A DNA stretch of 64,000 bases from Cyathus striatus (Eukaryota > Basidiomycota > Agaricomycetes > Agaricales > Nidulariaceae): the NCBI GenBank assembly GCA_025738555.1, contig JAOVFP010000016.1, forward strand, positions 1,984,001 through 2,048,000. Direction: 5' to 3'. Both the position numbers and the translations under genes were made by a program. Within the stretch, counting starts at the first letter, position 1; each line of letters begins with the position of its first letter. The notes under the pieces are model-generated. The model was not told the DNA's origin. It searched no databases and saw only the letters and a list, made by a program, of their open reading frames with translations. This document shows, in pieces, positions 1-64,000 of this stretch.

Positions 1-1638
1 TCATCAGGCTCACACAATGCACTGACCAACCCATCCATCGGTACACCTCCCACTTTCATCTCTCTAACCTCCGCAAAATCACCTAAAAAGGCGCTCCAGG
101 ATATAATCGGTGACGACGAAGCGTAATAAGGCGCGGAAGGATTCATATCCCCGTATGAGAGCGATAGGTACTCCAGTTGCGGTCTGGAAGAGCGTAAGAG
201 CAATGCAGAGAGAATATCGTCTACCGGTTCTCTATTTTCTATATCGAGCGTTAGAGAAGTTAAATTTGGAAGGGTGAGATGGGAAAGGAGGGTAGAGAGA
301 AGATGATGTCCTCCCACGCTCAATTTTTTCAACTCTGGGAGCGTTACGGGGTGTAAAGGGAGGATTGGGTGGGATGCAGAGTGAAATGTTAGCTTGAGCT
401 CTTGGAGTGTTGTGTTTCTTGCTATCATGTTTAGTATGCGATCGAGGGGACAGTGTACGTTTGCGAGGGGGCGGAGGGAGAGCGAATGTAGGTTTTGGAA
501 GATGGGGGAGGTGGTTTTGAATGGGGCCTGGTGGAGCGTTAGGTGGTGTAGGTTTGGGAAGGGGGTAGGGGTGCCTGCTGCTGCTGGGCAGCTGGGGAAC
601 CATGACCATTCGGTAGGGAAGAATGCGGTATCCAAGCACGAGACTTCAAATTCTTCCAATAGTGGCGCATCGCCTAGTAGAGTTTTAACAATAAATAAGT
701 AAACAGAAAACAAACGCACCAGTAACATTCCTCAAAGCATTCAACGAACTAAAATGCTTATCAAACTTGAACACAAACCTCCTCCACCTAGCCATCTGAT
801 CGACCAAATAATAAAATACAATATACCCCCAGGACAAGCTCCTATTCTGACTCCTCTCCCCTTCCGTCGCATCCCCAGATAACGAGGGAACAGACACACT
901 TGTCGCAGGAGGCAGAATCGTGATACCCTGCGGCGGAGCAATCGGCTGAATGTAGGGATTCTGTATGGGAAACCAAGGAGGGGAAAACGGGATCGAGTTG
1001 CGTCTGCGCGGGAGGAGAGGGTCAAGCTCGGATTCGGAGGGGTGGACATGGAGGAATATTTCGATGTCGAGCGGTTCGGTTGGACCGGATCTTTCGAGCC
1101 ATAGGCGGATTACGTCTGGTGAGGCGTGTTGGGATGTTAGAAGGCGGATCTGGATGTTCGTGTTAGATGACTTTGAAAGAAGAAGGCGCGTTATGTCCGT
1201 ATAATGTAGGGTACGGGGTTCATATCGACGCCATCTAATTAAAATCCCACTCACCCTGGACCAAAGTCTAGGCGTCTGCAGCGCCAACCCCCTCCAAGAC
1301 CGACAAACAGCAGTCACAGTCCAACAAAAACACGGCACCTCTTCAAACACACACAAAAACACCATCCTAAGCAACTCGGGTGGCATACGTCTAATCAAAG
1401 ACAAATACGCCAGCGTCTCTTCTTCCTTTCTCAATAAATCCTCCTTTTGCTTTTTCAACTCGTCAATCTGCTTTTGCGAATCGATGAGGATGCGGGCGAG
1501 GGCGTTTTCCTCGTTTGTGATTTTGGTTGAGAGGGCGTGTACGGATTCGCGTGTTTGTTGGAGGGCCCTGCGGGCTTCTGATATTGTGTCTGATGTGGGT
1601 GGGTCGGGGAATGTGAGGAGGGGATGGGGATGGGCCAT
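1..1638 (-). CDS. F-box / leucine-rich-repeat protein, 3' end cut by window edge
   Basis: Exon 1 runs from ATG at 1638 down to 720 and exon 2 from 673 off the left edge; the 674-719 intron has GTGCGT...TAG borders and restores one open frame to base 1. Residues about 30-75 form a coiled coil rich in Q, K and E. It is followed by an F-box-like segment with the motifs RRMPPELLRM, CRSWRGLALQ and TPRLWS, then an LRR-like part with repeated LTLH/LSLR/LKLTF strands. This is the common Agaricomycete F-box architecture; the family recruits substrates to SCF ubiquitin ligases. The substrate is unknown. A GTGAGT near 1250 could suggest another intron, but the frame stays open through it, so I kept it as exon. 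Confidence 0.85.
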
Positions 1639-2022
1639 GGTGCGGGAGAGGGACGATGTCGTTTGTTCCGGTGGGAGTTTTTATGTGCTAGGTTTGAAGG
1701 ATACAAGGTTATCATCCACGTATTTCAAACTCCGGTACATCCGATCTGGTATAATACCTGTCAGACGAATCTTATGTCCACTGCGTTATCTTCCCTCGTT
1801 AACTGGACAGGGATGTGAATAGCTGTAGTAACGGTCCTTGTGCTTGTGCAGGGGTTGGAGAAATCGGTTGTGCGGATTGTTGTGCTGCTTGCTGTTACGG
1901 GTAATACAACTTAGTTCCATGCTTATCGCACGTGTGTTGTCAGGATAACAATGTTGTTCACCCGATTAAGCTTAAAGAACATCCATGCTGTGCAGTCTGC
2001 ATGTTCGCTGGTATCCAGAAAG
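1639..2022. other. Intergenic host DNA up to the transposon insertion site
   Basis: No credible gene is seen. The last six bases (2017-2022, AGAAAG) are the left copy of the target-site duplication of the large element that follows; the right copy is at 16926-16931. Confidence 0.6.
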
Positions 2023-2048
2023 TATGGAAGGTCGGACTGCCACGCTAC
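2023..2048 (+). repeat. Left terminal inverted repeat of the 14.9-kb element
   Basis: 26 bp, identical as reverse complement to 16900-16925. The outer end begins TATGG and the inner end stops at CGCTAC, after which the two ends diverge. Confidence 0.92.
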
Positions 2049-2469
2049 CTTTTTTTGATTGGATCAGCATCGGCACACATGCCGAGTATAGGACCCCAGA
2101 AACTAAGTACAACCCAAATATGGAAAACAAGAAATAAATATTTTTGCTTCTCTTTTAGCCGCCAGGGAAGCGGGAAGCATACACATCTAATCAAGCTTCA
2201 TGGATCTAATCAACCTGGCAGATGATTAATCTTGAGCTGGTTGTGCTGGCTCTCAATGTGCTTCTGACCAGGAATAGCTCACTGCTATCAATTTAAGGGA
2301 GGTGCCTTTAACATTAAGTGAATATTGAGTAAATAGCATATACAACTACTGCAGCAATAATAATAAAAAGTTGAAAGAGCATGTTGCAGTGCACTGGGCA
2401 CTCTGCAAAGTCAGGTGTAGAAAACCTAGAGTAAAGCTCAGCATTGCAAACAGCGGTTGATATATTGAA

Positions 2470-3400
2470 TAAGTACCTAGAGTAGTTCACTAGGTAATTG
2501 AAAGTATAAATACAGTATGCACATGCAATGAGAACTCACCTCAGCATTATGAACAGCGGCTGAGGTGTACTAACTAAAGTACAAGCGTTTATATACACTG
2601 AGAGTCCTTTACTCCAAGATAAAGGAGCAAACTACATACCAGGGAAAGTGTGTGGCACATAGTGCACTGTGCAATGCCATAGCAGTACAAGGTAATAAAG
2701 TATTAGTGAAAAAAAAGGAGGGCAGCATAGTGAAGTATAAAGTACAATATAGGCAACATATTACCTTGCCACACAGTTAGAATATGACCTTGGTGGTGAG
2801 GCGGTGCCTGCTGAGTGAATATGAGTAGGCATGGTCTAATGGAAAGTGGGAATGTGAGTCAGACTTGGAGGCGTTTGATTATTCAACAAAAGGCTTGAAA
2901 GAAAGAAAAAAGAAAGAAGAGGGCTTAGGTGAAAGGGCATAAATAGTGCGGTGGCCCTTGGACCTTGGGGGCTTAGATGAGAGGCATAAATAGAGATGCA
3001 GCCCTTTGTAGAAATCCTAGAGTAAAACACTAGGTAATTATGAGCAAGGGTACAGTATGTACAAGCAATAAGAACTCACCTCAGCATTGTAAACAACGGC
3101 TGAGGTGTACTAGCTAAAGTACATGGTATATATACACTATGAGTCATTTACTCTGAGATAATGGAGTAAACTACATAGAGAGGAAAGCTTGAGGTCAAGA
3201 GCGTGCTGTGCAGTGCAGTAGCAGTATAATACAAGTAAGTATTAGTGCATAGGAAAAGGCGGCATAGTGAAACCTGTGGAGTACAATATATACAATATAT
3301 TTACCTTACCACGCATTGTGCATGTGACCTTGGTGGCAACTGAATGAATACGGGCAGGCGCGGTCTAACAAAAGTGGGAGCGTGAGTTGGACCAAGAGGC
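2470..3400 (+). repeat. Two diverged direct repeats of about 530-540 bp, subterminal
   Basis: The block near 2470-2860 recurs near 3010-3400. The anchor AACTCACCTCAGCATT lies at about 2533 and again 540 bp later. Shared features include a TATATACAC segment, a palindromic stretch around TTTACTC...GAGTAAA, and a GTGACCTTGGTGG-like stretch. No coding sequence is seen in 2049-3442. A structural or transposase-binding role near the left end is inference. Confidence 0.75.
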
Positions 3401-3442
3401 ATTTGCATAATCCAATACCCTTTGACCTTGGATGGTAGCAGT

Positions 3443-6400
3443 TTATTCCTCTGTAGGGAATATTGAAGGGAGGCGGAACCAGATGCAATATTTATTGCAT
3501 TGGTGTTGCTTTGGAAAGGCCCTGAATCCTTCTGCAAGGTTTCCTCCACCAAATAAAGTACCAGTGAACTCCCTAGCCAAATAACAGCATTAGTAGACCA
3601 TAGTGGGATGGATTAAAGTTTACAAAACAGCGTACTCAGGAGAAGTCATGATCTGTGGGTCTGTTAAAATTGTACAGCTTCCTGCAGAAGAATAAGAATT
3701 TTTTTTTTACCAAGGGCACTTTAAAACTCACCCTGGTAGTCAGATATATAGGCCAAGCATCCAGTAAGCATGTACTGCACATGCTGTGAAAAGGCAAGGA
3801 ATTCAGCAGTTCTGTAGAAATCCCCATGATCCTCTTCAGTCCATTTCTCTGGTAGCCCTGCATGCGCATTGTGAAGAAATTTAATAAATACACCTTCAAT
3901 CTTCTCTTCCAGCAGGTAGGAAGAAACTACTGCTGATGCCATGGTGTGAGTACCAGAAGATCCAGAAGGCTTGCTTATGGTAGCTGTTGAGGTAGCAATA
4001 GCAGCCTTTGCAAAACGCAACCGAGGAATAGCAAAGGGAAGAGTGGTTACTTTGCTCTCAGAAAGTTGAGAGTCTACCCACTGGTATGTAGCATCAAGCA
4101 ATGCCCCTGCCCACATCAGTATATTTCCCTCTTTCAAAAGGAACTCAAGCTCTGCACTGCCTGAGAGTCTAGGCATCTTGTTTGGGAATGCAGAATCATA
4201 TGGTCTTTTTGCCACTAGATCATAACGGCAGATGTGGCCCTCAGGTAAGCCAGTGGCAAGCATATGTCCAAACATTTCCAGAGAGTTGACAGGATTGGAG
4301 GTCTTAAAGCTACCTTTTTTTCCACCCTTTGAGGACACGCTTAGCCTAGCTGTCTCAGAAGAGCATTTCTTAGCCCATGCACTAAGCAGCGACCCTTGTC
4401 CAAGTTTGGCCAGTTCAATCAGCTCTTCCAATGACTTGGACTCAATGTGATAAAGGGATACGATTTCCTGCTTCTGGTGGACTAAGTAACTGGATTCAGA
4501 ATTTTATCACAGGGGTATAAATGACTTCTTACAGGCTAGTATGTCAGATTTTGAGATCAAGTCCCTTCCTCCAGACTTAAGTGCATCTTTCAGCTCTTTG
4601 CTTGAAAAACTTGAACTAGTAGGGAAGTGGCTAGCTGAGTTTGGATTTGGGGGCTTGAGGGGGGGGTTACATTGCTGGCAAAGTCCTTGTTTGGGGATGA
4701 AGCCTTGAGCTTTGGCCTTCTTGGTGAGCGATTTGAGACTAAAATGTTATTTGGGAATCCAAATAGCTTAACGACTTCTGGTAGCTGCTGCAAATGTTCG
4801 TCTCCCTTTTCTTGACCTTCATCTAGCCTTCTGGAGCTTTGAACTAGCCTCTGAACATAGAGGAAATGATGTTAGAGCTGGCTTAACCATAAAAGACCTA
4901 TTTACCTTGGAAACCCCTGAAGCCATTTCATTTCCTTCCTTGTTCCTCTCAGATCCCTGCAGCTTATTCGAAGCTAGCTCCTGAAGAACTTGTTATAAGC
5001 TTGCCATAGGGCCATAGTTAAATATACCTTGATAGTTGGCAATTCAGCTATCTCTATTTCTTCCCCCTCACTGGAATCAGAAATAACTATAGCTGTACTC
5101 TTTAGCTCTTTCTTTGAGCTTCCAGTTCTCTTATTTTGGGAAGTATCAGCAGCATAAGAGTCCTAAATTATAAGTTGTGAATGCTATTTCTCACTCAGTA
5201 GGGCTGTAGAATGAACTTGCCACTCTAGGTCTTTTCCCTTTGCCCTTTTGCTTTATTGAAGTAAAACTGGAACCAAAGCTAACAGCATCCATCTCATACT
5301 TAAAGGATAGTTAGCAAATAACGGCTATAAAATTTAACAGCTCTAGCAACTAACCTGATCATCCTCATCCTGATTCATTATATTATACCACTTCTCATAC
5401 TCACTGTATGATACGATAACCAGTACCTGGAAGGGGTTTTTAGGCGGTTTGAAAGTAGCCTTTGCCTTAATATTACCCCGCTTTGCAGCAGCCTTAACTG
5501 CAGCAGCTGTTGGCTCAGTCATAACTTCATTATAAAAGTAGCCTCCAGATCTAGCAACTGCCTCATCTGATTCTAGGTTGGTCCATTTCAAATCTCGTAC
5601 ATAAGCTGCATCAAAATCCCAACTGAAGGTTATCAAATCAGGACGCTTCTGAATAGCATCTTTAATGGTTTGCCTTGCAACAGCGGCAATTTCCTCCCTG
5701 AGGAATTGGCTGCAAAGCATATGGTTTCTGCAACGTTCTATAAGGGTACTATTAGACATTTAAACCAAATTCAGAATGAAAATCTCACCAAAAGGTCCCC
5801 ATACCGCTTTCCTCGCTCTGGCTTTTGAAGATTATAGGCAAATGATACAGTAACAGGAAATTTGTACTTCTCCTCTACTGTTACAGAGCCTTGCCTGGGT
5901 GGATTTCCAGCTGCCCAGCGCTTGTGGTCATTATAGTAATGCTGGTGGTTGGAGTTATATCCATAGGAAGGGGTATTAACCATTGGTCTTCCCATTGAAG
6001 CAACCTCAGGAGGGCCCATAGAAAGGCCAGAAGCTGAGTAGGGGCTCTGGTGAGCAGCAGATGAAGGCATAAGTCTTCCAACTGGTTGCTTGGGCAAAGA
6101 TACTACATTGGGTGTCTTGTACCCTAGGTCTTTATATCTTAAATGAGCTCGAGCAGAAAAATAAGAGTGGGTTTAAACCCACCAGGTCGTTGTGCTGCAA
6201 GTGTATTTTGCTTGATATTTTGAAGGTTTATACTCCTCAATGAATGACGGCTAGAAGCAGGTGCATGGGAGGCTAAAAGAATGTAAATCACTATGACATA
6301 AAGGTTGTAACTAAATAGGAAAGTTGCTGACCTATTTGAGGAGAGCTTTGATGAGGGAGATTAGGTATAGGCCACACTAATCTGCCTGGAGCCTCAGAAC

Positions 6401-6741
6401 TATGCAAGAATGCATTACCTGTAAAATACAGTTAATAGCTCCTATGAGTGAAACAAGTCTAAAGGATTCTACTTACTGGCACTGCGGCTGGAGGGCTGCA
6501 CTGTGCTTGGTTTGTTGGAATAATGAAAGTAGCAACCCTCACATAAGTGTATGATTCTTCCTGAAGGATCCCCCTTACTTCTAAGGCAAAAAATGGCCAG
6601 CTTATCAGCTGGGATCACATTCTGGCAACCTTTTTTTTCACAGATAGTGGTGGATGGATTATCACCAGTAAAACTAGCCAGTGGAATATCAGACTCAGAC
6701 ATATGAAATGTAATGGATAATGCGGTGGAAAGTAATGGCAA
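3443..6741 (-). CDS. Alpha-type protein kinase with N-terminal Cys cluster
   Basis: About ten exons. The N-terminus (6741-6477) has a CEKKGC...FCLR...LCEGC cysteine cluster that looks zinc-binding. A long Ser/Pro/Lys-rich linker follows. The C-terminal part carries the alpha-kinase signature: VAKRPY (ATP lysine), EEKIEGVFIKF, AEFLAFSQHVQY, ISDYQG, LTDPQ, then GGGN and a HQCNKYC zinc-binding tail that ends at TAA 3443-3445. The tail needs the last intron (3573-3623), which has GT-AG borders. The family phosphorylates Ser/Thr in helical targets; the substrate here is unknown. An eight-C run (4659-4666) leaves the frame off by one base, so it is either a frameshift or a base-call error. One junction near 5250 fits a GC-AG intron. 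It is divergent from the integrase. Confidence 0.8.
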
Positions 6742-6853
6742 AATAAGTTGAGGTATAGAAAGATTTATCTTTGGTTGATAAGAGTAAGAGAAAAATAGAG
6801 AAGCTAACGTCTCTGTTTTCCACTAGGGAACTGATTAAAAGCTATACAAAAGG

Positions 6854-6884
<31 letters not shown>

Positions 6885-6979
6885 CAAAGCAGTCTACATC
6901 CGTTTTAAGATTTCTTTAGGGATTTTAAAGTTTGGATACTTTGCAAGTCACATCAAAAAATTCAACTTTATCCTCTAAG
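6742..6979. promoter_or_regulatory. Divergent intergenic region between kinase and integrase
   Basis: These 238 bp separate two divergently transcribed genes, so both promoters should lie here. It contains an (AAAAC)n microsatellite at about 6856-6886. No specific binding site is recognised. Confidence 0.45.
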
Positions 6980-8797
6980 ATGCCTGCAGAGAAAGGTAGA
7001 GGTAGAAACCAATATAATCCGCTAGGTGGGTGCTGTGAATCTAATATGTAAAGGGTATTCCTGACTCACCTTATGCTAAAAGTCCCACAAGAGCTAGTTG
7101 CGCCATATATTGTGAAATACTGGTACCAGAAGAAGACAGATCTAGATATTTGGAAGGCTGTGAGGGATGAGCATGTAGACACCACAAGGTATTCTCTTGG
7201 GTAAGTATTAATATTCACTTTTATCTATTGAAATTTAAGGCTTTCTAGATATACCAAGTTTAGGATAATGAGGAAGGACATGGGCCTTCTTGGGGTAAGG
7301 CAGCAAGGTAACACTAGCGATACCATTCTAGCTAGGATGGTGGAGCTCAGGAAAATTTATCCCAATGCTGGTCGAGAAGAAATGATAAGCCTATTCTTCC
7401 AAGAGTACAAGGAGAAGGTATCACGGTAAGCATAAACTCTGTCTTGCTTGGGCTTCTTATAGTAATATGCTTCTAGCACTGCTATAACAGAATACTTCTT
7501 TAGATTTGAGCCTGATCTCATAGCAGCAAGAAAGGCAAGGAACCTTCTTAGAAAGCAGTTCTGGTCTGCAGGCCCAAATAATCTTTGGTGCTTTGACCAG
7601 CATGACAAATGGAAGCCCCGCTTTGGCCTATGCCTTCATATTGGCGTTGATCCATTTGCAGGTTATATTCTATGGCTGCGAATTTGGTGGAACAACTCTA
7701 ACCCAAGGTTAACCTGCCACTACTACTACCTTTCTGCCGTGGAGGAGTTTAATAGTACGCATAAACTTTAGTAAAACAGGAATATGATCTAGCTTACATC
7801 TAGCAACAGAGATGCCCCTGCTTACTCAAAGTGATCCTGGAACTGAGAATGTTAGAATAGCTCAAGCCAATACCTTTTTGCGACACTGGCATGACCCTTC
7901 CCTTCCAGAAGATAGCATTCAGCACCTTTGGAAGCGCAAGAAGACAAATATCAAGCCAGAAATTGAATGGAGCCAGCTTAGAAGAAGATTTACTCCAGGA
8001 TTTGAAGAAATTTTATGTTATGGAATAGAAGAGCAAGAAGATCACCCTGCGCTCTATAACACTAATGACTATCTGCATTGGTAGGTGTTAAATTTTACTT
8101 CAGGTAACCTATCTAATCCCTCTACATTCTAGTCTTGTTTTTCAATGGATATTTATACCTTGGCTACAGAGAGAGCTGGATGGGTATCGAGATAGAGTAA
8201 ATAACAAACTAAAAGAGAAAAAACAAACATAAGCTTACTCCTCATGGTCGCCCTTCTGATATCTGGAACAAACCTGAAAACTTTGATGCAAGGGACTATG
8301 GAGTAAGCTGCTCAAGTGAACAGATGTGCATTCAATCAGTAGCTAACCTCTTCTATTTCTAGATTTTACCTGACCCAGAAGCAGTCACAGAGGCAAGAGC
8401 CTTGTTGGTACCTGAAGACCACCCTGTTATGCTATTGGTACCAGCTACATTTGAACCCCATATCTCAGAGGCATACCACACAGCTGGAAGGCCTGCTATA
8501 ACTCGTGCAAATGTTTGGGAGGTATATATAAGCATATTGGAGCATTTGATTGATATGCGGGAGCATAATCTCTTTGCTGCTGAAGCTATTCAAGAATGGA
8601 TTACCTATCCTGCATCAGTAGCTCATGAAGAGAATGCTGAGCAAAGGCTCTTTCAGCAGATTAATAACGATGATGATTTTGATGACTTTGATCCAACTGG
8701 CAGTAGTGATAATATTATCTCAGTAGATTTCACAGATGATGAGAGCGATGCAATTCAAGACTGGAATGACCGGCCTTTTTTTCTTTCCACTAATTAG
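6980..8797 (+). CDS. DDE integrase-core transposase (basidiomycete integrase-core family), frameshifted
   Basis: Exons: 6980-7025, 7083-7200, 7249-7425, 7477-7754, 7804-8080, 8133-8302, 8363-8797. The protein matches the basidiomycete integrase-core family. It has a helical N-terminus (LRKIYPNAGREEM), RKQFWSAGPNNLWCFDQHDKW with the first catalytic Asp, TQSDPGTEN with the second, and IKPEIEWSQLRRRF with the likely catalytic Glu about 42-44 residues on. An acidic tail ends at 8797. A one-base frame change between 8201 and 8232 (in-frame TAA at 8230-8232, then LTPHGRPSDIW in the next frame) breaks the frame after the catalytic core. It ends about 50 bp from the convergent JmjC gene. As the only recombinase-like gene between the TIRs, it is the probable mobilising enzyme. 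Confidence 0.85.
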
Positions 8798-8847
8798 CAA
8801 TAGGTAGAGTAAACATGTATATTTACTTTATATATTTATATAAAGCA

Positions 8848-11800
8848 TCAACTTTGCCTGGAGCGCTTTGCAGAATCTGAATAAAAAATAATGTAATTTG
8901 CATTGGTAAGGTTTAGAGCTTGCTTACCTTGTTGTGAAGCAATCTCATTAGGAGAGCTGCGCTTAGATAGCTTTGCAGCATATACTGATATATAGAGCAA
9001 ATCACCAGCTCTCCTTCCATGTCTATAAATATCCAAAGCCTCTTCCCCAAGTTCTTTAGTAGAATCTTGAAAAATAAAATACAGTAAGATAAAGGAAAAG
9101 AAATTGAAAAAGAACACACCTTTAGAGCTCGCATTCGCAGTGGAGTTCAGATGCACCTCAAACTTTGGTGCACTCCACACCAGATTTTGAGCCACTATGT
9201 GCTTTCTTTCCATGCGCTCCAGTTCAGCTTGGAGCTCAGGCCAGCGCTCTGATGTCCACTCCAGTTGGCGTTCAAAGAGAGTTGTGAAGGTATTACCAAT
9301 AACTCCAAAAGGTTCTCTCAGACCTAAAGAACCAAGATGGTAGAAATTAAGAGAGTGGATTAGCCAAGCAAGCATTGGTATAAAAAGAGCGGTCCATGGG
9401 TCCTGAGCTTCAGCTTCGCCCTCCAAAAGAATTGAAAATCTTCTACAGATTTTACGAAGAAGAATCTCCATTCTGCTCCTACTGCAAATATTTTGCATGC
9501 GCATGTCATGGCTCATCAGAGATACGTCATGCCTCATAAGTGCCTCATCTTCAGGTGATTCCTCTCCAGACCCTAATCCATTGTACAAAAGTTTGTCAAT
9601 CAGAACCTGATCGGTTGTAGGCAGGTAGCTTGAAGTGCAAAGGGCGTTCTGAAGCTCTATATAGCATGCAAAGAACATAAGATCTTTGAGCCCAGACTCT
9701 GTTGCGATGTTCAGAAGGTGGCCTTTGTCTTTAAGAGAAATAAATTAGTATATTTTAGCAACTGAGCTATAAGCTCTCACCTTGGGCTTGCATATTTCCA
9801 TTCCCTAAAGTTTTGTAAAGAAAGCATGCTATTAGATTCATACGAGCTTGAAAAGAAGGGTTATCTGTATTGGTAATAATGTCGCCAGCGAAGAAGCTGT
9901 GAATAGATCCACATATCACTCTTGAAATGCAGGAGATGGGTATATAATGTCCACCATGGCAAATAGCATCCTGTAGGGTGTACACTGCATGCGGAGTACA
10001 GGGCCTCATAATCCTATACAAAAGTAAAACTTATGAATAAAGTCTATTTCTTAATAAACTTACAGGGTATCCCCTGGTTTCAAAACCACCATCTCAATTC
10101 TCCATTTGGAGTGATCAAGATATCTAACTCCAAAATTAGGATCAGTCCAAACAGTAGTGGATGAAAGAAGGTCCAGGAAAAGGGGCTCAGCAATGGCCCA
10201 AAGCTTCAGACCTGCTGCAACGCGAATAATAGTTCCTTCTCCTCGGCTATCTATATGCCAAAAATGACTAGCGCCCTGTGTTGCAGCTAGACCAAACCTA
10301 ATATCTGCAGTGGGCAATTTTTGAATGCAGTATGACTCCCCTTTAGTTCTAATGCTTGCACGAACATCACTAGCATATGTACTTGACTCTACTGCTGCAT
10401 GAGGAGCAGGAAAGGAAAGGCCATTGAGGCTCTTCTTCTTGCCTGGTGGAGCTGCTGACGCATTTAATATGTCCATAAGGGAGCCAGTCCTAACACGATC
10501 TTGAAAAGCTCCATCTTCTTCAGAAATGACAATGGACTGATCTAGATTAGTTTTAGTATCAAATGTGTTTGGGTATTGGAGGAATATACCTTGAATATCA
10601 ACAGGATCGTTGAGATCCCATCCCAGAGTTTCTAGGCCAGCTTCATCAAATTGTATTGCCATGCCTGAGCTACCCCCAATCACAATGTTCTGGGTCTGAA
10701 GCATATCCTGAACTTCCTGAGTGGACATTTTGTCAAATTCATCTTGTTGAATATATCTTAAAAGGGAATTAGCAGGGCTATCCACAAACGCTGGCCTAAG
10801 AACCCCATTTTCTTTAATATCAGAGTAAAACTTAGTAGAGGAGTTGTACATCTGCAACCAAGCTTTGTGATCCTCTTTAGTCTGTGAGTGTAAATGTCAA
10901 TAAAGTAATAGCTTGAAATGTGGGAAAAAGAATACATGAGAAGACAGCTTGTAGGAATGAGAGCGCCCACTAGCATCCCAAAGGATCAGCTCTTTATTCT
11001 GGGTGTCTGAGTACTTCTAAAGTAATGAAATAGGTAGTTAATAATCAAGAACTCTCTGGTAAAGAAAGCTTACTGTAGTCAGAAAATCTAAAGTCAAAGG
11101 TGGCTTTACTTCAAAGCATTCATCATTCTAGGCATGGATTAAAGCACAATATGCAAAGTGGAAATATTAGAACTCACCTTCAATGCTTCTAACTTAACTG
11201 CAAGGTTATCTTCAATCTTCTGGCGCTCAACAGCATTCTTTGTTAGCAGATCAGAGTATTTGAGAAAATCCTCTTCCTGGAGCGCTGAGCCACCTTTCTT
11301 CAATGCAGGGGCACCTCTCAGCTTTGGTTTTGATTTGTGCTTGTAATTTGTCTTTGAAGCACCAGCAGTTCTCCTTAGAAGAGGATCTACTTTCTGTACT
11401 CTATCTGATCGCCTCCGAGATGGCTTTTCTACTGGTGCTTGAGAGGTTGGTGAGTTCTCATGTGAGCTGACTTTGTCCCCATACTCACCTTCTTCCCCTT
11501 CTTCCTCACCCCCACTTTCTCTGTATTCATCTTCAACCCCACCCCCACCATCTTCGTCTTCTTCTGTGCCTTCGTTCTCACCCCCACTGTCTTCGTCTTC
11601 TTCTGTGCCTTCGTTCCCACCCCCACTGCCTTCGTCTTTGTCTGTGCCTTCGTTCCCGTCCCCATTACCTTCACCTTCACCTCTGCCTTCTTCCTCCTCC
11701 CCTTCTTCCTCCTCCCCACCTCTATTATTCTCTTTATTTCCACCCATTGCAACAGCCCTATCTTTTTCCCAGCCAGCTGAAAGGTACTCTGTTGCCGCAG

Positions 11801-13215
11801 TGGGAAGAGGCCAGTTGATGGGAGTTGGCAATTCCACATATGAAGTAAATATAGAAACCGAGCCATCAGATTCAATTGCATCTTCTAAGAGGCTCTTAGT
11901 GAGAGGGGTAAAACTAGAGAAGAAGAATGCGTACTTCTAGCAAAATATGTTATCTGGATTTCTTCCAGAGGATTATTATCAATATAATCTTTCCACTTGC
12001 TGTGAAGGCCCATAAAAGAACTGAACGCAGTGCTACTTCCATCAACTATAGAAAAAACAGCCAGCCAGATATCATCTTCAAGCATTTTAACTAATGGTGG
12101 GCGCTGATTCCCAATAGACTTCATGTTCTAAGGTAAGGTAATAGTAAACGCGAAGCTAATATGCATACAGTCAAATGTATTCTCACTAAGATTGTTTCTT
12201 CATGGGAATTATACCTCTTGGTAAGATCCTTTGGAACAATTGCAAGAAGGGGGAAATAAGAGCAGAAAGCTGCAGTGCATGTCTTAATTCTTTACATTCA
12301 GAAAGCAGAGAATTCAAGTTCTTTAACCGCTTTGGAGTGGAAAATAACTGATCAATGCTCTCCATGGTCTGTATATCCTCTGCAATGGCAAGGTCCCTGT
12401 AGCATTGTGGGACTTGCAAATGCCCCTCTCCCTGAAATAAACTGAGTAAGAAAATAAAATAAAGCAAGCTGTTCAAGAAAGCGCACCTTTATCATTACTG
12501 TAATGCAAAGTGCTATGCTAGCTAAGTTTTTAACCACAGTGAGAGCGCTCTTTCCTCCCTTCATTTCAGCAATTTCATTTGCTAGCCTTACTGATACATC
12601 AGGCTCCTTTGAAATGAGCCTATCGCTGATAATCTTGGAAATACAATCTCCATTAGAAACAAATGCCTGAAGCAGATCTGAAAGGTTGGAAAGCCCCTCC
12701 AAATTCTATGTAAAGGAAAGGTTAGTTGCTGAAGTCTAAAGTGTTTTAAAGGGGTTGAAATTACGAACCTCATGATTCCCCACCCAGATGTTCTGATTCT
12801 TGTGCTGTAGCACTTCTTCTATTTGAATTGAGAGCTTTCCAATTAACCTTATCACAACATCTGCTGTTCTGCATGCAGCTATGTAGTTGCAAAGGTGCTC
12901 AGTCACTGTATTAGGCAGCTTTCCAGTTGAACCTCTGAGCAGGGCAGTCTTAGGCATGCATTCAGAACCTTCATCAAGAAGGATGTCAGAAGGCCTATAA
13001 ATGGTCCAAAAGGCCATAGTTGCAATTCCTGCATCAAACCTATGAAGGCATCTAAGCAGAGGCTGCAAGCAATAAGCTCATTTCTAAAATGAAAGTCCAA
13101 TAAGGAATACCTGATATATGCTGTCCTCAGGAAGGTACTCATAGATAGGTACCTCTTTTATAAGAGCTGATGTAGATAGTGGAATCAGGCAGCGAAAAGT
13201 TGAAGAATGTGCCAT
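8848..13215 (-). CDS. JmjC/cupin-like Fe(II) dioxygenase-domain protein, two probable frameshifts
   Basis: About twelve exons and roughly 1,250 residues, read from ATG at 13215 to the stop at 8848. The order is: helical N-terminus; acidic E/G-rich low-complexity tract (about 11470-11740); basic segment KPSRRRSDR; a JmjC-like fold; helical C-terminus. The dioxygenase core shows HIDS (HxD, near 10250) and, across the 10022-10062 intron, PHAVYTL...CHGGH, giving the distal metal His. Agaricomycetes carry many such JmjC proteins; known JmjC enzymes demethylate histones or hydroxylate proteins, but the substrate here is unknown. The frame changes near 12200-12290 and again near 11936-11945 without good splice sites, so I infer two small indels; unusual introns are the alternative. 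Confidence 0.72.
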
Positions 13216-13291
13216 CTATAGCAATGAGTTGAAGCGTAAAGGGGGAGGAAGAGATCAAGGGGAGGTATCAAATATGAGCCCACAATTTTCA

Positions 13292-13423
13292 GGTCACGAG
13301 GGGTTTCGTTTTCTGTTTTTTTCCCTCGTGACCTTACTGATTACATAATGTTCAACGCCCATTCATTAGCACCCAAGTTTCAGGTCACGAGGGTTTTTGT
13401 CCTCTGTTTTTTTCCCTCGTGAC
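13292..13423. repeat. Two copies of a hairpin with stem GGTCACGAGGG / CCCTCGTGACC
   Basis: The first hairpin is 13292-13333 with an 11-bp stem and a T-rich 20-base loop. The second is 13384-13423 with a 10-bp stem. Loop sequences are nearly alike (TTTTCTGTTTTTTT and CCTCTGTTTTTTT). They lie just upstream of the JmjC start, so a regulatory or transposase-binding role is possible but unproven. Confidence 0.8.
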
Positions 13424-13639
13424 TTCAATGGTTAAAGATGCATCATGGCCCAGAGAAGTCCAGCTGAGCCTCCATTTCAGACTTTTATGTAGTATATTCG
13501 ATAGCATTCAAAATATATGTACAGGTATCTAAAGAAACCTAAATAATGCTAACAAAGCTGAATGAAACCTAATCTACAAACACAGATGCAGTAAAACGCC
13601 TCAGCATGGCAAGGCATAGAGGTTGGAGGTAGAAGCGCT

Positions 13640-14015
13640 GACGCTAACGGAGGGTTGCTGTCGTCGTCGCGATGCGCAGGGGAGGAGAAAAATGGGGGCG
13701 GGTGGGTGGGATGACGCCGATGATGCTCATGCTAGCAGCTTCGTTGCCTTCGCGACGCAGGGAGACGCTAACGGAGCAGCACCGCTGTCGTCACGACGCA
13801 CGGGGGAGGAGCAAGGATGGGGGTGGATGGGTGGCATGATGCCGACGATGCTCGTGCTGGCGACTTTGTCGCATTCGCGACGCAGGGAGATGCTAACGGA
13901 GCAGTGCCGTTGTCGTCACGACGCACGGGGGAGGAGCAAGGACGGGGGCGGGCGGGCGGCACGACGCCGATGATGCTCAGGCTAGCGGCTCCATCCCCTT
14001 CGTGGTGCAGGGAGG
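13640..14015 (+). repeat. GC-rich 125-bp tandem repeat, three copies
   Basis: The motif ACGACGCACGGGGGAGGAGC and its variants recur every 125 bp (anchors near 13666, 13791 and 13916), with a shared GCCGATGATGCTC segment. The block is far richer in G and C than the rest of the window. Open frames on both strands arise from the composition and repeat; none shows a domain. Confidence 0.85.
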
Positions 14016-14044
14016 TAGGGGCTGGAGGCGCCGTCGTTTTTGCG

Positions 14045-15010
14045 TATGAGAGGGAGCAGGCGCAAATGGCAACTGCGGTTGCGAGGTGGAGGAAGGGGCT
14101 GGGTGCCTTGGCATCGACGCCGTTATTGATAGCCGGCGTCGTTATCTTCGCGGCGCAGGGATGAGGGAGGAGCGAGAAGGGGGCGGGTGGGTGACTTCAC
14201 GCAGACGCTGCTCATGCCAGCAGTGTCGTCACTGAAGGGAGGAGGTGCCGGCGTCGTTGTATTCTTGTGCACGGTGCAGGGATGAGGGGAGGAGGAAGGA
14301 GGAAGTGGGCGGTTAGTGCAACGCAGACGCTGCTCATGCCGTTAGAGTAGCGGGCAGAGGAACGTCGCGATGCGTATACCCCAGATGCAAGAGCTCGAAG
14401 GCTCTTCGACGTGTCACTATTCAGACACGTAGTTTACGATCTTAAAAAAAAATGAAATGAGCTGGTACGCCATGTCGAGAGCGTGTATGAAACGCACCAG
14501 CTATTTGGAGACGCCCCGGACCTTGCCCCCATCCCAGCCACCCTCTCCCTTCCAAGTACCGGCGGGACTTTCGAGCGATCGAGGAAACCCCCGCGTAACT
14601 TCTCGAAGGCTAAAAGAAACGAACGAATGTTACGCGCCTCGATATATGACGATCCTTGATGAGCGGCTAGGTATCAGGAATAGCAGCAAAACGTACCATC
14701 TCAGTTGCTGTTGTGGATGAGAGGGAGCAAGCGCGAATGGCGGTTGCGGTTGCGAGGTGGAGGAAGGGGCTGAGTGCCCTGGCATCGACCCCGCTATTGA
14801 TAGCCGGCGTCGTTGTCTTCGTGGCGCAGGGATAAGGTGAGGAGCGAGGAGGGGGGTGGGTGGGTGACTTCACGCAGACGCTGCTCATGTCAGCAGCGTG
14901 TCGCCTAAGGGAGGAGGTGCCGGCGTCGTTGTCTTCATGTACGCGGCGCAGGGATAAGGGGGGAGCAAGGAGGGTGGGTGGTTGGCGTGACGCAGGCGCA
15001 GATGCAATCT
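14045..15010 (+). repeat. Direct repeat of about 300 bp, copies 671 bp apart, GC-rich
   Basis: The segment about 14045-14345 (beginning TATGAGAGGGAGCA) recurs at about 14716-15010 (GATGAGAGGGAGCA). Shared sub-blocks include GTTGCGAGGTGGAGGAAGGG, ATTGATAGCCGGCGTCG and CTTCACGCAGACGCTGCTCA. Between the copies and on to 15550 I see no recognisable gene. The tract separates the divergent JmjC and TET/JBP genes and probably holds the TET/JBP promoter. Confidence 0.8.
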
Positions 15011-15554
15011 GCTCATCGATGCGGAGACGAGGTGGCGGAGGAATGGGCTGGGCGTCCTGGCATCGGTGCCATTATTGCCAGCTGGCGTCGCTGTCTTCGT
15101 GGCACAGGAGGGGAAGTGGGAGGTCGCCACTAAGGGAGGAGGAGGGGTGGCTGTGGAGGCGAGATAGCGGAGGAAGGGGCTGGATGTCCTCATCGCGACG
15201 ATGTAGCGGAGGGGGGCGGCTTGTCTCGAAGATTTTTGAGTTGCAGGAGCGCCCTGCATTGGATTTTCCTCCTCGCCGCCTCGCGACGTTTGCGTCCGTG
15301 TTGATTTCGTCAAGTCGCTCGGCCGCTGGGTTAAAAAAAGAGCGTTGGATGGTTGAGGGGTAGAGCGGGCTTGGTGCAGGGTGAGGTGGAGGCAGAGGGA
15401 GTCTCAGGCTTGAGCTTGAAAGTTGAAGAGGTGCAGAACGGCGACGATGCGTTCACGTGACCTTGGTCGCGAAGATTATAACGCTCAACAGGTTATCCAT
15501 CGCTGCCAGTTCATCAACCAACTGCTGCTCCCTCAAGCTTGTTGCAGTTTTCTA

Positions 15555-16767
15555 ATGGTAAGATTGCTATTTATTCAATTTATACAACCTTTAATAAGTT
15601 AACTAGCCTCCCTATCACCAACAGCTGCCTTTGCATCTGAAAGCACAGCTCCCTACGCGCCATATCCGCATCAAGTATGATATCGAGAGCACCAGTGAAA
15701 ACGTTACCATACCTGGATTTGAAGCACGACTCTCTGACAAGGTTTACTTGAGCAGCTTACCTGTAACTTTGGATGCCGTGAAGCTGAAGGGCTATAGAAT
15801 TGTTAAACCTGACCCTCTGCTGTGCGTGTTTTAATTAGCAGCTTAGGCTCTTGCTCCTTTCTTAGCCCTTCTCTGTTAGGCGTGACTCCCCTATCATTGA
15901 TTCCAAGCGTCGCATTGTGGGTGTTGTAATACCTGCTTCTAACGGCGCTCAACCTTCTTTGCAACTAATGGCTGGAAAATTGGAAAATTGGCAGAAGGAG
16001 CTTCCTGACAGGATACATCAGCACTTTGCTCGTGGAGAGTTCTCCTTTGGAACTATTGGTTTCTCTCATGGACAAGGTCGGACAGAGCCACTTAACTTTA
16101 ACACTGACAGGGTGACTGCATCTGTAATGCTGAAGGTAACAGAAGATAGTGAGTTTCAAAAGCTTGCTGAGCGTCAGTGGTGTGAGTGATGGCTTCAAAT
16201 CATTCAGTGTATAGGGAAATAATAAGGATCTTATACTTAGGTTATTATAATAAATGGAATCCTAAAGTGTGCAGCTACACTCAGCTGCATCTATCTGCGC
16301 TACAAAAGCACAACAAGGAAAGTAGCCTTTGCTACCCTTTTTCAAAAAGCTTTTACCCAGCCTTAACTGTCAACTTTGGGCCCAGAACTATTTGCGGCTG
16401 TCACCGCGATGTCAAAAATCTATCTTTTGGCTGGTGTGCGATCACTGCCTTGGGGAATTATGATTGGACTGCTGGGGGGCATTTAGTACTTCATGAATTT
16501 TTGCTTGCCATTGAATTCCCTCCAGGCTACACTATTCTGATCCCATCTGCAATTATCACACATAGCAATCTTCCAATTTCTGGAAGTGAAAAGAGGTTCT
16601 CATTTACGCAATTTGCAGCAGCAGCTATCTTTAGGTTCACTGAGCATGGCATGAAAGGCGATGCTGAATACTTTGGGGAGGACAGTGTGGCTTCAAAGCA
16701 GTCTCATCATGCATTAGCTAATTATTTTAATACTGGGATTGGGAAATATCAAAAAATGGAATGCTAG
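15555..16767 (+). CDS. TET/JBP-family 2-oxoglutarate Fe(II) dioxygenase
   Basis: Coding exons 15625-15821, 15880-16181 and 16241-16767 splice with GT-AG borders into one intact frame of about 342 residues. Just before them, the ATG at 15555-15557 abuts a GTAAGA donor; the true start may lie further upstream. The order of motifs matches fungal TET/JBP proteins: IPGFEARLSDKVYLSSLP near the N-terminus, then FYPALTVNFGPRT and CGCHRDV (HxD iron ligands at 16402-16410). These are followed by GNYDWTAGGHLVL, IEFPPGYTILIPSA, THSNLPI (distal His, 16561-16563) and KRFSFTQ (2-oxoglutarate Arg). All expected metal and cosubstrate residues are present. The family oxidises 5-methylcytosine in DNA; activity here is inferred. 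It is the only undamaged gene of the element. Confidence 0.88.
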
Positions 16768-16899
16768 AGGTCATAGATTGGACTATAGATTAGATACCGC
16801 TACAACATATAATTTCTTAATTGTCTGCATCTGGTATAGAAAGGGTTACGGGGGCTTGATGGTCGCTTAACCTCAAATCATGTCGGCTTGATGGCCGAC

Positions 16900-16925
16900 G
16901 TAGCGTGGCAGTCCGACCTTCCATA
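16900..16925 (-). repeat. Right terminal inverted repeat of the 14.9-kb element
   Basis: A perfect reverse complement of 2023-2048, followed directly by AGAAAG at 16926-16931, the second copy of the target duplication. Confidence 0.92.
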
Positions 16926-17209
16926 AGAAAGCCAAGCTGAGAACCATCGTGAATGTATAGCAGTACATGAGAGTACATGGAACTTGGTAACTTCTAGCTG
17001 TATTATAATTAGAAGCACATTTACCAGGGATCTCAAACTCGGAGCCTTCATGTCATCCAAGGCCTCGACCGGTGATAACATTCTTATTGAGCAATAATTA
17101 GCAGAACAACATGTGCCTTGAAGAAAAACATAGGGGAATACAGCGAAAAGATATAACGCATAAACCAAGCAACAAATCTAAATTCCTCCCTCTCCCTTCC
17201 CAGTTATAT

Positions 17210-17776
17210 CTACTTCTTCCCGGGCTCAATAGCATCCCCATTCTTGCACGCGATAATCTTGATCCTCGGTGCGCTCACCATCTCATTCGACTCCATCTTG
17301 AACGACGGGTTCTTGACGATGAATGTCCACACATCATCGCACAGGCGGTACGTGTGCAAATGGCCCTAATCACAGCGAATAAATACCACACATCACATCA
17401 CGCCATGGCGCAATACACACCTTCAGTGTCGTCTTGGTCTTTACCTGCTTGACCATCGTATCGGCGAGGGACTTGTCAAACTGGATATACACAAAAACGC
17501 CACATGTCAGCGAGTGTTTTACGGTTGCCCCAGTATGCCAGCTAGTCGGAACTAGTGACTACTCATCAGAACCATTGAGCCCGTACCTGCTGCAGAACTT
17601 TCATCGCAAGCTGGGGTGTAATCGCTCCGCTCGTGATTAACTCATCCAGCGAGTCCGTCAATGCCATGCCTATTCTACCCGTGGCAGCATGTTACATCTT
17701 ACTTAACAGCAACTCCAGCAAAACGTTCAAAGACGCACGATGATCCCCTGTAGAACTCGTAGTACGCCGATGCCAT
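17210..17776 (-). CDS. TOA2: Transcription initiation factor IIA small (gamma) subunit
   Basis: Four exons: 17776-17739, 17674-17587, 17480-17421 and 17365-17210. Together they give 113 residues, the usual length for this factor. Diagnostic stretches are [52 protein letters not shown] and [14 protein letters not shown] binds TBP and stabilises it on promoter DNA in the nucleus. This is a single-copy housekeeping gene, and it fixes 16932 onward as host chromosome. Its 3' end lies only 285 bp from the transposon end. Confidence 0.95.
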
Positions 17777-18110
17777 GTTGCTCCAGAAACGAGTGTAGGG
17801 TATAGGATGGGAGGGAGGAGGAGATGGTGGATGTGGAGGTGGATCGTTAAGCGTCTATGGGGCGAGGGCAACGTCGCCCTCGCGAGGACGATCACTAATC
17901 GTCACGGTCACAGCTTGCTTGTGACCAAGTCAAATGAGACGACTTTATCATTTTGCCTTACGGAGAAACTTCCCCGCTTTTCCACTCGGCTATCACGGAA
18001 TCTTTCTTTCCTCGGGTTCGTACCGAGTCCCGAAGTGGAATACGCCCGCTTCTGTCGCGCTCCTGTCACAGCTTACAAGGTCCTAGTTGGCAATTTGAAT
18101 AATTGCTTAC
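17777..18110. other. Upstream region of TOA2
   Basis: No gene is recognised. It should contain the TOA2 promoter. One open frame on the + strand continues into the inverted repeat that follows and has no recognisable motif. Confidence 0.4.
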
Positions 18111-18849
18111 TGGATGACTTCCCGCAGGGTTTAGAAACCCAGATTATTTTTCTAAATGTTAAGCGAGTGGCGCTCGGCTAATCTAGGTCTGCGTTTCTAA
18201 CCATAGCACATTTTCTCACAGACTTTCAATGTCGTTTCTAAATTTCATCAGTGCTGTTGTAATCTTATCATATGTTTATCTTTTCATCTGTTCACAACAA
18301 TATTGCTTTTTACCTGTCTTTTCATGGCTGAATCTTTCAAATACTCGGTAAACTAAATAATACATATGTGCATGCTAGTCTGATGTAGCCTTTTCTCTGG
18401 TGTAAGTATTGTTCTTTCCCATAGTCAAGAACATCAATGACACTGTAGACCGGTTTTCTTAAAATTAAGTATGCAGTGATATGTTGATTGCACAGAGAGT
18501 CAATGTGATGAATAAGTACATGAAAGAGCACGACATAGAGCTGACTACATTGCCAATTATACTGTGAATATGTCATACGAGGGAAGGAAGGACATCGTAT
18601 ACAGTAGTGCGAATCTTGAGATGATACGTCCCTGCAGGGATTTTGACATCGGAGAGTGAAAATGCGTTTAGAAGAGGGCGTTTAAAACTAGAAGAGGGGG
18701 GGGCCTCTTCCAGATTATTATCTAGAAAGAGGTCGATTTCAAGATCAGCTGTCAAAGTAAACCGATTTGGACATCGGCATTACGGCCAATCTCGCTTAAG
18801 ACGTTTAGAAATTTAATCTAGGTTTCTAAACGCTGCGGGAAGTCATCCA
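18111..18849. repeat. Small element bounded by about 57-bp imperfect inverted repeats
   Basis: The segment 18111-18167 (TGGATGACTTCCCGCAG...) is repeated in reverse complement at 18791-18849. Both copies carry GTTTAGAAACC, an A/T tract and a TTAAGCGAG block. The 739-bp span looks like a MITE or other non-autonomous element. No clear target duplication was found. A minus-strand frame at 18573-18755 inside it has no recognised domain. Confidence 0.65.
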
Positions 18850-18919
18850 CTATGTAACGATACATTATGGACTACACCTAGATTGTACATGTACGCGATA
18901 AAAATACAATCACTGTCGT

Positions 18920-20849
18920 TCATGGAGAGAGGATATCCCGAATCTCTCCAGCGATGGCTGCACCATTTGCTGGAATATTATCTGAAAAGTTCATTAGTAG
19001 AAACACATAAAATCCCAGCTGAAATAGACATACTTCCATGAAAATTCGAGTCTCCCCAATCAGGTTCATGCCATTGATCACTCCCTTTAGGATACGTTAC
19101 AAGTGTATCGTTCCATACAGCATAGTGCTATAAATCGATACTGTAAGCGATGTCTCAAAGGTGGTGAAGTAGCGTACTTTGTGATCCATATTCCTTGATA
19201 GCATTTCATAGTCGTATACATAGGCTGTAAAGCATTTAAACACATCTCATTTGGCACTTTATAGCATGAACTCGCCTTTTGGATACATAATTTCAAATAC
19301 GGCAGATCTTGGAGAAGGCTTCATCCACAGCTGATGCTGTACGCAAGTTAGCAAACTTTAACCCAAGGTAACAACAAAAATACCCACAGTTAACCCATTC
19401 CCATGCACTCCAATAATTACCTGAACAAATTATAAGCCTTCCCCATCCACCGACAAACCAAAAAACCTACAGTCGACTTCGAAGCAAGCTCAATCTGCTC
19501 CTGCAACGACATATACTCCATCTGGGCAAGAACAAAAATACAAACCCCCTCATCTTCCAACTTTTCCATTGCATCCACCAAATCCTCATGCGCGGCATCA
19601 TTAAGCCGCCTCCCGGTGTCCTGTCTCGAGATGTACATTACGATAGGTAGGACAGTGGCTTGCGCTTCCGGGGACTCGACTACACCCTGGAGGTTGAGCT
19701 GCGGAACGAATCCCAGGGCATTCTTTATTGTTCTTTGTCTCAGATCTTCCCAGAAGTGATCGGGTGGTTTAAGATCCAGAGTTGAACCTATCATTTTTCC
19801 AAATTTTGCCGACATGGAACTGTCATGTGTATAAGTACATAGTATACGGAAGTACAAACAGGCTCACCTGGTATGAGCAACAGGGCGCGAAACAATCATG
19901 GCCCGTTCAAACATTACCGTTGTGTCCAACTTTTTGAAATCACGCCAGTATTCTTGTGATTCTATTGAGGAAAGCGGGAAAGCGGCTCGCATGAGGATCG
20001 CATCGACCCCTGGTCTATCTCGCCATTTCAGATCGTCGACGTACTAGCACTAGAATAAAATATGTATACAAAAAGTGAAGGCTTGCACTGTACCGGAAGT
20101 ATAAATCTCTCAGGCGGGGGTAGGGATACCTCGGATTCAGCCCTGAGCGATGAAAATGCCCTCCAGAACCCTAGTATGATTTCGCCCCACCAGTGGTAGT
20201 AGTGCTGATTTCTATTAAGCATGGGGTTATAATGATATAAGGGGACTCACGGTCATAAATTGTTCGTCATCGTCTATAATGACGGAGAAACCAGAGACTT
20301 TGAGTACCTTGTCTCCAATACGAGATTGTGCCTCTTCGAGAGTCAAAAATTGCAATTCCTTCAGACCGTCAGACTCGTGAAAAGCCGTACAAAAAAAAAC
20401 GCCAAACGAATACACACATCATCCGAGGGAACACTTCCCCTTTCAGCAATCTCCACAGAACTCCCATCAACACCATACTTGGCAGGTATATAAGCAATAA
20501 TCTGCTCGCGGCGCGGAAACGCATGTACATCATTCGTCACAATGAAATACGTCCCATTCCTCACGTACAAATTATCGATGGTGGTGAACCCCTCCGTTGG
20601 CGTACCAGGAATCAAAGAAGGATGAATTGCCCCGTCAAAGTCGTATGGATCTTTTGGCGGTGGGCATGGTTCGTCTATGGGGGGTTGTACTAAGTCGATC
20701 TCTGAGCAGCTCGGGCTTTTGAATAGGTCGTATATCGATACGTTTGTTTCGGGGATTAAGTCTGATGTTGCGAGCATGTAGATTGGGATGAGTATGAGGA
20801 GAATGAAGATGAGCCGCCTTGTGGGGCGAGTGAGGGATATCACTGCCAT
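18920..20849 (-). CDS. GT61-like (DUF563) glycosyltransferase, type II membrane protein
   Basis: About nine exons, from ATG at 20849 to TGA at 18920-18922. Residues 12-28 form a signal anchor (LIFILLILIPIYML), giving a Golgi-type type II topology. Family markers follow in order: TIDNLYVRNGTYFIVT, HYYHWWGEIILGFWR, FERAMIVSRPVAH, YISRQDTGRR, MEYMSLQEQIELA, IGVHGNGLTHQLWM, PRSAVFEIMYP, HYAVWNDT. These match the fungal glycosyltransferase family 61/DUF563 proteins, which transfer sugars in the secretory pathway; donor and acceptor are unknown. One junction (near 19260-19310) needs a GC donor or is slightly damaged. A full paralogue lies at 31081-33082. Confidence 0.85.
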
Positions 20850-21574
20850 GGTGGTGGTGGTTGGCAGTGAGATTGCATGGACTTTGAATAGGGGGTCAAT
20901 GCGTGCCAGTGTTGTATTGGTGTTCTGGCCATGGAGAATTTAATTGATAAGTCGGCGCCTAGATTTTCCTACAAAAGCAAGACAAGCCGTTGGCTTACTG
21001 TGAGCGTTCATTAAGGACTCACCCATTCATTTCTCTACGAGATAAAACGCGTAGAGACAAGTGCCACGTAAAAGCATGTGTTTTTTGCCATAGTTCTTAG
21101 TCCTTGAAACACAATCTTAGCAGCAAACACGATCTCAGCTAAACTTAATGGCATTAAATATCTCACTAATTTCTAAGGCAAAGAGGCTCGCACCTGCGGG
21201 AATGCGACAAGTGATGACTAGTGACTGGCTACCCCGGCGTCGAACTGTTGTTGGCGACTTTTGAAATGAGGCTCCGAAGCGGGTTTCTCCGAGTCTGCGC
21301 GCTGCTCTAACACGATGACGTTACAGTGAAGTATAATAAGTACTGTTGTTTCTTGGATGTCTCTACTTGGAAATATCTATTCTCATGTCTCTCTTATTCA
21401 TATGGAAAAATAATTTCATATAAAACTACCATGGAAAAATACAAATTTCGTACAACATCGACACTGGTGGTGCAAGTTGCCGCAACCCTAGTGTCAGTTT
21501 TAATGCTACCATCATACTAAGTACGTGAAATATATTACATAGAATCAAAAGAAATGTTCAGCGTTCCTGACCTT
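20850..21574. other. Intergenic region
   Basis: This is the upstream region of the GT61-like gene and the downstream region of the receptor gene. No gene or clear repeat is seen. Confidence 0.4.
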
Positions 21575-22860
21575 CTATACTGCGACGATGTCCTCTCTTT
21601 CTTCAGCCGCGTGATCAATGGAGGCCCGCTCATCCATTGACATATTCGAAACTCCACTCTGCTGATTGTCATGGACAAACACCAAGGAAGGCATCCGTTC
21701 CTTTTGTTGTCTGTATCGATTGTCAGTAACAGTTCGCTGCATTAAAGAGATGTAGAAAAAGCCTACTTTTTCTCTGCGTAATCAAGCTTGACTCCGAGCA
21801 GGTTGAACAAAGGCTTGACCACACTTTTCATATTATTCCGAGCTTCAACTCCATTTCCGAAGAAAAGGAAAAGCCAGAATGCACATGCTACTGTTATCCA
21901 CCTAGGAAGTTCGACTTGAATCCTTAATAATGTATCTGCTTTCCATGTTTCACTGGGAACGTAAACGATGTTGGAATATTTAGAATGTATGGCATGCCAG
22001 CTAAAGGGAGCTGGTTTAAACATGCTGAGAGTCAAATGGATGCTGTAAACTGCCAGCGGAGTCGTCGTAATAAGTTCGCAGGTTGAAAGGAGAATGAGTC
22101 GGACATAGTGGGATGTACTGAGTCCCCCCGAAGTATGTGCAAGGAGACGACGATGAGAGTGCAATGATTTGAATAGGGAATATAAATTGAGGAAACAAAA
22201 GACCAGCGAGATTGTCGACACAAATAAGGGGAGCCCGAGGATAAGGACATATGCAATGGTAGTTGCTGCATATTGCATTTGGCAACCGACATCCTCAATT
22301 ATGATGTATCGGCTAAACTGAATTATGTAGTCTAAGGCAGGGGTTAGTCACTACCTGAGAATTGAAGCATTACTTATATCGAACACTTACAGAGTGCAAC
22401 TTCCAGTACAGGCATTCCGAGACCTAATCCAAGATATGCAATGAGCCAGCGCCTCTCCCGATCTTTGGTATAAGTATCCATTCGAATGCGTGTAACGTGG
22501 TAGACAGATAATGCAATGGATAGAGCGGATACGGAAATTGCAATGTCGATAGCTACTAGAATATGAATCGAAATATCGCACCATATCGGTGCGTGATCAG
22601 ATATATTCCCGGTCCAAATGGCCGAGTTTAAGCCCATAATAAAACATGCAATACCTACCCAGCCAGCATATAGACAGATTGGAATGGTCCATACTAGAGC
22701 CAGCGAATCAAGTATAAGCACAGCGATCTATAGTGTGTGCATGAAACTAGTTCATACCTGACATATTTTGCCATGGGAAACATATAACACAGAATATGAA
22801 ACCAGTGAAGGCGCAGGTGGTATAGATTTGGTTCGGATAGTAATAGCCAGGCATATTCAT
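21575..22860 (-). CDS. STE3-type pheromone receptor (seven-transmembrane GPCR)
   Basis: Four exons, 22860-22758, 22693-22391, 22331-21767 and 21710-21575, give 368 residues with GT-AG introns. Seven hydrophobic segments are visible. STE3 hallmarks include the first-helix FPW motif, NSAIWTGN followed by APIWCDIS, LGLGMPVLEVALYYI, EDVGCQ, TTPLAVYSIH, the WHAIH/WKAD region and LPRWITVACAFWLFLFFG with EARNN. A short charged cytoplasmic tail ends the protein. Such receptors sense lipopeptide pheromones and act through a G protein to control mating; many Agaricomycetes also keep non-mating-type paralogues. No CaaX pheromone precursor was recognised in the window, so membership of a mating-type locus is unproven. 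Confidence 0.9.
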
Positions 22861-24025
22861 GGGTATCTTTGATACAATGCAAACCCAGTATTATGACTGC
22901 CTCTTAAATATGCAACTAGCACTTCCATATCAGGGAACAAGAAACACCTTACGTTCTTATCGCATCTGAAAATGGTACGACAGAGATAACATGACGGACC
23001 CGAATTTTTTGTGGACACCTAAATGATGCAGAAGGCAGAATAATGAGACTTGTTTCGAAGTCTTGAAACCTAAAGTTGAGCGGTGCTTAGTGATAGTAGC
23101 ATAAAAATTTAAGCACTTGATGTTCTGCATGGTACAGGCACATAATTCCCAATTCTGCTTAACTTGAAAAGCTTCTGGTTAGACTTCAGCCACGTCTATC
23201 CATCTCCACAATTCTTCAAAGCCATCTAATGATGGTGGTCACAAAAACAGATAAGAATATCGTAACATTTGTTCTGAAACATATATACTAGAATATGGGC
23301 TGCAAGGCAATAGGTACACTAGGTAGTGGTTTGATGTGGGAAATCTAAGATCGACGCAATTAGCGTTAAAATCAGGAACGAACACTTGTAATCAATTATT
23401 TTACAGTGAAGCTATGGGCACTCTAGAAGACGAACTGCTTTGGTGCTCGTAAGAAGCTTCGATTTCAGCCTCATATAATTTGGGGCGCACTGCTCGTTTA
23501 GGCATCTGTTATGGTATAGCCAGTACTTACTAGTTCCTTCCATACCTTCGAGTTTCTATTAAGTATTCAACTATTTTTCAATTCTTTTCGAGTATCGAAT
23601 ACTCCTTTCAGTCGTAGAACCACGTAGAAAATTCTCACGTAGAATAGATTCTACGCGAGCTTCCTAGTTACTATTAGTTCCACTGGTATTTAATCAGAGC
23701 TTCCTAACGAAATATAGACACCCTTTTACCCATTTAAACTCGCACCTTATTCGACAAGTTAAGAATCACATACTAGATACCTTCAAATCTATATATTAAG
23801 TGACTACAGTACAAGACTACGCTCTGTACCCCTTATACTGTCCTAAGAATGTCAAGACTCGCTTTGACATTCCTTCGGCAGTACCTTATTGATCGTCGTA
23901 ATCTAGACCGGTAGTTTGGATTCTCAACTCATCTCAAGACTGAAGACTCATTGACACTAACGAAAAAGTAACGACATTTATAACTACTACCTACGTATAT
24001 TCAGGGAATACACCACAGTTATAAA
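22861..24025. other. Intergenic, AT-rich
   Basis: I see no gene and no CaaX-type pheromone frame. A stretch near 23580-23680 repeats short CACGTAGAA and TCTACG motifs but forms no clear array. Confidence 0.35.
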
Positions 24026-24640
24026 TCACACGACCCATAACAGCATCCCTGTGGTGCTGAGCTCCAGTGGTTTACTTTCAGGCACTAATAGTATCAACTG
24101 CTGCATTATAAGAATGGTAACGTATTCCGCATTTGCAATTTTACCAACCTCTCGTGGAATGCCACCTTCGGTAGTGAATTTGGGGTTTATCTCTTTCACT
24201 ATTTCCCTGATAGTGTAAAGGATGAGCAGCATAACAACGATATATAATGAAAAACTGTACCAGACTTACTCTAAAACATATGATTGTGGATTTCCCTTAA
24301 ACTGCTCGCATGCGGGTGCGATAAGAATACCAGGTCTTGAACGTCCGCGTCCAAATATTACAGCCGAGGCAATGTATGAGCTATCATAAAGTGCTTCCTC
24401 TGTTAGAGAGATCATTTGTTTAAATCTGATAAATATTTTCAGTAGAATGTCTTACCAAAAGGAACTGGATTGATCTAGTAGGCTTAGAAACAAGTTAGTG
24501 ACGACACAAGCATAGTGTCAAAGTGTAACCAAATACTGTCTCCCCTGTGGACAACATAATTTGATCGTCCTTTCGCCCGACAATTTTATATAAACCCTTC
24601 CCGGTATGGTGTATTTATTATTATGTCTCCACCTGCAAAT
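24026..24640 (-). pseudogene. Remnant of an AMP-binding / NRPS-like adenylation domain
   Basis: Splicing by eye joins GLYKIVGRKDDQIMLSTGET, INPVPF, then SSYIASAVIFGRGRSRPG and EEIVKEINPKF, with good GT-AG sites between the pieces. The GRxDDQI...STGE...NPVP order marks the C-terminal part of adenylate-forming enzymes, as in NRPS-like reductases. The upstream core of the domain (A3-A7) and any carrier or reductase domains are missing. After INPKF the sequence drifts from the family. I infer a truncated copy, unlikely to be functional. Confidence 0.6.
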
Positions 24641-24879
24641 GCCTTTCGATTGCTGTTTACATCTACATTCATAACTGTCAAGTGCTGAGTGGTCCCTCCC
24701 TGTGTCGTTCCATTTCCATATGAGATTATAAGTGCTATAAAGAAATATTCATACCAAGAAAACTAGTGTGTAGGTTCTGTCATCATTATCAAGAAGTGTG
24801 TATGTTGCATGGGGGCTAATCTGAATATACTCCCAATCTTCATCAATTGCCTCTGCCGAATTGTGCAAGATATGACGCA

Positions 24880-24990
24880 CTGTAGAAGCGCGGATGCTCA
24901 AGATTAGGGTAGCACGTTCATAGACAATGGTGATGCGGATCCATATGTTATCCAACCAAGACCTCTTGTCTATAATAGTCGGGTAATTAA
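24880..24990 (-). pseudogene. About 100-bp fragment copied from a GT61-like gene
   Basis: The translation SWLDNIWIRITIVYERA matches IWLDNIRIRVTVVYERA of the GT61-like gene at about 32125-32225. The nucleotide match is also close (GAACGCACTGTAGAAGCGCA-like block and GTTATCCAACCAA). Only this one exon piece is present, so it is a relic. Confidence 0.7.
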
Positions 24991-25191
24991 AATAAGTATC
25001 AGGAGTAAGGTAGGCGAGAGGTCCATGGTTCAAATTCGGACACAGCATACGGTTGACGAGTCACGAGATGTCCAAGGGAATCGAATAGGTCACGTGACCT
25101 TGGAAACGAACCTTGGGCTCCCATCAACCGTACACAGCCTGCCACAGGTCCACAGCAGCGTAGCCAACGAACCGGCTCAGGGTAATCACAC

Positions 25192-26257
25192 ACTACTGTA
25201 GCCGACCCTGAAAGTGGCCACCTATAGTAAGTGGCCATTGAGTGATTTGAGCGACCACAGCACCAAATTAAGCTCGGTTTTTTTGTGATATGTATAGTAA
25301 TATACTGTAGCTACATATATACAAAGTTTTAACTCCAAACGGGTTCAGTGTGTAAAGATGTGGTAGCTAGAAGTGATAAAAATGTCGATGCGGCCTCAAT
25401 TTGTTATAGGTTCACACGCTGTCTCAAGAATCATCCTGCTACTCCTCCATTATAACACCACAATAGGCTGAAATAAAAATACAGTTAGGTATATAAATAA
25501 GCTATATTGATATCCTGGGTGGTAGAAATAACTGATATGGTCCCAATATATGTAGATCTGGTATGCAATTGATACATATATGTTATCTACTCACCTGCAC
25601 AGGCCTGTATCTGTATGAAGCTCGAAGGCCATAGAAAGCTCCTTTTACTTAGATTTTTTTGGAGGCTACAATAAATGGTTATATCTTTAGGATCATGTAC
25701 TCCGCTTATTTTATACTATTTTATTTGGTGCATGAGAAGAGCATCTCTGTTTTTATGCTAAATTTTGTAGTGTCAGATGCAGTCAGTTGCTTGCAGTATC
25801 GGGCAAATATTGGGCTTTGCAGAAGTCAGAAAAGTATTTAATAGGTTCTGAACAATATATCCTCGCAATTCTATGTGTAGAAAGCTCCCTGTCATTGAGA
25901 TATTGTCCTATTAGTAGGACGAGAACTCAGCAGATCAGTCCAGGTAAAGCACATGCAGCCGAGCTTGCTTTGTCAGCAGCCCAAGAAGTCTTAGCTTAAT
26001 GTAGCTTATAGTGCGATCAAGGGACATTCAATTTCCTAGGCGTGGCAGGTTTCCCTGTAAACCGTAATTTGGAGTCCTTGTAACAAATAAATTCATTCTG
26101 AGCTGGATACTTCACCTAAAAATCTGAAACTCTCAGAATATATAAATGAATAATATGCACACAGGTCTGCAAAATAATTTCGGGCATAGGGCAACCTGAA
26201 AAGGTGCACGCAGTTGCACAAGTTGAAATGGCCACTTTCATGGTCGGCTACAGTAGT
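25192..26257. repeat. 1.07-kb MITE-like element with 29-bp terminal inverted repeats
   Basis: The segment 25192-25220 (ACTACTGTAGCCGACC, then TGAAAGTGGCCA) is matched in reverse complement at 26229-26257 with one mismatch. No transposase frame lies between. A GGTCACGTGACC palindrome sits close outside each end (about 25089 and 26270). Target duplications were not resolved. Confidence 0.7.
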
Positions 26258-27134
26258 TTTGGTCACGTGACCACAAGCTACCTTTCAACCCTGTCAGTGT
26301 CAGTGTCTAAGATGCTTACAAATTATTGTAGCGCGAAGAAATTATCTCCCTGAAATATTTGTTCACATGAAATTACACCAAAAGATGATTATTGAGTATA
26401 TAACACATAGAATCTGTTTATGTCTCAGGTGTTGAGATGCAGGTATTATGGTAGCTGTAATTAAGTCTACTTTTTAGAAAATCGGTGAACTACGCGTCGT
26501 CAACGCGTGACCTTAAGAACAATGTCACGTGAAAAATCCATGTGTCCGAGCGGACCGAGTTGGGACCGAGCTTGACCGAGCCACCTAGACTAAAGCGAGT
26601 TGGAAGGAAGTTGGAAATCGAACCATGGAACTCCCGCCTACCATACAGGAGAGTTTGAGCAGTGATAGTGAGATGGAACATCAGGTCTGCAGGATATGTC
26701 GCTGTTTGACGCTGTTGGTCAGACTCCAGTAACGTGGACCGCAGCAAATCCGTAGTGTGATGTTCCGGGTTCTCCCGTCAGAAGTCTCGGAGGTAAAGGT
26801 CACGTGGATATTTACCACACTGATCGAAATCTGATGTCATCGAATCGAATTTGCTCTTGACAAACAACTCTATTTTCGATGTTACTTGGAGTCTTGGACA
26901 CCGCAACGTCGCATATACTTGTACTTCGCCGAGCGCTCACTCTTCAGATCATCTCCAACCCCCTTGCAAGTCTGTCAAGGTTTCTGATTATTATTAAATT
27001 GCTATAAATTCATGCTTACGGCTCATAACTACCTGATATTAATCTACATGGCTATGTGACCAATTCCATTCCAGAAATACCTATAAAGCAGACATGGTAT
27101 CCTGAGATACTTACATTACTTTAACCTTTGAAAG
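26258..27134. other. Upstream part of duplicated segment, CACGTG-rich
   Basis: From about 26640 this DNA is similar to 40430 onward. It holds several CACGTG boxes (near 26272, 26525 and 26803) of the type bound by bHLH proteins. No gene is seen before 27135. Confidence 0.45.
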
Positions 27135-27500
27135 ATGCCTCCAGTCGGAATAGACGAACGTTCTACCGGGCCACCAATTGGATTGATAATGGGGATTATT
27201 GGAGCAATTTTGGGTTTAGCGGTCGTTGGTATAATTTTCAAAGTATTGCGTGGGGCTGGTAAGCTTAAAGCTCAGGACAATGCACGAGTGATGCTGATAA
27301 GTACCGCAGGATATTCGAGACGAAGGAAACAACAACTCACCAACACGAACGTTAATATACAATTAATGCAATCAACACCACAACCCGGCATCGATGCGAG
27401 CAGCCATCATCATCATCATCACATGCATTTGCCACCACCTGCATACTCCCCATGCGACTCATCACCCGGCGCTGCTCATCATGGAGGTCATGGCTGTTAA
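27135..27500 (+). CDS. Small single-pass membrane protein with PPPAY motif (copy A1)
   Basis: The intron 27259-27309 (GTAAGC...CGCAG) is supported by the paralogue at 40877, where the equivalent intron is 52 nt and must be removed to keep the frame. The spliced protein has about 104 residues. It has a short Pro-rich N-terminus, one transmembrane helix (GLIMGIIGAILGLAVVGII) at about residues 16-34, a basic stop-transfer RRRK, a His6 run, and PPPAYSP. PPxY motifs are ligands of WW domains, as in Rsp5/Nedd4 ubiquitin ligases. It is probably anchored with the tail in the cytosol. I do not recognise a named family; function as a ligase adaptor is inference. Confidence 0.7.
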   Translation: MPPVGIDERSTGPPIGLIMGIIGAILGLAVVGIIFKVLRGAGKLKAQDNARVMLISTAGYSRRRKQQLTNTNVNIQLMQSTPQPGIDASSHHHHHHMHLPPPAYSPCDSSPGAAHHGGHGC

Positions 27501-28556
27501 CGAACATAGTATTACCTGGCTTATGAATGTGAATTTACCGTTGTTACTGCTGCGTGGCTGGTCCTAACAAATGTACAGATTAGACACATAATGTGCTTAT
27601 ATCTTGTCCTTATCTGCGTCTACATTTTTATGTCTTGAAACGCAATTCAGGGAAAGAATAAAATTTCATTTATATTAAGCACAATTATTACGATCGCTTT
27701 GATACATTTAGAACTGTAGTCTGTAACCTAGTATTACATCAGTGTCTAATTCGGTACCAACTCTTCATGGAGTGCAATTCAAGAACCTCACAAGATAGCT
27801 CATAAAAAGATATTTTTACCACTAATCGACGTTTCAGCTGAGTCTAGTCTCCACCTCTTTTTATAGCATAGTCCATGATGCCCACTGCGTAACGCCCCAA
27901 TGCACAACAGGACGACAATGGTGTGGAAATATTTCTCTCAACGCGGATACAGTTACCGGGGTGGAATTCCGGGTGAATTTGGAGTAGAGCTGCGCGCGAT
28001 AATATTTTATTAAACAGTGTATATACATGCTAGAAAGTTCAAAATACCTGATTAGTTATTTGCTGTAAACCGAATGTTTAAAATGGGCTTGCTCCGTGCC
28101 ATTGATAATTGATTTTCTCATGGTTTTTGTCAGGTCTGGAACTGACCTTGGCTTTGGGATCTTCCGTTCACAGCCAATTCACGGCACCCGGTTTCTTGTG
28201 CGCTGCGGAAATGCTGTAAGCCTGTACCTAAATCACTCAGCAAGTTCACTTATTTCTTTGTTTTAGATGTCATATCTCCTTCGAGAACTAGATTTTAATA
28301 TTGCGGAGGAATATAAAAGACTGGACGCCAAACGGAACCCGTTGAACTTCCATCCAAAATCCTGATCTTATTCGAATCCGAACAACTAGGCTTACTATCA
28401 CCAACTTAACATAACTGTTGATTTCTATACAATCATGGTACTAGTTCTTGGAAATTCCTGGCTATAGTCCTACTCTTGGCAACGTTGTTATTTTTCATTG
28501 TGATGTGGAGAAGTATGTTCAATGCTCCTTTTGATCCGGACCATTGGGTTTTTAAT

Positions 28557-30568
28557 GGGCCGACAGTTTTTGACGGTACGCACGGTACTGAACGGTACTT
28601 GATGTACCGTGCATGTACCATGCGGTACTGATCAATACCGTAAAAATACCATGCATACCGTAAAAGTACCGTGCGTACCGTGCATACAGTTTAGATATAT
28701 TTCTTTACGGTACGAATTTGAAACCACATAAAGTATATAAAATTATCTTTATAGATGTCTACTATGTATATAACATGTATAGTACTTGTATAAACAATGA
28801 TATAAGTACAGAAACAAAAAGAGGACCACAGTAACGAACCTAGAGGCACAGTGACGAGGCTAGTAGCATAGATACCAGGATAAGCACAGAGGCAAAAGGA
28901 AAACCACTGAAGCTAGTAGCACAGTAATGAATGCATAAGCAGTCACGGAGCTAAGAGTGTATGAACGATAATTTAAGCACAAAACCAGAGGAAGTACTAC
29001 ATAAACAAAGCTAGTAACACAGAGAAGAAGATATATGCATAGTAACGAAGCTAGGACCATAGATACAAAGCTATAAACATAGATACGAAGCCAGGACCGT
29101 ACATATGAAGCTATGAGCATAGAAACAAAGTTAAGGTCATATAGATGAAGCCAGGACCGTAAGTACGAAGCTAAGGGCATAGATATGAAGCCAGGATAGT
29201 ATATACAAAACTAGGAGCATAGATGCGACGTTAGGACGATAGATATGAAGCTAAAAGCATATATGTGAAGCCAGGACTGCAAGTACGAAGCTAGGGGAAT
29301 AGAGCGAAGAAAGGAGAAAATATACGAAGCCAGGACCATAGAGATGAAGCTAGAAGCATAGAGACGAAGCCAGAACTGTAGTAGAGATGAAGCTCGGAAT
29401 ATAAAGATGTAGCCAGGACCACAGATATGAAGCTATGGGCATAGAGACAAAGCCTTTCCATTCAGAGTGGCATGATGAATACCGTACATAAGTATTGTAA
29501 AGTACCACGCATACCGTGAAAGTACCGTGCATACCGTAAAAGTACCGTGCACCACAAGAATATACCGTAATAGTACCGTAAAGTACCGTACATGTGAAAA
29601 AAACAGTACCGTGCATGTACGGTACGCAAAAAATCGTACCGTGCAGTACCGCTCATGAACAAAATACCGTAAAGTACCGCACACGTACCGTGCGATGTTG
29701 AAAATGTACCGTGTAGTGTTGGAAATGTGCCGTGCAGTGCAATTAATGTACCTTGCAGCGCTTGTGGCTTGACATGCTGTGCATTACGAAAACTCATGTA
29801 TATTACCATTCACACTATGATATTCTTGCCTCTTCAATGTAATAAGCAACATATTACATGTATAGTACCTGTAAGTAATACCATACATCTACCATTCATG
29901 TAATATATGTTACCAGAATTGTACCTTGCACAACTAAAAATGTACCATACATACCATAAATAGTACCATACAATATTTGATGTACCGCACAGTACCATGC
30001 AGTACCATCAAAAACCACTAGCCCAACACAAATCAATGATCTTCTATGTTGTATCATCTGTATATTCTCGCTCAAAGTAATTTACTATACAATAATTTAG
30101 TTTGGTACTATGCATAGAGGTATTTTATACATAGTCAATGCACCGTACAATCTACAGTGCTTAATCATCAATTTGATTGATGTACGGTACATTAAATTTG
30201 AAGTATTATTCCGATTATCACGGAATTGTATCACTTTGTTGATGTACCATACAATAATTATTGACGTGGTACTCCGTTTATCACAGAATTTTCTCACTTG
30301 ATTAATGTACAGTACTTAGAATAATCTTGATATGGTGCCGCCTATGGGCCACTACATGTTATTTCTGCCTTTTCAATGTACTAACTCAACATTTATATTA
30401 CCATAAATCTATTGCTTACATAACTTGCATCACCAGAAATGTACCGTGCATCACGAAGAATGTACCGTACATTGTACCGTGCGTACCGTAAATGCTACCA
30501 TATAGTTTTTGATGTACCGCACAGTACCGTGCAGTGTACCGTGCAGTACCGTCAAAAACCACTAGCCC
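28557..30568. mobile_element. 2.0-kb non-autonomous hAT-like element with GTACCGT subterminal repeats
   Basis: The two ends are inverted (GGGC...GTTTTTGACGGTAC). They are flanked by GGTTTTTAAT at 28547-28556 and 30569-30578; the real duplication is 8-10 bp. The uninterrupted site is preserved at 42437 onward. Both subterminal zones are packed with GTACCGT/ACGGTAC motifs in both orientations, as expected of transposase-binding repeats. No transposase is encoded. An 8-bp duplication would fit the hAT superfamily, which is inference. Confidence 0.82.
28830..29455 (+). repeat. Minisatellite with a 20-bp period
   Basis: Units such as TGAAGCCAGGACCGTAAGTA and CGAAGCTAAGGGCATAGATA follow each other every 20 bp, clearest from 29031 to 29450; AGCCAGGACCGTA-type and AGCTAAGGGCATA-type units often alternate, giving a loose 40-bp period. 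It lies inside the hAT-like element. Minus-strand open frames over it are products of the repeat. Confidence 0.85.
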
Positions 30569-31080
30569 GGTTTTTAATGTGCTTAATATCAGCATAGAGA
30601 TTAGGAGGGCAACTGTAGACAGCACTCTACAGCACTACGCAAGATCATCAAGGATTTCGGCTACCCAAATTTCCTGTACGATCATTTACTTTGCCATCTG
30701 CATACGGTTCACATTGGTACTCGTGATGAACAAATAGGCGGAGCTGTGATGTGAGAAGGAACGTACCCACAGCCGACCCTTATAGCAAACAGTAGTCACT
30801 GTGGGCTCAGAGGGCGCCCACAGAAGCATGTGAGCAACTTGATTAAATACGTAAATCCGTTCTTCTTTTACGTTGTCGATTTAGTTTTCGGGCGCTTGTA
30901 AGTATAGAAATAAATTTGTAGTGAAAAGCGGCCATGCGCTACCCCAGTAGGGTGATATTCCATTGCAAAGAAAAGTACACATGCTAAACTGTTACAAGTG
31001 CTACAATACAGAATCGTGATGCAGAGTACATATAATGTCCATTCAAGGTCCAATGCGAGTAAAGTTCGTCAAAGAGTTCA

Positions 31081-33082
31081 TCAAAGCTGTTCACGTACAA
31101 GCGACATCACAGTGGGAATATGTATCGGAATTCCACCTGGAAGGTATCAGTATTAAATACTATATTCTTGAAGTAAGTGAAGGAACTTACGACTGTCAAA
31201 GTGGTCATTGGTGTGGCCATACTGTTGAGATAATCACAGTCAGCAAGAGTCGTATCAGTGATAATAGTTGACATCACTTCTGGGCTGTCTTCCTTAGTCA
31301 GGACCGTGTCGTTCCAGATCATGTAATGCTGTCGTTAGAGTAAAGATATAAGTGCGCTACAGATGATAGAAACTATGGAGAATGAACCTTATGCCCCATA
31401 TTAAGAGCAATCATCAAGTAATTATAAAGATAATCTGCGCAGAAAGCGTAAGTTTATACGATTGATTAACAAGATGATACTGGATTGCGCACTGTTGGGA
31501 TGCATAATCTCTATTACAGTCGATTTGGGAGTAGCGGGCATCCACAGTTGATGCTAAAACAGTAGAGCTTTAATGGTCATACAAATACAAGGCCAACAGA
31601 TAGTCAACTCGCTGTTAGGCCAGCTCCATGTATGCCAATCAAGACCTGGAAGTCATAGTAATACCGCAGTAAGCTTCCTCGCGTCAGAGATATATATTCA
31701 AGCCAAGTCGCACCGTTGTTCGAGCAATGACCTCAAACTGCATTTGAAAAGTCAGATCCTCCATATACTCGATATGTACTTCCGCAATGCCTTCACTCCC
31801 AAGTTCCAGAAGTGCTGCAACGAGCCGTTCATGATCATCCTGACGGAGCATCCTCTCTTCAGCCGCCTGTCGCGATATGTATGTCACGACTGGTCCAGTG
31901 GAGTTGGGAAACGGTGGGTTAACCGTAATGCCATGCTTGTCCACATAGGGAATGTCACGACCTAGTATACTCTGGACTGTTGTAGTGCGAATAGGTTCCC
32001 AGAACCGGTCAGGAACATCTAACATCATCGTCGCGCCGACCATGTTTTGATACCTCACAGAGAGAGGGCTGTTACGAATATAGGGATACATAAGTAAATT
32101 TCATCATTGTGAAAGATAGAACGCACTGTAGAAGCGCAGATGCTCGAGAGATTAGAATAGCGCGTTCATAGACAACGGTGACGCGGATCCGTATGTTATC
32201 CAACCAAATCCTCCTGTCCACAATCTGAGTCGTAAATTGCCCCCGGTTGAACGCTGCAAGCATGATAGGGGCGTTGAGATGTAGATAGTCTCTCCACTCG
32301 TCGTCCGTATTCTATGGAAAGGGGAGAAATTTCACGGTGAATCGGATAAGGATACTACAGTAGGTACTTACAGGAAGTATGAACCGCTCCGGCAGAGGGA
32401 GAGCATTCGCAGTGAATCCATTATAAAGGCCCAGTGCCGCATACATTCTCCAAAACCCTAGTATAACTTCTCCCCACCATTGGTAGTACGACTGCGCATA
32501 GAATGGTTAAATCGACGCGGCAGAAGGGAAGGCCAGACGCACTTACGTTCAAAGACTCGGGTGGATCATTGATTATGACCGAGACACCTTTTGCGGGGAG
32601 GAGATAATTCCCCAGAACTGTCCTCGCTTCTTCTGGGGATATAAACTGCAGTTCCTAATTACAACGCAGTAATATGAACGCAGACACTAGGGAATAGTAA
32701 AGTATGAGTAACGCACCTCCTCTGTTTTCTCCAAATCATACCCTCCTCCCAGTTGCTTCAGTTGCGAAATCATCTGTAACTTAGGAGGAAAGGAAGTAGA
32801 GTTATAGGTAACGATGTAGAACACTCCATTTCGCGCATATAGTCGGTCTAAGAACGTGAAACCATGCGTGGCGCCATGGCCAGGTAGCGTGGTCTCCAGA
32901 ATCGGTGACGGAGCCTCTTCGAGTTCCCCATAATGTCGTAGCGTCGACTCATTTCGAAGAAGTACTGAGCCTTTGGAATCTTCTACGTACTTCCAATACT
33001 CATGTAGGTTCAAAATGATATAGAAGCCAAAAATGGCGAGCAGTACGAGGATCCCGCCATTACGTATCCGTCGAAAGGGCAT
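31081..33082 (-). CDS. GT61-like (DUF563) glycosyltransferase, second paralogue
   Basis: Multi-exon gene from ATG at 33082 to TGA at 31081-31083. A signal anchor (ILVLLAIFGFYIIL) covers about residues 10-23. Then come RLYARNGVFYIVTYN, YYQWWGEVILGFWR, NIRIRVTVVYERAIL, VGATMMLDVPDRFW, YISRQAAEER, IGIHGAGLT spliced to HQLWMPATPKSTVIEIMHP, HYMIWNDT and a C-terminal YGHTNDHFDSRGIPIHIP. The order is the same as in the gene at 18920-20849, but with clear divergence. A Golgi-type type II sugar transferase is expected; substrates are unknown. The last exons need two short introns whose borders are good GT-AG sites. Confidence 0.83.
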
Positions 33083-33973
33083 ATTAAGAGGCAGAAAGGC
33101 GTTATGAACGTCAAAAGATTCAAATATACAGCGCCTTAGTTCAGAGAACGTTTAAAGATGGGGGTAGAAGGCAAGCTCAATTGCGTGGAAAACCAATGGG
33201 AGATAAACGAGGACCTTGGATGTAGCGTCAGCGGAGGCAATTAAGGGTCCGACGTCCAAATTAAGCGATGAAGCACGCGTTTCGCGTTATTTGCCACCGT
33301 CCTCTCATACAAATACGCTGAACCGAAACTTTATGTAAGTTCTAAAAGTTTTGTCCAAGTTTGTCACTCCGAACTCGAATCGACACCTTCTCTACACCAT
33401 TAACAAGTCAATACATACCCTTGTTACCCTCAAGAGTTTCTGTTTCTCATACCCCTGTCTCCCTTCCACAACAGCGCCATGCCACTCCCAAAGGCGCGGC
33501 GTAGACGGCAAAAACGCAGTGCATGTCCCTGGTCACTGGTCACTCCTTACATTCATTCAACATCATTGCGTGAAGATCAATGCTTAAGGTTTGAATTCTA
33601 CCCGACAGCCGGTGGCCTGTCACATTTTGCGTTTACAATGTAGCGACCAATTTGCAATCAAAAGCCTACATAATTCCGAAACGAACGCCCGGAAAATATA
33701 TACATGGGACAATGGAGTCGGATATGAACGAAATCAAGTCCCGAGTCCTAAAGTGCCTAAACAGGGCTAAGTCGGGGTGGTCAGCTGGATAGCTATTGTG
33801 AGTTATCGACTCTGCTAGCGTCTAACTGCGGAGCTAACCTGCTCAATTTAGGTCTGATAGGAGTTGGAAGACATTCATCTGCTAAATTAGCGCTGGAAAC
33901 CATTCATATAACTGGAAAAGCAAAGAGCGCTTGAAGAGTATCCTTCCTTTGTTCTTATTTAACCGCAGTAACA
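33083..33973. other. Divergent intergenic region
   Basis: It lies between the minus-strand GT61-like gene and the plus-strand EF-hand/ZZ gene, so both promoters should be here. Short open frames have no recognisable motif. Confidence 0.4.
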
Positions 33974-36900
33974 ATGTCGGAAGAACAGAAAAGTACTGAA
34001 ATATTCGTAGAAATTCAAACGCCGACTGGTATGTGCACAATTGACACGGAATTGATACACTGTTCATCCTTAATCTACTACTACTAGTAGGTGACAGCGA
34101 TTTATGGGCCGATCTGGAGCAGCTTTATAAGCGAAATAAAGATGCTATAGACCGCTATGCTGCAGTCGACGTGCGGAAAAGTACTGCAGCTACTTTAGAT
34201 TCCATGCTTGGTGGTTTCAACGAAGCAGCTAAGGTCGTCCTGGATGGATTGGTCGTCGTGGGAAATATCCACCCGATCGTTGGCGGTAGGTACATATTTC
34301 ATCGGGATATGTTTCGACGTATATTCATTACTTCAGCTGCCGTCTTTGCATTTCACTTGGTCATCGGACTTGACCTTAAGCGAAGAGAAAACAATAAGAA
34401 AGTGCTGGTGGTAAAAGTTCAAATGCTAAGCATGATGTGTGCTTTATTTCAGTACGTTGTGGTATATTTTTAGTCACTTTCACATTCCTGCTAATTTCCA
34501 GATAGGCTCCGCGAGTTGAAAGCGCCACCCGAAACTGGGATTGCTAATGAATCTTTAACTGACCTCGTCAAAGCAATTAGTAAGGAAATAAAGGAATGCG
34601 GTAATGACTGCGATTGTTATTCGAAAAAAAAGCCTCTTTGTGAGCATTTCACCATTAAAAGTCAGCACGGGTTTTTCATGCATTATATAACGTCAGCGAA
34701 ATTCATAAAAGCAAATGGATACGAAAAACAATTCTCTGATCACATTGAAAGATTCGCTCAGAGACGGGAACAGCTCAACTTACAATTGTTATTGTACCTC
34801 GGAAGGAAACAAGAAGTAATGGACAGCAAGCTGGACTATATTCAGCTTCAGGTCTCAGAAATTTTAAAGGTTTTTCGCAGCAGCCGTGAAGCAGATGTTC
34901 TTGATTTTATTGCAAGCCAGAAGAAATCCGACATATCGGAATGTTTAAAGGATGATAACATCTTCAGTAAACTCCTTTCAAAAGCTGGAGAGGCACCTCC
35001 AAGCTATGAAGATGCACAACATGCACAGAGCGAGCGAAGGGCAATCAGGGATACTTTGCTAAAAGAGTTGAAAGAGGATTTAACAACCGAATTAAGGCAG
35101 AATATGACATCTTTCGAAGGAAAGCTTAAACTACAGAATGAGTCCCTTCAAGTGATGAAGAGTCGCCTGGAACGAGTGGGTAATGTTGTTCAGCACAACA
35201 GCCAGAAACTCGACGATATCCAAATTTCTATCAAAGAAGAAGGGAAGGTTATCCTACGTGCCTTGACACTTAGCCGATACGAAAATATCAAAGATCATGT
35301 GAGTCTACAGTCTACATAATTTAGCAATAAGGTATCTATGCTTATACATACATGCTTTAGGAAATGCAAAAGATATGGAGAGCCATGGTAAAGCAATTTT
35401 CTGCTGGTCTAAATACATTATTCTTATTACCAGCCAACTATGTTTAGGGATTAGGTACTAGCGTTAAAGCCCGTCATTTTATCTTGACGCTCCGCGATCA
35501 TTTTCTGGAAACCAATTCAAACATGAATACGACTCACACATCTCCACTTTTCATGAACGTTCCACTCCCCGGGAGTTTAAATGAGGAGCAAAGTGAAGAG
35601 CATCTGAAGCCGCCCATAAACTTCAAATCAATCTATGACGATAAAGAACTGAGGGATAAAGCCTGGGCGTTGCAATATTTAGATGTGTCACACTTTCGGC
35701 AAATTGTAGATGCAATTGACGAAGATAGTTCCGGCTTTATCAGCATTAAAGAGGCAAATAAATTTTCTCTCGCTCGACCAAAACATTGGTCGTAAGTGTA
35801 TTTTTTGAGTTAGGTGTATAGCTAATTGAAATAAACTTGGCAGACTTCTAGAGTGGTTTGCATTTTGGGCTGCAGGTATGCACATAACTTTTTCTATGCA
35901 TCTATTAGACTATATTTACTTCGTTTGAAGGCCGCGACATGATGATACTAAGCTATCAAGCGAGGATCTACACTATCCTTAGTCGTATGCATAGTATGAT
36001 TGATAAGGTCCTTCCCGCTAACAGACCATTAATTGACAAGTATCTGGATACAAGTTCGCTTCACCGCGTTGAACTTTTGCTCAGGTCCATTAAAGTAACG
36101 AATACAGCAGAAAGCGATGTAAGCTTGAAGAAGCTTACTGTAGAATACACGACAGATCTGGAGAAGACTTTGTTAAACAATTTTGAAACAGTCAATCACC
36201 TCATCGATTCAGAGGAAACGCTTGCGTTGGTTGTAGGACAAGCGCAAGGGAGAATAGAAGTAGTAAGTCCCATATACTATAAGTAACTAATCCATTTCTA
36301 ACTTACTCGATAAACCTATAGAATATTCTTCCTCTGTTGTACTTGCTACTGAAAAGGCATTCAGCAATCTTTGCGCTTTCCCGATCTCGTTACTTGGATT
36401 CCGACGAGATGGGAGATCATATCACATCTTTTACCACCATCTTTTCGGTTTTTGATAAACGCATGAAGCATCTAGAAGGTAATCTAATGACTCCAATTAC
36501 AATTACCGTCTTTAACCACCGCATAGCTATATTCCAACACACGCGTCAAGATCCCAGTATCCAGTTCGAAACTTACGCCTCAGGGATGGTGCGTCTCTGT
36601 CACCCTCTACATTTATATATGCAAATTAATTCTTCTCAGTTTCTTGCTTCTTATAAAAACACTAAAACGGATCCTTGGTCGAATTCAATATCGTCTGGAA
36701 ACAAGGACTGCCCGCTTGGTTTATTAGTAGAAGGTGACGATATGGAAGATGTCGACGACAGTAGTACTGAAGACGACCATACGGAAGGCGATGACGCTGG
36801 GGATGATAACAATGGACATTATGACACTGAAAATCACGGAATTGAAGATCACGTCCATGGAGAGAGTAACTCTAACGAATTGGAACACCGCGAGAAGAGC

Positions 36901-38767
36901 ACCGCGTCGCCCGACTTGGCATCTAACAAGTTATTGCGATATCCAGAGGCGCACCAACAAGAATTCGATGATGGCCATTCGTGGCCATCCATGGAAAGCC
37001 TTTGTCCTTTGGAAGGGCTGTGGTCGGGCACGTATAAAAGCCGTTCAACTGAAGGACGATTATTCTGGGCTATCATAAACTCAGGGAAAGAGGAACATTC
37101 CATTACGGGATGGGCAGAGAAATGCGTGTTCAAGGTAGTGGACGTCAATTTCGCAACATTGAATGGGATGTACTCTCATCAAGAAACTACCGAAACTATC
37201 TCGGTCAATATAACCATGATACCGAAAATTTCAGATGATTATCTGACCTTGCAACTATCTGGAGAATTTGATCCTATGTTAAGGACGATAAAGGGATGCT
37301 GGAACAGTATAGAGGAAAGTACAGAAATTATAGATCGGCTTGGTAATATTTCCGAGAGAACATTCCAGCTCATTAAACACGATCACAACGCTCAGCGTGC
37401 TCGATTTCTTCTAGATGTTTCAGAGGCAATCATCTCAGACCCTAGGAAGATTGAAAACCACGACTTACTTGCCGGCATCCCTAGAGCTATAGTCGCTGAT
37501 TTCCGTCTCAACATATCCGATAGTATCAAGTTACGGGCAAGAGCACGATGGTTTTTCGCTATTTATGCTATTCTTTCTAAAAATAGGTCTAAAACTTGGA
37601 GCTGGACGTCTATACAGGTCGCCTGTCAGATACGCCGTTCCTATATAAGGATGACGACCCGACACAAGTATGAAAACTCACGCCGTTATATACCTGAGAC
37701 ACTCTCTGAAGATAGCCTACAAATACTGTGGGATATGCGAAGATTGATTCTCCCTACAAGTGCAACGTTATATGATGCGCTGTCGGAACACCTTTTTGAC
37801 AGAGGACTACATAGACTGTGAGTCTGGGCCAATTTAAAAATTTGCTCTTTGAATATTTAACGATATTCTAAAACTTTCTCAGGGGAAAATTCCTCAGATG
37901 TGATGCATGTGGAAAAGAAATCTTTTGGACAAGATACTTATGCATAATATGCAACACCGAAACCCTCGATAACCAAGTGGATCTCTGCATATCCTGTGTG
38001 AATACTCCATCTCTATTTACCAGTACTGGGTTTCGTCATGAACAGTCTCACACCCTTTTACAAATGGGATGTTATAAACAAAATTACTCGCACAAGTGGG
38101 TCATTTTGGAAGCAAGGGAAATGTCTGACCGTATCAAATCGGCCTTCCGAGCTCAAGAAACGACGACGCATGAGTTGCACCCTGCTTCTGATTCTGAGCG
38201 AACCACAACATTGAAGAAAACGTTAATCACTTGCAAGGCCTGTGGGGTACCTGTGAAACTACCATGCTTAGTCTGCGTTATATGTGGTAATATATATATT
38301 TAATGTTATGCTATACTTTAGCTTACATTACTTGATTATCCTAGCTCCTGACCAGTTCTACTGTGAAAGCTGTGTTTACACAGGATTCCCAGTACTGATT
38401 AACGAGAAAGTACATAAAGCGTACGCTGAAATCAAAGGCTACTACCACCGCGATAATCATCCGCTTTTGAGAATATCTGATAGTATTGAAGTGAAGACTC
38501 GGGATACCAAGGAAGAAGATCGTGTGGAGAAGAAGCTCACTGTGTTAGACAATAGGCTCAGTGAGAAATGTTCCCAGATTTAAATTTTCAAAAACCTACT
38601 TATTATTTACAGGTAAACTTGAAACTCAGATGGATACCCTACATCGGAAGATGGAGGATACGGTGGGAGCTACTGAAGTTCGCATTCAAGACCGTATTGA
38701 ATCACTTGAGGCGAAGGTGGAACATCTAACGGCTTTACTTGAGCGCATCTATCCGGCTCATTCCTGA
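33974..38767 (+). CDS. Large EF-hand and ZZ-zinc-finger protein with coiled coils
   Basis: About thirteen exons and roughly 1,250 residues, all joined with GT-AG introns. In order: a helical N-terminus with a hydrophobic stretch (AAKVVLDGLVVVGNIHPIVG), a long coiled coil including PPSYEDAQ, and one EF-hand loop (DEDSSGFISIKE) that has good calcium ligands. An all-helical region and an acidic D/E linker (about 36740-36850) follow. Next is a beta-rich domain starting CPLEGLWSG, then a ZZ-type finger (CDACG, CIIC, CISC, HEQSH) and a second Cys cluster (CKACG, CVIC, CESC), and a C-terminal coiled coil. Agaricomycete genomes have many proteins of this layout. The role is unknown; calcium-responsive scaffolding is inference. 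PPSY is itself a PPxY motif. Confidence 0.82.
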
Positions 38768-38943
38768 ATATACTGGTTGTTGTATGCGGCTTACGCAGTA
38801 GGTTAAGTGTAAATAGTTGTATCTTTTATACAGTGTCAATTTTACATACTCTGTTACCGTATCAAATATCCACCATGTGTAGGTAGATACGAAACGATAG
38901 TAACAGTGACAGGATGAAATGAGACCCGCACGGGTTCCTGGTA

Positions 38944-40876
<1,933 letters not shown>

Positions 40877-41261
40877 ATGCCTCCATTCGGATTAGACCAA
40901 CCCCCCACCGGGCCACCAGTTGGATTGATAATTGGGATTATTGCAGCAATTTTTGGTTTAGCGGTGGTTGGTATAATTTTCAGAGTATTGCGTGGGCCTG
41001 GTAAGCTTAAAAGCTCAGTACAATACACGAGTGGTTCTGATCAATACCGCAGGATATAGAAGACCAAGGCAAAATCAGCTCACCAGCACGAACGTTAATA
41101 TACAATTAATGCAATCAACACCTCAACCTGGCCTCGGATTCGATGCGAACAGTCATCACCATCATCATCACATGCATCCACCACCACCACCACCACCACC
41201 ACCTGCGTACTCCCCTTACGACTCGTCAATGCCATCCGGTACTCATCACGGAGGTTACTGA
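40877..41261 (+). CDS. Small single-pass membrane protein with PPPAY motif (copy B1)
   Basis: Exons 40877-41000 and 41053-41261; the 52-nt intron (GTAAGC...CGCAG) restores the frame. The protein has 110 residues: Pro-rich N-terminus, one transmembrane helix (GLIIGIIAAIFGLAVVGII), basic RRPR, a His6 run with CAC/CAT codons, nine prolines in a row and then AYSPYDSS, giving a PPAY motif. It is about 80% like copy A1, with the Pro run expanded (CCA repeats). The likely role is a membrane-anchored WW-domain ligand; no named family is recognised. Confidence 0.75.
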
Positions 41262-42322
41262 AGTAAATGAACATAGTATTGTCTGACTTATGAACGTGAG
41301 ATCTTACGGCTTTACTGTGGCTAATTCTAACAAACTTACTGATTAGACGCATGTGCCATAATATGCTTATGACCTGTCCTTATCTGCGTCTACATTTTGC
41401 TGTCTTGAAACACGATTCCGAGAAAGAATGCAATTTCATTTATAATAACCCACAATTAATATGATGTCCCATTTAATAGTAACCAAACGATATTTAATTG
41501 TGAAGCTTTCATCGCTTGGACACATTTTGTAAGCATAGCCTGTAGCTTAGTAAAGTGTGACTGCATTGGCAGCCGCTCTTTACGAAGTACAATTCAAGAA
41601 GCTCACTAAATAGCTCATAAAAAGAGATTATTACCACCAATCGACGTATAAACTCCAGTCTCCGCCTTTTTTACAACATAGTCCGTGGCGTGGGTCACCG
41701 CTTTACCGTCTACCCGTCTACGCAGTCTCCATGAAGCGCACTGCTTAACACCCCAATGGGAATTCTCTTGAAACAAAAATACACAACAAAAAAATAAGGA
41801 GGGCGATGCGACAATGGTCCTGGAATTTTTTCCGCTCAACGCGGATACATTTATCGAGATGAAATTCCACGTAAATTTCGAAGTAGAGAGTTGCATACGA
41901 TAATATCTTACTATGCAGTATATGTACATGCTAAGTTCGAAATACATGTTAGTTATCTACAATGGGCTATCTTTATGTTATGGATAATTGTTTCGTATTT
42001 TTCATGGTTTTTATCAAGCCTGAAACCTTGACGCGGCCTTGGAATCTTCCGTTCACAGCCAATTCCCGGTACCCGGTTTCTTATGCGCTGCGGAAGTGTT
42101 GTAAGCCTGTACCTAAATCATTCGGAAAGTTCACTTATTTCTTTGTTTTAGGTGTCATATCCCCTCCGAGAACTAGATTTCGATATTGTGGAGAAATATA
42201 AAATACCGGACGCCAAACGGGACCCATTGAACTTCCATCCTACTAAATCCTGATCTTTTTCGGATCCGACCAACTAGGCTTACTATCACCAACTTATCAC
42301 AACTGTTGATTTCTATACAATC
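41262..42322. other. Spacer between the two duplicated genes
   Basis: Similar throughout to 27501-28433 of the other copy. It contains the 3' region of B1 and the promoter of B2. No other gene is seen. Confidence 0.5.
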
Positions 42323-42656
42323 ATGGCACTAGTTCTTGGAGTTAAACTAGCATTCCTGGCTATAGTCCTGCTCTTGGCAGCATTGGTATTTTTCATCGTG
42401 ATGTGGAGAAGTATGTTCAATGTTCCTTTTGATCCGGACCATTGGGGTTTTTAATGTGCTGAATATCTCCATAGAGACCAAAAGGACAACTGCAGATAGC
42501 ATTACGCAAGATCGTCAAGGATTTCAGCTACCCAAATTTCCTGTACGATCATTTACTTCGCCACCTGCATACGGTTCACATACTCGTGATGCTCGACCAA
42601 ACACGGAACTACCTATGGTACCACCGCCTACCTATGATACAAGGAGTGATCGATAG
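42323..42656 (+). CDS. Small single-pass membrane protein with two PPxY motifs (copy B2)
   Basis: Exons 42323-42410 and 42475-42656, with the intron GTATGT...CATAG. It encodes 89 residues: a transmembrane helix starts near the N-terminus (LAFLAIVLLLAALVFFIVMW), then basic RKTKR, then a cytosolic tail with SPPAY and PPPTYDT. The two PY motifs are separated by about 23 residues. It is the intact counterpart of the broken copy at 28434. Function as an E3-ligase or trafficking adaptor is inferred from motif and topology alone. Confidence 0.75.
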
Positions 42657-43481
42657 TCACTTATGGGTAGAATAGATATCGTGTAGTTATCTTCTTGAAG
42701 TGTGAGTCACATTCACTTCGAACCTGTGTCGGTGTACTAATTCCAAATGCTACATAGAAATAACTGCCGTTTAGAACTCCATCATAACGGCGGCTATAAT
42801 CTATTTTTACGGTGTATAATAGCCGATGGAATGGAGATATGAGAAGGATACTGAAGGATAGCATTATTACTCCGATCTCAAACATATATACTGTTGAGGT
42901 AGAACGAGGGATTCAAGGGCGATGATACAACATGCATTTACTATATACCATTATATTTAGTTTATTGTACTTAATTATAATGCAAGGACTAGTTAGTATA
43001 TTCAAAGCAACTCCGAGGGTCTTATCCATCGGTGATTTCCTAACTATCCAACCATCCGTCGGTACTTACTCAGCCTTCTTTAAAGTCAAGCTGAAGTCAA
43101 GTGTCAGTGCCGTTCCTTGCCGGCGATCATTTTGCGTCAGGAGATTATCATCAGTGTCAAAATTATTTTAAGTTTACCCCACAGTGGGATATTTATCACT
43201 GAGCTCGACAGTATAACACTATAGAATCCTGAAAAGAAATAAAAACTGATATTGTGTAGAGCAGGCGTTTCGCCTGCACTACAAAAATCGACATATTACA
43301 ATTTCTATTACGTAATCAGCTGATGCGTGTGTCGACGCGTTCGCGCGCGTTCTCTCTCTCTCATTTTCCCTCCAACGCCGACACACTCCTGCATCGCTCG
43401 AGCGCCACAATTACTCAACAAGAACTCAAGATCGTCGGTATCGAGTACTACCAAGGCCCGTTGAATACCGCAGAACACATT
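42657..43481. other. Intergenic, AT-rich, with a short hairpin
   Basis: No gene is seen. A 7-bp stem hairpin GCAGGCG-TTT-CGCCTGC lies at 43262-43278. The last bases ATT (43479-43481) are the target duplication of the outer Harbinger element. Confidence 0.45.
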
Positions 43482-43856
43482 AGTCCTACTCAATTGTACT
43501 TTACTTATTTTTTGCTTATTTTTTTTACGAGTAAGCGACTGTAAGCGAGTGTGTTCCTGAATCTTCGCGCGGCCGAAATTAAGCCAAGCCCTGGAAGTAC
43601 TTCGCAGAGTATCTGAGTTTGAATAGCCCTACTCAATTCTTAATTTCTGGTGTGCAAAAACAGGAACCAGTGTAAGCGAGTTGTATGCGAGTGCAAGCGA
43701 GAGGCATCCATATGGTTGAAATGGTGCCAAGTAACGCATTGTGATCCTTCGCTGAGTTTCGGAGTTTGAAGATGATAAGGCGTTGCTCATCGCGACTGAG
43801 CACCTGGGGAGTATAGCGTGGCATGAATAAATCGCTGAGTTCCCCCTCTTACTGGT

Positions 43857-45321
43857 ATGGCTAGAGAACAAAACAGAAAGCATATGTATTCTCAGACAGA
43901 AAAGTTCAAAGCCCGCAAACGTGCACTCCGAGATCTAGAAACACTTGCGATCCTTCTTCTCGCAGATGAAAATGACGAAGATGACGAGATTGCTGCTTTG
44001 GGAATTGCTCATATTGCATTGAATGAGGCAACACTGCTTCGGAACATGCGCTTTGGGAGGTATGGAAGGTGAGGAATGTATAACCAAGAGAAGGCAGACC
44101 AGTTCTATGAGCTGCTGATGACACAGTTCTCAAACTGCCAGTTCAAATCATGGCTTCGGTTCGTCTCACAATCTCATTCTCACATTGTATTCATATTACT
44201 AAGTATCAGTTTAGCATGGATCGTGAATCATTTTGCAAGCTTGTTGATTTCATAAAAGAGGATCCAGTATTTGTTAGTCGAGGCCGCAAGCATCAGCATC
44301 CAGTTGAGCATCAACTTGCAACATTTCTCTGCTGTGTTGGAGCAGAAACTGGAGTTAAAGTGGCAGGTGTTATGGCAATATCAGAAGGTTCCACTTATAA
44401 CCACATGAGACGTGTTACTAAAGCTCTTCGTAACTTGCGCCCCCAGTTTCTTCGGTGGCCTACTCCAGCTGAGCGTGATGATGAAGCTAGAAAAATGGAG
44501 GAAAGTGGTTCTTTCTTTCCTGGACAGATAGGTTCTGGAGACAGAAGCTACATCCGCTTACAAGACAAGCCAAAGGTCAATCCTTTTGCATACTGGTGCT
44601 GCAAGAAGTTTTATGCAGTAAGTACTAATATCCTCTATATTTATCTAGCATTGACTCAAAGTAATTGGTGTACCACTTAGTTAAATATTCAAGCAATTGT
44701 TAATAATCAAAGCCAATTTACATCCTATGAACTTGGCTGGCCTGGTTCTGTTCAAGATAGTCGTGTTTTCAAGAACTCAGATCTATGGCTCAATCAAAAA
44801 GAATATTTTAGACAGCATGAATACATTCTTGTGGATAAAGGTGAGAGTACTGTTCCGCATGATAATACATACCTGACATCAATGTTGCAGGCTATCTGCT
44901 CACACCTTTCTCTATTCGACCATTCAACGATCATGATCTCACGAGCAACCTCAATGAAGCTGGGAACCGTAAGCACTGGAACCAAGCTCTTTCTTCTATT
45001 CAGATTGCAGTTGAACATGCATTTGGTCATTTAAAAGGTCGTTTTCCTATTTTACGGTCACTTCTGGGATGAGACATGAAGTCCATATATCAACTTGTTG
45101 AAGTTCTAATGATTCTGCATAATATTTTAGAGGGGTTTACAGATGACCCCATTACTATAGCTAATTTTAATGGACAAGATGACCAAGATGCACAGGAGGT
45201 AGTAGGAGGGGAAGAGGCTGAGGACGAGGTGACAATTGAACTTAATGGTGATAGTAACATCTTACATAGACAAGGAATATTGCGCTACAAAGAGCTTCTT
45301 GCATACTTCCTATTGCAGTAG
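43857..45321 (+). pseudogene. Harbinger DDE transposase with two in-frame TGA codons
   Basis: The reading order is N-terminal helices, GSGDRSYIRL (first catalytic Asp), PFAYWCCKKFYA, GWPGSVQDSRVFKN (second Asp), DKGYLLTPFS, RKHWNQALSSIQIAVEHAFG (Glu), LKGRFPILRSLLG and MILHNILE. Introns near 44158-44213, 44619-44691 and 44842-44890 fit GT-AG. The DDE triad is present, but TGA interrupts the frame at 44070-44072 and at 45070-45072, the latter where relatives have Trp. These look like C-to-T or G-to-A changes. The copy is probably inactive. Confidence 0.85.
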
Positions 45322-45354
45322 ACTACATATCATACTACCCTACTATGCAATAAA

Positions 45355-47317
45355 CTACTGAAGCTTCCACTTTTTCCTCAGTTCCCTGCCTTCCGCAATG
45401 ATATCCGGATCTGTATGAGACGCCATAGCCATAACCATTTCCCACCTTTTCATCTCCATCGCAAGTTTGTCACGCTCCATCTGCAGGGCTGTCACCTGCT
45501 GCCTTTCCTGACACTCCTCCTCCTCATGCTGATCATGCCTGTGTGCAAGCTCAAGCTTTTCTTTAGCAATGGTATCGGCACTATGGGCTTTCTGCTTGAC
45601 AGCATTCACAGTCTCGACCAGTAGCTGGTGGTGGCTATCGATGTGCTCATTGCTTGATGAACATTTAATGGTGGAAGAACCTGAGCCTTTGGGCCGTTTG
45701 CAAGCAGAAGCAGGCAGTCCATCATTTCCACCATCCGAGTCACTGTCATTATCATCCGAAAGGGGTGATCGTGAGTTGAATGCCCACTCGTGCACAACAT
45801 CGACATTGTCATGGGCACTGTAAACAAACAATGAACTGTAAGAAGATATACCAAAGGCAAAAGAGAACATACACATGATCGATCATCTCAAATATTTTCG
45901 ACGCTTTGAACTCATCCAATACAGCATGCGAGAACCCATATGATGTCATCTTTCGTCTATTTCCTGCAGCTTTGGTGGCCTGGGTGGACTCATCATCCCC
46001 ATCCCCACCACCTGTGTGTTCATCGCATAGTCGGACTGCTTTGAACTTCGCCCACTGGCCATTCCAATAAGATTGGATAACCTCAACTGGAACATCTTGA
46101 AGAATTCCATTTGCAATCTGCAATGTTGCATGAGGAAAAGAATAGCAACAATAATAGAGTACACACCTTGATCCACAGCGAATTCTGAGCCAACTTAAAC
46201 TTTGGCCAAAGGTCCACTTGCATGATGTATGCAACAATCTTCAACTTGTCACTCTCTGAAAGCAAGTGTCATTCATTGTTGCTGATGTCAACAACAGAAG
46301 GTCCATCCCCATCAAAGGGATCAGGATGTGGCATAGCGACCTTTAACACAGCTGCCTGCTGCTGCCACTCAGTAAGCTTCATAATCTCGTCATCCAATGT
46401 CCCTCCAGTCCTTCGATTCCATGCACCACTCTTTCCGCCAGCTCCAGCACCCTTTGCACACCCACACTTTGACTTGGCTACCTCCTTGGCCACCTCCTTG
46501 GTCTGAGTCTTAGAAGCTGGCTTTGCTTTCATAGCTGTGGTTGCTTTTTTGGGTTTGAGTGCTGGCATGACAGGTGGAACTTCAGGAATGAGCTGAACAG
46601 ACGGGTTAGGGGTGACAGCAGGTGCTGGAGCTGGGGTGGTGTGAATAGGCATGAGAGAGGGATGACCCTGTACATTGGTACGAGTTGGGGTGCCAGGATA
46701 TGCAGCAGCAGGAATGTGCATAGCTTGAGTTTGAGTCAAGTATGGAGTAGGGGAACCTATATGTACACATGCATTAGAAATATAGTAAACTTACAAAGAG
46801 AACACGTACCAAAATCCATTGGAAGACCTTTCTTAATCCTTTGCCTCATGTATCCGGCTTGAGCTGCAGTCATATTCTCCTTCCCAGGATGGACACAAGA
46901 TCCTTCATGATATCCTTCTTGCATGAAAGGTGATGGTGAATAGGGTGAATAGGGCTGGTATCAATGATTGGGAACAGGCTGAGGAGGTGGGGACTGGCTC
47001 CAGTCAAAGCCAGGTGAAGACAGGCATCCAAAAGAGTCAATTGAGGGCAGTGTCACCGTGGAGCACTGAGAGCTGTTTGGTGTTGTTGGAGTGTGAAAAG
47101 GTGTCAAGTACCCTGGGTTCTCTAAGATTAGATAGTATGGGCGCTCAATGAACATGTAGCATACCTTCAGCCTGTGATCTCTCCATGGCACACTACACCA
47201 AAGTGCCAGCTCATCACTCCGGAGTCCGAGTCCCTCTTCGTTTCGCACAGAGTGTTGTTCAATCTCCACCTGAAAGCTCATCACTCCCCTCTTACTTGGC
47301 ATCAACGTACCATGCAT
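45355..47317 (-). pseudogene. Harbinger accessory DNA-binding protein, one in-frame TGA
   Basis: It is convergent with the transposase, with 33 bp between stops. The N-terminal part is Pro/Thr-rich, followed by a Lys/Ala-rich basic stretch and KCGCAKGAG. A helical SANT/Myb-like region comes next (DKLKIVAYIMQ, EVIQSYWNGQWAKFKAVR), then a C-terminal coiled coil (REL and QxxE repeats) ending KKWKLQ. Harbinger elements need such a partner for nuclear import and end binding. A TGA at 46961-46963 splits the first exon from PYSPYSPSPF, so the copy is probably broken. Confidence 0.7.
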
Positions 47318-47496
47318 CTCAAAAGCTTCCGCATGCCTCCAAAGGCTGAAAGTTTTTAGAATTGAGTAGGGCTAATATCTATCTTGCCTTTGAAATGTAC
47401 GTCTCCGAGCAATATCAGATGAATGATCATGAATCGATAGCTTTGCATTTTGAATGATGCTGTACGACGATGGCATGAACTAGAAATCACAGTGGT

Positions 47497-47770
47497 CAGC
47501 ACACATTATCATTGACAGAACAGTTCAAGGCTTGCAAGAAAGCTCTCCAAGATCTCAAAGCACTTGCCATCCTCCTTGCTGATGCAGATGATGAGATCGT
47601 TGCCCTAGGATTCGCATAAATCACTCTGAGTGAAGGACGACTGATTAGAAACAGTCATTGGCGAAGATATGGAAGGCAGGGTCAATACAGTCAAGAGAAA
47701 GCGACACAGTTCTATGATTTACTCTTGAATAGGTTCTCAGACTGCTGTTTCAAGTCATGGCTTCAGTAAG
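47497..47770 (+). pseudogene. Truncated transposase N-terminus of the outer Harbinger element
   Basis: The translation matches 43890-44165 (QFKACKKALQDLKALAILL; then SQEKATQFYDLLLNRFSD and FKSWLQ). An in-frame TAA follows GLGFA. Homology stops at the donor-like GTAAGTATGA, and no DDE part follows. Confidence 0.75.
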
Positions 47771-48006
47771 TATGACTTCATGATTCTTAGAGACACTCTG
47801 TGAACTTGCCATCATGCGCCCAACCTGTCAAAATTTCGTCCATTGCCAGCTGGTCATATCCATATGCTCACATACGCTATTTCAGTCTCCGCTTTAAATG
47901 TCTCGCCCTTTACTTGGCATCAGTGCACCACGTAACATCAGGGTCTCTCGCGTAGGACCAGAAAAATAAGCAGGAAATAAGCAAAGTACAATAGAGTAGG
48001 ACTATT

Positions 48007-48684
48007 ACTGAAGGCCATGTTTGTCTCTACTCAAGTTTTATTCTTTAAATTTTATTTCTATTCATTGGTATGTTCTCTGTTTCATACTTTACCATTTTCC
48101 TCCATAAATCTACAATTTAAACACCATTAATTTCCGTTTTATTAACTATTCCTCATTAAGTACATTCTTTATTTTAATTTTCTATAAAATCCTTGTATCT
48201 ACATTCTCGCAATTTAGTTGAACATTATCCCCCTTTCTCGACACCTTAGAACACCTCAAGGTCGAACGGATGTTCACCGACTCGCTTACTAATTTCTTTG
48301 TTTAGGTAGCAACCCACCTTCCACCTCTACAATTGTCGGGATATGTAGTACCTCTCAAAGAATAAGAACTTACATATAAATACGGTACTTGCTTGTACTT
48401 GCATATAGCATGATATCGGTTATTACTACTATTACTAGATTTCAACTGCGTTTGTGCCAGTGGTACTCGAGATCTCTCTGCTTATCGGTACCTGCTCCGG
48501 CGGGTCAGGGTCTAGGGGAAAAAGAAGTTCAGAAGATATCTTCTCAAATTACACACTTACTCCACGAAGGGAGGACGAAGATGAGTAATAGTATGATTTA
48601 TAATGTCCGCATACCAAGTCGATACTCTTAACCGTTACCCGCGACATACCGTACCACACCCAAGTGAACTTGACACTGCTTGCT
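48007..48684. other. AT-rich intergenic DNA
   Basis: No gene is recognised. The sequence is T-rich to about 48240 and then holds the likely promoter of the gene at 48685. Confidence 0.4.
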
Positions 48685-49043
48685 ATGCCTGGGAGCGTTA
48701 CTGTTGGGAATTCCCTGGCAATGCTTGCAGGAGTTATAGTTATAGGATGTATTGTATTTGCATACACGATGCGGAGAGGTGAGGCCCATACTATTTCTTG
48801 GCTTTCCTAACGATTGTTGCAGCGCAACAAAGACGGAAACGGGAGCTTGCAAACCTTAATCTTCCTGTACACAACGGCCCTCGAAATGATTCCTTGGATG
48901 ATGATCAAATCACACTACCCAAATATCCTGGACAATCCCCAAGCTATCCACCTGAGTACAACATGAATAGTTGCAATCCTGGGATATCCCATGATATACC
49001 TACTGCACCCCCACCCGCTTATATTTCTACAAGCACTCATTAG
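48685..49043 (+). CDS. Small single-pass membrane protein with PPEY and PPPAY motifs (C)
   Basis: Exons 48685-48778 and 48823-49043, with a 44-nt intron (GTGAGG...TGCAG) one codon after the membrane segment. The protein has 104 residues: a short N-terminus, one transmembrane helix (LAMLAGVIVIGCIVFAYTM), basic RRAQQRRKR, and a cytosolic tail with YPPEY and PPPAY. The shared design of this and the other six loci (helix, basic stop, PY tail, intron just after the helix) argues for common ancestry despite low sequence similarity. The exact function is unknown. Confidence 0.72.
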
Positions 49044-49614
49044 TTCAATTATAGCCTCGTTCAATGTTTGACTATTATTTTGAACGTTAATGAAACCAAT
49101 CCAACGTAATAATGGCCTCATACTTGAAATCGACTGCAGTATGTGAGACTTTCGCAAGGCCTACCAGTGGGAATGCTTTCGACTGCACATCAGCTTGAGA
49201 TGTTCGATACGCTTCCTTCGATGTCATCGGTAAATATTCGGATTAATTGTTTATATGCGGTGTGAAAATGGAATGAACAATCAGTCCTCCACCTACATTT
49301 GGTTTAAGAAGACCTCCTGAACTCGTTGGAGGAGGCTACGAAGAGGTCCGTGCGAAATTTGAAGGGACTCCTTGGGAAACCCGCTCAAAATCAACTAGTA
49401 TTTAGTATTAGTTACTACTGTGCTGTCAATGCCTTCTATCATCTCCCGAGGTTATCGATAAATTATACTAGCACGTAGTGAAAAGTTCTCGATTTTACGT
49501 TATTCCCCACCTCCGTCGGAGCGCCGATGCTGTGCAAAGGTGTGCGAATGTAATATATAGTAGGTATCAAGCTGGTTCTTGTCTGAATGACATACATCCT
49601 CAGCGAAAGTTAGT

Positions 49615-49906
49615 ATGCTACCTGAGCTGTCTCTAGCAGGTTTATTCGCTATCACGGGAGCCATTTTAATCGGTGCGGCAATTGCGTTTACATTGGGGGT
49701 GTATATAGGTAAGCTTTGAATCATTACCATGATTATTTGCAGTTCGCTCCTACTGATCAATTTTGAAAGGGACATTTGGAAAAAATTCGATGCCAAACCA
49801 CAAGGATGGAATGACGCATTCAAGTGATCCATCCCCACGCCTAGACGATCATTACATCGAACCTCCGCCAGAGTATAGTCGAGAGATACCCAAACAGCCC
49901 AGTTAA
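49615..49906 (+). CDS. Small single-pass membrane protein with PPPEY motif (D1)
   Basis: Exons 49615-49708 and 49770-49906. The protein has 76 residues: MLPELS, a transmembrane helix (LFAITGAILIGAAIAFTLGV), then a hydrophilic tail with SPRLDDHYIEPPPEYSREI. The intron follows directly after the helix, as in the other members. It is convergent with the phosphoesterase at 50135. No named family is recognised. Confidence 0.7.
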
Positions 49907-50134
49907 AAGAAGACTACATAAGTGATTTGGGATTATTCATTTTGAGCTGTAGATAGCTTCTTCACTATGAATTGGCCCAGTTGAACTAAGCTGACTGAGA
50001 GGCTTCATAAGGAGAATATAGCTTCATGGACAAACTCGCGTATTGGAATACAGAAACAAAAACAATAAACTTCTCCTACTTCCTATATTTCATACTATTT
50101 GATGCACTGTGTCGTGTAATCTGATAGGGACGGA

Positions 50135-51858
50135 TCAATTCGGTGCAGGGTTTGGAAGGGTGGTTGGAGTATCGGCTCGGAATGTGTTAGTAATGAGATG
50201 TTCGAATGTCGACGCAAATGCAACGCGTGCAGTTAAGGGCGTTCCGTTATCAAGGTTCCAGAGCTTATGAGTGTGGCACTGTAAATCTATTCACGAGAAG
50301 AACATGACAGAAAGCGCACCTTGCTAATGAAACCTGGAATTGAAGAATGGCTGTACGTCAGGCCCTGACCATTTATGCCTTCGTGCTCTATAACGCCCTT
50401 TCCAACCCAAGGTGACAAAATAAGTGTAGGAACGCTGTAGAGAGGGAATCAACACATGATATGACAAAAGCTCTAGAAATATCGACTCACCGTACACCAA
50501 GACGGTCGAAGTTGAAAGTATATTTCTTGCCATCTCCGGCTACCTCAGTGTATTTGATCCCATCGGGGTTGGGGACTCCAACAGGGGGAGGTACGTGGTC
50601 AGCAAAACCCTATTTATATTTAGCGCCAAACTGAGGTAAATATATAGTAGCAGTGCATACCCCGTGTTCATCAAAGGTGATAATGAAAAGTGTGTTGTTC
50701 CATTGTGGTGAGCTACGAACCGCCTCGTAAATTTGTTTGGTCCACGCTTCACCCAAATTGATAGGGCTAGGAGGATGCATCGAATCGAAGCTGCAGCACT
50801 GAAAAGTAGCAGGATAGACATTCGCGGAAAATGATCGAGTTCGGAACTGTTAGACATACCTCTGGATTGATGTAAGTAAACTGAGGAAGAGCTCCTGCCT
50901 TGGCATCCGTGAAGAACTGAGCAATCGGCTTCACATTAGTTGCTGATTTTCCTTCTTTTTGTGTCCATGTATAGAATTCTGCATCTGGGTTGAAGCTCGA
51001 GTTGAAGTAATTGATCCAGGTGATGTTATTCTCAGAGAGTTGTTGGAATATAGAACGCTGTGGAAGTGCGAATTTGTTGAAGTCCCCGTCATTTGTGCCA
51101 TGCCCGTGAGATGTTCCTGAAGTTATGTAGGCTCTGTAGCAAAAAAAAATCGATAAATCTTAAACAGATATTGTACGTAATAACGGAAGTACCTGTTGGG
51201 ATTGGTAGGTCCTGGAACATCACAAAACCAGCGGTCAAAGAGAACAAAGTTCTCGGCCATGGTGCTGTACACAGGGATACGAGCCTCGGATAGATATATA
51301 ATCGTTTCACTAGCACGGGTCACGTTAGTGGTTTTCACAACCATCGCCTGTTCGTTGACAAATCCATTCATGTTTTGTGCTTGCAGAACTTCTTGAGGAG
51401 GTAACGATTCATTCGGATGGAAGGTAGAGAAAATCTCAAACGTTACATCGCTGATAGAGTGACCTGGGTCGTCGGGAGATACGTTCGCAGCTCTAGCTTC
51501 TGCGCAAACTTGAGTACTATTGGCGACAGCTACATTTGCCTAAAATATATAGCTGAGTTCTGGTATTCTGGGTGAATTGGTGCATATGACTTACGGGATT
51601 GCAAAATTGGCTATTTAAATTGCGAATGTTGTCGATGTCTTTGCTGTATGAGAGATCGCCGAAGAACCAATCGAAGGATCTGTTACAATAAGCAATGGAC
51701 AGTTTTCAGGAAAGATAATAGAAGTACCTGTTTTCCTGTACAAGTACAACCACATTCTTGATGTTTTCTTGCCAGGTCGCCGTATTAGCCTGCGGGCAAG
51801 AAACGACAAGAGATGCCCCAACGATAACACCGAGAACAGAAGAGCGAACGTATACCAT
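50135..51858 (-). CDS. Secreted phospholipase C-like phosphoesterase (copy 1)
   Basis: Multi-exon gene from ATG at 51858 to TGA at 50135-50137. The N-terminal hydrophobic signal (SSVLGVIVGASLVVS) predicts secretion. Phosphoesterase-family motifs follow: NVVVLVQENR with FDWFFGDL (metal-site ENR/FD), DDPGHS, MVVKTTNVTRA, FVLFDRWFCDVPGPTNPNR, TSGTSHGHG, FITFDEHGGF-like IITFDEHGGFADHVPPP, and PTLILSPWVGKG. The family includes bacterial non-haemolytic phospholipase C and fungal acid phosphatases, which cleave phosphodiesters or phosphomonoesters outside the cell. N-glycosylation sequons are frequent (NVT, NNT, NES). The paralogue is at 59427-61144. Confidence 0.88.
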
Positions 51859-51997
51859 GCTGAAGTACATGGAAGTTGAAGTTTGAATGGTTCTACGCGT
51901 GGTAAGATACAATTTATAGACAAATTAATGAAGGATAAACACACGTTCGTCCGCCACATGCTCAACCTTCACAGCATTGTCAACTCTGCGAAAGACC

Positions 51998-52479
51998 TCA
52001 GAAGTAGTGCTGCCGCCGCTCAGCTCAGGGTAGCTTTTGTCAATATCAGCTCAGCTCACTGAGCTGAGTCAATCCGGGGGTGTTCAACTTATTGCAACTC
52101 CGCTTGATGAGCTGCTTGAGCGGCCGCTCAAGCATAAATGTAAGTGGGTTGTTGAAAAGTAGTAGGTTATGAAGTAATAAACTGTATTTCTTGTGTATAT
52201 ACCTGTAAAAATTTCTAGGAATATATTATACTTCACAGAATGTTCAAACTTATTGTGCTAAAAGATTTCAGTGGTGGTCAGATAGCTATCTAGCTGAATT
52301 ATTTGGATAGAGAATACGGAGGTAGGTGCTTATGTAGTAGCATCTTTATTAAACGTCACGTTAAACTTTTCGACCCTAAAGGCCTGACATCTCAGTTGCC
52401 GCTGGGCTGCTAAGCGGAGCGGTAAATTAAGTGAGCTGAGCGGGCATTTTCGCTCATCGCTCATGTCAACTCAGCTTAA
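51998..52479. other. Non-coding DNA rich in GCTCAGCTCA motifs
   Basis: Repeated AGCTCAG/CTGAGCT words at 52017-52070 and 52420-52475 and a palindrome TGAGCGGCCGCTCA near 52118 suggest a small MITE of about 460 bp, but I could not fix its ends. No gene is seen. Confidence 0.4.
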
Positions 52480-53103
52480 ATTCCCACTACCTTTTAAGGT
52501 AAGTGGGTCTTAGGGGACTCTTGACATCCTGAAAAGGCAATTTTGAGATCTGACTTTGGGATTTCAACCTGATTGGTTCTTGCTGTGATCTCAACCTGAT
52601 TGGCTCCTGCCACTATTGAAACCAAAACTATTCAAAATGTATTTAGTACACTTATGAATTGGACCACTATTTCAATCGAATGTTATCAATTGAAAATCCT
52701 ACTACTATATAATCTTGTGTTGTATTTATTTCACATCTTCCTTGCTTCTATCTTGAACTGTGTGTTATCTTTACTCCTCCCTCATCTCTGACTAGCTAAA
52801 ATTAATCCCCATTTCACAATGTGTGCTGCATTCCTTTTGCCATTTAACTTGACTAACTTTCATAACCTACAGCCCTTTCATGTCTTCTTCACTGTCTGTC
52901 ATAACTTCTTCCAACCTTCTTCCACATGCAACACCTGAATTGAGTCATATATGTTATATTCTTCTTAGTAATCTGTAAATTGCTCATTTCTCATCATAGT
53001 TTCAATCCATTGTTGGAAACCTAAAAGATTTATCACATATATTTATGTCCATGCAATGCTTGAAATATATTATGAATCCCTATGGAATTAGCACTAGTGC
53101 TAG

Positions 53104-55341
53104 CTGTCATATCTGTGACAATACCTGAACCATTGGAGTCAACTCTGGGTTTACTCTGCTTTTTGTATGTTTCCTCTGGACTATGTATACTTATTATATA
53201 TCAAACTCTTCCTTACTAATGTTTACTTGTTCCTTCCCTTTAATATTTCTACCTTGTTCTCTGGCTGTGGCCATTTTATCCCTGACTATAATCTAGAGGC
53301 ATACTACTAGTCTACTATGGTCTACATTCTATGGAGTTTACTTACCCCTAGGATGCCACATACTCATGGGCATCATCACTCTGTATGCATTCGGACAAAG
53401 TAGTTTACTATATAAACTACTCCTGTAATGTAGATAGACTTCAGTTTCAAATCAACTACATTCACACCTTTCTCCCACTTGGGCCTTGAGCCAACTCTGC
53501 TATTTTGCTACCTACTCTGCTTTGTTCTAAATATGGAATTGGAAGTCCAAGGGGCACAACACACAAGTTGAAGCCAATGTTCCACTACTCCCATACTTGT
53601 TCACTACCTCCATGCACCCTACTAACATGTACAAGTTACTCTGCTACTTAGACTATCTCATCTGAGGTTCTTGTTCCTAGTGGAATAGAATGGGACATGA
53701 CACTAGAAATTATCCAGATATTAATGAGTTTCTTAAACATATCTTCTGTCTACTTATCATTTGAATTGCTATTTTATTGAAACTACTTATATGCAACAAA
53801 GATCCAACTCATCTGTCATCTCACTCTTTACAAAAACTGCTATATGTCTGTACCTGCTATTTCATATGAATCAGTTCATCATTTATAAATAGAATTCCTA
53901 CTCTGAAAGAGAAAGAATTGGAACTAATTGTTTCAGCTCATGTGATTGATATTCTATATAATTCATGGCATGTTGATGGTCTGTGTTCAGCATCTGATAT
54001 ATTTCAGTGTATCCAATTTAAAGCTGAATTTTATGCATCTTTGCAACAAATACTTTCCCAGTCAGAGTTATGTATTACAAAATATACTCAATACCACTAA
54101 TTCACATTCAGTACTAATACTTATTTTAAAATCTCTAAAATATTACTGAAGACAACTTATCATCCTTTTCTACTAAATATCTTTCTTCCATGTTAAACAA
54201 CTATGTGGCTTAACAAGTCCAAATTGTCCAGGGTATTTCCATTTGCCTTATTTTAATCTCACCTATCACAACCTGTTTCTTTCCAGACTTATGAACTTCA
54301 TATCCACAAAATATATGAGTTTTAATCTATTGTTTCAATTACTGTATTTTAAATTTGTTTTATTAATAATTCTCTTACCTGGCCCTATTGATTATTTGGT
54401 AGGTAGTGGGTTTTGCTGCTAGATGGCCCTATTTTTTATTTTATGTACAGTCATCCACCCCTAGTTGTTACATAATCACAACCTGTTACAAACAGGGCAT
54501 TAAATCAACCTCCTGCCTCAACCATGCTAGCTATGCACTTAATTCTTTTTGCAACTTCATCTCATAGTAGTGTTCTGTATATGTATGTATTAATTTGAGA
54601 GAAATATTATTGTGTTAATGCATGGTACATAAAACAATTTCACAAATTTCAAGATCACAAAGGTGGGTGAAATTTTGTTGAGGCTATGTAGACATGGAAA
54701 GTTCACATTGTAAGTGCATTATGGACTTATATCATGTCCTGTTCTATTCCACTAAGGACAAGAACCTCAGATGAGATAGTCTAAGTAGTGGAGTAACTTG
54801 TACACATTAGTAGGGTGCATGGAGGTAGTGAACAAGTATGGGAGTAGTGGAACATTGGCTTCAACTTGTGTGTTGTGCCCCTTGGACTTCCAGTTCCATA
54901 TTTAGAACAAAGCAGAGTAGGTAGCAAAATAGCAGAGTTGGCTCAAGGCCCAAGTGGGAGAAAGGTGTGAACATAGTCAATTCGAAACTGAAGTCTATCT
55001 ACATTACAGGAGTAGTTTATATAGCAAACCACTCTGCCCAAACACATATGGAGTAATGCCTATGGGTATGTGGCATCCTAGGGGTAAGTAAACTCCATAG
55101 AATGTAGACCATGGTAAACTAGTAGTACACCTCTAGATTATAGTCATAGATAAAATGGCCACAGCCAGAGAACAAGGTAGTAATATTAAAGGGAAGGAAC
55201 AAGTAAACAGTTACAAGTAAATATTAGTAAGGAAGAGTTCAATATATAATAGACATACACAGTCCGGAGGAAACATATAAAAAGTGGAGTAAACCTGGAG
55301 TTGGCTCCAATGGATTGGGACAATTGTCATGGATATGACAA
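53104..55341. repeat. Large inverted repeat, arms about 600 bp, spacer about 1 kb
   Basis: The arm 53104-53704 is matched in reverse complement by about 54735-55341. Examples are GAGTTTACTTACCCCTAGGA against TCCTAGGGGTAAGTAAACTC and TGAGGTTCTTGTTCCTAGTG against CACTAAGGACAAGAACCTCA. Similarity is high (roughly nine bases in ten by eye) over the whole arm. This looks like a foldback-type element nested in the 5.4-kb element. Confidence 0.85.
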
Positions 55342-56481
55342 CTTATTTTACTTGTAACATGCATACCTAAGTTAATTATAGCCAGCTTTGCATTTCATGA
55401 AGCTGATCCTGCTAAAATGCCTCAGCAATGCACACCCAAAGCACATGAAAAGAGTGTTGCAATGGATCAATCCTTTATAAATGGTGCACAGGTCGCATTT
55501 TTGGCCTTGTGCCTTACTTTACATCTCCTCTGCATACCTACAGTTGCAACTATTGATCTACCCTGACTGGACATGCCAAATCTGAACAAGAGAAAGAGAT
55601 TATCTTTCACCATGAGAAGGATGATTTCATGTCACATGCTCTGATTGCTTACCAATTGGAGTCAAAGATGCCAAAAGGGTGCTGCATTGTAGTCTCTACA
55701 AAATCTGCAGTGACTTTCAAAACTGGAAAACCAATTAAATTGTGTCCTATGACACTTAGTTGTCAAGTGGAGTGATATTGGAAATGAAGATAGTGATGGA
55801 TCAGAATTAGGGGAATCTCACATGTGGTGTGACCTAAGCCAGGACACTGCCATGTAACATCTTCCCATAATGTCAAAAATAGGACAGGGTCTGGTAAATT
55901 TCACATAATGAATGAACATCTTAACTTCTCTTCATAGAAATGCTTGTAATACATAAATGACATATCTAAGTACAATATAGAATACTTTTGTTTGCATATG
56001 AATGGCATATCATGATGTGGTATTTAATTTTTTAATGTATTGTAACAATTAGCAGTGGATGACTGTAATAAGCAGTAACTACAGTCACAGATGGTGATCT
56101 TGATCACCTAAGACCAAATTGAGAAATAAACCTTAAGGCCAGCTCTCACCAGCATGGCCCACTACCCACTTTTCCTTGTATGGCAACATGGGCAAGCAAA
56201 AAACAGGGAACACTGAGAGCAAGTGAAACCAACATTGTTAAATTTCTGTAAGAAAGTAGCAGTGCAAGTTTGGGAATACAAGAACATTATGGTTTTAATA
56301 TTTTCATAAGGAGACAATGGTACATAAGAGGTAGACAAAGAAAGAGGTAAAGTTCAGAAACATGCTAAAGTCCATATCAGAAGAAGATAGATAGAGCCAA
56401 AAATACAAAGAGGCCATTGAGGCAGCTACTTCAAGGTATGACATTTGGAATACACAGGACCAACACAGTAGGGAGTGGATA

Positions 56482-57545
56482 CTTGCCTCAGTGACACTTG
56501 CTTTTCTTCAGGGGAGAGGCCAAAGAGGTGGTGGATGTGGAGGCATAGCAGAAAGTAGAGGAACCAGATGGAGATGCAGGGGAAGGGGAAAGGGACAGGA
56601 AACTTTCTGAAGGACACTTGCAAGGAGTAGAAGGGTCAGGAGATGGAGAGTCAGAGAGTGTTGGCATAAAAATTGGCTCCATCTTGAGATCACAGGTAGC
56701 AAAGACAGTAAGCAAGAAAATTTGTTGGCAAGAGAAACTTTTGGCATTCATCATACCAAGAATGACCCAGTTGAACACCCTGATGAGACTTGGAATGCAC
56801 ACAGAGATCCAGAAAACATGCAAGCAACCCTGTTGTCATTGTAACAGTAATTTCAGCTGTATGAATACTGGTTTCTGACACAGTTCCTGAGGCTGTGGTA
56901 GTCGGCAGAGAGACACAGCACCTTTTAGCAGCCCAACTAAGTGACACTCACTTTTCTTCAAGAGAGAGGCCAAAGAGGTAACAGAAGTGGATGCATAGCA
57001 AAAAGTGGAGGAACCAGTTGGAGAGGCAGGGAAAGGGGAAAGGGGCACAAAACTTTCCAAGGGATGCTTGCAAGGAGTATGAAAAACAAAGTCTACTATG
57101 CAGGTTCCTATTGAATACAACAAGTTTGACAACATTGGGTGGGGTAGAAGGATTTGTAGTAGCTACATCACAATGTGTTGCTAAAGCACCATTGCAAGGC
57201 ATCAAAGGAGGAATGTGTATCATAGGACATGGATCTGCACACATTGTAAAGACATAGTAAGCCATTTACAGTAATAATAAAAAATGCACTGAGCAACTCC
57301 ATCAGAGTATTACCAGGAAAGTAAGGTAATTTGTTGGCAAGAGAGACCTTCAGCATTTGTCATACCAAGAACATCCCAGCTAAACAATCTGACCATACTC
57401 GAAATGAACACACAGATTGAGGAAACATGCCAGCAACCTGTTATCATTGTAACAGTAATAGTAGATGTTTGAAAACTGGTTTGTGACACAATTCCTAAGG
57501 CTGTGGCAGTTGCTGAGACAAAGCAACCTTTTAGCTGCCAATTGT
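56482..57545 (+). repeat. Imperfect tandem duplication of two sub-blocks
   Basis: The block 56482-56630 (GTGACACTTGCTTTTCTTCA...) recurs at about 56940-57085. The block 56717-56940 (TTTGTTGGCAAGAGA...) recurs at about 57331-57545. Both copies are too diverged and stop-rich to give one convincing protein. Confidence 0.75.
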
Positions 57546-58546
57546 ACAAAGCCTCAATCACCACGCCATTAAAAAGGACAGACATTGTTCAGTATGAAAA
57601 AGGGGGAAGTAAGAATAATGAAAAATGGGAGGAAGGAAGACAATATGAGGCAGGTGATAAGGAATTGAGTCAACAAAAAAATTATGCCCCCAAAACCCTA
57701 CTACCATATATTATTACAAACTAAGGAGGCTGTCACACATACCTTTACAAAGTCACAAGCCTAAGGGTTTTAGGGTGTCAGCCAATCAAATTTCCTGAAA
57801 GTGAGATCCCGACCCCAATTTCTGAAATTTCCTTATGAGGAAATCTAAACCACCCTATAACCCAACTACCTTAAAAGGTAGTGGGAATAAGACATAAAAT
57901 GTTTTGAATACTGCCCTTAATTTATGTTAACATTATGGTACACCTTCTGAGACCTTTTGTAATTTTAATATCTTATCTTATCAAGTACCACTGGGCAGTC
58001 TGTTGACTCGTGCTTGCCTGTCCTCTCTGCACTTTACCTCTGCTTACTCCATTGCTCACCTCAAAATGCTTCCACAAAACCTTCTAAAATATAATTGAGA
58101 CACAATTCATTAATTTTCTGACAGTTATTTGCGAGTTGAATGCCTTTTCCCAAAATTCCTCCATTTGACATTTCTAATACTATGTCCTGAAAATGGAATT
58201 TTTCCGATCTCATCACTCCAGCACCTCAAATAAAACTGTAAAAAGTGCGATAAATATACTAATATATTCTGAATATGTGATTTTCATAAGTAATCTGTGA
58301 CTTATTGACTTGTTGATAATAGCTCAACTGTAGCCTCCTCATTCAATATTTGACTATTATTTGAACATTAATGAAACCAATCCAATGTGTCAATGGCCTC
58401 ATACTTGCGAACTTTCAAAGGAACTCCTTGGGAAACCAACTAAAAATCATCTAGTATTTAGTATTATATTACGTAGTTACTGTACTGCCTTCTATCATCT
58501 TCCAAGGTTATCGATAAATTATACTGGCAGGTAGGGAAAAGTACTC

Positions 58547-58764
58547 ATTGATGTTAGAGAGAAGACTACTGCAAAGAGATACATTCTATAATTAAGTACA
58601 GATAATGGCCCTGAAGTTGATGATAAACTATTCTTCAGGATAAGTAACGCAACCACACTAGTGCATACCTCAAGAGTCAATACTAATAGTATCTTAACTC
58701 TCGGTTAAGTACTTACTGGATGATAGACTCTTCTCTTACAAACTCAGTAAGTGCTGTCGACTAT
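58547..58764. mobile_element. 218-bp insertion with 5-bp target duplication GTACT
   Basis: Absent from the corresponding place in the left duplicated copy (near 49480). It is flanked by GTACT at 58542-58546 and 58765-58769. No clear LTR ends (TG...CA) or TIRs are visible. Confidence 0.6.
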
Positions 58765-58888
58765 GTACTGCATTTTACGTTATTTCCCACCTCCGTCGGA
58801 GCGCCGATGCTGTGCGAATGTAATATATATGTAGTAGGTATCAAGTTGATTCTTATTTGAATGAGATACATCTTCAGCGAAAATTGGC

Positions 58889-59193
58889 ATGCTACCTGAG
58901 CTGTCTCTAGCAAGCTTATTCGCTGTCACGGCAGCCATTTTAATTGGTGCAGCAATTGCGTTTACATTAGGCGTGTATATAGGTAAGCTCATTACCTTAT
59001 TCGCAGTTCGCTCCTAATAATATTGTGGTAAGCGTTGGGAAGGATGCTGAAAACAAATTCTATGTCAAACCACAAGGGTGGAATGACGCATTCAAGAGAT
59101 CCATCCCCTCGCTTAGATGATCTGTATATCGAGCCTCCGCCAGAGTATAGTCGAGAGATACCCAAACAGTCCAATTACAAGAAAACTACATAA
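58889..59193 (+). CDS. Small single-pass membrane protein with PPPEY motif (D2)
   Basis: Exons 58889-58982 and 59033-59193. The protein has 84 residues: MLPELS, transmembrane helix (LFAVTAAILIGAAIAFTLGV), then a tail with SPRLDDLYIEPPPEYSREI and a short basic C-terminus. The acceptor has moved relative to D1 (TGGTAAG), replacing the first tail residues with ALGRMLKT while the PY part is conserved. That pattern suggests selection on the PY tail. Confidence 0.68.
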
Positions 59194-59426
59194 GATTTAT
59201 TCAGGTCCAGCTCAATAGTCTACTGTTTGAGTTGTAGATATTCTTCAATACAAATTACTAGCCCAGTTAAACTTAGTTTACTAAGCTGACTGATAGGCTT
59301 CATACAAAATATAACTGCATAGACAAACTTGCGCATTTGAATATAGAAACAAAACAACTTTAAACTTCTCCTACTTCGCATATTTCTTATTTGCTGCGCC
59401 TTGCCATGCAATCCAATAGAAACAGC

Positions 59427-61144
59427 TCAATTCGGGGCAGGGTTTGGAAGGGTGGTTGGGGTATTGGCTCGGAACTTGTCAGTAATGAGATGCTCAAATG
59501 TCGACGCGAATGCAACGCGTGCAGTAAGAGGGGTTCCGTCATCAAGGTTCCAGAGCTTATGACATTGTAAGTAATCGGATCGCGGGATGAGCATGAAAGA
59601 AAAGCGCACTTTGCTAATGAAACCAGGAATTGAGGAGTGGCTGTATGTCAGGCCTTGACCATTTATGCCTTCGTGCTCTATAACACCTTTTCCAACCCAT
59701 GGTGACAGTATGAGTGTCGGAACGCTGCAGGGAAAAAAAATCAACACATGAAACAACAAAAGCTCTGGAAATGTAAACTCACCGTACACCAAGACGGTCG
59801 AAGTTAAAAGTATAGTTCTTGCCATCTCCGGCCACTTCAGTGTATGTGATTCCATCAGGGTTGGGAACTCCGACAGGAGGAGGTACGTGGTCAGCAAAGC
59901 CCTATTTATAATTAGCGTAGATCAAATGTAAAGATATAGTAGTGCGTACCCCGTGTTCGTCAAAGGTGATAATGAAAAGTGTGTTTTCCCACTGCGGTGA
60001 GCTACGAACAGCCTCATAAATTTGCTTGGTCCATGCTTCGCCTATGTTGATAGGACTGGGAGGATGCATCGAATCGAAGCTGCAGCACTAATTAGGAATG
60101 AGATAAACATTCCCATAACACGTTCGAGTACGAAGCTGATAGACGTACCTCCGGATTGATGTAAGTAAACTGAGGAAGAACCCCTGCCTTTGCATCAGAG
60201 AAAAACTGAGCGATTGGCTTGACATTAGTTGCAGATTTTCCTTCTGTTTGTGTCCATGTATAGAATTCAGCGTCTGGGTTGAAGCTCGAGTTGAAGTAAT
60301 TGATCCAAGTGATATTGTTCTCGGAAAGTTGCTGGAATATCGAACGCTGGGGAATTGCGAACTTGGTAAAGTCTACATCGTTTTTTCCATGTCCGTGAGA
60401 TGTGCCTGAAGTTATGTAGGCTCTATAACGAAAACTCTATAAGCTGTAAACATAGATAATACGTCACAATGCAAGTACCTGTTGGGATTTGTAGGTCCTG
60501 GAACATCAGCAAACCAGCGATCAAAGAGAACAAAGTTCTCGGCCATGGTTCTGTAAACTGGAATACGAGCTTCAGAGAGATAGATAATGGCCTCACTGGC
60601 ACGGGTGACATTAGTAGTTTTCACAACCATCGCCTGCTCGTTAACGAATCCATTCATGTTTTGTGCCTGAAGAACTTCTTGGGGAGGTAAGGATTCATTC
60701 GGATGGAAGGTAGAGAAAATCTCGAAGGTTACATCCGTTATGGAATGACCCGGGTCGTCGGGAGATACGTTCGCAGCCCTAGCCTCTGCGCAAACTTGAG
60801 TGCTATTAGTGACAGTTACATTGGCCTAGTATCGAAAACTAAGTACTGATGTTCGGGGCGAATTGGTACGTATGACTTACAGGGTTGCAAAATTGGCTAT
60901 TCAAATTACGAAGATTGTCGATGTCTTTGCTGTACGAGAGATCACCGAAGAACCAATCGAACGATCTGTTACAGTAAGAAATGTATAATTGTCATGCAAG
61001 ATAATAGAAGTACCTATTTTCCTGCACGAGTACAACCACATTCTTAATGTTTTCTTGCCAGGCGGCCTTTTTAGCCTGTGGTGCAGAGGAGACAAGAGAC
61101 GCCCCGACGATAACACCGAGAACAGAAGAGCGAATGTATACCAT
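59427..61144 (-). CDS. Secreted phospholipase C-like phosphoesterase (copy 2)
   Basis: ATG at 61144, stop at 59427-59429, with the same exon pattern as copy 1. The signal peptide (SSVLGVIVGASLVSS) and all metal-site motifs are kept (VVLVQENR, FDWFFGDL, FVLFDRWFADVPGPTNPNR, TSGTSHGHG, TFDEHGGFADHVPPP, PTLILSPWVGKG). It differs from copy 1 by scattered substitutions, mostly at variable sites, so both copies look functional. Confidence 0.87.
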
Positions 61145-61293
61145 ACTGCACTACTTTGACGCTGAAGCTTAAATGGCTCTACGTGAGATAGGACACACTT
61201 TATATACAAATTAATGAAGGATATACGCACGTTCGTCCGCCACATGCTCAGCTTTCAAAGCACTGTCAACTTTGCGAAAGACCTCGGAAGTCG

Positions 61294-62432
61294 ATAAGAT
61301 AAATGACTACACACCAGGATGGTCATGTATTTCCCACTGGATGTTTATATCGACATCGCAGGAATAAGATGGATAACCGAAATAGACATCCACTTGGTTT
61401 TTCCAGCTTCGAGTGCATTGCGAGCAATGCTTGAGATAAAAATAGCATCGAGGAAGCCCGTTATGCGATGTTCACCATGCAACTCCAGAGCACGAGATCG
61501 ATAGGGATAAGGAAACTGGCTCCATGATGCTATTCATTTGCAACGTTCGCCCTGTTTAACGGCGCGAACTTGAGAAATTTTCTCAGTAAGAGGAACGTAG
61601 TATGACAAACGTGAAATCAGCGACCTTCAGAATCGCAATGCCATGCCATCTTAGAAGAGTTTACGGTAGATGACGCTGCGGATTACAACTTACTTCTACA
61701 TTAGAGTCATCGTATGACAGCGTTCATTTTGATGTAACCTGTAGTATGGTCCAGAAGTCAAGCAGAAGTTGAAAGAGGTTCAGTGTACAGTTACGTAGCA
61801 GTAACCAATACGCACCTAATACTGCGCCTGCGCCCGAGTTTAAGCGGCGCCTGAAATATGAGAAAAATGCCATGCCATGATTCGTATCCTGAGTAGGCGG
61901 CAGGTCCGGTCACCGGTCACCGACTTGAGTCATAGGCCTCGTCAACGTTGCCAGCGTTACTATGGCACTGGGCCCGTTGAGCCCCGCCAATGAGTTCCTC
62001 CCAATGGGAAGAAATACGCGTACCATGTTTAACTAGTTTTCTGCAGCGGCAACCAAGTAACAACGAACAAGGCGAGCCACTGTGTGACCAAGACTCTGCG
62101 TTCACCATTGACCAGCAGTGGCCACAATGTTGAACTGTATGAGGTGTTGCAAATTTGTACATATATAACCCCATCTTGTTTGCAGAGCGGGAAGACGCGG
62201 AAGTTTATTCGAAAAAGGCTCACAGGTTGCTCACAGGAAATTATTTTCCGCAACCACACCACTAAGTATGTACTTGCCACAATGTCATTTGATTGATGCG
62301 CTGTCTAACAAGGCTGCGTTGCACAGCTAACACAGCCGTTCAGCGCTAGTCTCACCCCTTGATATACTCAAATATATCATGACCTCGAGTTGTTCCAGCA
62401 TACCGCTCCCTTCTCCTGTATAGTTTTACACT
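61294..62432. other. Intergenic region
   Basis: No gene is recognised. Several GCCATGCCAT words and CGGTCACCGGTCACCG near 61910 occur, but there is no organised repeat. Confidence 0.4.
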
Positions 62433-62589
62433 ATGGTTAACTTGAGGTTGGTCGCGCCTTATCAAGGGGATATTGTATGCACATATGAAGTGGCGAGAGA
62501 TATCATAGCTCAAAATCAATCCTGTATGCCATAACCACCAAGCGCTTCTGTTTCGGGTGGTAGTTAATTAACAGCTCTTAGTTTTAGGG

Positions 62590-64000
62590 CGGTACGATGA
62601 ATGGGATGACACACGACGAAGCCTACAAGCTTTTAGCAATGCGGCTCTTCACGCACTTTGTATCGACCTTGCACTTGAACAGAATGCACGGATTTCAATG
62701 CTAGTAAATCAAGGTCGCCTCTCAAAACTTTCACAGAAAGAGTTCGAGGGATTGTGTTCCCATGTCTACTATGAAGTACGCAGACGGCATTTGGAATACA
62801 AAGATGCAACCAGTGAAACAGATGAATCAGACATGGTGTGTTCCTATGTTTGTTACCAGTAACCTATATGTACTTAGCGACTTCAGTCTCCAGATTCTGT
62901 ATCGTTTACGTTTAAACAAAGAAGGCCTGAGAGATGCTCTGTTGTTTCAACTATCTCAATGACAGCCCAAAGGCTGATTCCTCTCGATGTGATGGAGCTA
63001 TGCTCAACAATCTACCATATAACGAAAGATAAATCGAAATATAGAGCTCTTCTCAATCTAAGAGGGAATGATGCGCAAGTTATCTTGGATTTCTTACAGA
63101 TGGTATAATCTTCCCTTACTCTTTTTGAGAAACCTTACGAAGAAGACAAGTCAGGCATTGGATTCTCAATGGTTACATGCCGATGTACAAAAACGACACC
63201 TCGTCACCACATTAAAATTATCGAGTAAATCATCGCTTTATCCAAAATGTCTCACATTAGAAGGGGTTACGGTCGAAGAATCCGCTGTAACGGCTGGCCA
63301 TTTCGGTGAGATTTGGAAAGGTAGCTTTCAGGGGCATGCAGTGTGCCTCAAAGTCGTCAAAGTTTATCAACGTTCTCGTATAGACGACCTGTTGAAGGTA
63401 AATCACCTCGATCATTTCAGCTATGCATAGAATCTCAAGCTATGCAACTGTTCAGGCTTTTTCGAAAGAGGGAATAATATGGGGTCACCTGTGTCACGAG
63501 AATGTTCTCCCTTTCTACGGGATATACCATCTATCAGATGCATGCGGCCGAATTTGCCTAACCTCTCCCTGGATGGAAAGCGGAAATGTTACTGAGCACC
63601 TGAAGCGTAATCCAGATGCCAATCGTATTCATCTGGTAAACAAGCGTGCAAATAATTGTAATTATACGAAAGCTGAAATATCACGTAGGTTCTGGACGCC
63701 ATTGAAGGGATATCATATCTACATGACAGCGGAGTGATACATGGCGATCTTAAAGGAGTTTGTTTCTGATATTCATCTGATGAAAGATCCATTATTCATG
63801 ATTTATTTTACAGGCAAACATTTTAATATCCCCTCAGGGAAGAGCATGTCTTGCAGATTTCGGACTTTCTACCGTTGTAGATGCCGAGATAGTGCGATGG
63901 ACGTCACTTGATAGCAGTTCACGCACGGGTGGGACTGTTCGATGGAGCGCGCCAGAGCTCATGGATCCCGAAAATGAAAATACGAGACCGAGCACGGCGA
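62590..64000 (+). CDS. TKL-like protein kinase, 3' end cut by window edge
   Basis: The N-terminal extension begins near 62590 (RYDEWDDTRRSLQAF) and is helical; the true first exon may start at ATG 62433. After several short introns the kinase domain shows AGHFGEIWKG (glycine loop), HAVCLKVVK (ATP Lys), HENVLPFYGI, SPWMESGNV, ISYLHDSGVIHGDLKGANIL (HGD in place of HRD, common in fungal TKL kinases), LADFGLS and GGTVRWSAPEL. The domain stops at the window edge before its C-lobe ends. Agaricomycetes have large expansions of such kinases; the pathway is unknown. Confidence 0.85.

Follow-up and report, generated by a model that had tools for sequence, protein, structure and literature searches.

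An IS3EU-type transposon carrying a divergent JmjC/TET gene pair in Cyathus striatus

A complete, recently mobile cut-and-paste transposon of a known class resides in the genome of the fungus Cyathus striatus. In the window, i.e., the whole 64-kb stretch of contig JAOVFP010000016.1 that was analysed, it occupies positions 2017..16931 including its target duplications (TSDs), and all four genes that the original prediction had placed in it are present: an integrase gene (INT), an alpha-kinase gene (AK), a JmjC gene (JMJ), and a TET/JBP-type gene (TET) (Table 1). The element is read here, with a probability of roughly 0.8, as an IS3EU element supplemented with a divergent JmjC/TET pair, the products of which are probable mark erasers aiding its expression and movement. 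Resemblance of these two proteins to erasers of DNA and histone silencing marks suggests a route by which the element may avoid being switched off. If both genes act like other members of their families, a single selfish element would counter silencing by DNA methylation and by histone methylation.

Table 1. Features of the element in window coordinates
Feature	Position	Strand	Basis or remark
Left TSD, AGAAAG	2017..2022		sequence comparison of copies
Left TIR (TATGG...)	2023..2048	+	26/26 complementary to right TIR; in 12 genomic matches, 6 pairs
Left noncoding part	2049..3442		holds 540-bp direct duplication (about 2476-2797 and 3016-3336)
AK, alpha-kinase gene, 12 exons	3443..6702	-	PF02816 match; exon model; dN/dS 0.29
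AK exons 1-6	6477-6702, 6332-6418, 6183-6272, 5805-6147, 5355-5748, 5224-5298	-	exon model
AK exons 7-12	5028-5162, 4906-4980, 4533-4850, 3732-4481, 3636-3681, 3443-3572	-	exon model
INT, DDE integrase/transposase gene, 7 exons	6980..8797	+	PF24764; D-D-E; exon model
INT exons	6980-7025, 7083-7200, 7249-7425, 7504-7754, 7804-8080, 8133-8302, 8363-8797	+	exon model
JMJ, JmjC gene, 13 exons	8848..13215	-	structure-sequence matches; exon model; dN/dS
HxD codons of JMJ	10249-10257	-	in C-terminal KDM7/PHF8-like JmjC domain
Acidic linker of JMJ	11178-11884	-	
Two tandem hairpins, GGTCACGAGGG...CCCTCGTGAC	13292-13332, 13383-13423		immediately upstream of JMJ
GC-rich, repeat-rich block	13601..15440		CpG o/e 1.06; between divergent JMJ and TET 5' ends
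TET, TET/JBP-type 2-oxoglutarate dioxygenase gene	15555..16767	+	exon model; motifs; homologue Pfam matches
TET exons	15555-15557 (5' end uncertain), 15625-15821, 15880-16181, 16208-16767	+	exon model
Right TIR	16900..16925	-	26/26 complementary to left TIR
Right TSD, AGAAAG	16926..16931		sequence comparison of copies

Ends, copies and an empty site

First, the borders proved exact to the base, at the predicted coordinates, with fully complementary terminal inverted repeats (TIRs) and AGAAAG on both sides. The termini are TATGG..CCATA. With up to 3 mismatches allowed, the TIR matched the window at these two places only, and the same search gave zero matches in 100 dinucleotide shuffles of the window. 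A search of the genome (107 Mb in 24 contigs) with a 19-base pattern from the TIR, allowing 1 mismatch at most, gave 12 matches that form 6 inward-facing pairs, and the reversed pattern, used as a control, gave 0 matches. The left end of the element (77 bases) matched eight places in its own genome. Both TIRs and a perfect 6-bp TSD were present at seven of them, and all seven TSDs are different: AGAAAG (window), CGCTTT, GTTATA, CTCTTC, CAAAAC, ATTCTC, and TATAAG. The last one flanks the copy on C23, the TIRs of which have 3-4 mismatches and which has no counterpart of ~1 kb of the left noncoding part (2414-3423). At the eighth place (C10, 124.8 kb), no right TIR was found at ≤7 mismatches in the ~24 kb examined. 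Four short copies share the ends of the element. When the two flanks of the C23 copy are joined, they correspond to an uninterrupted site on C24, with 658 of 660 bases identical and a single TATAAG; no empty site was found for the window copy or the copy named C10b. The ends, TSDs, integrase gene, seven complete copies and empty site, all from its own genome, bear out the original prediction of a complete integrase transposon with exact borders.

By the exon models, TET is open in the window copy (353 aa), and the AK, INT, and JMJ frames are broken as assembled by single-base differences. Genes of other copies also carry broken frames. Together with strong CpG depletion and the existence of truncated copies, this would fit a dead family of decaying genes, for which dN/dS values reflect past selection only. 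Such an explanation is quite unlikely, since the window and C10b copies, which sit at separate loci and have TSDs of their own, share 99.7% identity, and the empty site of the C23 insertion is nearly unchanged. In addition, INT is open (489 aa) in the C10b and C23 copies, and TET is open in three copies. The window and C10b copies differ by 17 substitutions and by 21 indels totalling 30 bases, and 17 of these indels fall in runs of at least three equal bases, a pattern compatible with assembly error.

The integrase-kinase pair and the IS3EU superfamily

The C10b INT protein matched PF24764 (8.6e-13), no other Pfam family matched INT at E ≤0.1, and its D145, D207, and E303 are invariant in all 19 sequences aligned. 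AK, with its last exons included, matched PF02816 at 2.5e-14 (54.2 bits; cut-off 21.3) over profile positions 72-185 of 185, the start of the profile being unmatched. Pfam searches with single open frames gave nothing above the cut-off because the genes are spliced.

The alpha-kinase had been predicted to be cargo unrelated to transposition, and this part of the prediction failed. In the own genome, a divergent alpha-kinase gene lies ≤12 kb from 36 of the 43 integrase loci found (0.5 expected), the orientation being divergent in all 36 pairs. It is also the sole partner of the integrase in a relative of 7,187 bp (L064/L065), present in the same genome in two copies with the TSDs CATTCG and CGTTGT. 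This relative has the same divergent pair, the same TATGG..CCATA ends, and 6-bp TSDs, but it is about half as long and gave no JmjC or TET match; all its reading frames of at least 100 aa are part of, or overlap, the integrase and alpha-kinase pair. The pairing and this relative rule out the alpha-kinase as cargo, and it is thus shown to be part of the IS3EU core gene pair in this genome.

The ends, TSD length, and kinase fit membership of the IS3EU superfamily as published, and the integrase family is compatible with it. PF24764 is a broad Pfam model, which would also leave room for a separate, undescribed superfamily, but the TSD length, the termini, and the alpha-kinase with its orientation agree with the published IS3EU features, so that this reading is highly improbable. 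TET-bearing IS3EU elements with an alpha-kinase were published in December 2025 from rusts (Pucciniales) and Tuber indicum; they have 6-bp TSDs, TAYGG..CCRTA ends (rust members), and the alpha-kinase opposite to the transposase (Kojima, 2025; PMC12730594). The present element shares the 6-bp TSD, TA..TA termini, a DDE transposase, a TET/JBP gene, and the opposite alpha-kinase. However, TET lies between transposase and alpha-kinase in the published elements (PMC12730594), whereas here it lies outside this pair, on the far side past JMJ. Thus, the combination that had been predicted to be undescribed is already known for integrase, alpha-kinase, and TET (PMC12730594), and the prediction may hold for the added JmjC gene: no precedent for such a gene in a fungal transposon was found in the literature as far as it was covered, among the matches listed. 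The main text of PMC12730594 does not contain the word JmjC, and the sections covered report no TET-bearing IS3EU element from Agaricomycotina. Within these sources, no description was found of a KDM7-like JmjC gene added to an IS3EU element, of a TET gene placed outside the pair of integrase and kinase, or of such an element in a mushroom genome.

Kyakuja/Zisupton (KDZ) transposons of Agaricomycetes also carry a TET/JBP gene, but Kyakuja has 7-bp TSDs and CA..TG ends without TIRs, and Zisupton has 8-bp TSDs (PMC12730594). KDZ membership is ruled out by the 6-bp TSDs and by the integrase, which matches PF24764 alone. The AG-type TET of KDZ has Gly/Ser at position 331 and Asp at position 337 of CcTET (PMC12730594). 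N238 and C244, which occupy those positions as counted from HxD rather than aligned to CcTET, and which are invariant in 20 sequences, do not fit this type. The PE type (HxE) is ruled out by HRD in the TET of the element.

The JmjC and TET genes as a putative anti-silencing pair

JMJ resembles a KDM7 homologue at 7.6e-6 as a single protein and KDM7 structures at 1e-7 as a 6-row profile, and its HID motif is invariant in six of six sequences; scores of the Pfam JmjC models were under the cut-off. Outside this genome, the five JmjC relatives identified are all from Candolleomyces and Coprinopsis. An apparent frame break common to both JmjC subfamilies turned out to be an intron in the revised exon model. 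In TET, H233, D235, H286, and R297 are invariant in 20 of 20 aligned sequences, and by our own assignment R297 would be the 2-oxoglutarate Arg. In a wider alignment of 60, HxD is invariant and the distal H and R are kept in at least 90%. No Pfam model matched the TET protein of the element; Tet_JBP (PF12851) was matched by homologues, namely 3 of the 20 alignment rows at E ≤0.01 and 16 of 60 at E ≤0.1. A search of the genome with PF12851 gave no match, nor did its controls, and it is therefore uninformative. Sequence searches of solved structures with TET, the 60-row profile, and two homologues gave no TET entry. The predicted structure of the homologue P0001 has a mean pLDDT of 87.6 and a pTM of 0.88.

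Against the C23 copy, dN/dS was 0.29 for AK, 0.14 for INT, 0.27 for JMJ (without the linker exon), and 0.11 for TET, and the same computation on the GC block as a control gave 0.52-0.58. These estimates show purifying selection on all four genes between two diverged subfamilies. Most likely, JMJ and TET make up an anti-silencing module, CpG being depleted in the gene bodies and at full content in the block between the starts of the two genes. The DDE integrase would bind the TIRs and, by cut and paste, insert the element at a target site cut with a 6-bp stagger; the structure and the copies are described above, and catalysis is expected from the family. A second divergent pair, the KDM7-like JmjC gene and the TET/JBP dioxygenase gene with the CpG-rich block between them, would have been gained on the integrase side. 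Their proteins would most likely strip repressive histone methylation and 5-methylcytosine off the element, so that it could be transcribed and become mobile, and the short copies that share its ends could ride along. The GC-rich block is a putative promoter region common to JMJ and TET. The fuller version, in which a 5-methylcytosine oxidase and a histone demethylase make up two layers of anti-silencing and are transcribed divergently from a common CpG-rich region exempt from the CpG decay of the rest of the element, is proposed tentatively, at slightly less than even odds.

Alternatively, JMJ and TET may be ordinary passengers, i.e., genes picked up from the host that work for it or are neutral, with no role in transposition. 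Indeed, four JmjC relatives elsewhere in the genome (62-65% identical) have no integrase nearby among the matches listed, so that JMJ alone is no transposon hallmark, and one of the relatives (L069) adjoins a SUN-domain gene (Sad1_UNC, 3.3e-13). TET genes are also known to move between transposon superfamilies (PMC12730594). However, both genes are under apparent purifying selection between the two subfamilies, a JmjC gene lies ≤10 kb from TET at five of five TET loci in this genome (~0.01 expected), one of these being truncated, and the predicted targets of both proteins are silencing marks. A passenger role is considered unlikely. The four distant JmjC loci are on C18 (one), C16 (two), and C9 (one), and no element was found around the gene on C18. 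In plants, some DNA transposons of other superfamilies are reported to carry captured JmjC histone demethylase genes, and none of them is known to have a TET partner.

CpG o/e is 0.19-0.41 in the genes of the element, against ~0.8-1.1 in most host bins, and the CpG decay of INT is barely above its control. A TET-free IS3EU relative has a CpG o/e of 0.78 (flanks, 0.57). The simple reading that TET protects the element fails because this relative is less CpG-depleted than the TET-bearing family. If the two erasers act as predicted, this genome, with its almost identical copies, an uninterrupted empty site, non-autonomous riders, and a relative lacking TET, would offer a test bed for the share of each eraser gene in transposon escape. 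A truncated relative on C3 has JmjC and TET genes and a small remainder of the integrase, with no TIR at ≤8 mismatches within the 14 kb examined. A locus on C5 at 2.61 Mb resembles it.

Borders, copies and mobility

The element is genuine and complete, has moved recently and fits the IS3EU superfamily of transposons. Its borders are as exact as originally predicted: the 26-bp terminal inverted repeats (TIRs; 2023-2048 and 16900-16925) pair without mismatch, AGAAAG stands at both flanks, and no further TIR match was found in the window or in 100 shuffles. The left end matches eight places in the same genome (107 Mb, 24 contigs). At seven of the eight, TIRs stand at both ends and the target site duplication (TSD) of 6 bp is perfect and unlike that of any other copy. 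Four places hold long copies (the window, C10a, C10b and C23), each with integrase, alpha-kinase and JmjC genes; TET is present in three, and the remaining long copy is without the right end. The window copy and C10b share 99.7% identity; C23 and C10a, where they align with the window copy, diverge from it by about 7-26%, varying by region. By blastn, the short copies on C4, C5, C12 and C13 (3.8 to 7.9 kb) resemble the window copy in nothing but their ends and a short noncoding repeat, and none of the four element proteins has a match inside them among the matches listed. Judged by sequence, they appear to be non-autonomous riders. The 7.9-kb rider on C5 has a long additional reading frame with in-frame stops (L022, 1391-4612); its short relative on C4, at 97% identity, lacks this frame, which is apparently an insertion or a captured gene.

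An empty site was also found, within the same assembly: the joined flanks of the C23 insertion correspond to an uninterrupted stretch of C24 at 658 of 660 bases. TATAAG occurs once at this site and twice around the insertion. The C24 stretch may belong to the homologous chromosome or to a segment that was duplicated. No second, empty site was found in this assembly for the window copy or for C10b.

Gene content and coding state

The gene models were built by hand with GT..AG introns and verified on copies; two kinase donors have GC instead of GT in C23 and C10a. The genes form two consecutive divergent pairs, kinase with integrase and then JmjC with TET.

Genes of the element, with window coordinates and basis of identification
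Gene	Position	Strand	Basis
Alpha-kinase	3443-6702	minus	PF02816, 2.5e-14
Integrase	6980-8797	plus	PF24764, 8.6e-13
JmjC protein	8848-13215	minus	KDM7-like structures, 1e-7 by JmjC profile
TET/JBP dioxygenase	15555-16767	plus	homologues and invariant residues

D145, D207 and E303 of the integrase are invariant in 19 sequences (its own and 18 of the 120 homologues listed) and are assigned here as the putative catalytic triad. The JmjC protein stays below the cut-off of the Pfam JmjC models, and its C-terminal part has only five relatives among 5.8 billion proteins (Candolleomyces, Coprinopsis) in a search bounded by length and shared words. The TET protein matches no Pfam model. It has 271 homologues, and those named among the best 120 are from mushroom-type fungi (31-51% identity); two homologues bear source-given names with JBP1/TET. 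Judging by what the element's proteins match best, the host is probably a mushroom-type fungus. H233, D235, H286 and R297 are invariant in 20 sequences (its own and 19 homologues). Tet_JBP is matched by three of these 20 (E up to 0.01) and, at the looser limit of 0.1, by 16 of 60 homologues.

As assembled, the window copy has an open TET frame and broken kinase, integrase and JmjC frames. It differs from C10b by 17 substitutions and 21 indels totalling 30 bases. Of the 21 indels, 17 lie in homopolymer runs of at least three bases, a pattern that suggests assembly error or very recent change. Two copies, C10b and C23, have an open integrase frame; the TET frame is open in both of these as well as in the window copy, in C23 as far as the alignment reaches. 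Compared between the window copy and C23, TET has a dN/dS of 0.11 over 348 codons, the integrase 0.14 over 482, JmjC (acidic linker exon left out) 0.27 over 994 and the kinase 0.29 over 870, by a Nei-Gojobori type script in which frames were chosen by protein similarity, which biases the ratio downward. The GC-rich block that separates the JmjC and TET 5' ends (13601-15440), run through the identical script, gave 0.58 and 0.52. By these ratios, all four genes have been maintained. The genes vary in dS from 0.15 to 0.56, an indication that sequence was exchanged between subfamilies.

The integrase-kinase core and the JmjC-TET addition

Integrase matches were listed at no fewer than 43 loci of this genome, a lower bound since 87 of 188 candidates were scored. 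An alpha-kinase lies within 12 kb at 36 of the 43, divergent in all 36 (0.5 expected by chance), and four of these 36 are copies of the window element's own family. A relative with two copies on C10 is 7,187 bp long; its ends read TATGGAAAGTC.., its TSDs are CATTCG and CGTTGT, and it has no reading frame of at least 100 aa outside its integrase and kinase. From this pairing and the two-gene relative, the kinase is part of the core. The earlier view of three non-transposition genes therefore fails for the kinase; JmjC and TET are an addition to that core. This genome is rich in IS3EU integrase-kinase pairs; a kinase is missing at seven of the listed integrase loci, and 18 kinase loci are without a listed integrase within 12 kb.

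TET relatives occur at five loci, and in every case JmjC lies no more than 10 kb away (expectation about 0.01). Two of the five loci, on C3 and C5, have no integrase match among the matches listed, and on inspection the C3 locus retains no more of the integrase than a remnant. JmjC relatives occur at ten loci; the four more distant ones have no TET or integrase nearby among the matches listed. One of these four, on C18 (L069, 1122-4937), is spliced, lies away from any IS3EU match and adjoins a SUN-domain gene. The JmjC gene may thus have been captured from the host, with the C18 gene as a possible donor.

The published part of this combination is integrase, alpha-kinase and TET. In the portions available of Kojima (2025, PMC12730594), TET-bearing IS3EU elements are described for Tuber indicum and for rusts (seven species), the rust families having 6-bp TSDs and TAYGG..CCRTA ends; IS3EU in general has TA..TA ends and usually 6-bp TSDs, according to the part available of Kojima (2023, PMC10045372). 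In those elements TET lies between transposase and alpha-kinase, whereas here it lies beyond the JmjC gene, and for Agaricomycotina the same portions report TET in other superfamilies only (PMC12730594). By hallmark residues, the element's TET fits neither the PE type (HxE) nor the AG type as defined in PMC12730594: where the AG type has Asp337 and Gly/Ser331 of CcTET, it has Cys and Asn, the positions being counted from HxD. JmjC and Jumonji are absent from the main text of PMC12730594. The claim of an undescribed combination accordingly narrows to the JmjC-TET pair, the newest feature of the element. No literature on JmjC together with IS3EU was found, nor a fungal transposon carrying a JmjC gene in the literature searched, mostly by abstract openings. 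In plants, transposons are known to carry captured JmjC genes. The best mechanistic reading of the pair is a putative anti-silencing module.

Upstream of its JmjC gene, the element has two instances of a hairpin, GGTCACGAG...CTCGTGAC (13292-13423). The hairpin is also present in further copies, among them a short rider (L021 4204-4244, L023 4145-4185, L027 5779-5818), and upstream of the C18 JmjC relative, outside any element (L069 106-147).

CpG content

CpG observed/expected is 0.19-0.41 in the element's gene bodies against about 0.8-1.1 in most host bins of the window, and 1.06 in the GC-rich block (0.96 in C23). When the two subfamilies are compared, the rate of CG to TG/CA change is above that of the GC control for kinase, JmjC and TET in both directions (0.25-0.50 vs 0.09-0.17), barely above it for the integrase (0.28 vs 0.18; 0.15 vs 0.14), and not in excess for the block (0.21 vs 0.19; 0.18 vs 0.21), the gene counts being small (19 to 51 CG sites per gene). 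Such a pattern would be expected if the genes, but not the block, had once been methylated, or if the block is young. Within the block, 14346-14541 has three matching places on C8 at 72-79%, so the block may in part be captured DNA.

The TET-free relative has a ratio of 0.78 (its flanks 0.57), and two of the four riders, those measured, have 0.20 and 0.26. Depletion thus goes with the TET-bearing family and its riders, which speaks against TET simply protecting the element; with only two families compared, the depleted one may be the one that needed the eraser. Elsewhere in the window, 53000-58000 has ratios of 0.02-0.08 (1-kb steps) against about 0.9 in its surroundings and is probably a heavily methylated old repeat. 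A second CpG-depleted stretch lies at 44000-48000 (0.22-0.51).
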